Assembly (NCBI GenBank): GCA_023512835.1
Contig: CM042088.1
Coordinates: 496,001-560,000, forward strand
Reading direction: 5' to 3'
DNA length: 64,000 nt
DNA from: Taxillus chinensis
Lineage: Eukaryota; Streptophyta; Magnoliopsida; Santalales; Loranthaceae
Shown: piece after piece, positions 1 through 64,000 of the stretch
Layout of the letters: each line of letters opens with the position of its first letter
Position numbering within the stretch: position 1 is the first letter of the stretch
The notes under the pieces: model-generated
The model's database searches: none
What the model was told of the DNA's origin: nothing
What the model saw: only the letters and a program-made list of their open reading frames with translations
Position numbers and translations under genes: made by a program

Positions 1-1351
1 TGTTCAAATTGTGGGTATTTTGTCTTGTGTGGATGCGGGAAGGTTGTGGCATGTTCCCTTTATCAAAACTACGTCGTTTTGATGGTGGGATTTCATTTAT
101 CAAAACTATGTCTCTTTAATGTTGGGTTTCACTTGTCAAAACTACGACGTTTTGATAAGTGAGGTGTTTATATTAGGAGGTGGAGGTCTCTTTGTTTTAG
201 TTTTTTCCGCCAACCGCCATTGCCGTTGCAGAGAGAGAGAGAGAGAGTTTCTAATCATTGCTGCTGTGGTGATTCGCGTGGGTGGACGGCGTCTAGCATG
301 GGAGCAAGAGCAAGGAGGAACCTTTTGAGGTAGGGGTTCTGTCTCTTCTAGTACCCATTATGGGGTTAGGCCTTGTGATGGATGATTTGTAGAGTATTGT
401 CATTGTTATTATACTATATATATATATATATATATATATGGAAATCCATATAAGTGTGATCTCCTATATGGATGTTGGCCTTCAATGGCATATTTTGTTT
501 GGTTTTGATGTTGCGTCCGGGGTATGGGAACTCTCGGGGTTCATTGCATAGCAGTGGGCCTTGGAGGCGGTTGGGAATGTCAGTGTTGTTTGTTAGGCGT
601 CGTTCCGTTGTAGGTTAACGTGGGCAAACCTTGAGGTTTCCGGGGGAAATATACTTGATATAATGATTGTTGATCGAGATGCATGCTATGTGTTTGATTA
701 TATGCATGTGTGGCTATGATGCATGCTATGTGTTTGATTGTATGCATGTGTGGCTGGAGCCTTCGAGGCTGGTTATGGAGCCCGGTGGCTGTGGAAGCCC
801 ATGGCTGGTTATGGGGCCTGTGTGGCTGTGGCAATGGTTGTATCTGTTGATGTGGCTTATTTGTGTATGAATGTTAATTATGGCCTGTTTGTATAGTATT
901 GCCATAACACTGCACTCGTGCACGTCAACATGTAGATGTTAGGAGCTTGGGATGGGTTGGGGAGACCTGATCTCTACTGAGCTGTGGTTGCTCGCCCCTC
1001 CCGTTATGTTTTGTTTACTTCTCAGGAACCTACAAGCGTTAGGGGGGAACACCAAGGTGGAGGACAGTTCTACTTTGCCTTGTTTAATACTATTTTGTGT
1101 TGTTAAATTTTGTGGGACCTTTGTAACCCAGTGGGGAGATATTATAAGGGGAAATTTAATTGTAATAAAGGCACGTTTGGTTTGTAACATTTATTGTGGT
1201 TTGAAATTAACAATATGATTTTGTTTTTGTGAATATTAATTGTGGATTTGCGTAAAGTCCTATGTGGAAGTAATCTCAATCCCTTGCCCACTGGGTTGGT
1301 AAACGGGAGTCACAAACCGGTTTCCTCGAGTTGGAAATCTGGGGCGTGACA
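1..1351 (+). mobile_element. E0: 5' LTR of outer Tekay-like Ty3/gypsy element, cut by window start
   Basis: This sequence aligns by eye with the 3' three quarters of the E1 LTR, so roughly the first 500 bp lie outside the window. It contains three versions of the ACGT palindrome (62-83 perfect, about 98-119 and 137-158 decayed), a short GA run near 230-246, a TA dinucleotide run near 415-440, and the family end GGGGCGTGACA at 1341-1351. It is clearly more decayed than E1, as expected for the host of the other insertions. The (TA)n and GA runs sit where the other family LTRs carry theirs. Confidence 0.85.
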
Positions 1352-1354
1352 ATA

Positions 1355-1451
1355 TGATATCAGAGCATGGTCTAGTTCGCCTATGGTAGTGGGCGGATTT
1401 GGTTATCTTGAGTCCTTTGGAGGAGCCTGGAGGGACATGCTTGATCAACAT
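1355..1451 (+). other. E0 primer binding site and first part of leader
   Basis: The PBS at 1355-1367 reads TGATATCAGAGCA. It matches the initiator tRNA-Met type (TGGTATCAGAGCA) with one G-to-A change. The leader continues to AACAT at 1447-1451, which is the left target duplication of E1. It resumes after E1 at 10474. Confidence 0.85.
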
Positions 1452-2004
1452 TGTAATGACCCGTGTGTAAGAAGTTAACTACAAACACTTTGGATGTTGG
1501 TGCACAAGTTTGAGGTAAGAGATGAGCCCAAGAGGGGACTTTTGGGAGGTGCATGTGACAAGTGATAACGTACATTTATGCCCTAGGAAGATGCTATGCA
1601 TATACATGTGGTTTTAAGCTGTTTTGGCAGATTTTGGAGCTCACTTTTGGTATAGTAGATGGCCTCAAACAATTGGCGTGCAAGAACAAAAGTTTCTTAG
1701 AATTAGGTCCTCTATCTACCACAGAAATTTCAGAGCATTTGGAGCTGCATGTGAATTCACCCATTTCACGTGCAAGCATATTCTTGCTTCTCAGACCTCT
1801 ACAAGATGCAAGGAGGCTTGGGGTGAAGTTTGAGTGCATTTGGAGCTGCACGCCAATTGGGGAATTGGTGTTCAAATTGGCGTGCAGGCATGTTTTTGCA
1901 TGGTTACCTTGGTTTTGTCATTCTAATCATCTTTTCCCAAAGGACCATGTTGGAATTGTGAATATTTTGGTGTGTATGGATGTGGGAAGGTCATAGCTTG
2001 TTCC

Positions 2005-2083
2005 ATCAAAACTACGTCATTTTGATGCTGGGGTTCACTTAATCAAAACTACGTCGTTTTGATGTTGTGTTGTCTATATAAGG
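2005..2083 (+). promoter_or_regulatory. E1 LTR core promoter: two ACGT palindromes plus TATA box
   Basis: Two copies of the pattern ATCAAAAC-N6-GTTTTGAT lie at 2005-2026 (one mismatch) and 2042-2063, each centred on TACGTC. A TATA box CTATATAAGG follows at 2074-2083. The arrangement recurs in every family copy in the window and, in single form, in E7. An ACGT core is the type of site bound by plant bZIP factors. Activity here is inferred only. Confidence 0.75.
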
Positions 2084-2100
2084 AGGAGAAGCCCCACTGT

Positions 2101-2131
2101 TTTAGGTTTAGGGTTTGTTGCTCCACCAGGC

Positions 2132-2188
<57 letters not shown>
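2101..2188 (+). repeat. Telomere-like box followed by (GA)n microsatellite, E1 5' LTR
   Basis: TTTAGGTTTAGGGTTTG at 2101-2117 is a telo-box on the complementary strand. An uninterrupted GA run of more than 50 bp follows at about 2133-2188. Both sit just downstream of the TATA box, so they would be in the R/U5 part of the transcript. The run is far shorter in the 3' LTR (9461-9500), showing slippage since insertion. Confidence 0.85.
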
Positions 2189-2192
<4 letters not shown>

Positions 2193-2669
2193 AGGAGAGC
2201 TTCTGGTGGCTGCCGGAGCGTCTTGCGTGGGTGGTCGGAGTCTTGCGTGGAAGCGGGAGCAGGAGAACATACAAGGTAGGGGTTCTGTCCTTCCTAAATC
2301 CTCCTCTGTCCTAGGGTTTTAGGCCAGATTATGGATTATATCTGTTTATATATATATATGTAATCCATATAGGTGTGATCTTCTATATGGATGTTGGCCT
2401 TCAATGGCATTTTGGTGTGATTCTGTTGTCGCATGCTATATGTTCGATGAAATGCCTGTGTGAATATAGATGTGTGTATATGCCTATTACATGTTTGGTA
2501 ATATACCTGTGTGGATGGACTTGTGATCTGGTGTATGTATGCATGCTGGGTGTTTGTTCTATCACCTGAATGGCTGGGTTTGTGCACTTGTGAATGGGTG
2601 CACACCAAGTGTTTGGTTTTATGTTTAAGTGACCGTAGTGTGTGTTGTGTGCATGACTGTGGTATCTGA

Positions 2670-2790
2670 CCTGAAGAGGCGGTTAAATTACTTTGCCTGG
2701 AGGCGGTCAAACTAGTGGCCTGAAGAGGCGGTTAAACTACTTTGCCTGAGAGGCGGTTAAATCAGTGGCCTGAAGAGGCGGTTAAATTAC
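2670..2790 (+). repeat. GGCGGTTAAA minisatellite in E1 5' LTR
   Basis: About five imperfect copies of a unit with core GAGGCGGTTAAA, alternating CTGAAGAGGC and CTGAGAGGC forms. The 3' LTR keeps about three copies (9982-10055). The same array, inverted, occurs in both LTRs of E2 and E4. Confidence 0.85.
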
Positions 2791-3296
2791 TTGCTTGAGA
2801 TGTGGTTTGTTAGCCAGTGTGGCTGGGGCTGGGGTTACGCCCGGTTGTGTGGAATGTTTTATTTTCTTTTTCCTTATACTGCCACGTCACTACACCTGTA
2901 CACATGCATGTAGCCGCTAGGAACATGGGAAGGGTTGGGGAGACTTGATCCCTACTGAGTTGTGGTTGCTCACCCCTCCTACTGTGTTTGCTTGTTTTCT
3001 AGGGACTTACAGGCGTTAGGTGGATACACTAAGGTGGAAGACCATCTTCATTTTTATTGTTCGTAATGTAAGTTTATAATTTATGTAACCCTAAGGGGGG
3101 GAACTGTAGTATCGAACATGGTTGGTTTGTGACCCCTTTGATGTTTGAAATTAAATAAAGATGTGGCTTGTTTGTTTATTGTAATTGTTAGTTTTGCTCG
3201 TGTGGCATCCAGTAATCCAACCCCTTACCCTTCGTGTGGGTGAACGGGGAGTCACGTACCGGTTTCCCCGGGTTAGAAATTCAGGGCGTGACAGTA

Positions 3297-3309
3297 TGGT
3301 ATCAGAGCA
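3297..3309 (+). other. E1 primer binding site (tRNA-Met type)
   Basis: TGGTATCAGAGCA lies three bases after the LTR end. It is the perfect plant initiator tRNA-Met PBS core used by many Ty3/gypsy and Ty1/copia elements. Confidence 0.92.
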
Positions 3310-3712
3310 TGCTCTAGTTGGCCTAGGGTAGTGGGCGGACCTGGTTATCCTAAGTCCTTTGGAGGAGCCTGGAGGGACATGCCTGATCAACATGGTCCTC
3401 TTTGAGCCTCCAAGGTGTACTTAGGGTAGTCCAGTCTTGTGGTAGGATTTGCATGCATTGGCATTAGGGCACTAGTTGCATTGCTGTGAATGTGTGCTAA
3501 ACTATGGAAATTGTGGATAAGATAATATGATTAAGTGTGAAATGTGCAACTCTGATTTGTTTGGCAATGCGTACCGAACTGTGAAATGTGATTGATACAA
3601 TGTATGTGTGTAATGTCATGTGATAGTGGAATTGATCAGTGGGGTTGAGGTAGTGACGCGATAGATTATAAATTCATTTTGACGTTTATGCTTCTTACTT
3701 CGTGTAGTAAGA
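3310..3712 (+). other. E1 untranslated leader
   Basis: This is a non-coding leader of about 400 bp between PBS and gag start. The same stretch precedes gag in E0, E2 and E4, including GGTCCTCTTTGAGCCTC, where E1 itself inserted into E0. No small ORF of note was seen. Confidence 0.75.
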
Positions 3713-5010
3713 ATGCCGCCGAGGACAGGGACACGTGCGTCCGGGGCAGTGGCTGATGAGTCATCTGCCCATGAGGGTCCGGGTGCGGGACAGTCCGTTG
3801 GAGGGCATGCGTTGTTGCTGGCACAGCTACGAGAAGGCATCCGGCTAGAGGTACGAGAGCTACGGGAGGGACTCCGGCAGGAGGTTTGGGAGGAGGTGCG
3901 CCGTGAGATGGCAGCACAGCAGGTGGTACCACCACCACCACCACCACCACCAGTAGGGGAGCTGCCTCGTGAGCGTGAGAGTTCGCTGGGTGGTGTACCG
4001 ACTCGTGCAGAGGATGACGTGGTGACACGGTTCTGAAAGGAACAACCTCCGCGATTCAAGGGGGAAGGAGATCCCGTGGTAGCTGAGCAGTGGTTGAGGC
4101 AGATCGAGCATATGTTCTCCTTTCTCCTGCCCCGGGAAGAGGATAAGGTGCGACGGCAGTTGGAGGGGGATGCTTTGGAGTGGTGGACGAGTGTCGTGGG
4201 GAGCCGTGTGGTGTAACTCATGCTTTGGGAGGAGTTCTTGTAACTCTTCCATGATGAGTTCTTCCCGGAATCAGTGAGATGGCAGAAGAGGGAAGAATTC
4301 GGCAGCCTGTAGTAGGGGTCCAAGACGGTACCTGAATATGAACTGGAGTTCCGGAGCTTGAGTAGGTTTGCTCCTGAGACTGTGGCAAGGGAGGACCTGA
4401 AGGCCCACAAGTTCACTTTGGGCCTTAGGCCAGCCCTTAGGCAGAGGGTGGCAATTCTACGCTTGAGGACCTATGTTGAGGCTGTGGAGACGGCCCGTAT
4501 AGCCGAGAGAGAGCTGGATGATGGGAGGCAGGCCCATCGGGGTCGCCGGTTGCGAGTGGGCCTGACCGAGATGCAGGGCCCAAGAGGCTCAAGACGGAGG
4601 AGAGGGATAGCAGTTCTTTTCGCAGTCAGGGTCAGACATCTGTGAACCCTGGGAGGTTCACCTTTGGCGGCGGAGGACAGGGTGGTCCATCTGGGGGTCT
4701 ACCTAGCAGTTGTCACTGCTGTGGAGAACAGGGTCACTTCAAGGGGGAGTGCCCCAAGAAGGACTGGCGCTGCCACAACTGTGGACGAGAGGGCCATTTG
4801 CGTCGGGTTTGCAGGAGTGGCAACAGGGGAGCAAGGGGCGTGGCATCCAGCGTGAGGAGTGATGCTAGCTTCCGTGCACCAGCTGAGAGACCAGCTCGTC
4901 GATGGCAAGCCCCAGCAGGGGATCCGGTCGGACCCGACCTCGGGGGAGGCCAGAGCGACAAGAGGCTGATGCTTAGAGGCGATCGGGGGTGGGAGCCGCC
5001 CAGTGAGTGA
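3713..5010 (+). pseudogene. gag: E1 gag (nucleocapsid with two CCHC zinc knuckles), broken
   Basis: Structural Gag that would package the element RNA. The start ATG 3713 gives MPPRTGTRASG, the same start context as E0, E2 and E4. A run of eight prolines is encoded by a CCA microsatellite near 3929-3952. An in-frame TGA at 4034 ends the first segment. Further stops follow near 4215, 4242 and 4310, and the retrotransposon-gag core (EWWTS, FFPESV, PEYE-type motifs) continues past them. Two CX2CX4HX4C knuckles lie at 4711-4752 and 4771-4812. Unlike E2 and E4, the second knuckle has an intact Arg codon (CGA) after NCG. Confidence 0.88.
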
Positions 5011-5560
5011 GCCGACCAGTGGCACGGGCCAAGGGAGGGTGTTTGCACTGAATGCGACACCCCAGGAGGAGGCTGAGCTACCACCTTCACCGGCAGAGGA
5101 GGGAGCAGGACAATCGGTGGTTAGAGGTACTCTTTTGATCTCCCGCATGCTTGCTTCTGTTCTTTTCGATACGGGTGCATCGCGTTCTTTTATTGCTGAG
5201 CTTATAGTTGAGGGCTTGGGGTTAACGTGTGTTGAGGCGGAGAGGCCCTTAGTTGTAGAGTCTCCGGTGGGAGGTATGATTGAGGTGCGACATGTTTGCT
5301 ACGATTGTGTGTTAACCATGGGTGATATGGAACTGAGTTTCGACTTGCATGTGATGCCTTTGCGTACTTTTGACCTAATCTTGGGTATGGATTGGCTTAT
5401 GGCTTTCCAAGCCAAGATAGACTGTTACCGGCGGCGTGTATCCTTCGTGTCACCTGCAGGAACCTCTTGTACCCTGCAAGGGGAGTGGGATCGTGAGGCG
5501 AGTCAAGCCGGGCCAGTGTTGGACCAGTGGGGTGCCATTACCCACAGGTTGGCAGCCCTG
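5003..5560 (+). pseudogene. pol: E1 pol: retropepsin-type aspartic protease
   Basis: Within an open frame of 309 codons, [10 protein letters not shown] (catalytic Asp at about residue 56, nt 5168) and the later LILGMDWL give the classic retropepsin layout. The protease would process the Gag-Pol polyprotein. The frame stays open into the N-terminal RT segment and is lost by frameshift near 5888. It overlaps the end of the gag frame by 8 bp, but because gag is damaged this is not evidence for programmed frameshifting. Confidence 0.87.
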
Positions 5561-6570
5561 ACCTTTTCTGAGGAGGGGAAGGTGGAAAAGAGGGTGTGGC
5601 CCGCTGTTGTGGACCAATTTCAGGATGTTTTTCCTGAAGAGTTGAGGAGTTTGCCACCTAAGAGGAGTGTGGAGTACACCATTGAGTTGGTGCCAGGGAC
5701 GGGTCCGATTTCCCAAGTAGCGTATCATATGGGGCCAGCCGAGCTGAGGGAGCTGCAGAGGCAAATTGAGGAGTTGGGGGACCAGGGGTATATCAGACCG
5801 AGTACCTCACCTTGGGGAGCTCCGGTGCTCTTTGCTAAGAAGGCTGATGGCACGCTTCGTCTCTGCATCGACTACAGGAAGTCGAATTCGATGGATCGTG
5901 AAGAACAAGTACCCATTGCCTCGGATAGATGACCTGTTTGACCAATTGAGTGGGCCCCAGTGGTTTTCCAAAATAGATTTACGGTCGGGGTATCACCAGC
6001 TCAGGGTTAGGGAGGAGGACATCCCTAAGATGGCTTTTCGGTGTAGGTATGGGCATTATGAGTGGGTAGTGATGCCTTTCGGGCTCACTAATGCGCCAGC
6101 GATGTTCATGCATTTGATGAACCAGGTCTTTGCTCCATACTTGGATTCGTTTGTGGTGGTGTTTATTGATGATATCTTGGTGTATTCCAAGACCGAGAGG
6201 GAGCATGTGGAGCATTTGGGAACAGTGTTGCAAACCTTGAGGGACCAGGATTGTTTGCTAAGTTTAGCAAGTGTGAGTTTTGGGCTGCAGGAGGTTCACT
6301 TTCTTGGCCATGTGGTGTCAGCTGAGGGAGTTAGGATGGACCCAGCCAAGACTGAGGCTGTGGCATCGTGGGCGAGGCCAACCAACGTTTTTGAGATTCG
6401 TAGTTTTCTTGGCTTGGCAGGCTATTACCGTCGTTTTGTAGAGGGATTCTCCCGTTTGGCAGCTCCTATGACGGCGTTGACTCGGAAGGGAGTGTGGTTT
6501 GAGTGGACGGACAAGTGCCAGCAGGCGTTTGAGGCTCTCAAAACTCGTTTGACCACTGCACCTGTGTTGA
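5561..6570 (+). pseudogene. pol: E1 pol: reverse transcriptase
   Basis: Ty3-type RT motifs appear in order: [10 protein letters not shown] and LCIDYRK at the end of the first frame, then [39 protein letters not shown] and the catalytic FIDD box (nt 6162-6173), followed by FLGHVVS and the thumb region. A frameshift near 5888 breaks [10 protein letters not shown] from the PLPRIDD block, and a second near 6270 damages the [10 protein letters not shown] region. Sequence is very close to E2 and E4. Confidence 0.9.
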
Positions 6571-7050
6571 GGTTGTCTAGGGAGGATATTCGTATGAGGT
6601 ATTTTGCGATGCGTCCAGGGTTGGTTTGGGGTGTGTGCTTATGCAGGAGCACAGTGTGGTAGCTTATGGGTCAAGGCAGCTGAAGCCTCATGAGCAGAAT
6701 TACCCTACCCATGATCTTGAGTTGGCGGCTGTCATCTTCGCCCTGAAGAGTTGGCAACATTACCTTTTGGGGGAGAAGTTCGTGGTGTTCTCAGATCACA
6801 AGAGCCTTCAGTACATCTTTACTCAGAAGGACTTGAATTTGAGGCAGAGGAGATGGGTGGAGTATTTGCAGACGTTTGACTTTACTCTTGCCTATACCCC
6901 GGGCAACGGTAATGTTGTGGCTGACGCGTTGAGCAGAAAGGGGAAAGCTGAGGTGGCCGTGAGAGAGTGGAAGCTGATGGAGCAGTTGGCGATGTTGCAG
7001 CTGCAGCCTGTTGTTCGTGATGGTGGGACAGTCCTGAGTCCTTTGGTGGT
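6571..7050 (+). pseudogene. pol: E1 pol: RNase H
   Basis: The RNase H segment contains the Glu in [14 protein letters not shown], then [24 protein letters not shown] and the C-terminal VADALSRK. It would remove RNA from the RNA/DNA hybrid during replication. A frameshift lies near 6590-6630, where [11 protein letters not shown] replaces the expected conserved EVYCDAS-type block, so the first catalytic Asp is not read in the main frame. Confidence 0.85.
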
Positions 7051-8185
7051 TGTGCCTGAGTTGTACCAGCGCGTCTGGGAGGAACAGTTGGGTGACATTG
7101 AGTGTGAGGTTCTCCGTGCCCGTATTGAGGCCGGGGAGCTATCTGAGGACTGGACAGAGGGTCCTGAGCATGAGTTGTCTTTTCAGGGGCGGTTGGTAGT
7201 GGCTTCTTCCCTCAGGGATGAGGTGATGAGGGAGTTTCACCAGTCTAGAGTTGCTATGCATCCAGGGGGTACGAAGATGTACCATGCGCTTCGAGGACAT
7301 TTTTGGTAGCCTGGGATGAAACGCGATGTGGCTGCTTTTGTTTCGCGGTGCCTCACGTGTCAGCAGGTGAAGGCTGAGCATCATCGGCCGGCGGGCATGT
7401 TACAGCCCCTGCCCATAGCAGAGTGGAAGTGGGACCACATAGCGATGGATTTTGTAACTGGTCTTCCACCCACCACAGGGAGGAAAGATATGATTTGGGT
7501 GATTGTGGATCGACTCACAAAGTCGGCCCATTTCCTGGCTGTTCGCGAGCGGGACTCTATCGGGACCTTGAGTCATCTATACATGAACGAGATTGTGAGA
7601 CTACATGGAGTACCATCATCGGTTGTCTCTGACCGGGATTCGAGGTTCACTTCCCGTTTCAGGCGGGTTTGCGGGGAGGCTATGGGGACCAAACTTCACT
7701 TGAGTATAGCCTTTCACCCCGAGGCCGACGGCTAGACAGAGAGGACGAATCGGACTTTGGAGGACATGTTACGGGCCTGTGTGTTAGATTTTGGGGGTTC
7801 GTGGGCGACTCACCTTGCTTTGGTGGAGTTTGCCTACAACAACGATTATCAGGCATCCATTGGGATGGCTCCTTTTGAGGCGTTGTATGGGCGGCCGTGT
7901 CGATCACCTTTGTGTTGGACCGAAGTGGGGGAGACAGCTCTCTTGGGACCACAGTTGGTTCAAGAGGCTACCGAGAAGGTTAAGTTGATTCGTCAACGTT
8001 TGTTATCAACTCAAAGTCGGCAAAAATCTTATGCGGATCAGCGGCGGCAACCTTTGGAGTTTTCTCGTTGGTGATCATGTGTTTCTTCGTGTTTCTCCAC
8101 GTCGTGGACATCAACGGTTTGGGCGAGGTTCCAAGCTATTTCCGCGGTTTATTGGTCCTTTTAAGATTCTGGATCGTGTGGGGCT
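7051..8185 (+). pseudogene. pol: E1 pol: integrase (HHCC and DDE core)
   Basis: The HHCC zinc domain lies around 7255-7375 ([16 protein letters not shown], then CLTCQQV) and carries a TAG stop after GHFW at 7307. The catalytic core has AMDFVTGLPP and [11 protein letters not shown], the first two acidic residues. A TAG at about 7733 interrupts the stretch just before the expected [10 protein letters not shown] (Glu) block, which is still present at DNA level around 7740-7770. The distal part (WATHLALVEFAYNN and onwards) is open to 8072. A GPY/F-like region follows in another frame. Confidence 0.86.
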
Positions 8186-8497
8186 GTGGCCTACCGGTTA
8201 GCGTTACCACCGCGGGTGAGTCAAGTGCACAACGTGTTTCACGTGTCCCGGTTGCGGAAGTATCACCCTGACCCCACTCATGTGATCGATTGGGGGACAT
8301 TAGACATTGAGGATGACATGTCCATTGTTGAGGCCCCTATCCGTATCCTAGATCGGCGAGAGAAGTTTTTGCGTGGTCGTCTTATTCCTTTGGTTCGCGT
8401 CTTTGTGGTAGCACCGTGGCATTGAGGAGGAGAAATGGGAACGTGAGTCCGTGATGCGTGAGCGGCACCCAACATTGTTCGAGGATGAACAATCTTA
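8186..8497 (+). pseudogene. pol: E1 pol C-terminus: chromodomain-like tail
   Basis: HNVFHVSRLRKYHPDP is followed by PIRILDRREKFLRGRLIPLV, the start of the group II chromodomain typical of Tekay chromoviruses. A frameshift near 8405 separates it from the rest (IEEEKWERES, then a tail matching E4 EDEQS). The likely original stop is TAA at 8495-8497. In chromoviruses this domain is thought to steer integration into heterochromatin. The nesting seen here is consistent with that. Confidence 0.78.
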
Positions 8498-8811
8498 AGT
8501 GTGGGAGGTGGTTGTTGGCCAAGGGATAGTGATGTGTTTTCTTGTATTAGTTGTGTATGATTTGGTGTATTTGTTTTGTTTTTAGACATGTGTTCATATT
8601 TGTGATGTGTTTTGAGATGTGTATTTGTGACACGCGGATATGTGTTGTTATGGATTATGGTGGTACCTTGTTATGTCTTTGTTTTGTCTTTGTGCGTGGT
8701 GTATGACCCATTTGGGTGTTGTGGCTCGCCGTGTGGCAAATGGGTAGCTTGTGTTTGTGTTCCTCGTATGTCATTTCTTTTCGAGGACGAAAAGTCTTAA
8801 GGGGGAGAGGA
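8498..8811 (+). other. E1 3' untranslated region with polypurine tract
   Basis: Non-coding. The functional PPT AAGGGGGAGAGGA at 8799-8811 abuts the 3' LTR. Just before it, CTTTTCGAGGACGAAAAG at about 8777-8794 can form a hairpin. A decayed copy of the same module (TTCGAGGATGAACAATCTTAAG then GTGGGAGG) lies at about 8479-8510 and overlaps the pol stop. Confidence 0.85.
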
Positions 8812-10473
8812 TGTAATGACCCGTGTGTAAGAAGTTAACCACAAACACTTTGGATGTTGGTGCACAAGTTTGAGGCAAGAGATAAGCCCAAGAGGGGACT
8901 TTTGGGAGGTGCATGTGACAAGTGATAACGTACATTTATGCTCTAGGAAGATGCTATGCATATACATGCGGTTTTAAGCTGTTTTGGCAGATTTTGGAGC
9001 TCACTTTTGGTATAGTAGATGGCCTCAAACAATTGGCATGCAAGAACAAAAGTTTCTTAGAATGAGGTCCTCTATCTACCACAGAAATTTCAGAGCATTT
9101 GGAGCCGCACGTGAATTCACCCATTTCACGTGCAAGCATATTTTTGCTTCTCAGACCTCTACAAGACGCAAGGAGGTTTGGGGTGAAGTTTGAGTGCATT
9201 TCGAGCTGCATGCCAATTGGAGAGTTGGCATTCAAATTGGCGTGCAGGCATGTTTTTGCATGGTTACCTTGGTTTTGTCATTCTAATCATCTTTTCCCAA
9301 AGGACCATGTTGGAATTGTGAATATTTTGGTGTGTATGGATGTGGGAAGGTCATAGCTTGTTCCATCAAAATTACGTCGTTTTGATGTTGTGTTGTCTAT
9401 ATAAGGAGGAGAAGCCCCTCTGTTTTAGGTTTAGGGTTTGTTGCTCCACCAGCCGTCGCAGAGAGAGAGAAAGAGAGGGAGAGAGACAGAGAGAGAGAGG
9501 GAAGGAGAGCTTCCAGGTGGTTGCCGGAGTGTCTTGCGTGGGTGGTCGGAGTCTTGCGTGGAAGCGGGAGCAGGAGAACATACAAGGTTGGGGTTCTGTC
9601 CTTCCTAAATCCTCCTCTGTCCTAGGGTTCTAGGGCACATTATGGATTATATCTGTTTATATATATATATATGTGTAATCCATATAGGTGTGATCTCCTA
9701 TATGGATGTTGGCCTTTAATGGCATTTTGGTGTGATTCTGTTGTCGCATGCTATATGTTCGATGAAATGCCTGTGTGAATATAGCTGTGTGTATATGCCT
9801 ATTACATGTTTGGTAATATACCTATGTGGCTGGACTTGTGATTTGGTGTATGTATGCATGATGGGTGTTAGTTCTATCGCCTGAATGGCTGGGTTTGTGC
9901 ACTTGTGAATGGGTGCACACCAAGTGTTTGGTTTTATGTTTAAGTGACTGTAGTGTGTGTTGTGTGCATGACTGTGGTATCTGGCCTGAAGAGGCGGTTA
10001 AATTACTTTTCCTGGGAGGCGGTTAAACCAGTGGCCTGAAGAGGCGGTTAAATTTCTTTTTCCTAATACTGCCACGTCACTACACCTGTGCACATGCATG
10101 TAGCCGCTAGGAACATGGGAAGGGTTGGGGAGACTTGATCCCTACTGAGTTGTGGTTGCTCACCCCTCCTACTGTGTTTGCTTGTTTTCCAGGGACTTAC
10201 AGGCGTTTGGTGGATGCACCAAGGTGGAAGACCATCTTCATTTTTATTGTTCAGTTCAGTAATGTAATTTTATAATTTATGTAACCCCAAGGGGGGGAAA
10301 TGTAATAAGGGATTGAACTGTAGTATGGAACATGGCTGGTTTGTGACCCCTTTGATGTTTGAAATTAAATAAAGATGTGGCTTGTTAGTTTATTGTAATT
10401 GTTAGTTTTGCTCGTGTGGGTGAACGGGGAGTCACGTACCGGTTTCCCCGGGTCGGAAATCCGGGGCGTGACA
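8812..10473 (+). repeat. E1 3' LTR
   Basis: The LTR is 1662 bp from TGTAATGACC to GGGCGTGACA and is followed by target duplication AACAT at 10474. It has one ACGT palindrome only (9365-9386), a TATA box at 9398-9407, an interrupted GA run and a shortened minisatellite. Point differences to the 5' LTR are visible but sparse, so E1 is much younger than E0. Confidence 0.92.
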
Positions 10474-10835
10474 AACATGGTCCTCTTTGAGCCTCTAAGG
10501 TGTACTTGGGGTAGTCCGTCTGTGGTAGGCTTTGCATACATTGGCATTAGGGCACTAGTTGCATTTGTTGTCTATGTGTGATTATGTGGATAACTGAGAT
10601 AAAGCATGTGATATACGAGGAATGTGATTTAATCTGTGTAACTCTAATTTTGTGATAACTTGAGCTGTGTGCTTGTGGAATTGCTGCTTGTGCAATGTGA
10701 CTTAATGACAACTGAAATGTGTGCAAAGTGTGTAAAGCTATGTCATAGTAGAATTGATAAATGGGGTAGAGGAAGTAAGACTTGATAGATTCGAATCCAT
10801 TTTGACGATTGTCTTTCTTACTTCGTGTAGTAAGA
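10474..10835 (+). other. E0 leader, resumed after E1
   Basis: AACATGGTCCTCTTTGAGCC continues the leader interrupted at 1451 and matches E1 3390-3712 with indels. It is non-coding and ends at the gag ATG. Confidence 0.85.
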
Positions 10836-11349
10836 ATGCCACCGAGGAGAGCGACGCGTGCGTCCGGGGCAATGGCTAGTGAGTTATCTACCCATGAGGG
10901 ACCGGGTGCGGGGCAGCCCGCCACCACCACCACTAGTGGGGTAATTACCCCGTGAGCGTGAGAGTTCGCTAGGTGGCGTACCAATTCATGTAGAGGATGA
11001 CGTGGTGATGAGGTTCCGAAAGGAACAACCTCTGAGGTTCAAGGGAGAAGTGGGTCCCGTGGTGGCTGAGCATTGGTTGAGGCAGATTGAGCATGTGTTT
11101 TCCTTTCTCCTACCCCCGGGAGGAGGATAAGGTGAGGCTGGCCATTCAGCGGTTAGAGGGGAATGCTTTGGAGTGGTGGCGAGTGTAGTGGGAAGCCGTT
11201 CGGTGCGGTTCATGCTATGGGAGGAGTTCTTACATGATGAGTTCTTCCCCGAGTCGTTGAGGTGGCAAAAGAGGGAAGAATTCGGTAGCCTAAAGCAGGG
11301 ATGGAGGATAGTGCCCGAGTATCGAGCGGGAGTTCCGGAGCTTGAGTAG
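10836..11349 (+). pseudogene. gag: E0 gag, N-terminal part, strongly deleted
   Basis: Starts ATG 10836 (MPPRRATRASG-like, as in E1). Relative to E1, about 160 bp after PGAGQP are missing and the frame runs straight into the CCA (proline) microsatellite at 10919-10938. Later segments (FRKEQP, FSFLLP, EWW, FFPES, KREEFGSLKQG) survive in shifting frames. It breaks off at CTTGAGTAG, where the TRIM is inserted, and continues at 20502. Confidence 0.82.
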
Positions 11350-11854
11350 TGTAACGACCCATGAGTGGGTGTTAGTCCCACATTGCTTGGTGAGGAGAAC
11401 AAAGTCCGCCTTATAGGAGGGGACGGATACCTCACCTCACAGGGACGCGTTTTGGGCGAGGCCCAAAGACAAAACCGTGCGGAGCAGGCCATGAGGGCGA
11501 GGCCCAAGACCGGTTGGCCAAAGCGGACAAAATTCTTGTGACGGGTATGGGCTGGGCTATCTCGGATGGTATCGAGCCAGACCCGGAGCGGTGTGCCATG
11601 GTCCCACGGGGACGTGGGCGTCCTAAGGGGGGTGGATTGTAACGACCCATGAGTGGGTGTTAGTCCCACATTGCTTGGTGAGGAGAACAAAGTCCGCCTT
11701 ATAGGAGGGGACGGATACCTCACCTCACGGGGACGCGTTTTGGGCGAGGCCCAAAGACAAAACCGTGCGGAGCAGGCCATGAGGGCGAGGCCCAAGACTG
11801 GTTGGCCAAAGCGGACAAAATTCTTGTGACGGGTATGGGCTGGGCTATCTCGGA
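11350..11854 (+). mobile_element. TRIM (terminal-repeat retrotransposon in miniature)
   Basis: Two near-identical repeats of about 217 bp (11350-11566 and 11638-11854) start TGTAACGACCCATGAGTGGG. They flank a 71-bp interior that begins with TGGTATCGAGCCAGAC (a PBS lacking one base of the TGGTATCAGAGC core) and ends with a PPT, AAGGGGGGTGGAT, at 11625-11637. There is no coding capacity. The LTR text, with CCTTATAGGAGGGG and CAAAGCGGACAA, resembles a TRIM type I know from many dicots. The left flank AGTAG and the base run AGTAT at 20502 may be its target duplication, now separated by E2. Confidence 0.87.
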
Positions 11855-12752
11855 TATTGTCACGCCCCGGATTTCCAACCCGAGGAAACCATGTACGTGA
11901 CTCCCCTTTTACCCACACGGAGGGCAAAGGGGTTAGGATACAAACCAAGAATATTACAATTTTAAACATCCACAACATTCAAGAAAGTAATGTTCATAAA
12001 AGCAATCCAAACCAGTTTATTACAACAAAATCCTTTCCAATCCCATCCCCACTTGGGGTTACATCAATTCCCATAAGAAAAACAAAACATAAAGGGAAGA
12101 GAGTAAAGTTAATTATGGTCTTCCACCTTGGTGTATCCACCTAACGCCTGAAAGTCCCTGGAAAACAAGCAAACACAGTAGGAGGGGTGAGCAATCACAG
12201 CTCAGTAGGGATCAAGTCTCCCCAACCCTTCCCATGCTCCTAGCGGCTACATGCATGTGCACGGGTGTAGTGACGTGACGGTATTAGGAAAAAGAAAATA
12301 AAACATCACACAAGTAGGCGTAACCCCAGCCCCAGCCACACCGGCTAACAAAACACATCTCAAGCAAGTAGTTTAACCGCCTCTTCAGGCCACCGATTTA
12401 ACCGCCTCTCAGGCAAAGTAGTTTAACCGCCCCTTCAGGCCCTTTGGTTTAACCGCCTCTCAGGCAAAGTAGTTTAACCGCCTCTTCAGGCCGATATAGC
12501 ATAGTCATGCACACAACGCACACCACGATCACTCAAGCATAAAACCAAACACTTAGTGTGCACCCGTTCACAAGTGCACAATCCCAGCCATTCAGGCAAT
12601 AGAACAAACACCCAACGATATATACATACACTAAATCACAAGTCCAGCCACACAGGCATATTACCAAACACGTAATGGGCATATACACAGCTATATTCAC
12701 ACAAGCATTTCATCAAACATATAGCATGTAATCCACGAGAATCACACCAAAA

Positions 12753-13139
12753 TGCCATTGAAGGCCAACATCCATATAGGAGATCACACCTATATGGATT
12801 ACATATATATATATAATGAGATATAACCCATAATCTGCCCTAGAACCCTAGGACAGAGGAGGGTTTAAGAAGAAACGAACCCCTACCTCAAGTAGGACGC
12901 AACAACACGGCAATAGTCTGATATAGGAGATCACTACAACTCACCATCCAACACCAAAATACATCAAAAACTGCCATTAAAGGCCAACATCCATATAGGA
13001 GATCACACCTATATGGATTACATATGTATATATAACAGATATAACCCACAATCGCCCTAGAACCCTAGGACAGAGGAGGGTTTAAGAAGAACAGAACCCT
13101 TACCTCAAGTAGGACGCAACAACACGGCAATAGTCTGAT
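12753..13139 (-). repeat. 219-bp tandem duplication inside E2 3' LTR
   Basis: A block of about 170 bp (TGCCATTGAAGGCCAACATC to CAATAGTCTGAT) at 12753-12922 recurs at 12972-13139 after a 49-bp spacer. It includes the (TA)n stretch and the splice-like GGTTTAAGAAG region. Only one copy is present in the 5' LTR (about 19661-19829). Confidence 0.88.
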
Positions 13140-13220
13140 CCCACGCCGAACGCCGTCCACCCACGAGACTCTGACCACCCACGCAAGACGCCTGGCAGCA
13201 ACCAGGAGCTCTCCTTCCTT

Positions 13221-13268
<48 letters not shown>

Positions 13269-13318
13269 ACGGCTGGTGGAGCAACAAACCCTAACCCTAA
13301 AACAGAGGGGCTTCTCCT

Positions 13319-13397
13319 CCTTATATAGACAACACAACATCAAAACGACGTAGTTTTGATTAAGTGAATCCCAGCATCAAAACGACGTAGTTTTGAT
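13319..13397 (-). promoter_or_regulatory. E2 3' LTR core promoter: TATA box and two palindromes
   Basis: On the minus strand the order is palindrome 13397-13376, palindrome 13360-13339, then TATA CTATATAAGG 13328-13319. Both palindromes are perfect in the outer arms and read GACGTA or TACGTC in the centre. The 5' LTR equivalent is at 19989-20068. Confidence 0.75.
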
Positions 13398-13830
13398 GGA
13401 ACAAGCTATGACCTTCCCACATCCATACACACCAAAATAGTCACAATTCCAACATGGTCCTTTGGGAAAAGATGATTGGAATGACAAAACCAAGGTAACC
13501 ATGCAAAAACATGCCTGCACGCCAATTTGCACGTGAATTCCCCAATTCACGTGCAACTCCAAATGCACTCCAAATGCGCTCAAACATCACCCTTAGCCTC
13601 CTTGCATCATGTAGAAGACAACCACACTTGCACGTGAAATGGACCCATTTCACGTGCACCTCACATACACGTCCGTTTGGCCTGAAACTTCTGTGGTAGA
13701 TAGAGGACATCATTCTAAGCATCTATCCTTTTGCACATGGATTCATTGGAGTCCATTCACTAGGTCAAAATCTAGAAAAACTCTACTCAGAAGGCAAAAG
13801 TGTGACTAACTCAAGGTACGGGTCCTTACA

Positions 13831-14129
13831 TCCTCTCCCCCTTAAGACTTTTCGTCCTCGAAAAGAAATGACATACAAGGAAAACAACCACAAGCTACCC
13901 ATTTGCCACCCGGCAAGCCACCACACCCAAATGGGTCATACACCGCACACGGCACATAACAAGACATAACAAAGTACCACCATAATCCATAACCACAATA
14001 ATGCATATAACACATATCCGCACGTCACAAATACACATCTCAAAACACATCACAAATAAGAACACATGTCTAAAAGACAATACAAACACCAAATCGTACA
14101 CAACTAATACAAGAAAACGCATCACTATC
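13831..14129 (-). other. E2 polypurine tract and 3' non-coding region
   Basis: The PPT is 13831-13843 (complement AAGGGGGAGAGGA), followed at about 13849-13866 by the CTTTTCGTCCTCGAAAAG hairpin. The rest is non-coding, homologous to E1 8500-8790. Confidence 0.85.
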
Positions 14130-14900
14130 CCTTGCCCAACAGCCACCTCCCAACAGAGCTGTCTCCCCCACCTCGGTCCAACACAAAGGTGATCGACACG
14201 GCCGCCTGTACAATGCCTCAAAAGGAGCCATCCCAATGGATGCCTGATAACTGTTGTTGTAGGCAAACTCCACCAAAGGAAGGTGAGTCGCCCACGAACC
14301 CCCAAAATCTAACACACAGGCCCGTAACATGTCCTCCAAAGTCCGATTCGTCCTCTCTGTCGGCCGTCGGTCTCAGGGTGAAAGGCTGTACTCAAGTGAA
14401 GCTTGGTCCCCATAGCCTCCTGCAAACCTGCCCAAAAACGGGAAGTGAACCTCGAATCCCGGTCGAGACAACCGATGATGGTACCCCATGCGGTCGCACA
14501 ATCTCGTTCATGTACGGTGACTCAAGGTCCCAATAGAGTCCCGCTCGCGAATAGCCAGGAAATGGGCCGACTTTGTGAGTCGATCCACAATCACCCAAAT
14601 CATATCTTTCCTCCCCGTGGTGGGTGGAAGACCAATCCCCAAAATCCATCGCTATGTGGTCCCACTTCCACTCCACTATGGGCAATGGTCGTAACATGCC
14701 CGCCGGCCGCCGATGCTCGCCCTTCACCTGCCGACACGTGAGGCACCGCGAAACAAAGGCAGCCACATCGCGTTTCATCCCAGGCCACCAAAAATGTCCC
14801 CCGAAGTGCATGGTACATCTTCGTACCCCCTGGATGCACAACAACTCTAGACCGGTGAAACTCCCTCATCACCTCATCCCCGAGGGAAGAAGCCACTACC
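14130..14900 (-). pseudogene. pol: E2 pol: integrase, C-terminus deleted
   Basis: The segment includes the HHCC region (RCLTCRQVKGEHRRPAG), [27 protein letters not shown] and LPLVEFAYNNSYQASIGM. The reading breaks at ETALLGG, where sequence jumps directly to the 3' non-coding part. About 575 bp present in E1, with the integrase tail and chromodomain, are missing. The junction has a TGGGA microhomology. Several frameshifts occur as well. Confidence 0.85.
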
Positions 14901-15420
14901 AACCGCCCCCGAAATGACAACTCATGCTCGGGACCCTCTGTCCCGATCCTCGGACGGCTCACCAGCCTCAATACGGGCACGGAGAACCTCACACTCAATG
15001 TCACCCAGTGTTCCTCCCGGACGCGCTGGTACAACTCAAGCACAACCACCAAAGGACTCAGGATCGTCCCACTATCACGAGCAACAAGCTGCACTGCAAC
15101 ATCGCCAACTACTCCATCGGCTTCCACTCTCGCACGGCCACCTCGGCTTTCCCTTTTCTCGCTCAACGCATCGGCCACAATATTACCCTTGCCCGGGTAT
15201 AGGCAAGAGTAAAGTCAAAGGTCTGCAAATACTCCACCCATCTCCTTTGCCTCAAATTCAAGTCCTTCGGGTAAAGATGTCTCGAAGGCTCTTGTGATCC
15301 GAGAACACCACAAACTTCTCCCCCAAGAGGTAATGCTGCCAACTCTTCAGGGCGAAGATGACGGCCGCTAACTCAGGGTCATGAGTAGGATAATTCTACT
15401 CATGAGGCTTCACCGCCTTG
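14901..15420 (-). pseudogene. pol: E2 pol: RNase H and connection to integrase
   Basis: Minus-strand frames contain remnants of the RNase H C-terminus (VADALSEK), the linker with [14 protein letters not shown] and ELSFRGRLVVAS. The THDLELA to QYIF part is recognisable at DNA level at 15260-15410 but is out of frame and carries stops. Confidence 0.78.
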
Positions 15421-16330
15421 ACCCATAAGCCACCACACGGTGCTCCTGCATAAGCACACACCCCAAACCAACCCCGGACGCATCATAGTATACCTCATAT
15501 GGAATATCCCCCCGAGGTAACCTCAACACCGGCGCAGTGGTCAAACGGGTTTTGAGAGTCTCAAACGCCTGCTGGCACTTGTCCGTCCACTCAAATTTCA
15601 CTCCTTTCCTAGTCAACGCCGTCATAGGAGCCGCCAAACGGGAGAACCCCTCTACAAAACGGCGATAATACCCCACGAAGCCAAGAAAGCTACGGATCTC
15701 AAAAACGTTGGTTGGCCTCGCCCACGATGCCACAACCTCAATCTTGGCCGGGTCCACCCTAACTCCCTCAGTGACACCACGTGGCCAAGAAAGTGAACCT
15801 CCTGCAGCCAAAACTCACACTTGCTAAACTTAGCAAACAATGCTGGTCCCTCAAGGTTTGCAACATCATTGCTAAGTGCTCCACATGCTCCTTCTCGGTC
15901 TTCGAATATACCAAGATATCGTCTATAAACACCACCACGAATGAGTCTAAGTATGGGGCAAAGACTTGGTTCATCAAATGCATGAACACCACTGGCGCAT
16001 TAGTGAGCCCGAAAGGCATCACTACCCACTCATAGTGCCCATACCTGCACCGAAAGGCCGTCTTAGGGATGTCCTCCTCCCTAACCCTGAGCTGGTGATA
16101 CCCCGACCGTAAATCTATTTTGGAAAACCACTGAGCCCCACTCAATTGGTCAAACAGGTCATCTATCCGAGGCAATGGGTACTTATTCTTCACGATCCAC
16201 CGAATTCGACTTGTTGTAGTCGATGCGAGAGACGAAGTGTGCCATAAGCCTTCTTAGCAAAGAGCACCGGAGCACCCCAAGGTGAGGTACTCGGTCTGAT
16301 ATACCCCCTGGCCCACCAACTCCTCGATTT
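15421..16330 (-). pseudogene. pol: E2 pol: reverse transcriptase
   Basis: Contains [71 protein letters not shown] (catalytic Asp pair present) and the downstream [18 protein letters not shown] block. Frameshifts at about 15770-15840 and 16200-16260 disrupt the ORF. Closest in the window to E4. Confidence 0.88.
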
Positions 16331-17100
16331 GCCTCTGCAGCTCCCTCAGCTCGGCTGGCCCCATACGATACGCTACTTGGGAAATCGGACCCGTCCCCGG
16401 CACCAACTCAATGGTGAACTCCACACTCCTCTTAGGTGGCAAACTCCTCAACTCCTCAGGAAAAACATCCTGAAATTGGTCCACAACAGCGGGCCACACC
16501 GTCTTTTCCACCTTACCCTCCTCAGCAAAGGTCAGGGCTGCCAACCTGTGGGTAATGGCACCCCACTGGTCCATCACCGGCCCGGCCCGACTCACCTCAC
16601 AGTCCCACTCCCCCTGCAGGGTGCAAGAGGTCCCTGCAGGTGTCACGAAGGATACACGCTGCCAGGTAACAGTCTATCTTGGCTTGGAAAGCCATAAGCC
16701 AATCCATACCCAAGATCAGGTCAAAAGTACGCAAGGGCATCACATGCAAGTCAAAACTCGCCTCCACCTCGCTAATGGTTAACACACGGTCCACGACACA
16801 CACGCCGTACCTCAATCATGCCTCCCACCGGAGACTCCACAACTAGGGGCCTTGCGGCCTCCACACAAGCTAACCCCAAGCCATCAATAAGAAGCTCGGC
16901 GGCGAAGGAACACGATGCACCCGTATCAAAAAGAACGAAGCTAACGTACGGGAAATCAAGAGGGTACCTCTAACCACCGATGGTCCTGCTCCACCCTCAG
17001 TGGTAGAGGTGGTGGCTCGGCCTCCTCCTGGTACGTCGCCTCCGGTCTGCAAACACCCTTCCTTGGCCCGTGCCACCTGGTTGGCTCACTCACCGGACGG
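16331..17100 (-). pseudogene. pol: E2 pol: aspartic protease region
   Basis: [19 protein letters not shown] and the PR-RT linker ([20 protein letters not shown]) are readable. The active-site block is damaged: the Asp-Thr-Gly region is shifted and reads FFLIRVHRVP in the longest frame at about 16900-16940. Confidence 0.8.
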
Positions 17101-18380
17101 TTCCCGCTAAGGTTGCCTCTAGCTTCGCCTTACCGCTCCGGCCTCCCCCGGGGTCGGGTCCGACCGGATCTGCCTGGCTGGCCTGCCACTGACGAGCTGG
17201 TCTCTCAGCTGGTGCACGGAAGCTAGCATCACTCCTCACGCTAGAGGCCATGCCCCCCGCTCCCCTGTTGCCACTCCTGCAAACCCGGCGCAAATGGCCC
17301 TCTCATCCACAGTTGTTGCATCGCCAATCCTTCTTGGGGCACTCCCCCTTGAAGTGACCCTGCTCTCCACAGCAGTGACAGCTGCTAGGTAGACTCCCAA
17401 ATGGACCACCCTGTCTTCTGTCGCCAAAGGTGAACCTCCCGGGGTTCACAGATGTCTGACCCCGACTGCGAAAAGAACTGCTATCCCTCTCCTCCGTCTT
17501 GAGCCTCTTGGACCCTGCATCTCGATCAGGCCCACTCTGCAACTGGCGACCCTGATGGGCCTGCCTCCCATCATCCAGCTCTCTCTCAGCTATATGGGCC
17601 GTCTCCACAGCCTCAGCATAGGTCCTCAAGCGTAGAATTGCCACCCTCTGCCTAAGGGCTGGCCTAAGGCCCAAAGTGAACTTTTGGGCCTTCAGGTCCT
17701 CCCTTGCCACAGTCTCAGGAGCAAACCTACTCAAGCTCCGGAACTCCCGCTCATACTCAGGTACCGTCCTGGATCCGTGCTTCAAGCTGCCGAATTCTTC
17801 CCTCTTCTGCAATCTCACTGATTCTGGGAAGAACTCATCATGGAAAAGTTGCAAGAACTCCTCCCAAAGCATGAGTTGCACCGCACGGCACCCCGCGACA
17901 CTCGTCCACCACTCCAAAGCATCCCCCTCCAGCTGCCGAATTGCCAGTCGCACCTTGTCCTCTTCCCGGGGCAGGAGAAAGGAGAACACATGCTCGATCC
18001 GCTCGACCACCGCTCGCCTACCACAGGATCACCTTCCCCCTTGAATCGCAGAGGTTGTTCCTTTCGGAACCGTGTCACCACGTCATCCTCTGCACGAGTC
18101 GGTACACCACCCAGCGAACTCTCACGCTCACGAGGCAGCTCTCCTACTGGTGGTGGTGGTGGTGGCACCACCTGCTGTGCTGCCATCTCACGGCGCACCT
18201 CCTCCCGAACATCCTACCGGAGTCCCTCCCGTAGCTTTCGTACCTCCAGCCGGATGCCTTCTTGTAGCTGTGCCAGTAACAACGCATGCCCTCCAACGGA
18301 CGGTCCCGCACCCGGACCCTCTTGGGCAGATGACTCATCAAGCACTGCCCGGACGCACGTGTCACTCTCCTCGGCGGCAT
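17101..18380 (-). pseudogene. gag: E2 gag with stop codon in second zinc knuckle
   Basis: The ATG is at 18380 (MPPRRVTRASG). A frameshift lies near 18345 and another near 18015. The main frame (18010 to 17303) holds the Gag core (EEFLQLFHDEFFPESVR, PEYEREFRSLSRFAPETV) and the first knuckle CHCCGEQGHFKGEC. It ends at TGA (17305-17303) inside the second knuckle after CNNCG. E4 has the same TGA at the same site, and E1 has CGA. The proline run has six residues. Confidence 0.88.
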
Positions 18381-18763
18381 TCTTACTACACAAAGTAAGA
18401 AGCACAACGTCAAAACAATTATAATCTATCGCGTCACTACCTCTACCCCACATACATTGCACACATACATTGCATCAATCACATTGCACAGTTCAGTACA
18501 CATTGCCAAACAAATCAGAGTTGCATATTTCACTTAATCATATGATCTTATCCACAGTTTAGCATACATTCACAGCAAATGCAACTAGTGCCCTAATGCC
18601 AATGCATTCAAATCCTACCACAAGATTGGACTACCCTAAGTACACCTTGGAGGCTCAAAGAGGACCATGTTGATCAGGCATGTCCCTCCAGGCTCCTCCA
18701 AAGGACTTAGGATAACCAGGTCCGCCCACTACCATAGGCCGACTAGACCATGCTCTGATACCA
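18381..18763 (-). other. E2 leader and primer binding site
   Basis: Non-coding leader. The PBS at 18751-18763 is the perfect complement of TGGTATCAGAGCA, three bases from the LTR. Confidence 0.88.
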
Positions 18764-18766
18764 TAT

Positions 18767-19903
18767 TGTCACGCCCCGGATTTCCAACCCGAGGAAACCG
18801 GTACGTGACTCCCCTTTTACCCACACGGAGGGCAAAGGGGTTAGGATACAAACCAAGAATATTACAATTTTAAACATCCACAACATTCAAGAAAGTAATG
18901 TTCATAAAAGCAATCCAAACCAGTTTATTACAACAAAATCCTTTCCAATCCCATCCCCACTGGGGTTACATCAATTCCCATAAGAAAAACAAAACATAAA
19001 GGGAAGAGAGTAAAGTTAATTATGGTCTTCCACCTTGGTGTATCCACCTAACGCCTGTAAGTCCCTGGAAAACAAGCAAACACAGTAGGAGGGGTGAGCA
19101 ACCACAGCTCAGTAGGGATCAAGTCTCCCCAACCCTTCCCATGCTCCTAGCGGCTACATGCATGTGCACGGTGTAGTGACGTGACAGTATTAGGAAAAAG
19201 AAAATAAAACATCACACAAGTAGGCGTAACCCTAGCCCCAGCCACACTGGCTAACAAAACACATCTCAAGCAAGTAGTTTTACCGCCTCTTCAGGCCACT
19301 GATTTAACCGCCTCTCAGGCAAAGTAGTTTAACCGCCCCTTCAGGCCACTAGTTTAACCGCCTCTCAGGCAAAGTACTTTAACCGCCTCTTCAGGCCAGA
19401 TAGCATAGTCATGCACACAACGCACCCCACAGTCACTCAAGCATAAAACCAAACACTTGGTGTACACCCGTTCACAAGTGCACAATCCCAGCCATTCAGG
19501 CAATAGAACAAACACCCAGCATATATACATACACTAAATCACAAGTCCAGCCACACAGGCATATTACCAAACACGTAATGGGCATATACACACAGCTATA
19601 TTCACACAGGCATTTCATCAAACATATAGCATGTAATCCACAGAATCACACCAAAATGCCACTAAAGGCCAACATCCATATAGGAGATCACACCTATATG
19701 GATTACATATATATATATAACGAGATATAACCCATAATCTGCCCTAGAACCCTAGGACAGAGGAGGGTTTAAGAAGAACAGAACCCCTACCTCAAGTAGG
19801 ACGTAACAACACCGGCAATAGTCCGATCCCACGCCGAACGCCGTCCACCCACGAGACTCGACCACCCACGCAAGACGCCTGGCAAGAACCAGGAGCTCTC
19901 CTT

Positions 19904-19937
<34 letters not shown>

Positions 19938-20501
19938 GACGGCTGGTGGAGCAACAAACCCTAACCCTAAAACAGAGGGGCTTCTCCTCCTTATATAGAC
20001 AACACAACATCAAAACGACGTAGTTTTGATTAAGTGAATCCCAGAGATCAAAACGACGTAGTTTTGATGGAACAAGCTATGACCTTCCCACATCCATACA
20101 CACCAAAATAGTCACAATTCCAACATGGTCCTTTGGGAAAAGATGATTAGAATGACAAAACCAAGGTAACCATGCAAAAACATGCCTGCACGCCAATTTG
20201 CACGTGAATTCCCCAATTCACGTGCAACTCCAAATGCACTCTAAATGCGCTCAAACTTCACCCCTAGCCTCCTTGCATCATGTAGAAGACAACCACACTT
20301 GCACGTGAAATGGACCCATTTCACGTGCACCTCACATACACGTCCATTTGGCCTGAAACTTCTATGGTAGATAGAGGACATCATTCTAAGCATGTTTCCT
20401 TTTGCATGTGAATTCATTGGAGTCCATTCACTAGGTAAAAATCTAGAAAAACTCTACTCAGAAGGCAAAACTGTGACTAACTCAAGGTACGGGTCCTTAC
20501 A
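18767..20501 (-). repeat. E2 5' LTR
   Basis: The LTR is 1735 bp. It contains the TATA box (19989-19998), palindromes (20009-20030 and 20047-20068), telomere-like box (19956-19970), a CT run (about 19908-19935) and the GGCGGTTAAA array inverted (about 19279-19395). It lacks the 219-bp duplication of its partner. Confidence 0.92.
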
Positions 20502-21272
20502 AGTATATTTGCTCCCGAGACTGTGGCAAAGGAGGACCTGAACGCCCACAAGTTCACCTTGGATATCAGGCCAGCCCTTAGGCAAAGGGTAGCGATACTG
20601 TGTTTGAGGACTTATGTTGAGGTTGTTGAGACAGCCCGTATAATTGAGAGGGAGCTTGATGATGGGAGGCATGCCCATCAGGGTCGACAATTACAGGGAG
20701 GGTCTGACCGTGATTCATGGTCCAAGAGGCCCAAGACCGAGGAGGGAGGTAGCAGTTCCTTCCGCAACAGTGGTCAACCCTTAGTGAACCTGGGGAGGTT
20801 CACCTTTGGCGGAAGTAGATAGGGCGGTTCAATAGGGGGTCTTCCCAACGGTTGTCATTGCTGTGGGGAGCAAGGCCACTTTAGGAGGGAGTGCCACAAG
20901 AAGGACTGGCGATGCAAGAGTTGTGGACGAGATGGTCATTTGAGCCGAGTTTGTAGGAGCAATAAGAAGGGAGTAGGAGGCATGGCATCCAGCATGAGGA
21001 GTGATGCCAGTTTTCGTGCACCAACAGAGAGACCAGCTCGTTAGTGGCAGGCTAGTCAGGTAGGATCTTGTCAGACCCGACCTCAGGGGAGGCCGAAGCG
21101 GCAACAGACTGAAGCTGGAGGCAGCCATGGCGGGAACTGTCCAGTAGGTGAGCCAACCAGTGCCACGTGTCAGGGGAGGGTGTTTGCGTTGAATGCGACA
21201 CCACAAGAGGAGGCTGAGCTACCACCTCCACCGGTGGAGGGTGGGGCAGGACCTTCGGTGGTTAGAGGTACC
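20502..21272 (+). pseudogene. gag: E0 gag, C-terminal part with zinc knuckles, and PR linker
   Basis: This part resumes the Gag core interrupted at 11349 (FAPETV-equivalent, then HKFTLDIRPALRQRVAIL and ERELDDGRHAHQGRQL). A TAG near 20819 precedes two intact-looking knuckles, CHCCGEQGHFRREC and CKSCGRDGHLSRVC (about 20859-20960). The linker [20 protein letters not shown] continues to GPSVVRGT, where E1 goes on to protease. It is cut by fragment Y. Confidence 0.85.
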
Positions 21273-21489
21273 TGTCACGCCCTCAATTCCGAAAGCCCGA
21301 GATTGAGCACGTGACTGCCCCATGCCTACACCTGAAAGGTCAAGGGATTGGTGACTAGCACCTAATAAAGACTACAAAGCGGGTTTTGTCTCATGCTTCC
21401 CTATACTGTCACACAACTGGGGTATGATAGTACTTCCTCAATGATATCCATTAAACAAAATACTTTAAAACAAGCAAACTATAAAATAA
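21273..21489 (-). mobile_element. Y: terminal fragment of an unidentified LTR element
   Basis: It starts TGTCACGCCCTCAATTCC, the complement of an LTR 3' end of the form GGGCGTGACA, so the parent element lies on the minus strand. The body does not match the E1/E2/E4 LTRs. Copia EX interrupts it after 217 bp. The remainder is outside the window. Whether this is a full element or a solo LTR cannot be told. Confidence 0.6.
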
Positions 21490-22325
21490 TGTTGGGAATA
21501 TAGGATTTCATGAAGCTGCCAAAATATAGTCTAAGTCCTGAGACTCGAAGAACCGAAGGTCGTAGGGTCGAAGAGTCGAGTTCGTAGAAGTGCAACCGTC
21601 ATAGGACGTATTGGCAAGAGACTCGTGGACTCGTAGCGTCCTGGAGACTCAAGGCGAAACAATGATGAACATTGCGACTCGTAGATCGAAAGTCGCAGGT
21701 CGAAGCCTTCGAACAGGTGTTAAGAAAACCGGACTCGTAGACTCGTAGATTGAAAGTCGTAGAGTCGAAGCCTTCAAACACTGTTAAGAAAACAAGACCT
21801 GTAGACTCGTAGGTTGAAGGTCAAAGAGTCGATGCTATAAAGACTGGCAAACAAATGAAATCGTAACTCAAGGGTCGTAGAGTCGTAGACTCGTAGACTC
21901 AAGGGATACGATCACTATAAAGAAATTGCCACACTTCCAGGACTCGGAGATCGATGGCTGAGAGTTGTAGCTGAAGGGTCGTAGCCATACAGAAACTCAG
22001 TTTATGAGCCTCTGTGAAAGACTAAGTAAGAAAAGCGAAGTTTAAGACTCGTAGAGTCGAAGATTTTCAAAACCACTTAGTCAAATATAGTAAACTGAGA
22101 GACCCGAAGGTCGTAGACCTGCAGAACTAGGGTCGTAGACTCGTAGCTATAATAACAGGTAGATTAAACGGACAACGAAGAAGTCACTCTAAGCGATTAT
22201 TCGAAGAGTTACAGACTCGTAGAGTCGTAGACTTTAGTTAACGGAGTGAAACAAAAGGCTAATCCATCTTGAACTCTAGCCTCGAAGACTCGAAGATATG
22301 AGTCGTAGACTCCATGAAACACTAT
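21490..22325 (+). repeat. EX 5' LTR, first part, with ACTCGTAGA repeats
   Basis: Starts TGTTGGGAATATAGG. From about 21535 to 22320 it is packed with degenerate copies of GACTCGTAGA and its near complement-like variant AGTCGAAG, spaced irregularly. No ORF is present. It ends with ACTAT (22321-22325), the left target duplication of E3, and continues at 46134. Confidence 0.8.
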
Positions 22326-23636
22326 TGTTGGTCCCGGAGAGCCTAAAGGTGGGGGGGTGAATAGGCTCTCTAAAAAATCTTTCTCTCTCTTAATGGCTTA
22401 GAAACTCACTCTGGTTAAACGGATAAAATCAGTGCGGAAGGTTAACCAGGTAGTGTAAGTATGTTGCTTTATTATCTGAAGATAATTACAACAAGGCAAA
22501 ACAGCGTTTTAGCCGATTACAACACAACACTCGTTATAGATACACACACTTGGCGAAAGTCTCTGTCTATTGGCTCTTTACAAGATATACGCTTATAAAT
22601 GTATAAGTACAAGTAAGCATGCGCGCATATCTAATTTACATTGCTTCAGGGATATATATAGACACCCTAGAAATCTATCTTGGAACCGCATTTTCCGAGC
22701 GGTGTAAAGCATTGAAGTTCTTCATCGGAAAATGTTGAAGCTTTAACTCTGCGGAGGATGTGGAGCTCGAAATATCGGAAGCATAAGTTGTAATGAATTC
22801 TTTGCTTGATTCCAAGTGCATTTGAGACCGCGTCCACATCTCCGCGTGATCCACGTGTAAGGTAATTTAGGTCTACAACGGGTTTGTCTTACATCGGGAC
22901 GAAGCGAGCTGATTGTAATTAATGTGGCTCGGAAATGATGAAGCAGCGTCTTCTTAGTCCGTCATAAGGTTCTTTACTCCATATCAGCGAAGCTCGGATC
23001 CTTACTCCATGTCAGTGGTTGCTTACTCCGTGTGAATGAAGTCCTGGAATCCTTGTTCCATGTCAGCGCTTCCTTACTTCGCATGAGTATTGGTTTGGAG
23101 AGCTTACTCCACATCAGCGCTTCCTTACTCCGCATGAGTAATGGTTCGGATTCCTTATTCCGCATTTGATGTCCTTACTCCGCAACAATTGTCCTTGCTC
23201 CGTTCAAATGAGACTTGGATTTCTCAGTCCGTGTCTTCCTTTTCTTTAGTTCAGTGGAGTGACAATTTCGATTCTCTCTTCACAACAGGTCTCTCTTATT
23301 CCGTGCGAGTGGTAGACTTCGAATCTCATTCCATATCAATTGACTTAGCCAAATTGAGAATTAGACACGGGTTCCTTAAGTCGTTTTTTCAAGTATTTAG
23401 TTCGCACGAAAAGTCCTTACTTCGGGTAAAGACTCGGTTATGTACCAAGTGAATGATGATACTCATCATGATCCGGATCAGGATTATGTATCCTGTCCTT
23501 AGCTTTGTTCTCACACGAGTAGGTCTGGATTTAGAGTTAACTCATCTGCACAGACTTAATGGTAAACATGAAACATCTCGAGTCAAATTACATAGGGTTT
23601 GTTCCGCATTATCCAAATTCTCGGTTTGATCCAACA
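22326..23636 (-). repeat. E3 3' LTR
   Basis: The LTR is 1311 bp. It contains two units of a 51-bp minisatellite (23063-23164) and many scattered CTTACTCCG motifs (22970-23200). The end next to 22326 carries the poly-G/poly-C tract before GGGACCAACA on the minus strand. It is 101 bp shorter than the 5' LTR, which is explained by two fewer 51-bp units. Confidence 0.92.
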
Positions 23637-23652
23637 ATCTCCCCCAATATGG
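23637..23652 (-). other. E3 polypurine tract
   Basis: The complement reads CCATATTGGGGGAGAT and abuts the 3' LTR, fixing the element orientation and proving that ORF3 lies inside the element. Confidence 0.85.
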
Positions 23653-23776
23653 ATATGCCAAACCCTTTGTAATCTGATCCGGTAAGGCAGCAAGAAATAA
23701 CACAGAGGTAAGGATTAAAGAGAACAGTTCCACTCAGATACAGCAGGAATACATTAAGCCTTAGTACAGATATAAA

Positions 23777-24462
23777 TTATGGTACATACGGCTTACTATA
23801 TTTGAAGATCATCCTTGTTGCATGCTCTCGTAGTGCCATTGTCTGCTTCTTGGAGAACTCGATGATATTTTTCCAGTCATCATCAAAGGAGATAACGGAT
23901 TTCAAGAAGTAGCAGACAAAGGCTCCACAGCTGTTTCCATCGGGTTGCTGGGGTACATTCTTCTTGTTCCGGATCGTCCCCATGAGTACTTCATCCTGAC
24001 CAAGAGGCGGTAGATTCAAGTCTTCATAGAGAGAACTCTGTCTGATTGCATCCGACAAGGTTCGAACGAGACTCCTCATCTGATTCTTTCTAATCGGGCG
24101 GTCAACAACTTGATGAGAATCCAGAAGCAAAATTTTCTTCTCTTTGATTAGGAAAACAGTCAGCATGAAATGTGGGGAGTCGACCCGGAAGGGAATGAAA
24201 CGATGGACAGAGAGGTCCATGGTCGGCTGTTCTTTGCTGTACCATTGATGTAGGATAGAATAACATCCACAGCAAGAAACTGGTTTTCAACCCAGCAAGG
24301 AAGAATATCAAAATCAAGGCCTTCCTCAAGTAAAAAGGGAAATAGCCTCAACTCCATTTTTACCGCCAGAGCATAGTTATCGATGTCATCAGTGGAAAAT
24401 TGTCCCTCCTCAGACAGTATGGTCTGGATATCTTGAGGTTCGAAGGGGGACAAGGCAGACAC
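23777..24462 (-). pseudogene. E3 ORF3 C-terminus: Ulp1/SENP-like C48 cysteine protease domain
   Basis: The C-terminal 147-residue frame (24220 to 23777) has the C48 signature in order: His in SPHFMLTVF (residue 17), Asp in ILLLDS (34), Gln in VPQQPDGN (92) and Cys in NSCGAFVCYF (98), with six residues between Gln92 position and Cys98 as in Ulp1 enzymes. Known family members remove SUMO or related modifiers. The preceding frame (24462 to about 24240) carries WVENQFLAVDVILSYIN, an upstream part of the fold. One frameshift near 24230 separates the two and the ORF ends at TAA or TAG just after YVP, about 125 bp before the PPT. The substrate is unknown and the function is inferred. Confidence 0.8.
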
Positions 24463-24465
24463 ACA

Positions 24466-25133
24466 TCAGTGCTCGGCAGTGGAGGAGGCATAGGCCTTGG
24501 CCGCAGCAAGAATGCTCCCATCAGCATCATCCGGACGCAATTCCGCGTATGATGGGAGGAAGGTGATGGCACCAGATGGAACAACAGGAGTGGGAGAGCT
24601 AGTCTGGCCAGTGGAGAAACGACTGCGTTTAGGCACGGGAAGGCCCGGAGGAAGAGCAGGTGCAAACCGTTTGTGAGAGGCAACGCCAGCAGTGGAAGGA
24701 GGGGAAGGATCAGATGATTTCTCCCCCGGTTTGGTAGATCGACGAGAGTGGGAGGGACTGGCCACGACTTGCGTTAAGTCTGCAATAGAGGTAGACAAGT
24801 CCGAGAAAGACGTGGCAAGCCGCTCAAGCTTTTGATCCATAGAGAGAGAGGTAGAGGAGAAGGCAGAAAGAAGCTCGGCATCCAAGGCCCGGACATGGTC
24901 GGAAAGAGCCTGGGTCTGAAGATGACTGTCCTCAGCAAGGCGATTGAGTTGGGCTAAGAAAGCAGCCTCAGATAAAATCGTGGCAAAAGAGGCACGCCCC
25001 AGACCAAAGGCGGGAGCTTTCGAGGACTCGCTGGCATTAAGAGGGGCAAGTGTGGGCAGGGCAGAGTTGGCGGCAGCAGGAGAGGACGGTGGTTGTACAG
25101 CAGCAGCAGTAGGAGGGGCGGCAGATCCACTTT
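24466..25133 (-). pseudogene. E3 ORF3 middle: Ala/Pro/Ser-rich linker with coiled coil
   Basis: An open frame of about 220 codons within the element, low complexity (Ala, Pro, Ser). It has a predicted-looking helical stretch (FLAQLNRLAEDSHLQTQALS to SIADLTQVV) and a basic PKRSRF patch that could be nuclear-localising. It ends at a TGA (24466-24468) directly followed in frame by the protease-side sequence, so the stop is probably a mutation. The upstream end is the E4 insertion, with the same linker composition on the far side of E4 (34323 onward). Confidence 0.72.
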
Positions 25134-26984
25134 TGTCATGCCCTGCATTTCTGACTCGGGAAACCGGTACGTGACTCCCCATTCACCCACACGGAGGGCA
25201 ACGGGGTTGGATTACTAGATGCCACACGAGCAAAACTAACAATTATAATAAATCAAACAAGCCACATCTTTATTTAATTCCAAACCTCAAAGGTTCACAA
25301 ACCAACCATGTTCCGTACTACAATTCAGTCTCTTAGTACATTTCCCCCATGGGGTTACATAAGTCATAAAATTACATCACAGAAGAGCAATAAAATGAAG
25401 ATGGTCTTCCACCTTGGTGTATCCACCTAACGCCTGTAAGTCCCTGGAAAACAAGCAAACACAGTAGGAGGGGTGAGCAACCACAGCTCAGTAGGGATCA
25501 AGTCTCCCCAACCCTTCCCATGCTCCTAGCGGCTACATGCATGTGCACAGGTGTAGTGATGTGGCAGTAGTAAGAAAATAAAGCATTTCACATAACGGGC
25601 GTAACCTCAGCCCCAACCACACCTGGCTAACAAACCACAACTCAAATAAGTAATTTAACCGCCTCTTCAGGCCACTGATTTAACCGCCTCTCAGGCAAAG
25701 TAGTTTAACCGCCTCTTCAGGCCACTGGTTTAACCGCCTCTCAGGCAAAGTAATTTAACCGCCTCTTCAGGCCAGATACCATAGTCATGCACATAACACA
25801 CACTACGGTCACTCAAGCATAAAACCAAAAACTTGGTGTGCACCCGTTCACAAGTGCACAAACCTAGCCATTCAGGCAATAGAACAAACACCCAGCATGC
25901 ATACATACACCAAATCACAAGTCCAACCACACAGACATATTACCAAACATGTAATGGGCATATACACACAGCTATATTCACACAGGCATTTCATCGAACA
26001 TATAGCATGCCACAACAGAATCACACCGAAATGCCACTGAAGGCCAACATCCATATAGGAGATCACACCTATATGGATTACATATATATATAAACAGATA
26101 GAATCCATAATTTGCCCCAGAACCCTAGGACAGAGGAGGATTTAGGAAAAACAGAACCCCTACCTCAAGTAAGACGCAACAACACAGCAATAGTCTGTTC
26201 CCACGCCGAACGCCGTCCACCCACAAGGCTCCGACCACCCACGCAAGACGCCCGGCAGCAACCAGGAGCTCCCCTTCCCTCTCTCTCTCTCTCTCTGCGA
26301 CGGCTGGTGGAGCAACAAACCCTAAACCTAAAACAGAGAGGCTTCTCCTCCTTATATAGACAACACAACATCAAAACGACGTAGTTTTGATTAAGTGAAT
26401 CCCAGCATCAAAATGACGTAGTTTTGATTACACAAGTTACAACCTTTCCGCATCCATACACACCAAAATACTCACTATACCAACCTGGTCCTTTGGGAAA
26501 AGATGATTAGAATAACAAAACTAAGGTAACCATGCAAAAATATGCCTGCATGCCAATTTGAACGCCAATTCCCCAATTGGCGTGCAGCTCCAAATGCACT
26601 CAAACTTCACCCCAAGCCTCCTTGCATCTTGTAGAGGTCTGAGAAGCAAAAATATGCTTGCACGTGAAATGGGTGAATTCACGTGTAGCTCCAAATGCTC
26701 TGAAATTTCTGTGGTAGGTAAAGGACCTCATTCTAAGAAACTTTTATTCTTGCACGCCAATTGTTTGAGGCCATTTACCCTATCTAAAGTGAGCTCCAAG
26801 ATCAGCCAAAACAGCTTAAAATCGCCTGTATATGCATAGCATTTTCCTAGGGCATAAATACACGTTATCATTTGTCATATGCACCTCCCAAAAGTCCCCT
26901 CTTGGGCTCCCTAAAACCCAACAATTTCCACTCACAAGGCATCTATGATTAACTCCGTACATCCCACAAACACGGGTCATTACA
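25134..26984 (-). repeat. E4 3' LTR
   Basis: The LTR is 1851 bp. It has the GGCGGTTAAA array inverted (about 25655-25775), a TATA-type (TA)n, a short CT run (about 26279-26297), a TATA box (26350-26359), palindromes at 26370-26391 (perfect) and 26407-26428 (one change), and a U3 block related to E7 (about 26560-26870). Confidence 0.92.
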
Positions 26985-27291
26985 TCCTCTCCCCCTTAAG
27001 ACTTTTCGTCCTCGAAAAGAAACAACATACGAGGAAAACAAACACAAGCTACCCAAATGGGTCATACATCGCGCACCACACATAACAGCACATAACAAGG
27101 TACCACCGTAATCCATAACCACATGCATCACAATAATGCATATAACACATATCCGCATGTCACAAATATACATCTCAAAACACATCACAAATATGAGCAC
27201 ATGTCTAAAAGACAATACAAACACCAAAATCATACACAACTAATACAAGAAAACACATCACTATCCCTTGGCCAACAGCCACCTCCCACTC
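26985..27291 (-). other. E4 polypurine tract and 3' non-coding region
   Basis: The PPT is 26985-26997 (complement AAGGGGGAGAGGA) with the CTTTTCGTCCTCGAAAAG hairpin just upstream in element sense (27003-27020). A second, decayed PPT/hairpin module sits at about 27284-27318 and overlaps the pol stop. Confidence 0.85.
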
Positions 27292-28374
27292 TTAAGATTG
27301 TTCGTCCTCAAACAACGCTGGATGCTGCTCCCACATCAAGGACTCACGCTCCCAAGTCTCCTCCTCAATGCCACGGTGCTGCCACAGCACGCGAACCAAA
27401 GGAATAGCACGACCACGCAAAAGCTTCTCTCGCCGATCTAAGATACGGATAGGGGCCTCAAAAACGGACATGTCATCCTCAATGTCCAATGTCCCCCAAT
27501 CAATCACATGAGTGGGGTCAGGGTGATACTTCCGCAACTGGGACACGTGAAACACGTTGTGCACTCGACTTAGCCGCGGTGGTAATGCTAACCGGTAGGC
27601 CACGGGCCCCACACGATCCAGAGTCTCAAAAGGACCAATAAACCGGGGAGATAGCTTGGAACTTCGCCCAAACCGTCGATGTCCATGACGTGGAGAGACA
27701 TGAAGGAACACATGATCACCAACAGAAAACTCCAAAGGTCGCCGCCGCTGATCCGCATAAGATTTCTGCCGACTCTGAGCTAATAACAACCGCTGACGAA
27801 TCAACTTAACCTTCTCAGTAGCCTCTTGAACCTTCTGTGGTCCCAAGAGAGCGGCTTCGCCGACCTCAGTCCAACACAACGGTGATCGGTAGGGTCTGCC
27901 ATACGACGCCTCAAAAGGAGCCATCCCAATGGACGCCTGAAAATTATTGTAGGCAAACTCAACCAAAGGAAGGTGAGTTGCCCACGAACCCCAAAATCTA
28001 ACACACAGGCCCGTAACATGTCCTCCAACTTCGATTCGTCCTCTCGTCCGACCGTCGGTCTCGGGGTGAAAGGCTGTACTCAAGTGAAGCTTGGTCCCCA
28101 TAGCCTCCTGCAAACCTGCCCAAAAACGGGAAGTGAACCTCGAATCCCGGTCAGAGAAAACCGATGATGGTACTCCATGCAGTCGCACAATCTCGTTCAT
28201 GTATAGCTGACTCAAGGTCCCAATAGAGTCCCGCTCGCGAACAGCCAGGAAATGGGCCGACTTTGTGAGTCGATCCACAATCACCCAAATCATATCCTTC
28301 CTCCCAGTGGTGGGTGGAAGACCAGTCACAAAGTCCATCGCGATGTGGTCCCACTTCCACTCCGCTATGGGCAA
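27292..28374 (-). pseudogene. pol: E4 pol: integrase core, C-terminal domain and chromodomain
   Basis: The open frame is 360 codons. AMDFVTGLPP (first catalytic Asp, residue 14) and SDRDSRFTS (second) are present. The region expected to hold the catalytic Glu ([10 protein letters not shown] type) is read in a shifted frame as RTRGRIEVGG, flanked by two compensating indels, so the DDE triad is incomplete. The GPY/F-like FIGPFETLDRVGPVAYRL and the chromodomain (PIRILDRREKLLRGRAIPLV then LWQHRGIEEETWERES) are intact and end EDEQS. This is the best Tekay-type chromodomain in the window. Confidence 0.9.
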
Positions 28375-28465
28375 GGGTCAGTAACATGCCCGCCGGCCGC
28401 CGATGCTCGGCCTTCACCTGGCCGACACGTGAGGCACCGCGAAACAAAAGCAGCCACATCGCGTT

Positions 28466-29371
28466 TCATCCCAGGCCACCAAAAATGTCCTCGAAGCGCA
28501 TGGTACATCTTCGTACCCCCTTGGATGCACAAACTCTAGACTGGTGAAACTCCCTCATCACCTCATCCCTGAGGGAAGAAGCCACTACCAACCGCCCCTG
28601 AAAAGACAACTCATGCTCAGGACCCTCTGTCCAGTCCTCAGATAGCTCCCCAACCTCAATATGGGCACGGAGAACCTCATACTCAATGTCACCCAACTGT
28701 TCCTCCCGGACGCGCTGGTACAACTCAGGCACAACTACCAAAGGACTCAGGACTGTCCCACTATCACGAACAACAGGCTGCAGCTGTAACATCGCCAACT
28801 GCTCCATCAGCTTCCACTCTCGCACGGCCACCTCAGCTTTCCCTTTTCTGCTCAACGCATCAGCCACAATATTACCCTTGCCCGGGGTATAGGCAAGAGT
28901 AAAGTCAAAGGTCTGCAAATACTCCACCCATCTCCTCTGCCTCAAATTTAAGTCCTTCTGGGTAAAGATGTACTGAAGGCTCTTGTGATCTGAGAACACC
29001 ACAAACTTCTCCCCCAAGAGGTAATGCTGCCAACTCTTCAGGGCGAAGATGACAGTCGCTAACTCAAGGTCATGTGTAGGATAATTCTGCTCATGAGGCT
29101 TCACCTGCCTTGACCCATAAGCCACCACACTGTGCTCCTGCATAAGCACACACCCCAAACCAACCCTGGACGCATCACAGTACACCTCATATGGAATATC
29201 CTCCCGAGGTAACCTCAACACCGGTGCAGTGGTCAAACGGGTTTTGAGAGTCTCAAACGCCTGCTGGCACTTGTCCGTCCACTCAAATTTCACTCCTTTC
29301 CTAGTCAACGCCGTCATAGGAGCCGCCAAATGGGAGAACCCCTCGACAAAACGACGATAGTACCCCGCCAA
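28466..29371 (-). pseudogene. pol: E4 pol: RT thumb, RNase H and integrase N-terminal linker
   Basis: A 301-codon frame with [23 protein letters not shown], then RNase H motifs: [14 protein letters not shown] (catalytic Asp), [14 protein letters not shown] (Glu), [11 protein letters not shown] (Asp) and ADALSRK. It breaks near 28460-28500 at GHFWW, before the HHCC cysteines. It is separated from the RT frame by a stop at about 29390. Confidence 0.9.
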
Positions 29372-29389
29372 GCCAAGAAAACTACGGAT

Positions 29390-30204
29390 CTAAAAAACGT
29401 TGGTTGGCCTCGCCCACGATGCCACAGCCTCAATCTTGGCTGGGTCCACCCTAACTCCCTCAGCTGACACCACATGGCCAAGAAAGTGAACCTCCTGCAG
29501 CCAAAACTCACACTTGCTAAACTTAGCAAACAGCTGTTGGTCCCTCAAGGTTTGCAACACTGTTGCCAAATGCTCCACATGCTCCCTCTCGGTCTTGGAA
29601 TACACCAAGATATCATCAATGAACACCACCACAAATGAATCCAAGTATGGAGCAAAGACCTGGTTCATCAAATGCATGAACACCGCTGGCGCATTAGTGA
29701 GCCCGAAAGGCATCACTACCCACTCATAATGCCCATACCTGCACCGAAAAGCCGTCTTAAGGATGTCCTCCTCCATAACCCTGAGCTGGTGATACCCCGA
29801 CCGTAAATCTATCTTAGAAAACCACTGGGCCCCACTCAATTGGTCAAACAGGTCATCTATCCGAGGCAACGGATACTTGTTCTTCACGATCACCGAATTC
29901 GACTTCCTGTAGTCGATGCGAGAGACGAAGCGTGCCATCGCCCTTCTTAGCAAAGAGCACCGGAGCACCCCAAGGTGAGGTACTTGGTCCGATATACCCC
30001 TGGTCCCCCAACTCCTCGATTTGCCTCTGCAGCCTCTCTCGGCTCGGCTGGCCCCATACGATATGCTACTTGGGAAATCGGACCCGTCCCCGGCACCAAC
30101 TCAATGGTGAACTCCACACTCCTCTTAGGTGGCAGACTCCTCAACTCTTTAGGAAAAACATCCCGAAATTGGTCCACAACAACGGGCCACACCCTCTTTT
30201 CCAC
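29390..30204 (-). pseudogene. pol: E4 pol: reverse transcriptase
   Basis: The main frame (29968 to 29390) contains [53 protein letters not shown] (Asp pair intact), [11 protein letters not shown] and [11 protein letters not shown]. The N-terminal RT part ([20 protein letters not shown]) is in the adjacent frame 30204 to 29947, joined by a frameshift near 29950. Confidence 0.92.
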
Positions 30205-30985
30205 CTTCCCCTCCTCGAAAGGTCAGGGCTGCCAACCTATGGGTAATGGCACCCCACCGGTCCAACACCGGCCCGGCTCGACTCGCCTCACGATCCCACT
30301 CCCCTTGCAGGGTACAAGAGATTCCTGCGGGTGACACGAAGGATACACGCCGCCGGTAACAGTCTATCTTGGCTTGGAAAGCCATAAGCCAATCCATACC
30401 CAAGATCAGGTCAAAAGTACGCAAAGGCATCACATGCAAGTCGAAACTCAGTTCCACATCACCCATGGTTAACACACAATCGCGGCAAACGTGTCGCACC
30501 TCAATCATACCTCCCACCGGAGACTCTACAACTAAGGGCCTCTCCGCCTCAACACACGTTAACCCCAAGCCCTCAACTATGAGCTCAGCAATAAAAGAAC
30601 GCGATGCACCCGTATCGAAAAGAACAGAAGCAAGCATGCGGGAGATCAAAAGAGTACCTCAAACCACCGATGGTCCTGCTCCCTCCTCTGCCGGTGAAGG
30701 TGGTAGCTCAGCCTCCTCCTGGGGTGTCGCATTCAGTGCAAACACCCTCCCTTGGCCAGTGCCACTGGTTGGCTCACTCACTGGGCGGCTCCCGCCCAGA
30801 CTGCCTCTAGCATCAGCCTGCTGTCGCTCTGGCCTCCCCTGAGGTCGGGTCTGGTAGGATCCTGCCTGGCTGGCCTGCCACTGACGAGCTGGTCTCCCAG
30901 CTGGTGCATGGAAGCTAGCATCACTCCTCACGCTAGATGCCACGCCCCCCGCTCCCCTGTTGCCACTCCTGCAAACCCGGCGCAA
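30205..30985 (-). pseudogene. pol: E4 pol: aspartic protease
   Basis: [19 protein letters not shown] with intact catalytic Asp-Thr-Gly and [12 protein letters not shown] lie in the frame 30649-30149. The Gag-PR linker ([18 protein letters not shown]) lies in frame 30985-30659, broken at a stop codon just before MLASVL-type sequence. Confidence 0.9.
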
Positions 30986-30994
30986 ATGGCCCTC

Positions 30995-32098
30995 TCATCC
31001 ACAGTTGTTGCATCGCCAGTCCTTCTTGGGGCACTCCCCCTTGAAGTGACCCTGCTCTCTACAGCAGTGACAGCTGCTAGGTAGACTCCCAGATGGACCA
31101 CCCTGTCTTCCCCCACCAAAGGTGAACCTCCCGGGGTTCACAGATGTCTGACCCCGACTGCGAAAAGAACTGCTATCCCACTCCTCCGTCTTGAGCCTCT
31201 TGGACCCTGCATCTTGATCAGGCCCACTCTGCAACTGGCGACCCTGATGGGCCTGCCTCCCATCATCCAGCTCTCTCTCGGCTATACGGGCCGTCTCCAC
31301 AACCTCCGCATAGGTCCTCAAGCGTAGAATTGCCACCCTCTGCCTAAGGGCTGGCCTAAGGCCCAAAGTGAACTTGTGGGCCTTCAGGTCCTCCCTTGCC
31401 ACAGTCTCAGGAGCAAACCTACTCAAGCTCAGGAACTCCCGTTCATACTCAGGTACCGTCCTGGATCCCTGCTTCAAGCTGCCGAATTCTTCCCTCTTCT
31501 GCCATCTCACTGATTCTGGGAAGAACTCATCATGGAAGAGTTGCAAGAACTCCTCCCAAAGCATGAGTTGCACCGCACGGCTCCCCGCGACACTCGTCCA
31601 CCACTCCAAAGCATCCCCCTCCAGCTGCCGAATGGCCAGTCGCACCTTATCCTCTTCCCGGGGCAGGAGAAAGGAGAACACATGCTGGATCTGCCTCAAC
31701 CACTGCTCAGCTACCACGGGATCTCCTTCCCCCTTAAATCGCGGAGGTTGTTCCTTTCGGAACCGTGTCACCACGTCGTCCTCTGCCCGAGTCGGTACAC
31801 CACCCAGTGAACTCTCACGCTCACGAGGCAGCTCGCCTACTGGTGGTGGCGGTGGCACCACCTGCTGTGCTGCCATCTCACGGCACACCTCCTCCCGAAC
31901 CTCCTGCCGGAGTCCCTCCCGTAGCTCTCGTACCTCCAGCCGGATGCCTTCCCGTAGCTGTGCCAGCAACAATGCATGCCCTCCAACGGACTGTCCCGCA
32001 CCCGGGCCCTCATGGGCAGATGACTCATCAGCCACTGCCCCGGACGCACGTGTCGCTCTCGTCGGCGGCATTCTTACTACACGAAGTAAGAAGCACAA
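30995..32098 (-). pseudogene. gag: E4 gag, open to a stop in the second zinc knuckle
   Basis: The open frame is 367 codons. The family start is MPPTRATRASG, ten codons into it (about 32071 on the plus-strand scale). It carries a five-proline run, the Gag core (EEFLQLFHDEFFPESVR, PEYEREFLSLSRFAPE) and the first knuckle CHCCREQGHFKGEC. It ends at TGA (30997-30995) after CNNCG. The next frame continues directly with the remaining knuckle (MRRVCRSG). E2 has the same stop. Confidence 0.92.
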
Positions 32099-32486
32099 AC
32101 GTCAAAACGAATTTATAATCTATCGCGTCACTACCTCTACCCCACTGATCAATTCCACTATCACATGACATTACACACATACATTGTATCAATCACGTTT
32201 CACAGTTCAGTACGCATTGCCAAACAAATCAGATTTGCACATGGCACTTAATGATATTATCTTATCCACAATTTCCATAGTTTAGCACACATTCACAGCA
32301 AATGCAACTAGTGCCCTAATGCCAATGCATGCAAATCCTACCACAAGACTGGACTACCCTAAGTACACCCTGGAGGCTCAAAGAGGACCATGTGGATCAG
32401 GCATGTCCCTCCAGGCTCCTCCAAAGGACTTAGGATAACCAGGTCCGCCCACTACCCTAGGCCAACTAGACCTTGCTCTGATACGA
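32099..32486 (-). other. E4 leader and primer binding site
   Basis: Non-coding leader. The PBS at 32474-32486 is TCGTATCAGAGCA on the minus strand, one base off the TGGTATCAGAGCA consensus. Confidence 0.87.
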
Positions 32487-32489
32487 TAT

Positions 32490-34322
32490 TGTCACACCCT
32501 GCATTTCCGACTCGGGAAACCGGTACGTGACTCCCCATTCACCCACACGGAGGGCAACGGGGTTGGATTACTAGATGCCACACGAGCAAAACTAACAATT
32601 ATAATAAATCAAACAAGCCACATCTTTATTTAATTCCAAACCTCAAAGGTTCACAAACCAACCATGTTCCGTACTACAATTCGGTCTCTTAGTACATTTC
32701 CCCCCATGGGGTTACATAAGTCATAAAATTACATCACGGAAGAGCAATAAAATGAAGATGGTCTTCCACCTTGGTGTATCTACCTAACGCCTGTAAGTCC
32801 CTGGAAAACAAGCAAACACAAGTAGGAGGGGTGAGCAACCACGGCTCGGTAGGGGATCAAGTCTCCCCAACCCTTCCCATGCTCCTAGCGGCTACATGCA
32901 TGTGCACAGGTGTAGTGATGTGGCAGTAGTAAGAAAATAAAGCATTTCACATAACGGGCGTAACCTCAGCCCCAGCCACATTGGCTAACAAACCACAACT
33001 CAAATAAGTAATTTAACCGCCTCTTTAGGCCACTGATTTAACCGCCTCTCAGGCAAAGTAGTTTAACCGCCTCTTCAGGCCACTGGTTTAACCGCCTCTC
33101 AGGCAAAGTAATTTAACCGCCTCTTCAGGCCAGATACCACAGTCATGCACACAACACACACTACGGTCACTCAAGCATAAAACCAAACACTAGGTGTGCA
33201 CCCGTTCACAAGTGCACAAACCCAGCCATTCAGGCAATAGAACAAACACCCAGTATGCATACATACACCAAATCCCAAGTCCAGCCACACAGACATATTA
33301 CCAAACATGTAATGGGCATATACACACAGCTATATTCACACAGGCATTTCATCGAACATATAGCATGCCACAACAGAATCACACCAAAATGGCACTGAAG
33401 GCCAACATCCATATAGGAGATCACACCTATATGGATTACATATATATATAAACAGATAGAATCCATAATTTGCCCAGAACCCTAGGACAGAGGAGGATTT
33501 AGGAAGAACAGAACCCCTACCTCAAGTAAGACGCAACAACAAAGCAATAGTTTGTTCCCACGCCGAACGCCGTCCACCCACGAGGCTCCGACCACCCACG
33601 CAAGACGCCCAGCAGCAACCAGGAGCTCCCCTTCCCTCCCTATCTCTCTCTGCGACGGCTGGTGGAGCAACAAACCCTAACCCTAAAACAGAGAGGCTTC
33701 TTCTCCTTATATAGACAACACAACATCAAAACGACGTAGTTTTGATTAAGTGAATCCCAGCATCAAAACGACGTAGTTTTGATTACACAAGTTACAACCT
33801 TTCCGCATCCATACACACCAAAATACTCACTATACCAACCTGGTCCTTTGGGAAAAGATGATTAGAATAACAAAACTAAGGTAACCTTGTAAAAATATGC
33901 CTGCACGCCAATTTGAACGCCAATTCCCCAAATGCACTCAAACTTCACCCCAAGCCTCCTTGCATCTTGTAGAGGTCTGAGAAGCAAAAATATGCTTGCA
34001 TGTGAAATGGGTGAATTCACGTGCAGCTCCAAATGCTCTGAAATTTCTGTGGTAGGTAGAGGACCTCATTCTAAGAAACTTTTGTTCTTGCACGCCAATT
34101 GTTTGAGGCCATTTACCCTATCTAAAGTGACCTCTAAGATCATCCAAAACAGCTTAAAACCGCATGTATATGCATAGCATCTTCCTAGGGCATAAATACA
34201 CGTTATCACTTGTCATATGCACCTCCCAAAAGTCCCCTCTTGGGCTCCCTAAAACCCAACAATTTCTACTCACAAGGCATCTGTGATTAACTCCGTACAT
34301 CCCACAAACACGGGTCATTACA
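32490..34322 (-). repeat. E4 5' LTR
   Basis: The LTR is 1833 bp. It has a TATA box 33705-33714, two perfect palindromes 33725-33746 and 33762-33783, a telomere-like box with two AACCCTA repeats (33671-33685), a very short CT run (33640-33650) and the GGCGGTTAAA array (about 33014-33134). Differences to the 3' LTR are mostly single transitions and a loss of about 20 bp near 33930. Confidence 0.92.
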
Positions 34323-35347
34323 ACTTTGACCGAAGAGGTCAATGGTAGGGATATCCGTAGGATAAGAGGGACCAGCCTCAGCAGGGACAGGTGTCCGTGC
34401 GTCATGGGCAGGCCCGGAAGAGGCAGCAGCAGGAGATGCAGCTTTTAGGAGCGACGGCGTGACAAAGCCGTGATTGTATTTCCAAATAAGCATTTCCTCC
34501 GGGGTCTGGGTGTGTTGAGCATAAAACACCCGGAGGGTAGGCTCTGGGACGTCAGCAGTAATGTCAAGGCTGAAGCGCAGCCAGCAGTCATTCAGTATGT
34601 CGGTGGAGAGATGGTCGAGATAGTCCTGGATGGCTAGAGAGTGAGCGGGAGAGGCTTCCGCCGGAGATGGAAGATCCGGAAGAACAGCAACAATAGCCGC
34701 TGTGACCGGAGAGATGGGTGCGGGAGCATCAGCAGCAGCATCAGGAGCAGCAGCAGCAGCATCAGCAGGAAGAGAGGCAGGGACATTAGCAAGAGAGACG
34801 GAGGTGGAAACCTCATGGAAGGGCGGCTGAGAGGGCCCGCGCACAGAACGGGTCAGCCCGAACGTTGTGCAGCGAGCTGCGGGAGCATGCCGGAGCGGCA
34901 ACAGACCGGATGCGGGAGTGAACTGACCGTAGAGCAGAACTAGCTTCATGGCCCGAGCTGGCAACAGGCTCACCAACAGAACTCGCTTGCTGTTCTGAAG
35001 CGACAGCAAGGGCACGGGAGACTGGAGGGCGGCGAACGGTGAGGGTCCCGTCGGCAGTAAGATGGCGGAAGTAGTAGGACGCCGGGAAGGGAATCACCAG
35101 TTCACCCTGGAAGTGCACGGGGTGAAGATGCCGGAAGATTTGGGACAGAATCCATCCAAAAGATGAGTTTCGTTTCCCATTCCGCAACACCCGGAAGAGA
35201 AAGTTGCCCCAGTCAAGTGGCAGTGACTCAAAAACCGCATACATCGCTAGCAGGAGATCGTACGGAACCGAGTCGAGAGCCATGGAGCGAGCCAGAAGAC
35301 ACCGGCTGAGTATGGTGGCCATACAGCGGTGAGGACCATGGAAGGAC
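34323..35347 (-). pseudogene. E3 ORF3: mobile-domain C-terminal part and linker
   Basis: Between the two insertions, minus-strand frames read HGPHRC and MATILSRCLLARSMALDSVP, then FESLPLDWGNFLFRVLRNGK and SQIFRHLHPVHFQGELVIPFP. This fits the helical plant transposon-associated mobile-domain type (PF20167-like, from memory of the family style). A Ser/Ala-rich region and a further frame with LSTDILNDCWLRFSLDITAD and EEMLIWKYNHGF follow. At least one frameshift lies near 34820-35000. It resumes beyond E4 at 25133. Confidence 0.7.
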
Positions 35348-36852
35348 TGACCCGTATAAATTATGTCTATAGGTTTTGCAGCAAGTGCACTAGTCAAATA
35401 ATAAAATGGAGTATTGCGACTTCGGTTGTCGAACCCACAGGGAGGTAGCTAATGCTATTAAGCTGCAAGCACTAAGCTATCAAGTTGAACTTATGTCTGG
35501 ACAATTGATTTTTGTTTAAGCAAAAGTGATTAAATCCGAATGTTGGCAAGTTGTTGGTATAGAAATTGCAGTGATTAAGGATCTAGGGTCACAATGTTTA
35601 CCACCCAATCGATTGTAATAGTCTGGTTATGGCTCTTGTTCTTGGTTTATGTTCTAGTTCATGTTCATGTTGATTATCTCCTACCTATCTTACATTTGGT
35701 CCATGCTAAGATAGATTTAAGGCTTTTATCCCATTTGGTCCATGTGAATAAAAGTGATCAAGGTAGATAAACAATCTAATAGTTGCAGACTTGGTCCATC
35801 ATATAATATTAAATCTAATTCACTAGTGTTCCAACCTAGACAAGGGCTAAGATTACCTAATTATGCATAAACTAGGCATTTCCATTCAAGCAAATAATTA
35901 AACAAGAACTGAATTTTATTTTATTGAACAACCATAACCAAACTGAATACAATTTATTGGGGGCTACATTGCTCCCCTAGACTAACAAAATTACTCCATA
36001 ATCATGACAAAAGCAATAACAATTACAAGAAAGAACATGATTACAGTACCAGGACAATAAAGGAAGAACCCAAGATGAACCAGGACTCCAGCCTCCAAAG
36101 ACTCTGGCGTCTGTGGCCCCAAATCACTCGTTGCCAAGGACAATCCGATCTTTTAGCAATGGCTATAGCTCTTTTTCAGAACTCAGATCAAATTCCCACT
36201 CAAGATGTATTACAATGCCCCCACAGCCCCCTATTTATAGGATTTAATGGGCCAAATTAGGGTTACAAAAGGTGTGCCCTAATTATAAATGTGGTCGCAG
36301 CCAAAATGACGTCGTTTTGGTTAGTGACAATATTCAACGTTCTAGGCTCAATAACACTCAAACAATACCAAATTTGACCCCAATTCTTTAGAGGAAAATG
36401 ATTAAAACAACAAAACACATCATTTGGAGCTCAAAAATGCCTGCACGCGAGAATGAACGTGAGAAGACCCTTTTCACGTGCAACTCCAATTCGACTCAAA
36501 TTTGCTCCAAAGCTTCCTCTTGAGTTTTAGAAGGCATCCATGCAATAAAATCCTTGCACGTGAGAATGCACGTGAGAAAGCCTTTTCACGTGCACCTTGA
36601 TTTTGCCTTCATTTTGCTTCCATCTTGTTCCTATAGCTTCCTCTTGAGTGTATGGAGTGATCTAGTGAAGGTGTGTGGGAAAAAGTTGCTCCAAAACCTG
36701 CCAAAAATACTCAAAAAGTATAACTATACACCAAACAGGGTCTTCCTAGGGATTAGAGCAGATATGTGTAAAATATCATGCAAATAGGTACAAAGCATAC
36801 TCTAAAACACCCTAAATAAGGTCTAGGATAACGGCATAAATGCACGTTATGA
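35348..36852 (-). mobile_element. Solo LTR (or short non-autonomous element) of the E7 family
   Basis: The 1505-bp insertion starts TCATAACGTGCATTTATGCC on the minus strand (E7 starts TGATAACGTGC) and ends CGGGTCA. It is flanked by perfect 5-bp duplication AGGAC (35343-35347 and 36853-36857). It has no coding capacity and no PBS or PPT layout, so a solo LTR is the simplest reading. It contains a palindromic CCAAAATGACGTCGTTTTGG (36301-36320) and a block with TTTTCACGTGCA motifs shared with the chromovirus LTRs. Confidence 0.8.
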
Positions 36853-37213
36853 AGGACTTCATTTTGTACTCCTTCACCTTATTAGGACACCCCATGGAAG
36901 CAGCCATGGCAGCAGCGTTTGGTCGAATGTCATCGCCAGCAGGAAGATTGAAAACATCCCGGATCACCTGAGGCGTGATCTTGATAGTTTCCCCTTGAAC
37001 CACAGAAAGGATAAACTCCTCAGTGGAGGTGGAGTGGTGATGGAAGGCCAGGACGTCCAACACTAGAAGATCGGCCAGGGCAGAGACAAGCGTGAAAAGG
37101 TTGCTGTGCTCAAGTAGCTGGCGAACCTCGTGGAGCCATGCTGGAGGATCAGAGATTCCAGACCAATCGACAAGATGGCCAGGAACAACACCATAAAGAG
37201 CTTGTGATACCAT
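36853..37213 (-). pseudogene. E3 ORF3 N-terminus: plant mobile-domain-like
   Basis: The ATG at 37213 starts MVSQALYGVVPGHLVDWSG. Later motifs include WLHEVRQLLEHSNLFTLV and GETIKITPQVIRDVFNLPAG. The pattern DW-x-I-x-D, WL-x-E-x-R, and I-T-P-x-V-I-x-x-x-F-N-L-P is that of plant transposon-associated proteins often fused to Ulp1-like proteases. EX has a homologous start at 54403. The frame enters the duplicated AGGAC of the solo LTR and continues in frame at 35347. Confidence 0.75.
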
Positions 37214-38984
37214 TGAGAGTGAAAGGGTGAGGAAGAAGGAGAGAAGAGCTTTGCCCGAATAGGTGCGCCGAGGATTTAGGGTTTTGAGAGTTCGTAGTGA
37301 TAACCTCGGTTGACACCGATAGTGTAGTATAAGTAGGATACTTTCCATGGAAGCAAGTGGGTCTCGAGTTTAAACGAAATGAACAGTGTGCTACCCGACT
37401 TCCTTATGTCATTAGAAGTGATGGATTAGCGCCGTCGAATAGATATATGACGTGGTGGCTATGCTAACCATTCAAAGATGACAGTTGTAGGCATACTTCC
37501 GGATTTTTGAAAAGATAAGTATCAGGCTCGATGCGTGCATTAAATGAACCATCATTAGCCCTCCTCAAAAATAAGCGATGAAAGATAATTACTTGGTTTA
37601 TCGCAAATTGAGATTTCCAAGAGTCGGGAGGAAATAAACCGACGTTCATCCAGGAGAAGGATAATCCATATAAAGAACATCCGGATGAGACTGACTAACT
37701 GTAACCATGATAACAGAGTGTTGAAAAGAGATGATTCCTTTGCGGTCTTGATGTCAAGGGAGTATGAGGTACCACAACACCTCAGAAATCCGAGACATCT
37801 GATACGATAGAGCAATAAAGTGCAAAGAGAATCTGAACCTGTGACTTAACAAATAGATGCTTTGAAGAGCAAGTCTCGTCAGGTTCGGGTTAGTCCAGAT
37901 AAACAATATAAGAGTGTAACACACAATCTGTACTAAGAAGAAACAAAACTTATGCATAAAAAGTTAAGTGCTAGGCACATACAAACAAAGTGAAAGCCAT
38001 CATACTGAAATCAATGTATGTGTGAGATAATTAACACATAAATCCAATAGGTCAACATAGCCAATCCTTCATATTGACAATGAGAGCAAAGATTAATTAG
38101 ATTTATATGACTTCATCCATCAGAGATTGTATGAGTGAAAATGGAAGGAAGAGCACATGATGTATGATGTTACAACCGACTGTCATGCCTACAATGCTAG
38201 GAAGAGGAAGATAACAGTCAAGCAATCCGCAATTCCGATTCAACAGTGCCAAATCCAATCAGCTTTATGAGTGAGAGTTATAGGGTGGAACATCCGAGAC
38301 ATATTAGAGAGGCATTACTTAATAATAAGCATTCTCTCACCCTGTAGTCTTGCCTTTTGCTGAAACAGGAGGCCTTACTTAAGATTTAATGAAGTATTCT
38401 CTCCCCCTGAGATCAGCGAATCATTTTGATGCGATCTTCTCGAGGATGACTCCCCCTCAGATAGACAACCAGGAAAGAGGTCATGAAGTACGAATCCGAG
38501 GGTTTTACTTAAATAATAGAGAGAGCAATTTCTCCCTCGTTGACTTTTAGAGCCTGTCAAGACGTTTCCTGTTTAACATGAATCGTGAGAAACTGCTGCC
38601 TATCCTTCATTTACTTCACCCAAGCAGCTGATTGGCAGACCCAGTGAATTTCCACTTTCAATCCGAGCTATCCCAAATCATTCCTTAACCATGCATCTTA
38701 GATATTTCAGTCAGTCATTAAATCATAAGACATGTGATGGAAGATGAATTGAATTCATGACATCAGAATAGGATTTATGTCATATAAATTTAATTATGTT
38801 TACTTGATTCACTTGTCGATCCAGGATAAGCAAGCATCCTCCCATCTGAACTTAGTAAGAAATATCAGAGCATTTACACGATTAAAGTAAGATAGTTAAA
38901 CATGAAGTTCAGTATCTATCACTAACCATGAAGTACAACAATGCATGTTCTGAAAATAACTACTGATGGATAACCGGTGAGAAG
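37214..38984 (-). other. E3 spacer between pol and ORF3 with PPT-like tracts
   Basis: No supported ORF in 1.8 kb. Several G-rich polypurine runs on the minus strand (complements of CTCCCCC at 38400-38407 and TCCCCC at about 38451-38456, and CTCCCTC at about 38532) resemble secondary PPTs. The block around 38420-38480 matches E6 62250-62290. The region just before ORF3 contains a weak TATA-like TTATACT (about 37325). Confidence 0.7.
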
Positions 38985-39407
38985 CTATGCAGAAAAGTCA
39001 AGCATACCTAATTTGAGAAGAAGTTTAGAAAATCTTACATCAGGTAGGGGCTTTGTAAGTATATCCGCCAGTTGATCTTCAATAGCAACATGTTCCAGGG
39101 ATATGTGCTTTTTAAGAACATGATCGCGAATGAAATGATGCCTGACTTCAATATGTTTTGTCTTTGGATGCATGACGGGATTATTGCTGATAGCAATAGC
39201 ACTGGTATTGTCACAATAAAGTGGAACATATGTCATGTTGAAACCGTAGTCAGTAAGTTGACTTTGCATCCAGAGAAGTCGTGCGAAAGAACTCCCAAGA
39301 CTATATATTCCACTTCAGAGAGATGTTGATACGGAATTCGCTTCTATCGAACCAAGAGATCAATCTGTTTCCAAGGAATTGGCATGTACCACTGGTGCTT
39401 TTCTGGT
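38985..39407 (-). pseudogene. pol: E3 pol: RNase H
   Basis: The frame 39269-38985 contains VPLYCDNTSAIAISNNPVMH, TKHIEVRHHFIRDH, and DQLADILTKPLPDVRF, with LGMLDFSA at the C-terminus, the copia RNase H end. The upstream part (STAEAEY-type) is damaged between 39270 and 39407. Confidence 0.88.
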
Positions 39408-40591
39408 CTATGCGACACCCAAAAAAATCAGCATCGAATATCCAGGATAAGGCGAAGTTGGACTCTTTTGGGTACCGAGTCCCAAATTAATTGTCCCTTT
39501 GATATACCTTAATATCCGTTTTACGTGAAGCATATGTGACTCTTTTGGATTCGCCTGATATCTTGCGCAGATGCAAGTTGCAAACATTATGTCCGGGCGA
39601 CTTGCTGTAAGGTACAGCAAGGATCCAATCATCCCTCTGTACTCAGTCACATTCACTGATTTGCCATCAACATCTGGGTCTAACTTGGCACTGACTGGCA
39701 TTGGAGTTTTGACGGGAGATGAACCTTCCATACCAAACTTCTTGATTAAGTCACGAGTGTACTTAGCTTGGTTGATAAAGATCCCTTCCTTTAGTTGTTT
39801 GACCTCAATCCCAAGAAAGTAGGACAGTTCTCCCATCATACTCATCTCAAACTTGCCGGTCATCAACTTGGCGAACTCATCACAAAGTTTTGGATTAGTT
39901 GATCCGAAAATGATATCATCCACGTAGATCCGTACGATCGAGTATGTGTCTTCTCTTTCTATAAGAATAGCGTGGTGTCAATCTTCCCTTTTTGGAAGTT
40001 ATGAGCAAGTAAGAATTCCGAAAGTGTGTCGTACCAGGCTCTTGGAGCTTGCTTCAATCCATACAAGGCTTTCCTTAGTTTGTAGACCAGATGTCCAACC
40101 TTTGGTTCAACGAAGCCTGGAGGTTATTCAACATATACCTCCTCTTGAAGGTCTCCATTTAGAAATGCACTCTTGACATCCATTTGATAAACTTTAAAGT
40201 TTTCGTATGAAGCGTATGCTAAGAACATTCCGATTGCCTCAAGTCCGCTACTTGGGGCAAAAGTTTCGTCATAGTTTATTCCTTCTTCTTGACGATAACC
40301 CTTGGCTACCGGTCGGGCTTTGTTTCGGATTACGATTCCGTCCGTATCAAGTTTGTTCCGGAACACCCATTTAACTCCAATGACTTGTTGAGACTTTGGC
40401 CTTGGTACAAGAGTCCACACATCATTCCTTTTGAACAGATTTAACTCTTCCTGCATGGCGTCTATCCAATTTGAGTCTTGAAGAGCTTCTTCCACCACTT
40501 TTGGCTCTATTTGCGACAAAAAGCAAGAGTAGAGGCACATGTTGGAGGTGGCTACTCTTGTTCTAACACCAACAATAGGATCACCAATCAC
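39408..40591 (-). pseudogene. pol: E3 pol: reverse transcriptase
   Basis: Copia RT motifs occur in two frames. The first, 40591-40124, has [48 protein letters not shown] (consensus VARLEAI changed) and [19 protein letters not shown], and ends in a stop. The second, 39923-39408, has MDDIIFGS where consensus is YVDDIIFGS, then [13 protein letters not shown] and SRPDIMFATCICARYQ. The Tyr-Val of the YVDD box reads as Ile-Arg... upstream of Met, so the catalytic box is altered at its first residues. Confidence 0.88.
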
Positions 40592-40619
40592 TTGTTCTTG
40601 AGGGTGGCTTTGAGTCCAC

Positions 40620-41969
40620 CTATAGTTTTCTAGTAAGTGGTGGTGAATACTTAATGATTTGAAGCTCTGTCAGATTAGGTGGTCCTTGGTCGTCCACTGA
40701 TTGAGCTTCTTCAGGGCCAGCGTTATTAAAATTAACAGGTTCTAGAGTATTTTGAGGTTCTCCATTACTGTTCATTTCCGTATCAACTGGTTCGGATGGA
40801 CTGGAAGGTACTCCGGTATTTTGAATATCCGAAGGAATATATCCGGAGTTATGTGGAAGTCCCGAGTCCAATTCATCCGTAGCATCATCTGCATCATTTC
40901 TTCATTCTTCATTGGTGCCACGTGGTTGGTCAGTAGAGGTGACAGGAACATTCATAAACTTTGAGTAGTCAACGTTGTCGTCTTGATCCTGCACATTAGA
41001 ACTTGAAGAACCAACTTTCGACCAATCCGTGTTAGTTTCATCAAAAGTCACATGGATAGATTCTTCAACTTTGAAGAGTTTTCTATTGAAAACCCGATAA
41101 TCCTTGCTATGAAATGAATACCCAACAAATATCCCATCATCGGATTTTGGTTCAAATTTATTCCAGGATTCTTTTCCATTGTTCAGTACGTAGCAAGTAC
41201 ACCCAAAAGTCCTGAAATGTGAAATAGAAGGCTTTCGGCCTTTCCACATCTTGTAGGGTGTTTTCATGGTTAATTTATTTATAAGAGTCCTGTTCTGAAC
41301 ATAGCAGGCAGTAGACACCGCTTCAGCCCATAGATTGAGAGGAAGCTTTGCCCCTGCTAACATTGATCTTCCAGCCTCGACTAAAGTGCGATTCTTGCGC
41401 TCAGCTACCCCATTTTGTTGTGGAGTTCTGGGCGCAGAAAAGTCGTGCTGAATGCCCTGTTCAGAACAATACGACCTCATTTCTGAGAAATCAAATTCTG
41501 TACCATGTTCACTCCTGATGCATTTAATGCTCAATCCTTGTGAATTGCTTATCCAGTTGAAGAGATCGACAAGGTGTTCAAAAGTTTGATCCTTAGATTT
41601 CAGGAACATCACCCATGTGTATCTGGTGAAGTCATCGATAACCACTAGAGTGTATCTCACACCAGCAAGTGAAGAGACAGAAATGGGACCACAAAGGTCC
41701 ATGTGAAGAAGCTGTAAAGGAGCAGTTATTGAAGTAACTGATTTGCTCTTAAAACTATGTTTGGTCTGTTTGCCTAGTTGGCATTCTCGACAAAGAGTGT
41801 TTCTGGAGTATTTGTGTTTAGGAAAACCAGTGACCAAATCAAGCAACACTAATTTAGACAAGGTCTTAAAATTTAAATGTGTGCAACGCTTGTGCCATAG
41901 CCAACTATCTTCATGTGATGCTGTAATGAGGAAGCATACAGGGTCAGAAGAATTGTTTCTCAAGACCAC
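40620..41969 (-). pseudogene. pol: E3 pol: integrase and C-terminal extension
   Basis: The open frame 41969-40902 has the HHCC zinc domain (WLWHKRCTHLN, LCRECQLGK), then MDLCGPIS (first Asp). The second catalytic position reads RSEHGTEF, where E6 and EX have RSDHG, and the Glu follows in QQNGVAERKNRTL. The Asp-to-Glu codon is at 41508-41510. Ser/Pro-rich tail segments continue to 40620. Confidence 0.9.
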
Positions 41970-41972
41970 AGA

Positions 41973-42353
41973 CTATATGTCCCTATCTCTTGATCCGGAT
42001 AACTTAATGTCTCCGGATAAGTTATCTCTAACTGTGCAGGTGTTTGACAAAAAGGAAATCGTGAATCCTTTGTCATATAAATTACTGACACTCAGCAGAT
42101 TATGCTTTAAACCTTCGACTAATGCAACCTTAGTAATTGATACACAGCCGTTGGTTAAAGTGCCGCACCCCACAGTCTTACCTTTACTGTTGTTGCCATA
42201 TGTTACGGATGGGCCTCGTTTGTCGGTAATATCCACAAGCAGAGACTTATCACCCGTCATGTGTCCGGAGCATCCGCTATCGAGTATCCACTTGCTTTGA
42301 TTGATCTTTGACTGCAAGTGAGATGACAATGAATTCCATAGATGCTCCTGCAA
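41973..42353 (-). pseudogene. pol: E3 pol: aspartic protease
   Basis: SKWILDSGCSGHMTGD carries the copia protease active site (Asp25 in this 126-codon frame, DSG). It is separated from integrase by a single TAG (41973-41975). GNNSKGKTVGCGTL and VEGLKHNLLSVSNL follow. Confidence 0.88.
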
Positions 42354-44660
42354 GACAACAGATTACACTTTTGGTGCCCAGACTTGTTTCGGGCGGTTAG
42401 GAGAAGCAACAACAGTGTCAACTATTCCGGATTTTACGTTTCTCGAAACTTTAGCTTTCCAGGTTGACTTAGATTTTTTCGTATTAGTTGCTTCTTTAAC
42501 TTGGGTTTTCTTAGGTGAGACGCTTCTAGGAGTTTTAGATTTAGATTTCCGAGAAGAACCCTTTTTGACAACCTGATTTTTATTGATTGAAAAGTGATTA
42601 CAAAACCAGTCATCAGTTAGACTCCAACATTCATAATGGTAGTGGCCTATTTCACGACATATCGAACAGACACTATGATGTGGAGTTACAACAGGGGATA
42701 CAGGTTTCTTTGGCTTAACAGGTTTCTCTCTGTTCCCTATGGCCTAATACTTTGCGAACGGGTGACGCACTCTTGGCCCTAGATACGTCAACCTTAGCCT
42801 TTTCTTTGTTTCTGGGTGCTTGTAGTTTCGGCTTTAACTACGGTAACCTTCCCTTCATCGTTTGGTGTGGGTGCTACTACTTCGGGATTAGCGAGGCGGC
42901 CTGCGTTTCGCAATCATAAACTATGGTGCCACCTGAAACAAAACCATCCAACGGTTTAGATGTACTAATGGGATATAGGTTGGTTAGTTTTGGAGTGTAG
43001 TTCGGAGGGCACTCAGTAGTTGGAGCAGTGGAAGTGGATTCGGATCCTAGGCCAGGTTTGACTCGGATATTGTCAGGATTAGTTCTAAATGTAGAGGCTA
43101 TTTCTCCAGATTTTAGCCATTTACGATTTATTTCCTTTTCCTTCTCAAGTTCAATCTCGAGTCTTTTAAGATTTACATTCATGCCTGTGAGGTTGGTATT
43201 CAGCAGGTGATTCTCAGCTCTTAGGTCGTGATACCAAACCTCCCTACTTCGATAGTCAGCTATGTCCTATTCAAGTTTAGAAACAGTAAGTTCTAGGCGT
43301 TTAGTCTGACCGCTCATATTTTGATACATTTGAGTAATTATTAATCTCTCATTCTTTTCATCATCATGTTCCTTAGTAAGAGATTCTAGTTTACTCAAGA
43401 GCTCAGAGATAGAAGGTACCTCAGTGTTTGCCATGAGGCAGACGTTCGCCTTTTCCATTGGTTCGTCGTCTGAATATTCCTCTTCATCTTCCGAGCCACT
43501 GTTGTATTTTGAGACAAACGCCTTCCTCTTCATTTTGCTGTTGTCTAAGGTGGAGCGTCGGGGTTTGACCTTGTCATCCTTGTCGGCCATCTTGGGTTTG
43601 GATCTACAGTCCTTAGCCCAATGACCAGGTTTCCCGCGATTGTAGCGGTCTTGGGATGTCGACTCCGACCGCTCCTTCCTTCTCGAGGAAGAGCAAGAGC
43701 CTCTTCTGAATCCTTTTCTGCTTTTCCGCAGGAATCGTGTGAAGGATTTCACCAAAAGTGCTATTTCTTCTTCCATGTCCGAGTCAGAGTTTTCTGACTC
43801 TTCCGTATCATCCTCCGTCAGCATGTTTGGTCCAGCCGTAGCCTTAAGAGCTACCCCCTTTTCTTTCTGAGCTATCTTCTCATCTCGGTCAGTGTATTTG
43901 AATCTGACCTCATGAGTCCATAGCTCTCCATATAGCTCTTCAAGGGGAGCATACGCGATTGTCTTTGGATTGCATCTCGGAGTCGCTTGGAGTAATAGCG
44001 ATCCGGCATGGAACGAAAGAACTTTTCATTTATTTGGAACCGAGTGTAGTGCTCGTTGATAGTTTTCAATTCCAGGATAAGCTTGCCGAATCGCCGATAG
44101 ATGCTCTCCAGGGATTCACCAGGTTTGTGGTTGAAGCTCTCAAAATTCTGTCTGAGAGCACAAATGACGTTCTGCATCTGGGACTGACTTCCTTCATATA
44201 GAATAGTCAATTTGTCCCACACAGCTTTTGCTGTCATGCAACCCTAGACGTCCGTGAAAGCCTCTGAATCCAAGGACGATGTCACGTAAGCTAGAGCCTT
44301 TTCACTGGCGTATTGCCAGGCTCTTTCATCGTGAGTGAGTTCAGCATCAGTCTTTGGTCTCCTGACCCCATTTTCTCCAATGGTCATCGGAATGGGAAGC
44401 TCCTGATGAAGACACGGCCACATTAGATGATCATGACAGGTCATGAACATCTTCATGCGAGCTTTCCACTAGGAGAAAAGCTCTAGTGTGAACTTTGGCG
44501 GTTTGCTTAAAGTGTAGCCTGAACTCTGTGGTTGAGGAGCAGCGGTAGTAGCAAGTTGAGGTGGATCAACATTTTCACTGCTGCTTCGGTTGGGAAGGGG
44601 CTCTTGAGCTCCCTCGGAGTTGAGGCGGGTATTGAATAGCATGCTGCTTTCTTCGGCCAT
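42354..44660 (-). pseudogene. gag: E3 gag with coiled coil and CCHC motifs
   Basis: The ATG at 44660 (MAEESSMLFNTRLNS) starts a large gag, broken by several stops and frameshifts. The core frame (44237-43872) has KAVWDKLTILYEGSQSQMQN, GESLESIYRRFGKL and a C-terminal DE-rich part. The CCHC reads RYNRGKPGHWAKDC, with the first two Cys changed. A coiled coil (EHDDEKNERLIITQMYQN, ELEKEKEINRKW) follows. A second CCHC-type CSICREIGHYHYEC lies near 42620-42680. A long coiled-coil Gag is characteristic of Sireviruses. Confidence 0.85.
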
Positions 44661-44707
44661 TTTTAAGTTGAGAGGGAGTTAGGGATCTCTACGAGCAGGT
44701 AGAACTT

Positions 44708-44719
44708 GCTTTGATACCA
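44708..44719 (-). other. E3 primer binding site
   Basis: The complement reads TGGTATCAAAGC, a tRNA-Met-type PBS with one A for G, two bases from the 5' LTR. Confidence 0.85.
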
Positions 44720-44721
44720 CT

Positions 44722-46133
44722 TGTTGGTCCCGGAGAGCCTAAAGGGGGGGGGTGAATAGGCTCTCTAAAAAATCTTTCTCTCTCTTAATGGCTTAGACAC
44801 TCACTCTGGTTAAACGGATAAAATCAGTGCGAAAGGTTAACCAGGTAGTGGAAGTATGTTGCTTTATTATTTGAAGATAATTACAACAAGGCAAAACAGC
44901 GTTTTAGATGATTACAACACAACACTCTGTTATAGATACACACACTTGGCAGAAAGTCTCTGTCTATTGGCTCTTTACAAGATATACGCTTGTAAGTGTA
45001 TAAGTACAAGTAAGCATGCGCGCATATCTAATTTACATTGCTTCAGGCATATATATAGACACTCTAGAAATCTATCTTGGAACTGCATTTTCCGAGCAGT
45101 GTAAAGCATTGAAGTTCTTCATCGGAAAATGCTGAAGCTTTAATTGCTACGGATGTGGAGCTCGAAATATTGGAAGCATAAGTTGTAATGAATTCTTTGC
45201 TTGATTCCAAGTGCATTTGAGACCGCGTCCACATCTCCGCGTGACCCACGTGTATGGTAATTCAGGTCTACAACAGGTTTGTCTTACATCAGGATGAAGC
45301 GAGCTGATTGTAATTAATGCGGCTCGGAAATGATGAAGCAGCGTCTTCTTAGTCCGTCATAAGGTTCCTTACTCCGTATCAGCGAAGCTCGGATCCTTAC
45401 TCCGTGTCAGTGGTTGCTTACTCCGTGTGAATGAAGTCCTGGAATCCTTGCTCTATGTCAGCGCTTCCTTACTCCGCATGAGTAGTGGTTCAGAGAGCTT
45501 ACTCCGCATCAGCGCTTCCTTACTCCGCATGAGTAGTGGTTTGGAGAGCTTATTCCGCATCAGCGCTTCCTTACTCCGCATGAGTAGTGGTTCGGAGAGC
45601 TTACTCCGCATCAGCGCTTCCTTACTCCGCATGAATAATGGTTCGGATTCCTTATTCCGCATTTGATGTCCTTACTCCGCAACAATTGTCCTTGCTCCGT
45701 TCAAATGAGACTTGGATTTCTCAGTCCGTGTCTTCCTTTTCTTTAGTTCAGTGGAGTGACAATTTCGATTCTCTCTTCACAACAGGTCTCTCTTATTCCG
45801 TGCGAGTGGTAGACTTCGAATCTCATTCCATATCAATTGACTTAGCCAAATTAAGAATTAGATACGGGTTCCTTAAGTCATTTTGTCAAGTATTTAGTTC
45901 GCACGAAAAGTCCTTACTCCGGGTAAAGACTCGGTTATGTACCAAGTGAATGACGATACTCATCATGATTCGGATCAGGATTATGTATCCTGTCCTTAGC
46001 TTTGTTCTCACACGAGTAGGTCCGGATTTAGAGTTAACTCATCTTACGAGACTTAATGGTAAACATGAAACATCTCGAGTCAAATTACATAGGGTTTGTT
46101 CTGCATTATGCAAATTCTCGGTTTGATCCAACA
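44722..46133 (-). repeat. E3 5' LTR
   Basis: The LTR is 1412 bp. It has four tandem 51-bp units (45458-45661), many CTTACTCCG motifs, and a C/G homopolymer tract near 44744-44752. It is close in sequence to the 3' LTR apart from copy number. Confidence 0.92.
45458..45661 (-). repeat. 51-bp minisatellite, four units
   Basis: Units begin TCAGCGCTTCCTTACTCCGC at 45458, 45509, 45560 and 45611. The 3' LTR has two units (23063 and 23114). Each unit contains two CTTACTCCG motifs. Confidence 0.92.
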
Positions 46134-47054
46134 ACTACAAAGCCTGAAGCAAAACTTCACAACTTCCTACAGGTTCTAACTTAAATCTTCGAGTCACCGA
46201 ACCTACGAGGCATTTACCTTCGAGGCGGACTTACAACCTTAAACATAGCCACTTAGCGATATTGTCAACTAGGGTTTGTATAGCAAGTCTACGCCGTCCT
46301 GAGCGCTTTAGTGCATTAATGACACATTAATTGCTGCCGACTACCACCCACGGATGAACGGTCAAGATCGATCGCATGCCAAATACGCAAGTATGGGCAT
46401 CTAATCTACAAATCAAAGCGGATCAACCCATCCCCCGACATTCGCATTTTCAGTGGCGGGAAGTCGATCTATCGGGATGGATATCATGGCGCACGAGCAC
46501 TTTAATCTTAAACATATATCTCTCACGCACTTAACGACAAAATCAAGAGTTTAACCTCTCTCTCAAAAGAAGGAAACACACAAAACACAAGAAGGTGGTT
46601 CCGACAGACTTAAAAGAAACAATCCTTTGCAAAACAAAACAAGTGTTCCAACGATAGAGAGGCTCTGTGAGAATCCTTCCAAGTGTTGTGCGCCACGTTC
46701 AATCAAGAACAAGAGTAATCCATCCGACTATTCACAAACCTCTTGTTCATCAAAGATCTAGCACTTCCATTAAGTCGAAATCTCTGTGTTGTTTGTTTTC
46801 CACACTTCGATATATCATAAACCTTCTCTTTCACAACTGAGATCTGTTGAGAAAAGAGCATTTACTTTTATCTCAGTTTTGTCTAATAGTTCATCATCAC
46901 TCACGATATCCTCACAATACTACTGTCGTCTTCTCCATAAATACTTCCATCATAGTCATCTGTAGAGGAATCCAAAACCAGCTAACAGTCTAGCTTCCAC
47001 ACACGAAGAAAGTCTATTCACCCCCCCCCCTCTAGACTCACTTTGGGACCTACA
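46134..47054 (+). repeat. EX 5' LTR, second part
   Basis: Begins with the duplicated ACTAC of E3 and continues the LTR left at 22325 (TCGAGTC and CGAGG motifs persist). It ends with a ten-base C run and GGGACCTACA. The likely promoter cannot be pinned down. The full LTR without E3 is about 1.75 kb. Confidence 0.82.
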
Positions 47055-47056
47055 AT

Positions 47057-47070
47057 TGGTATCAGAGCAG
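47057..47070 (+). other. EX primer binding site
   Basis: TGGTATCAGAGCAG, a perfect tRNA-Met-type core, two bases after the LTR. Confidence 0.9.
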
Positions 47071-47095
47071 TTCTACAACTCCGTAGAGATCCCTA

Positions 47096-49151
47096 ATGGC
47101 CGACATGGATTCCAGCAGTGCAGCTCCAGCTCCTGAGCAAGCTCCAATTCCTATTGAGGAACTTGAAGCCAGTCGTGCTCCAGAGGAAGGAGCGACTGGA
47201 GACCAGGAGTAGGAAGAACCGAGTACCAGCAGCAACAACGAAGAACAAGAAAACTTCTATGATGTTTTGCCTAGCTCATCCTTCCAAGTACCTATGTGCA
47301 CACCTGCTTGTTTTTCCAAATGGAAAGCAAGGATGAGAGCACACCTAGACATGCTCGACACGTAACTCTGGGAAACGATAAAGAACAAACCTTTCACTCC
47401 AAAGATTTTGCAGAGAGGTCGGTTAATGACAAAAGACCCAGATAGTTGGTCTAAGGTGGAGCAGTGGAAAGTAAAGCTCGGCTTTAAGACAAAAACCATA
47501 CTTTTCTCTCCACTCGATGATGACACGTTCACGGATGTGCAGGATCTTAAGACTGCTAAAGAGGTATGGGACAAGCTCTGTCTCATCTACGAGGGAGATG
47601 AGCAAATACAGGACAACAAGATCTCCATGCTCAAACAAGAGTATGAAGCCTTCAGATGTGAATCGAAGGAGTCATTGGACAGTATCTATAAACGGTTCAC
47701 AGGTCTGATTCAACGGATGAAGACTTACAACGTTGAGATCTCTCAGAAGGACAAGAATGACAAATTTCTGAGATCCCTACCCTTGAGACTGCTGATAAAG
47801 ACATCAGCCATCCGTCAACTGAAGGAATGGAAGACTTGTGCCTTGGAAGCATTATATGGGGACCTCAAGACGTTTGAAATGCAAAAAGAAGAGCTTGGGG
47901 CATTTGACAACCCTTCTAAGAAAAAGGAAAAGTCTGTTGACTTTAAGGCTGCTACTGAACCCCGGGAACCATCTTCAGAAGAGGAAGAAGATGAAGCTGA
48001 TGAACTTGTTTCAAATAGAGCCTCAGATGAAGAAGTGGCATTTCTGATCAAGAAACTGCTGAAGAGAAGGGAGAACTACAAGAGAAAAGCAAGGTAGTCA
48101 TCCTCATCCTTTTCTAAGGGAAAGGATAAGGAGAAGTTGCAATGCTACCACTGCAACAAGCCCGGCCACTTCGCTGCCGACTGTTATAAGCTGAAGAGGG
48201 AGAAAAAGGAGGCAGCTGAGCAAAAGAAGAAGACCAAAGGCTCCTCAAGTAGGAAGGATGACAAGAGGAAGAAGGCTCTTGTCACTAACAAGTTTAACAG
48301 TGAAACTGAGGAGGAAGAAGAATCTTCTAACGTTGAGAAGAAAGAGAAAGGTGTCATCTCGCTTCATGGCTGATAATTCACCTCCCCTCAAGGTAAGAAC
48401 CTACGAACAGCTCTACATTGAATATGAAGATACCTATAGAGCTCTAAAAGACATAGAGGAACAATTTCTCCCTATGAAAGCTGACATAGAAAGATACTAT
48501 TCTAAACTCAAACAGCTTTCATGTGAATATAGAGACTCTATAGATGATTATGAAAGAACAGAGAGAAGATTAAGAGCTGAAGTGAGAGAGATGAGAAGCA
48601 CACACGATGATCTTTTGAACAAAGTTGAACAACTAAAAATGGCGAATAAAGACATCGATATGCTTGAAAAGGAACTAGCTAAAACTAAAGGTGAACTGGA
48701 AAAGGAAAGACTAATCGATCAAAAGTGGCAAGATTCTGCTGAAATTGCAGCCCACTTTAGGACCACTCCAGATGTTAAAGGTCTAGCCTTAGGTCTAGGT
48801 TTCTCTGGAGACCAAATAGCCAAGGCCCAGACTTACCCTGTACAGACCAAGTGTCTTGCTGGCTTTGTTCCTGCTGGCAGTGTGCTCCTTAAGTGTGGAA
48901 AGGAGGTACCAATGGCTGTTGCTAGTCCACCCAAACCACTAACACCCAAACTCAAACACCTGGGTACTGTTGCATCTCAGGACAGTGATGCAGTAGTTGC
49001 TAAGATAAAACTGAAAGTTGAACCTTCAGTCAACTTGTCCTCTACATCCCAATGCAAGGGTAAGGGTGTAGTAATTCCAGAGACAAAACCAAGTAAACAC
49101 ACTACTACATTTGAGACTGGTTCATCCAGCAAGGTAGCAATTCCAGCCTAA
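47096..49151 (+). pseudogene. gag: EX gag, coiled-coil Sirevirus type, three stops and one frameshift
   Basis: The ATG at 47096 (MADMDSSSAAP) opens the frame. In-frame stops at 47210 (TAG), 47363 (TAA) and 48095 (TAG) all lie in one frame, so the Gag core is otherwise continuous: CFSKWKARMRAHLDML, KTAKEVWDKLCLIYEGDEQ, ESLDSIYKRFTGLI. CYHCNKPGHFAADC (48143-48184) is an intact CCHC knuckle. A frameshift near 48360 leads to a long heptad-rich segment (LEKELAKTKGELEKERLIDQ and flanks), the coiled coil. Confidence 0.88.
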
Positions 49152-49563
49152 GTTTGTCTCTGATGGTAGAGTTAAGAACGGTCTAGGATATGTGAGAGAA
49201 CCTAGGAAACCTCTTAACACTCCAGCAAAACCCTTGAGACAGAGTGTTCAACCCAAACCTATCAAATGCCCCATCTGTTGTGAAGTTGAACACCTCTCTT
49301 ATCAGTGCAGATTCTACCCTGAGTATCTTAGGAAGGAGATTGCCACAGAAATCAGGGTAAACCATAAACTGCTGAATTTCTCTAAAAATCTGCAGCGCAA
49401 CAACAACTCTGATAGGAAGAAACAAACCAGGCACACACAGGCTACCTATTCACTTTTGGGGACAATAAAAAGGGTAAGATTGTTGGTAAGGGTACTCCCT
49501 CTAATGGTTCTGTTTCAATTCAGAATGTATCTGTTGTTCAAGGTCTTAAACATAACCTGTTGA
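49152..49563 (+). pseudogene. EX gag C-terminus and protease remnant, active site deleted
   Basis: A second CCHC (CPICCEVEHLSYQC, 49267-49308) is intact. Then sequence jumps from a Gag-like tail to GDNKKGKIVGKGT in a shifted frame. The WILDSGCSGHMT block found in E3 and E6 is absent, so the protease catalytic Asp is deleted. Confidence 0.8.
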
Positions 49564-49573
49564 GCATAAGTAA

Positions 49574-50720
49574 TTGTGTGACAATGGTTATGAAGTTTTA
49601 TTCACTAAACACACCTGCACAGTTATGGACCTTGTCTCCAAAGAGGTGAAACAAAATGGGCATAAACAAGGCAATGTCTACAAGTTGGTCTTTGGTAATG
49701 CTCAATCTGCTGAACCAATTTGTTTTCTGTCCAAAGCTTCACCTGACATTAGTTGGTTGTGGCACAAGAGATTTGGCTATTTGAGCTTTAAGACTGTCTA
49801 AACTGGCATCTCTTGATTTGGTTGAGGGCTTACCCAAGCATGTTTATGAGAAAGAACACCCTTGTAGGGATTGTCAGCTGGGCAAGCAGGTTAAACATTC
49901 CTTTAAGAGTGTAGACAAAACCTCAATCACACAACCACTCGAACTTCTGCACATGGACCTATGTGGACTAATAAATGTGTCTTCCTTATTTGGTGCACGA
50001 TACTTTCTTGCAGTAGTAGATGACTATACCAGATACACATGGGTCGTGTTTCTCAAAAACAAAACTGAAACATTTGAGAATCTTGTTGAACTCTTCAATT
50101 GGGTCACAAATGTTAAAAGTCTTTCTATTAAGTACATTCGCAGTGATCATGGCAAGGAATTTGATTTTTCTGATATGTTAGAGTTTTGTACTGAACATGG
50201 TATCCAGCATAATTTCTCAGCACCAAGAACTCCACAACAAAATGGAGTGGCTGAAAGAAAGAATCGAACATTAGTTGAAGTAGCTAGAACCATGTTGATA
50301 GGAGCTCAGTTCCCAAAATCACTATGGGCTGAAGCTATTGCCACTGCTTGTTATGTACAAAACAGAACTCTAATTAACAAACGAGCCATAAAAACACACT
50401 ATGAGTTATGAAAGGGAAGAAGACCAAACATTAGTCACCTAAGGATCTTCGGGTGTATTTGCTACATTCTCAACAATGGCAAGGATTACTTGAACAAGTT
50501 TGATGCCAAATCAGATGATGGATATCTTGTTGGATATTCCATGACTAGCAAGGCTTATCGTGTATTTAATAGAAGAACCAAAGTTGTTGAAGAGTCTATT
50601 CATGTTTCTTTTGATGAGACTAACCATGGAATGCAGAAAGGAGACCCAAATGTAAATGAAGTGTAGGACATTGTCATTGTAGAAGACCAAGACACAGATA
50701 ATCCCACTACAACATAAACA
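49574..50720 (+). pseudogene. pol: EX pol: integrase
   Basis: Frames 49574-49801 and 49818-50411 carry WLWHKRFGYLSF (the second His of HHCC is Tyr), CRDCQLGKQ, MDLCGLINVS, RSDHGKEFDF and PQQNGVAERKNRTL. The three catalytic acidic residues are present. A frameshift lies at about 49800, and a TGA at 50409 precedes GRRPNISHLR. The downstream tail (KSDDGYLVGYS, VVEESIHVSFDE) is interrupted again at about 50666. Confidence 0.88.
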
Positions 50721-52556
50721 ATGGAAGATGTACCTGAACCTGATGAACATAGAACTGAACCGGTTGCTAAGGAACCAAGTCCAAAACTAGCAGAAAATCA
50801 TTACTCTAACACTCAACCTGTTCAGTCTCTGCCACTTCTACCAGCCCAAGAACCTGACATGGAGCAATTGGGCATTCATCATGAAGAAAGAGAAGACCTT
50901 CCAAAGGCAAGAAGAAGGTTAAAGGACCACCCTTCTGAACTGATAATTGGAGATCCTGCTGCACGAGTTAAAACAAGGGCTGCCACACTTCATGAAAATT
51001 TGTATATGTGTTTCCTATCACAAGTGGAGCCAAAATCAGTTGATGATGCAATTCAGGATCACCATTGGATTAATGCGATGCAAGAAGAATTAAATCAGTT
51101 CAAAAGACAGAAAGTATGGGAGTTGGTCAACAGGCCCAGATCACAGCAAGTCATTGGCGTGAAATGGATCTTCAGAAACAAACTTGATGCTGATGGTGTC
51201 ATAATCAGAAAACAGGCCAGACTGGTTACAAAAGGATACAAACAAGAAGAAGGAATTGACTATGATGAAACCTTTGCACCAGTTGCTAGACTGGAGGCCA
51301 TTCGCATGTTCCTAGCATATGCAGCATTCAAGAACTTCAAAGTTTATCAGATGGATGTCAAGAGTGCTTTCTTGAATAGAGACCTCCAAGAAGAAGTCTA
51401 TGTTGAACAACCACCCGGATTTCTAGAGCCAAACCAAGAGAACAAGGTATACAAACTGAAAAGGGCTCTTTATGGACTAAAACAAGCTCCCAAAGCGTGG
51501 TATGAAACATTGTCAGAGTTTCTGATCAAGAATAAGTTCAGAAAAGGCAAAATTGACCCCATACTATTTCTCAAGGAAGGAAAAGGATCACCCTCGATAG
51601 TCCAAATTTATGTAGATGACATCATTTTCGGATCAAGGGACAAAAAGCAATGTGAAGACTTCTCCTATCTAATGAAAAGTGAATATGAAATGAGTATGAT
51701 GGGAGAACTCTCATTTTTCCTTGGATTGGAGGTCAAGTAGTTGGAGGATGGGATTTTTATCGGTCAAACCAAATACACAAAGGAGATCCTGAAGAAGTTT
51801 AAGATGATCGATGTGACACACATGAAAACTCCCATTCCTACAAACGTTAAACTGGATATGGATGAAGCAGTCAAGGAGGTGGATATCTCAGAATACAGAA
51901 GCATGATTGGATCCTTGCTATACCTGATAGCAAGCAAACCAGACATAATGTTTGCAACATGCATCTGTGCCAGATACCAAGCTAATCCCAAGGAATCTCA
52001 TTTGTCACATGTCAAGAGGATTATGCGGTATCTGAAGGGAACTGAGAATTTGGGACTATGGTATCCAAGAGAGTTTGATTTTAAACTGAGAGGATATTCA
52101 GATGTAGACTTTGCAGGATGCAGGATTGATAGAAAGAGCACAAGTGGAACATGCCAACTTCTTGGAAATAGACTTGTATCCTGGTTTAGTAAGAAACATA
52201 ATTCAGTTTCAACCTCCACAGCTGAAGCTGAATATATTGCTGCAGGAAGCTATTGTGCTCAATTGCTTTGGATGGCTAGTCAACTTTCAGACTATGGGTT
52301 TAACCTGAAGGTCGTGCCTCTATATTGTGACAATACAAGCGCCATTGCAATCTCCAACAATCCTGTTATGCATCCCAAAACCAAGCACATTGAGGTCAGA
52401 CATCACTTCATACGTGACCATGTGCTAAAGAAAGATATTTCCCTGGAGTATATATCCACTGATGACCAGCTTGCCGACATATTCGCCAAACCACTGCAAG
52501 AAGCCAGGTTCAATGAACTTCTGACAAAACTTGGCATGTTAGATTTAAATTCATAA
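50721..52556 (+). pseudogene. pol: EX pol: reverse transcriptase and RNase H, one stop
   Basis: The frame is nearly intact: [100 protein letters not shown] (catalytic YVDD), FFLGLEVK. A single TAG at 51738-51740 interrupts, after which SKPDIMFATCICARYQ and RNase H motifs (STAEAEYIAAGSYCAQ, YCDNTSAIAISNNPVMH, DQLADIFAKPL) continue in frame to TAA. Confidence 0.93.
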
Positions 52557-54402
52557 GTCTCACAGCATGTCTTGTGTTTCATTTCAACCTAATTACCTGT
52601 GCATGAACATAAGTATGACACTGTTAATAACTGTTTATATCTCTATGAAAATTAGTAATGACTAAATGTGATTTATGCATGTCCACTGCGGGAAAGTGAG
52701 AAATCACATGGATGAAACTTGCTACCTCTGAACTTAGTTCAAGTCTTTTGTGCAACCTGTCATGAATCCTTAAGTCTTGAGTGAAATGAGTGCAATTCCC
52801 TTTATGTTTAAATTAAATGATATTCCCATTACTTGTCATTTTATTCTGAGTGAATATCACCTGTGTGGTATTACATTCATTAACTAGCAGGAATTGTTGT
52901 ATCTCATGGTACTGTTGGCTTGCACGGAAAGGATCCTCAATGATTTAATGCTCAAAGGATGACTGAGACTGTAGTATTTGGGAATCATAAAAAGCCTATT
53001 ACTTAAAAAGAGCCACTACCTTTCGCTAGAAAAAGGCAAGGTGAAAAAGGCAAAAAGTATAATAGAAAATAGATTGACTGCCTATCTTAGGGGGAGTCCT
53101 CACTATTCCCCCAGATTGTGTCTTTGTTAGAGTAATAGTTGGAGGTCAAATTGTATGATCATGTGATTCAAAAAGATACTGTGTTGAGCTCTGTCCTTGT
53201 AAAAAGGCTCATGAATAAGCACTGAAAAATTGTGCTCCACAAAGAAAAGAGACAACTCACACAGACAAGCTGAATGATCAAACTCCAAACTCTACCTATA
53301 CTATGTTGTAAATTAGGCAATGATAGAGTGTGTGTTCTGATTCTCAATAGGGCCATCTTGTCTCTCAAGTCATCTATGCTGAACTGAAAATCATTGTTGG
53401 ATCAGGTTTGTGGTAAGATTCGGTTGACCATGAGCATACGAAACAGTGTAATTCTAGTTCCTGAATGAAACTCACATGCTGATCCAAGAGTGAGAGGGTG
53501 AGGCCTCCGCTGAGTGAGTTTTGCTAAATGTGTGAGGAGACTTTAAATTCATGACTGGGTTGCTGCAATTGATAAACCATGGTTTACTAGATGCTATGTT
53601 AACATAGTGATCAGTTTCTGGCACATGATGTAGTGTGATGAAATACTTAATCATTTCTAAGGTAAATGGAAAGTTAAATGGTAGTGATGCAGTAGCCATA
53701 CATGTAAACCAGGTCTTACGGTTGAAAGAAATCGAGTTCGGGCACGTAATCTCAATTCCACTCACAACATTGTTCATCATGAATAATATTATGTGAATTG
53801 TCATATACATCCCATATGTGTTGTTAAGTGTTAAAAAAGTCTAGAGAAATTCACCATTCGCTGAATTCGTCGTCGACCTCGAAGCAAATTACATCGAAGA
53901 ACCTGGGCTCGAAGCTCTTGCTTGGAAGCCTCGAAGGTCGAAGCCTTGAAGCATCCTAATGCGGCTTCATAGAGTCATAGTCCAAAGGATCGAAGCGAGA
54001 CGGAATCTGTCACTTGCTACTCAAGCATCGTAGACACGTCGGTATGTCACTGTGCACTTAAAATTAAATTTACACCGACTTAAGGGGTGACGTGCACTCG
54101 TTGCTTGAGTACTCCAACGGGTGGATCCGGATAATAAAGAGGCGGGTCGAGAGAAAGAACGCGGACCATGAAGATGAACCGACGAGTAAGTGACTTCTAC
54201 AGTACACTTCTCAACTCATATATAAGTCACTGATAGAGACGGAGCTCGAAGGTATCTTTGTCGTTTTCACACTCGAACCGTAACCCTAGAACTCTCTCTC
54301 TCTCTCTTCGATTTTGTCTATTTCTCTCTTTCTCTCTCCCCGACCACCTTCGAACCTTACAATCTCTCTCTACGAGTGTCTCTTTCTCTCTCTACAAGCT
54401 CA
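52557..54402 (+). other. EX post-pol spacer
   Basis: 1.85 kb with no supported ORF. A PPT-like TTAGGGGGAGT is at about 53087-53097 with a complementary ATTCCCCCAG close by (53113-53122). Short CGAAGG-type motifs occur at about 53880-54000. The last 190 bp look like a promoter and leader for ORF3. Confidence 0.65.
54218..54402 (+). promoter_or_regulatory. Putative promoter and CT-rich leader of EX ORF3
   Basis: TATA-like ATATATAA at 54218-54225, followed by CCGTAACCCTAGAACTC and a long CT-rich run (about 54290-54395) directly before the ATG at 54403. The layout is that of a plant promoter. Use is inferred. Confidence 0.45.
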
Positions 54403-54706
54403 ATGGCAGGACCAAGCTCATTGATGGCCGATGATATATGCAACATTGTCCTGGGATTCATCATCGATTGGGAAGCCATAGGCGACGCCAAAGTCAGCTG
54501 GCTAGACGAATTCAGAAGTCACCTCGATGAAACCGGTATTGCATCTGTCTGCTCAGGGATGCAAGACTTGCTGATAGAAGATGTCTCGGAATTGTATGAG
54601 ACCATGGCATTCGCTGGAGACGACCTTGTAGGAACTGTACACGGAGTGGAGATTCGAATCTCTGCCGAAACGCTCCGAAATGCACTTCCACTCCCGAAAG
54701 GTAACC
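54403..54706 (+). pseudogene. EX ORF3 start: plant mobile-domain-like, cut by E6
   Basis: The ATG at 54403 gives MAGPSSLMADDICNIVLGFI. The segment contains DWEAIGDAKVSWLDEFRSHL and GVEIRISAETLRNALPLPKG, which align over their whole length with the E3 ORF3 start (DWSGISDPPAWLHEV, IKITPQVIRDVFNLPAG) at modest identity. The E6 LTR truncates it at codon 101. The rest of ORF3 should lie beyond E6, outside the window. Confidence 0.75.
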
Positions 54707-56132
54707 TGTTGGATCAAGCCCGAATTTGGATCATGCTGATAAAGCCCAATATAATTTGATTTGAGATCTTTTGTGTTTCTTTGATCATTGCGAAGATATG
54801 TTATTAATCCGGAGATACACTCGTGAGAGCAAAGCTAAGGACAGGATACATAATCCTGATCCGGACAAGAGTGAGTGTCGTCAAACACTTGGTAAATAAC
54901 CAAGTCACAAATACATACGAAATAAGGAACATTCGTGCGGACTAAGAACTTAAAAGCTACGGATTACGGAATCTGCTCTTAATATCTGAAACGTAAGTCA
55001 AACTAATGCGGAGTAAGAATCTTGGTCTACAAGGTCGCACGAAGTAAAAGAGTCAACACGGAGCTAAAAGTTAAGTCTTTCACTCAAGTGAACTAAAGTA
55101 AAGAAGACACGGAGTAAGGCATCCGAGTCTTCCATACATACGGAGTAAGAAAGTACTGATGCGGAATAAGGACTCGAGTACTTATTCGCACGGAGTAAGG
55201 AACTTAGATGCGGAGTAAGGAATCCGGACCACTCACTCATGCGGAGTAAGGATGTGCTAGTACGGAGTAAGCCATCCGATCCTTTAGACTCGCATAGAGT
55301 AAGAAACTTACATACGGAGTAAGGAACTTACATACGGATTAAGGAACTTACATACGGAGTAAGGAAGCGCTGATACGGAATAAGCACCTCCGACCTTCTC
55401 ATTCACACGGAGTAAGGAAGCGCTGACACGGACTAAGGATTCCAGTACCAAATAGATACGGAGTAAGCAACCACTGACACGGAGTAAGGTTCCGAGCTTC
55501 ATTAGCTACGGAGTAAGGAAAATTACACCGGACCAAGAAGATGCTGCTTCAACTTAACCGCATTTAAGATTATCAGCTCGTGGTGTCCCGATGTAAGACA
55601 AACTTGTTGAGAACCTGAAGAATCTTACACGTGGATCACCCAGATATGTGGACACAACTTTAATTATATTTGGGAACTCACAAAGGCACTTATACTCTTC
55701 AAACCCAAGATCTTGAGCTCCACAAACCGCAGCAGTCAAGGCGGAAAGACTTCGAGGAATAGTTAGTCTTGACGCATTCCGGAACTACAAGTTCCAAGGT
55801 TGTCTTTTAGGAATGTTTTTGTATAAATATTTATACTTGTATATGTAAAGTAGTGTGCGAAAAAGCCTGAATCAATACTATGTATGCACAAGAGTTCAAA
55901 GAGATAATATAGGCTAGAGTGTGAATCCTTTTGTAAACAGAGTGTAAAAGAGTCTTGCTTCTATTTTGTTGTATTTATTTTTTGATAATAAAACAAAATA
56001 CTTCCATTATCTGGTTATCTTCCAGATGATTCTATGACTTAACTAGATAAGTGTTTGTGTCATAAGAGAATATAGAGAGTTTGGATAAGAGCCTATTCAC
56101 CCCCCCCCCCCTCGGGCTCCAAGGGACCATCA
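54707..56132 (+). repeat. E6 5' LTR with CGGAGTAAG arrays
   Basis: The LTR is 1426 bp, from TGTTGGATC to GGGACCATCA. Some twenty degenerate CGGAGTAAGGA motifs lie at about 55010-55520. The same motif, inverted, is in the E3 LTR. A thirteen-base C run lies at 56100-56112. Confidence 0.9.
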
Positions 56133-56134
56133 AG

Positions 56135-56146
56135 TGGTATCAAAGC
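56135..56146 (+). other. E6 primer binding site
   Basis: TGGTATCAAAGC, the same variant as E3, two bases after the LTR. Confidence 0.87.
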
Positions 56147-56193
56147 AAGTTCTATTTGTTCTAAGTAGAGATCCCACTCTTTCACTCTCAAGA

Positions 56194-58482
56194 ATGGCCG
56201 AAGAAAGCGGTATGCTATTCAACACTCGCCTTAACTCCAGGAGGTGCACAAAAGCCCATCCCGAATCGAAGCGGCGGTGAAAACGTCGACCCACCTCAAC
56301 CTCTTGCTGCCTCCACCGCTCAACCACGGAGTTCGGTTTTACTCGACAAAACCGCCCAAATTCACAATGAGCTTTTCTCCCAGTGGAAAGCTCGCATGAA
56401 GAAGTTCATGGTATGCCATGACCATCTCATGTAGCCCTATCTTCATCAGGAGATTCCAATTCCGATGACTATCGGAGAACATGGAGTTAGAAGGCCAAAG
56501 ACGGATGCCGAACTTACCAACGATGAAAGAGCCTGGCAGTGTGCTAGCGAAAAGGCTCTAGCTTACGTTACATCTTCTTTGGATTCCGAGGCTTTCACGG
56601 ACGTCCAGGGCTGCACGTCAGCAAAAGCTGTCTGGGATAAACTGACAATCCTCTATGAGGGAAGTCAGTCTCAGATGCAAAACGTGATATGTGCTCTTAG
56701 ACAGAACTTTGAGAGTTTCAATCACAAACCTGGCGAATCCCTTGAGAGTATCTATCGGAGATTTGGCAAGCTCATTCTAGAGCTAAAAACTATCAATGAA
56801 CACTACACTCGGTCTCAAATCAATGACAAGTTCTTTCGATCCTTGCCGGATCGCTACTACTCCAAGCACTCCAGATGCAAGCCGACAAAACGGCCGTTTC
56901 GCGCCCTTGAAGAGATATACGGAGAGCTTCGAACTCATGAGGTCAGATTCAGATACACTGACCGTGATGAGAAAATAGCTTGGAAAGAAAAAAGGGTAGC
57001 CCTCAAAGCTACGGAATGCTCCAAGAATCATCAAGAGGATGATACGGATGAGTCGAAGATTCGACTGGGACGCGAAGAGGAAATAGCTCTTCTTGTTAAA
57101 TCCTTTGAACGTTTCCTTCGGAAAAGTAGAAAAGGATTCAGAAGAGGCTCCTCATCATCGAAGGAAGGAACGATCGGAGTCGAGCTCCCAAGAATGCTTT
57201 AATTGTGGGAAACCCGATTCTTGGGCAAGGAATGCAGATCCAAAACTAAGACGGCAGAGAAAAGTGACAAGGTTACTCCTCGACGTACCACCTCGGACAA
57301 CAAGAAAAACAAGAGGTAGGCGTTCGTGACAAAGTACATCGGTGGCTCGGAAGAAGAGGAGGAATCCTCGGATGATGAGCCAACTCCTAAGCCGAACGTC
57401 CGCCTCATGGCAAATCTTGAGGTACCTTCTATCTCCTGAGCTCATGAGTAAAATAGAATCTCTTGTTATTGAACGTGATCATGAAAAGAATGAGAGACTA
57501 ATAATTACTCAAATGTACAAAGATATGGAAAGTCGAATAAACGTCTTGAATTTACTATTGCTAGACTTGAAAAAGACATAGGCGACTTTAGAGGAAAAGA
57601 AGCTTGGTATCGGGATCTAAGGGTTGAAAATCATTTGCTAAATACCAATCTCTTAGGCGTAAAAGTTATTGTAAAAAGACTCGAGAATGAACTAGAACAG
57701 GAAAAGGAAATAAATCGCAAGTGGCTTAAATCCGGGGAAATAGCCTCTTCATTTAGGACTGATCCTGGATAATGTTCGAGTCAAACCTAGCCTAGGTTCA
57801 GAATCATCAACCTCCAATGCTCAAGCTACCGAGTGTCCTCCGGATTTCACTCCAAAACTAACCAACTTATATCCTGTTAGTACATCTAAACCGTTGGATG
57901 GTTTCATTTCGGGTGGCACCATAGTTTATGACTATGGAGTTGAGGCTGATCTTGCACTTCCGAAGGGTAGCACCCGTAACTAATGATGAAGGGAAGGCTG
58001 CTGCAGTTAAAGCCAAAACTGTAGCACCCAAAAAGAAAGGAAAGGCTAAGGCTGACGCATCTAGGGCCAAGAGCGCGTCACCCAAGCGCAATGGATTAGG
58101 CCACAGGGAACAGAGTAGAAAGTCTGTAAAATCTAAGAGACCTGTATCCCCTGTTTGTACTCTGCATTATAGTGTCTGTTCCATCTGTAGGGAAATAGGT
58201 CATTATCACTATGAATGTTGGAGTTTATCTGATAACTGGCTTTGTAATCAAATTCGTACCAATAAAGATCAGTTCAATAAAAAGGGTTCTTCGAGCAAAA
58301 CAAAAGCTAAACCTCAAAGGAGTGTCTCTCCTAAGATAACCCAAATAAAAGAAGCAGCTAAACCTAACAAATTAAAGTCAACTTGGAGAGCTAAAAGTCC
58401 TAGCAAAGTCAAATCCGAAACTGTTGACATTACTGTTGTTCTTTCTAACCGCCCGAAACAAGTTTGGGCACCAAAAGTGTAA
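56194..58482 (+). pseudogene. gag: E6 gag, badly broken
   Basis: ATG 56194 starts MAEESGMLFNTRLNS as in E3. Frame changes follow, then a main frame 56465-57202 (EKALAYVTSSLDSEAFTDVQ, GESLESIYRRFGKL). The knuckle reads CFNCGKPDSWARNADP, losing the His and last Cys. Coiled-coil sequence at 57440-57760 is in several frames. A second, intact CCHC (CSICREIGHYHYEC) lies in frame 57928-58482. Basic C-terminal tail. Confidence 0.82.
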
Positions 58483-58527
58483 ACTGTTGTCTTTCAGGAG
58501 CATCTCTGGAATGCACTGCCGGATCAC

Positions 58528-60246
58528 TTGAACTTAAAGATCAATCAAAGCAAGTGGATCCTCGATAATGGATGCTCCGGACATATGACGGATGATCAGA
58601 CTCTGCTTGTAGAAGTTAATGAAAAACGAGGTCCATCTGTTTCATATGGTGACAACAGCAAAGGTAAGACTGTCGGGTATGGCACTTTAACCAACGGCTG
58701 TGTATCAATCACTAGAGTTGCACTAGTCGAAGGTTTGAAGCATAATTTGCTAAGTGTCAGTAATTTATGTGATAAAGGATTTACTATTTCCTTTATGTCC
58801 AACATCTGTTCAGTAAGGGAAAACTTATCCAGAGATGTAAAGTTATCCGGATCAAGAAATGGGGACATATACTCAGTGGTCTTAAGAAATAATTCTTCTG
58901 ACCCTGTATGCTTCCTCACTAAAGCTTCAGATGAAGATAGTTGGTTATGGCACAAGCGATGCGCACATTTAAACTTTAAGACACTGTCTAAGTTAGCATC
59001 ACTTGATCTTGTCACTAGTCTACCTAAACTCAAATACTCCAGAGACACTCTCTGTCGAGAATGCCAACTCGGCAAACAGACCAAACATAGCTTTAAGAGC
59101 AAATCAGTTAATTCAATAACTGCTCCTCTGCAACTTCTTCATATGGACCTCTGTGGTCCTATTTCTGTTCCTTCGCTGGCTGGTGCGAGATATACCCTTG
59201 TGGTTATCGATGATTTCACCAGATACACATGGGTGATGTTCCTGGAATCAAAGGATCAAACTTTTGAGCATCTTGTAGATCTTTTCAACTAGATAAGCAA
59301 CTCACAAGGACTGAGCATAAAGAGCATCAGGAGTGATCATGGTACAGAATTTGATTTTTCAGATATGAGATCATATTGTTCTGAATAGGGCATTCAGCAT
59401 GACTTCTCTGCGCCCAGAACTTCACAACAAAATGGGGTAGTTGAGCGCAAGAATCGTACTTTAGTCGAGGCTGGTAGATCTATGTTAGCAGGGGCAACGC
59501 TTCCTCTCAGTCTATGGGCTGAAGCTATGTCCACTGCCTTCTATGTTCAGAACAGAACTCTAATAAATAAATCTACCATGAAAATACCCTATGAGATGTG
59601 GAGAGGATGAAAGCCTTCAATTTCACATTTCAGAGCTTTTGGGTGTACTTGCTATATATTGATAAATGGCAAAGAAACCCGGAATAAATTTGAACCAAAA
59701 TCTGATGATGGGATTTTTGTCGGGTACTCATTACATAGCAAGGCTTATCAGGTCTTCAATAGAAAACTTTTTAAAGTTGAAAAATCTATCCATGTGACTT
59801 TTGATGAAGCTAATCTTGATTGGTCAAAAGTTGTTTCTTCAAGTTCTAATGTGCAGGTCCCGGACAGCAACATCGATTACTCGAAGTTTATGAATGTTCC
59901 TGATACACATTCTGACCAACCACGTGGCATCAGCGAAGCACAAAGAAATTATATGGATGATGCTACGGATGATTCGGACTCAGGACTACCGTTAAGCTCC
60001 AGACATACTCCTACGGATACCCAAAATTCCGGAGCACCTTCAAGTCCGTCCGGACCAGTTAACACTGAAAGAAACAGTGTTGAAGAACCACCTAGCTCTA
60101 CCGTACCTTCTAATACGGAAACATTTGGTCCAGAAGAAGCTCAACCAGCAAATACGCCTGAACCACCTAACCTAGAGAGCTTCAAATTATTCAAGATCAA
60201 CCATCACATGCACAGAATTACAGATGGACCTGAAATCATCTCTTAG
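58528..60246 (+). pseudogene. pol: E6 pol: protease and integrase
   Basis: The frame 58528-59292 has SKWILDNGCSGHMTDD (the DSG is DNG) followed by integrase HHCC (WLWHKRCAHLN, LCRECQLGK) and MDLCGPISVP. A TAG at 59290 and another at about 59386 interrupt. RSDHGTEFDF and QQNGVVERKNRTL keep the second Asp and Glu. After a third break the C-terminal tail frame is 59659-60246. Confidence 0.88.
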
Positions 60247-60251
60247 ATCAA

Positions 60252-61757
60252 GTGATTGGTGATCCTACTGTTGGTGTAAAAACAAGAGCAGCCCCCTCCA
60301 ACATGTGTTTTTACATGTGTTTTCTATCTCAAATCGAACGAAAGGTGGTGGATGAAGCTCTTCGAGATTCGAATTGGATAGAAGCCATGCAAGAAGAGTT
60401 GAATCAATTTACGAGAAATAATGTGTGGACTCTAGTACCACGGCCTAAGTTTCAGCAAGTCATAGGAGTTAAATGGGTGTTCCGGAACAAACTTGATACG
60501 GATGGAATTGTAATCCGGAACAAAGCCAGACTGGTAGCCAAAGGATATCGTCAAGAAGAAGGAATAGACTATGATGAGACCTTTGCTCCGGTGGCAAGAC
60601 TTGAGGCAATCCGAATGTTTCTGGCGTATGCTTCATATGAAAACTTCATAGTTTATCAAATGGACGTCAAGAGTGCATTCCTGAATGGGGATCTTCAGGA
60701 GGAGGTGTACGTTGAACAACCTCCAGGTTTCATTGAACCCAAGGCTGGACATCTGGTTTACAAACTAAGGAAGACTTTGTATGGATTGAAGCAAGCTCCA
60801 AGAGCCTGGTACGACACACTTTCGGAATTCTTACTTGCTCACAACTTTCAAAAAGGGAAGATTGACACCACGCTATTCTTATGGAAAGAGAAAGGACATA
60901 CTCTGATTGTACAGATATACGTGGATGATATCATTTTCGGATCAACTAATCCAAAACTTTGTGATGAATTCGCCAAGTTGATGACTGACAAGTTTGAGAT
61001 GAGTATGATGGGAGAACTGTCCTACTTCCTTGGGATCGAAGTCAAACAACTGAAGGAAGGGACCTTCATAAACCAAGCTAAGTATACTCGCGACTTAATC
61101 AAGAAGTTTGGTATGGAAGGTTCGTCTCCCGGCAAAACTCCAATGCCAGTCAATGGCAAGTTAGACCCAGATGTTGATGGCAAATCAGTGAATGTGACTG
61201 AGTACAGAGGGATGATTGGATCCTTGCTGTATCTCAAAGGGACAATTAATTTGGGACTTTGGTACCCACAAGAGTCCAACTTCGCCTTATCCGGATATTC
61301 TGATGCTGATTTTGCCGGGTGTCGCATAGACAGGAAAAGCACCAGTGGTACATGCCAATTCCTTGGAAACAGATTGATCTCTTGGTTCAGTAAGAAGCAG
61401 AATTCCGTATCAACATCTACTGCTGAAGTGGAATATATAGCTGCTGGGAGTTGCTGCACACAGCTTCTCTGGATGTAGAGTTAACTTACTGACTACGGCT
61501 TCAACATGACATCTGTTCCACTCTACTGTGACAATGCCAGTGCTATTGCTATCATCAATAATCCCATCATGCATCCAAAGACAAAACATATTGAGGTCAG
61601 GCATCATTTCATTCGCAATCATGTTCATAAAAAGCACATATCCCTGGAACATGTTGCTACTGAAGATCAACTGGCGGATATACTTACAAAGCCCCTACCT
61701 GATGTAAGATTTTCTGAACTTCTTCTCAAATTAGGTATGCTTGACTTTTATGCATAG
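60252..61757 (+). pseudogene. pol: E6 pol: reverse transcriptase and RNase H
   Basis: Frame 60252-61478 holds [66 protein letters not shown] and [23 protein letters not shown] joins across an in-frame deletion of 36 codons present in E3 and EX. RNase H ([16 protein letters not shown]) runs into a TAG at 61476, then the rest (YCDNASAIAIINNPIMH, DQLADILTKPL) is open to 61757. Confidence 0.92.
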
Positions 61758-62684
61758 CTTCTCACCTGTTATCCATCAGTAGTTGTTTTCAGAACATGCA
61801 TTGTGCTTTTATCGATAGTAGTAAATACATACTGATCTTTATGATGATCATACTTACTGTTTAATATGCTTCATGCTTCTCATATTGATAGCAACTTCAT
61901 AAATGGGAGGATGCTTGCATTTCCCGACTGAAGTCGTTTAAGCAAACATGATTAAAGTTTATATGATTAACCTCATTCCTGGTTTCATGATCTTAATTTT
62001 CACTGATCACCACATGCTTGTTCATTTAGATTACTCTATTAACATGTATTCTTGAAGAAATGAAATGGGTTAGCTCGAGAATGCCTGGTGGATGAATACA
62101 CAATCGCGATCGATCACCAAGTATAGTTTCCTAAAAGGATAGACCGTGCTGAATTTCTTTAAGCCGGAAAGGTCTACCGAGAGGATTGCACAATCTACGG
62201 GGGAAAATGCTTTATAAATTATTCAAGTAATACCCCCCGTATATGTCTCATGACCTCTTTCCTGGTTGTCTATTCGAGGGGGAGCCTTTCAATGAGAGGA
62301 TTGAATGATCTACGGGGGAGCCTAAGCTTCATCTATTACCTCAGTAATATTCCCCTAATATGTCTCAGATACTCCCTCCTCTGATCCTTTACTTCCGGAT
62401 CTGACTGGACATGCGTTGTTGAAACAGAATTGCGGCATGCTTGGATGTAGTTTTTTTTCTTCAACCATGCATTTTAATCGGATAATCAACTGCTTGCTTT
62501 TGACATGTGTCCACTTCCTCATTTTTCACTCATGAGTCCTCGTTTGGTCAAATCATATGATTTTTAATTAATCTTAGCTACGTCGTTCAGCAGGACAGTT
62601 TCGCTATGTTGACCTATATGAACTTGTGTATTTATTATCTAACATATGCCCTGATTCGATCACGTTGATCATTCTCTAGTATGT
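61758..62684 (+). other. E6 post-pol spacer
   Basis: No ORF. PPT-like purine tracts occur at about 62197-62206 (ACGGGGGAAAA), 62275-62285 (GAGGGGGAGCC) and 62316-62322. The middle one matches the E3 spacer near 38450. It is truncated by E7. Confidence 0.7.
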
Positions 62685-64000
62685 TGATAACGTGCATTTT
62701 ATGCCGTTATTCTAGTGTTTATTTAGGATGTTTAAGAGCATGATTAGAGCCTTATTGCTTCATATATCATATATATTTGCTCTAACCCCTAGGAAGATGC
62801 TAGTTGCAAATACATGCGCTTTTAAGCTGTTTTGGCAGGTTTTGGACCTCACTTTTGACATAGTAGATGACCTCAAACAATTGGCGTGCAAGAACAAAAG
62901 TTGCTTGGAATGATGTCCTCTACCTACCAGGAGAAATTTCAGAGCATTTGGAGCTAATTTGGAGTTGCACGTGAATTCACCCATATCACGTGCAAGCCTA
63001 TTTTTGCCTCTCAGGCCTATACATGATGCAAGGAAGCTTGGGGTGAAGTTTGAGCTGATTTGGAGGTGCACGTGAATTCACCATATCACGTGCAAATTGG
63101 CGTGCAGAGATATTTTTGGACCGATCCAATCGTTTTTCCATGCTGATCATTTGTTCCTAAAGGCCCAAGTCCAAATTGTGGATGGAAGATAGAGTTTTTA
63201 ATGTTTCGAGTGTTACTTATCAAAACTACGTCGTTTTGATAAGTGGGCTAGGTTACACACCTCAAGGCCCATCCAAACTCTATAAATAAGAGCTCCACGC
63301 CCTCTGCTATGCAAGCCTAACCCCCCTACACGTTTTATAGAGAGAGAGAGAGGCTCCACGACTTGGAGGTGCTCCTTGACCTAGGAGAGCAGCCGTCGCA
63401 GCAGCGGTCCGTCCGGATTTTGGAGCCTGGATTTGAAGCTTTGCTTGTGCGCGTGATCAAGAAGAAGATGTTTAGCTTTTCTGCTATAGTTTTGCTTGTA
63501 ATCATGCGTGAGTAGTTCTTTTAATCTAGGGGGAGCAATGTAGCCCCCCTTGTTGTTTTGCTTGTGTTTATGAATATTGGGTTTGGATGATTGAGTTTTG
63601 CATGTTTTATGAATCTGTTCTTAATTCTATCTTTGGATGTACACCTTGGTATTTTTAGCCCTAGTCCGGGGCGGATTGAGATTCATAACTTATTTGTGAT
63701 TGGTGTGATCATTATCCTTTTGCAAGTATGATTTATTGGCTTTGCATGTTTGTGTGTTTAGATGACCATTCTGGCATACAACTCTTAAAAGGACCTCAAT
63801 GACCATTTGTTGTCCTTGGCTTATGTTTAGCATGTTTTCAATCGACAACCCTAATATCATGAACCAGGAGAGATAACATAGGGAGGTGAAATTGTGACCC
63901 TAGATGCCTTTAATCCTTGAAACTTAATCCTAAAATCAGTTTACTTTCTTTGTTTGTTCGGAAAACCAAATAAAAATTAGATCTTTAGTTTAAAAAAAGA
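62685..64000 (+). mobile_element. E7: LTR element of the solo-LTR family, cut by window end
   Basis: Starts TGATAACGTGCATTTTATGCC and resembles the solo LTR at 35348-36852 in inverted orientation. It has a block (62790-63110) homologous to the U3 of the E1 and E4 LTRs, one perfect ACGT palindrome (63219-63240), a TATA box (63281-63290) and a short GA run (about 63340-63351). No ORF is seen. Left flank TATGT; the right end is beyond the window. Confidence 0.8.
63219..63290 (+). promoter_or_regulatory. E7 core promoter: palindrome and TATA box
   Basis: Perfect ATCAAAAC-N6-GTTTTGAT at 63219-63240 and TATAAATAAG at 63281-63290. Same order as in the chromovirus LTRs although the surrounding LTR differs. 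Confidence 0.7.

Follow-up and report, generated by a model that had tools for sequence, protein, structure and literature searches.

A candidate Ulp1-type protease gene in the third-gene slot of Sirevirus-type retrotransposons of Taxillus chinensis

In the available text of a survey of SIRE elements, extra 3' ORFs were recorded in 74% of the elements; they were described as very diverse, and their function as speculative (PMC6317226). A 64,000-nt stretch of Taxillus chinensis contig CM042088.1 (the window) contains a minus-strand Sirevirus-type copia element, E3. Its third gene, ORF3, lies on the same strand between pol and the polypurine tract (PPT), and a Peptidase_C48 (Ulp1-type) gene thus sits in the slot usually labelled envelope-like in Sireviruses. 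We consider it somewhat probable (roughly 55%) that two or more families of the Sirevirus type (Ty1/copia, SIRE) in this plant regularly carry ORF3 as their third gene, and that the encoded protein, about 900 aa long, strips off SUMO or a similar modifier, favouring its own family.

The assignment of E3 to the Sirevirus type rests on pol order, PPT and attachment site, a C-rich signal and the primer-binding site (PBS). Integrase precedes RT (Pfam RVT_2), as in copia elements, and RNase H, a piece without a Pfam match, was assigned by position and homology. By inspection, a C-rich run of the integrase-signal kind precedes the LTR end and the PBS is of the tRNA-Met type; we take TGGTATCAAAGC to resemble the 3' end of initiator tRNA-Met. 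Multiple PPT copies with an AT/TG attachment site, a Sirevirus feature according to the available part of PMC2829016, occur in E3 and similarly in other copies. The LTR pair differs by a K2P distance of 0.0386 over 1308 sites, and gag-pol is broken in no fewer than 15 places over 5633 nt. The linker from pol to ORF3 gave no coding signal: over 1701 nt it needs 18 breaks, where shuffled sequence averaged 17.5. Shortly upstream of the ORF3 start it contains AAACCCTA and a CT-rich tract.

Table 1. Positions of E3, its third gene and neighbouring features in the window.
Feature	Positions	Strand	Remarks
E3 5' LTR	44722..46133	-	1412 bp; TGTTGG...CCAACA ends
PBS TGGTATCAAAGC	44708..44719	-	two bases past 5' LTR end
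E3 gag-pol, broken	38985..44620	-	Pfam: gag, gag-pre-integrase, integrase, RT
Linker from pol to ORF3	37214..38984	-	contains a pair of PPT-like boxes, at about 38456 and 38407
ORF3 N-terminal piece	36853..37213	-	begins at ATG; homologous to C2 slot
Insert in ORF3, LTR-like by inspection only	about 35348..36852		TCCTTC at both edges
ORF3 middle piece	34323..35347	-	one frameshift; Ala/Pro/Ser-rich end; contiguous in L021 copy
Ty3/gypsy element within ORF3	25133..34322	-	LTRs 32489-34322 and 25133-26984; AAAGT both sides
ORF3 linker, basic stretches	24469..25132	-	stops at in-frame TGA 24466-24468
ORF3 C-terminal Peptidase_C48 catalytic piece	23777..24286	-	169 aa; His, Asp, Gln, Cys
Terminal PPT and attachment site TGGGGGAGAT/TGTTGG	23637..23646	-	E3
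E3 3' LTR	22326..23636	-	1311 bp; TGTTGG...CCAACA ends
Start of C2 ORF3	54403..54706	+	cut off by C3 5' LTR; C2 pol about 47366-52556

The initial annotation had described a same-strand ORF between the RNase H end and the PPT, split by two insertions, and its coordinates hold; the third and last piece runs as a whole from 25132 to 23777 (Table 1). The smaller insert is missing from copies such as L021, where the N-terminal and middle pieces run on unbroken, and the larger one is a Ty3/gypsy element with an LTR K2P of 0.0262 and a Retrotrans_gag Pfam match. In E3 the gene is dead, with one stop and two frameshifts, which fall within the frame overlaps 24163-24286 and 34816-35093. The least numbers of sense-direction breaks in the three pieces were 0, 1 and 2 against shuffled means of 2.2, 4.2 and 8.9; the count for the short N-terminal piece alone was not significant.

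The C-terminal piece matched Pfam Peptidase_C48 (PF02902) with E 3e-9 and 37.5 bits against a cut-off of 20.7; a score below threshold, which the initial annotation had named as refuting its claim, was thus not observed. This was the only such match among the 126 window ORFs of at least 95 aa (E<=0.01). Two long E3-type ORF3s scored 41 and 39.3 bits with the same profile, and three C2-type pieces, from a second family described below, 58.2, 44.5 and 31 bits. In a PDB search, yeast Ulp1 (1euv) was found with E 0.0062 for the whole piece and 0.067 for the stretch, and the His, Asp, Gln and Cys noticed earlier align in order with what we take to be its catalytic residues. Across 38 copies these are mostly kept (Asp in 38, Gln in 37, Cys in 36 and His in 33, lost in the other five), with all four present in 31; in three of eight RNase H-picked beta copies catalytic residues were lost in frame.

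Other searches were less informative. A comparison of a long ORF3 with PDB did not list Ulp1 among its matches at E<=1, in contrast to the comparison with only the C48 piece; its match to an ATP synthase delta subunit (E 0.0019) fell in the linker and was read as helix composition. AlphaFold models built without usable alignments had a mean pLDDT of 40. A Foldseek search with the C48 model yielded no match at E<=0.001, and Ulp1 was absent from the 50 matches listed. In a protein database the C48 piece drew 21 candidates, none at E<=0.001, and in a second run 150, none at E<=1. The same database returned 7993 relatives at E<=0.001 for the RT/RNase H frame of C3, the third Sirevirus-type element of the window, and those named among the 120 listed were plant copia pol. 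Since the database thus holds many plant copia proteins, the missing match points to a word filter or to true divergence. Viral contigs searched with C48, integrase and RT/RNase H yielded no relatives.

The C48 domain is under purifying selection, one of the checks proposed with the initial annotation. Calculated from mean pairwise values, its dN/dS over 38 copies was 0.313, with dN<dS in 698 of 703 pairs, a rough count given that copies and pairs are non-independent. This was the lowest value among the measured parts (pre-C48, 0.365; middle, 0.36; N-terminal, 0.40; linker, 0.64; RNase H, 0.48 in 11 copies; RT, 0.44 in nine copies). In the pre-C48 and C48 parts of 28 copies, singleton variants had an N/S of 2.45 against a neutral expectation of 2.46, computed at an assumed ts/tv, and variants found in three or more copies an N/S of 0.63 (Fisher p 2.6e-5, likewise rough because of non-independence).

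Related folds act as maturation proteases in viruses. Such a role, in which ORF3 would be a second, adenain-like protease that matures Gag or virion proteins of the element itself rather than acting on the host, would also account for the strong selection on the C48 domain. However, the elements already show DSGCSGHM (in E3, in frame 42362-41973), which we take to be the copia aspartic-protease motif, and it is not evident why that task should call for a long linker with basic stretches or for an N-terminal module that diverges fast; we regard this explanation as unlikely, though the best placed of the alternatives.

The remainder of the protein is less easily classified. The N-terminal module had been likened to a plant mobile domain, a likeness that the profile searches did not bear out: PF20167 scored 17.4, 14.4 and 13.4 bits, below its cut-off of 45, and was listed for one of three C2-type long frames, in which it was outscored by an unrelated WC-rich model; PF10536 (plant mobile domain) was not listed for E3-type or C2-type ORF3. 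A distant likeness to mobile-domain or Transposase_32 proteins is thus perhaps hinted at below threshold. PDB searches at E<=1 gave one row for the N-terminal piece (nuclease SbcCD subunit D, E 0.56) and none for the middle piece. The Ala/Pro/Ser-rich linker described earlier is present at the end of the middle piece, but the coiled coil attributed to it was dropped, as 159 of 1000 shuffles reached the same heptad contrast.

An envelope-like or movement protein, with the C48 part secondary, is suggested by the slot, which is that of SIRE1, ToRTL1 and the legume env-like ORFs. As described in the available parts of PMC6317226 and PMC4093653, the env-like 3' ORFs of SIRE elements (SIRE1, ToRTL1, pvRetro3/4, MtRetro3, LjRetro3; eORF-3'F) share with ORF3 lineage features, strand, the place between pol and 3' LTR and a heterogeneous protein; the MtRetro3 protein (774 aa) shows weak similarity to its SIRE1 and ToRTL1 counterparts, and the LjRetro3 protein has 793 aa (PMC4093653). 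Compared by descriptions rather than sequences, ORF3 differs in its C48 match above the Pfam cut-off and its selected catalytic residues. Moreover, a Kyte-Doolittle scan of seven ORF3 pieces, used in place of a trained predictor, revealed no conserved transmembrane segment: six lacked a 19-residue stretch above 1.5, and the one hydrophobic stretch, in the E3 N-terminal piece (2.19), reaches only 1.28 in its C2 equivalent. With the C48 part also having the lowest dN/dS, an envelope-like role seems improbable, somewhat more so than self-maturation.

The gene is not confined to the window. At least 150 scored matches were found in the 521-Mb host genome, one copy having an unbroken ORF3 of 911 aa. 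ORF3 lies on the same strand and at the same element position in copies from several contigs, in agreement with the earlier view that it belongs to the element. Relatives without ORF3 had been named as evidence to look for; its start and N-terminal module were in place in all 12 copies picked by RNase H, a non-random choice from the best 150 matches, and members lacking ORF3 may exist. All eight of these followed further had C48 sequence and an exact PPT and attachment site. Among 20 E3-type loci that were fetched, 10 had RNase H and the ORF3 start 1.6-1.8 kb apart, and 19 had GGGGGAG about 130 nt past the stop, the place of the terminal PPT in E3.

Additionally, the layout is not peculiar to E3. 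The window holds an element of a second family, C2, whose ORF3 is truncated by the 5' LTR of C3, starting at 54707. Pol pieces of C2 and E3 are 62-76% identical (integrase, 66%), and the distance from pol stop to ORF3 start is 1847 nt in C2 and 1772 in E3. The C2-family ORF3 repeats the layout of E3, with an identity of 23-31%; in the window, the E3 N-terminal piece and the same C2 slot share 27% of their amino acids (z 22; 0 of 5000 shuffles as high). Long C2-type copies elsewhere in the genome carry C48, and tblastn with both ORF3 types found no ORF3 in the 6 kb just outside the window. The initial annotation proposed that the element had acquired a deSUMOylase-like gene from the host or a transposon, which stays a conjecture; as two families only 66% identical in integrase share the layout, any such acquisition would be old, unless it happened twice. 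Purifying selection together with this second family indicates an element gene of long standing that evolves fast and is under selection.

A functionless passenger, that is, a captured fragment of a host or transposon gene, would fit the dead window copy and the gene capture reported, in the available text of PMC13317346, for plant transposable elements including maize Sireviruses. The selection figures and the presence of ORF3 across copies (one unbroken, 12 of 12 with its start) and families led us to reject a neutral passenger, and this explanation is very improbable. A DNA transposon (MULE or CACTA, both reported to bear ULP1 domains in the accessible part of PMC2528002) recently inserted into the Sirevirus was likewise rejected and is more improbable still, given the constant place and strand over several contigs and the PPT and 3' LTR about 130 nt past the stop. 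Comparison of the two flanks also brought up no inverted repeat that convinces, the best being 12 nt long (E 0.029).

Accounts of other elements, each cited from the part of the source available, provide the analogy for a host-directed enzyme. The KIU/VANC genes of Vandal/KI-MULE elements are, like ORF3, extra transposable-element genes with a C48 domain (PMC13317346, PMC5735166), but are carried by DNA transposons with a transposase, whereas ORF3 is carried by an LTR element. Their C48 domain is described as strongly conserved across eudicots (PMC13317346), diversification is reported both for VANC proteins and for what they target (PMC13317346, PMC5735166), and a transposon role is discussed for the Ulp1-bearing VANC genes (PMC13317346) and for VANC (PMC5735166); one review deems the element-encoded KIU proteases unlikely to act on SUMO (PMC6117577). 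CACTA-ULP of grapevine is also a plant transposable element with a ULP1 domain (PMC2528002), but is Class II and of an architecture unlike that of E3. The PMD, Transposase_28 and Transposase_32 ORFs of Ogre, Retand and Athila lie, like ORF3, outside gag-pol (PMC6317226, PMC11963269, PMC11728184), and ORF3 shares with them the sub-threshold PF20167 hint; their carriers, however, are Ty3/gypsy, and in Retand those ORFs that have a known domain run antisense. Neither "protease" nor "peptidase" appears in the main text of the Retand paper. An orchid element with an AlkB-type m6A demethylase resembles E3 as an LTR element with a possible regulatory enzyme gene, but is Ty3/gypsy and not copia; in that study's screen of 121 plant assemblies all 15 atypical domains were in gypsy, with no domain gain in plant copia (PMC9289625). 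The initial annotation knew of no described Sirevirus case, and the literature searched contained no plant copia element with a C48 ORF; PMC6317226 points to CDD domains of eORFs in additional file 4, which may already hold C48.

If ORF3 acts as a modifier-removing protease, its protein would be made from its own leader, which is conserved no better than the remainder of the linker from pol, and would enter the nucleus; expression and nuclear localisation are predictions, and the basic stretches of the protein's linker are NLS-like by inspection. The N-terminal module could then aim the protein, and the C48 domain would strip SUMO, or a modifier akin to it, either from silencing or chromatin factors of the host or from proteins of the element itself, favouring transcription or integration of its own family by a logic like that of VANC/KIU in Vandal. 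SUMO specificity and an anti-silencing role are inferred; if silencing factors are indeed relieved of SUMO, retrotransposons and DNA transposons would have such an enzyme in common. With a protease that is under selection and whose catalytic Cys is defined, the function of the third gene becomes testable.

More tentatively, and with rather less confidence than for T. chinensis itself, the Sirevirus envelope-like gene might, over much of the genus at least, encode no envelope but a fast-evolving Ulp1-type protease with a targeting module, a counterpart of VANC/KIU, its types being exchanged between elements with near-alike pol. In a C48 tree whose outside sequences were yeast Ulp1 and human SENP1 only, which leaves single and multiple Sirevirus origins of the domain indistinguishable, beta and C2 copies were well separated and alpha copies less firmly (72/56), with a long-branch warning. 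Three copies considered as a third N-terminal type (L058, L062 and L067) proved to resemble beta, at a mean of 82%.

The window is plant DNA made of nested LTR elements. Among these is the minus-strand element E3, which shows several features ascribed to Sireviruses in PMC2829016: its PBS is of the tRNA-Met type, the LTR end carries a C-rich run, and the terminal PPT is accompanied by an AT/TG attachment site. Copia gag, gag-pre-integrase, integrase and RT were matched in E3 with Pfam, and its flanks, GTAGT and ATAGT, form a target duplication of 5 bp in which one base differs.

Positions of the E3, C2 and C3 features in the window
Feature	Position	Strand	Remarks
E3 LTRs	44722-46133 and 22326-23636	minus	copia; K2P 0.0386 between the two
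ORF3 pieces of E3	37213-36853, 35347-34323, 25132-23777	same as E3	between pol and PPT
C2 pol	about 47.4-52.6 kb	plus	second Sirevirus-type family
C3	54707-62690		third Sirevirus-type element, E3 family (83-87% DNA identity), within ORF3 of C2
CT-rich tracts	37214-37283 (E3) and 54333-54402 (C2)		before both ORF3 starts

In agreement with the initial annotation, the third gene of E3, ORF3, was found as a same-strand frame between pol and PPT, its three pieces separated by one LTR-like insert and one Ty3 element. The latter has AAAGT at both sides and is younger than E3, as judged from LTR K2P (0.0262 versus 0.0386). The C48-type domain proposed for the C-terminus was confirmed by profile search, where the last piece scored 37.5 bits against Peptidase_C48 (PF02902, Ulp1-type protease; cut-off 20.7) and, among the 126 window ORFs with a length of 95 aa or more, no other matched C48 at E<=0.01. 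The window copy is dead, as shown by two frameshifts and a TGA in frame at 24466. The minimum numbers of sense breaks in the pieces were 0, 1 and 2 in 360, 1024 and 1352 nt, compared with means of 2.2, 4.2 and 8.9 in shuffled sequences (lowest among 200 shuffles 0, 1 and 4) and with 2, 5 and 9 in antisense. E3 gag-pol needed at least 15 breaks in 5633 nt (shuffled 59.8), and the E3 linker at least 18 in 1701 nt, similar to its shuffles (17.5). Judged from all three pieces, the frame of ORF3 was most likely functional at the time of E3 insertion; the N piece would be insufficient evidence by itself.

A search of the host genome (520.9 Mb) with the E3 C48 piece gave at least 150 scored matches among 7932 candidates, with those listed, E3 itself aside, 80-97% identical to the query. 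Twenty of the best 150, mainly ones with long open frames, were fetched. RT or RNase H also lay within the stretch in 13, the other seven being without pol, and in 10 of the 13 ORF3 started 1.6-1.8 kb from RNase H. GGGGGAG occurred about 130 nt past the ORF3 stop in 19/20 copies, and the exact attachment site in 13/20. One copy had an unbroken 911-aa ORF3 from ATG and another a 963-aa open frame, with Pfam C48 scores of 41 and 39.3 bits. One stretch (L027:1-7853) held a diverged ORF3 beside an E3-type C48, with identities of 49% (N), 61% (middle) and 56% (part of C48).

The initial annotation had also called for a check of whether E3 relatives carry ORF3 under purifying selection, and both held in the copies sampled. 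The E3 RNase H piece gave at least 150 scored matches among 9428 candidates; nine of the first 30 (by eye, E3 included) lay near a listed C48 match on the same strand, although absence there says little, as only the best 150 of the 7932 C48 candidates were used. Twelve copies lacking a listed C48 neighbor were taken, a non-random sample from the best 150 RNase H matches (10 from the first 30), and 801 nt were read at the expected place of ORF3. The N-terminal module was in place in 12/12, and all eight copies traced to the C-terminus had C48 similarity and an exact PPT and attachment site. His, Asp, Gln and Cys were all kept in five of these eight; one lacked Gln and Cys in frame, one had Asp replaced by Asn and one was without the His-Asp part. 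Several of the eight contained stops.

The 12 copies split into an E3-like alpha type (3) and a beta type (9), 46-51% identical on average over the first 120 ORF3 residues. All eight traced copies belonged to the beta type and their C48 was about 52% identical to that of the E3 type, yet the RNase H pieces of all 12 were 90-94% identical to that of E3. Such sequences suggest either ORF3 exchange between elements or very fast divergence; exchange is no more than a lead, given the 109 RNase H residues compared.

Selection was assessed in E3-type copies after leaving out two duplicate loci and matches below 70% identity or 70% length. Mean pairwise dN/dS was 0.313 for C48 (38 copies; dN<dS in 698/703 pairs), 0.365 for the pre-C48 part (616/703 pairs), 0.36 for the ORF3 middle, 0.40 for N and 0.64 for the linker, with 0.48 for RNase H (11 copies) and 0.44 for RT (9 copies). 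In pre-C48 plus C48 (28 copies), N/S was 2.45 for singleton variants versus a neutral expectation of 2.46, 1.00 for two-copy variants and 0.63 for those in at least three copies (p 2.6e-5). The same pattern was seen in N plus middle (15 copies; 1.64 to 0.65, p 0.017) and barely in the linker (25 copies; 2.13 to 1.45, p 0.084), these p values being rough since the copies share descent. This pattern is post-insertion decay plus constraint along the lineage. Among the 38 copies Asp was kept in 38, Gln in 37, Cys in 36 and His in 33, and all four in 31.

The second family, C2, has an ORF beginning 1847 nt past the pol stop (1772 in E3). The 102 residues encoded upstream of the LTR of the third element, C3, were 27% identical to the E3 N-terminal piece (E 2e-14; z 22; 0/5000 shuffles). 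C2 and E3 pol were 62-66% identical in integrase and RT pieces and 76% in RNase H. The C2 N-piece had at least 150 scored matches among 5382 candidates in the host genome. Four long C2-type copies were examined: in each of them the N-module was followed by a long linker, with stretches of basic and of acidic residues, and then by C48-like sequence and PPT boxes (exact attachment site in 3/4). Every copy had breaks upstream of C48 or within it. C48 scores of 58.2, 44.5 and 31 bits were obtained for pieces of three copies, one of which had human SENP1 as its best PDB match (E 0.0078). In comparison with E3-type ORF3, identity was 28-31% for the N-module (E 1e-24 to 7e-29); for the stretch leading up to and including C48 it was 23-28% (E 1e-9 to 1e-11). 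A PF02902 search of the host genome gave at least 150 scored matches among 4308 candidates, every listed one over the cut-off; by eye, 21 of those listed lay 2.2-2.6 kb past a listed C2-type start on the same strand. The plant mobile-domain likeness initially proposed for the N-terminal module stayed below threshold: PF20167 reached 14.4 and 17.4 bits in the 911-aa and 963-aa frames and was listed for one of three long C2-type frames (13.4), all under the cut-off of 45. For the C2-type frames a WC-rich model scored higher than PF20167, also below its own cut-off.

Since the same gene layout occurs in two families with clearly separate pol, the simplest account is that ORF3 has long been a gene of this Sirevirus group. 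Its divergence between the families is far above that of pol and its ends are constrained; the protease would have been kept in a fast-moving sequence, as in host conflict. Gene, place, domain, residues and constraint are established for ORF3. The protein would be translated from its own transcript, may enter the nucleus via basic stretches (PKRSR and RGRKR, for example; noted by inspection) and might be aimed by its N-module; its predicted deSUMOylation activity would then relieve silencing. As KIU relatives, Ulp1-bearing genes of DNA transposons, are judged unlikely to act on SUMO in the review PMC6117577, the substrate may be another modifier.

A C48 gene in plant copia is likely new to the literature, as no report of this domain in Sireviruses or other plant copia was among the open-licence PMC papers listed (in one search the first 30 of 106), covered mostly as titles and abstract starts. 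Three papers describe Ulp1 in MULEs and maize Sireviruses with captured gene sequences (PMC13317346), 15/15 atypical domains in gypsy with no gain in copia (PMC9289625), and 3' eORFs in 74% of SIRE elements, with 21.4% of eORF proteins overall resembling CDD entries (PMC6317226).

The CT-rich tracts rank in the top 0.5% (E3) and 0.4% (C2) of 70-mers, an ACCCTA box occurs in the ORF3 leader of both families, and TATATAA lies 184 nt upstream in C2; these motifs would fit a candidate internal promoter or leader of ORF3. In eight copies, conservation of the E3-type leader was no better than that of the rest of the linker. At 22900-23500 and 45300-45900 the E3 LTRs contain, by eye, a repeated unit of the CGGAGTAAGG type that varies in sequence. 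The two LTRs differ in length by about 100 nt. C3 is broken at about 62.69 kb by sequence resembling the Ty3 LTRs of the window.
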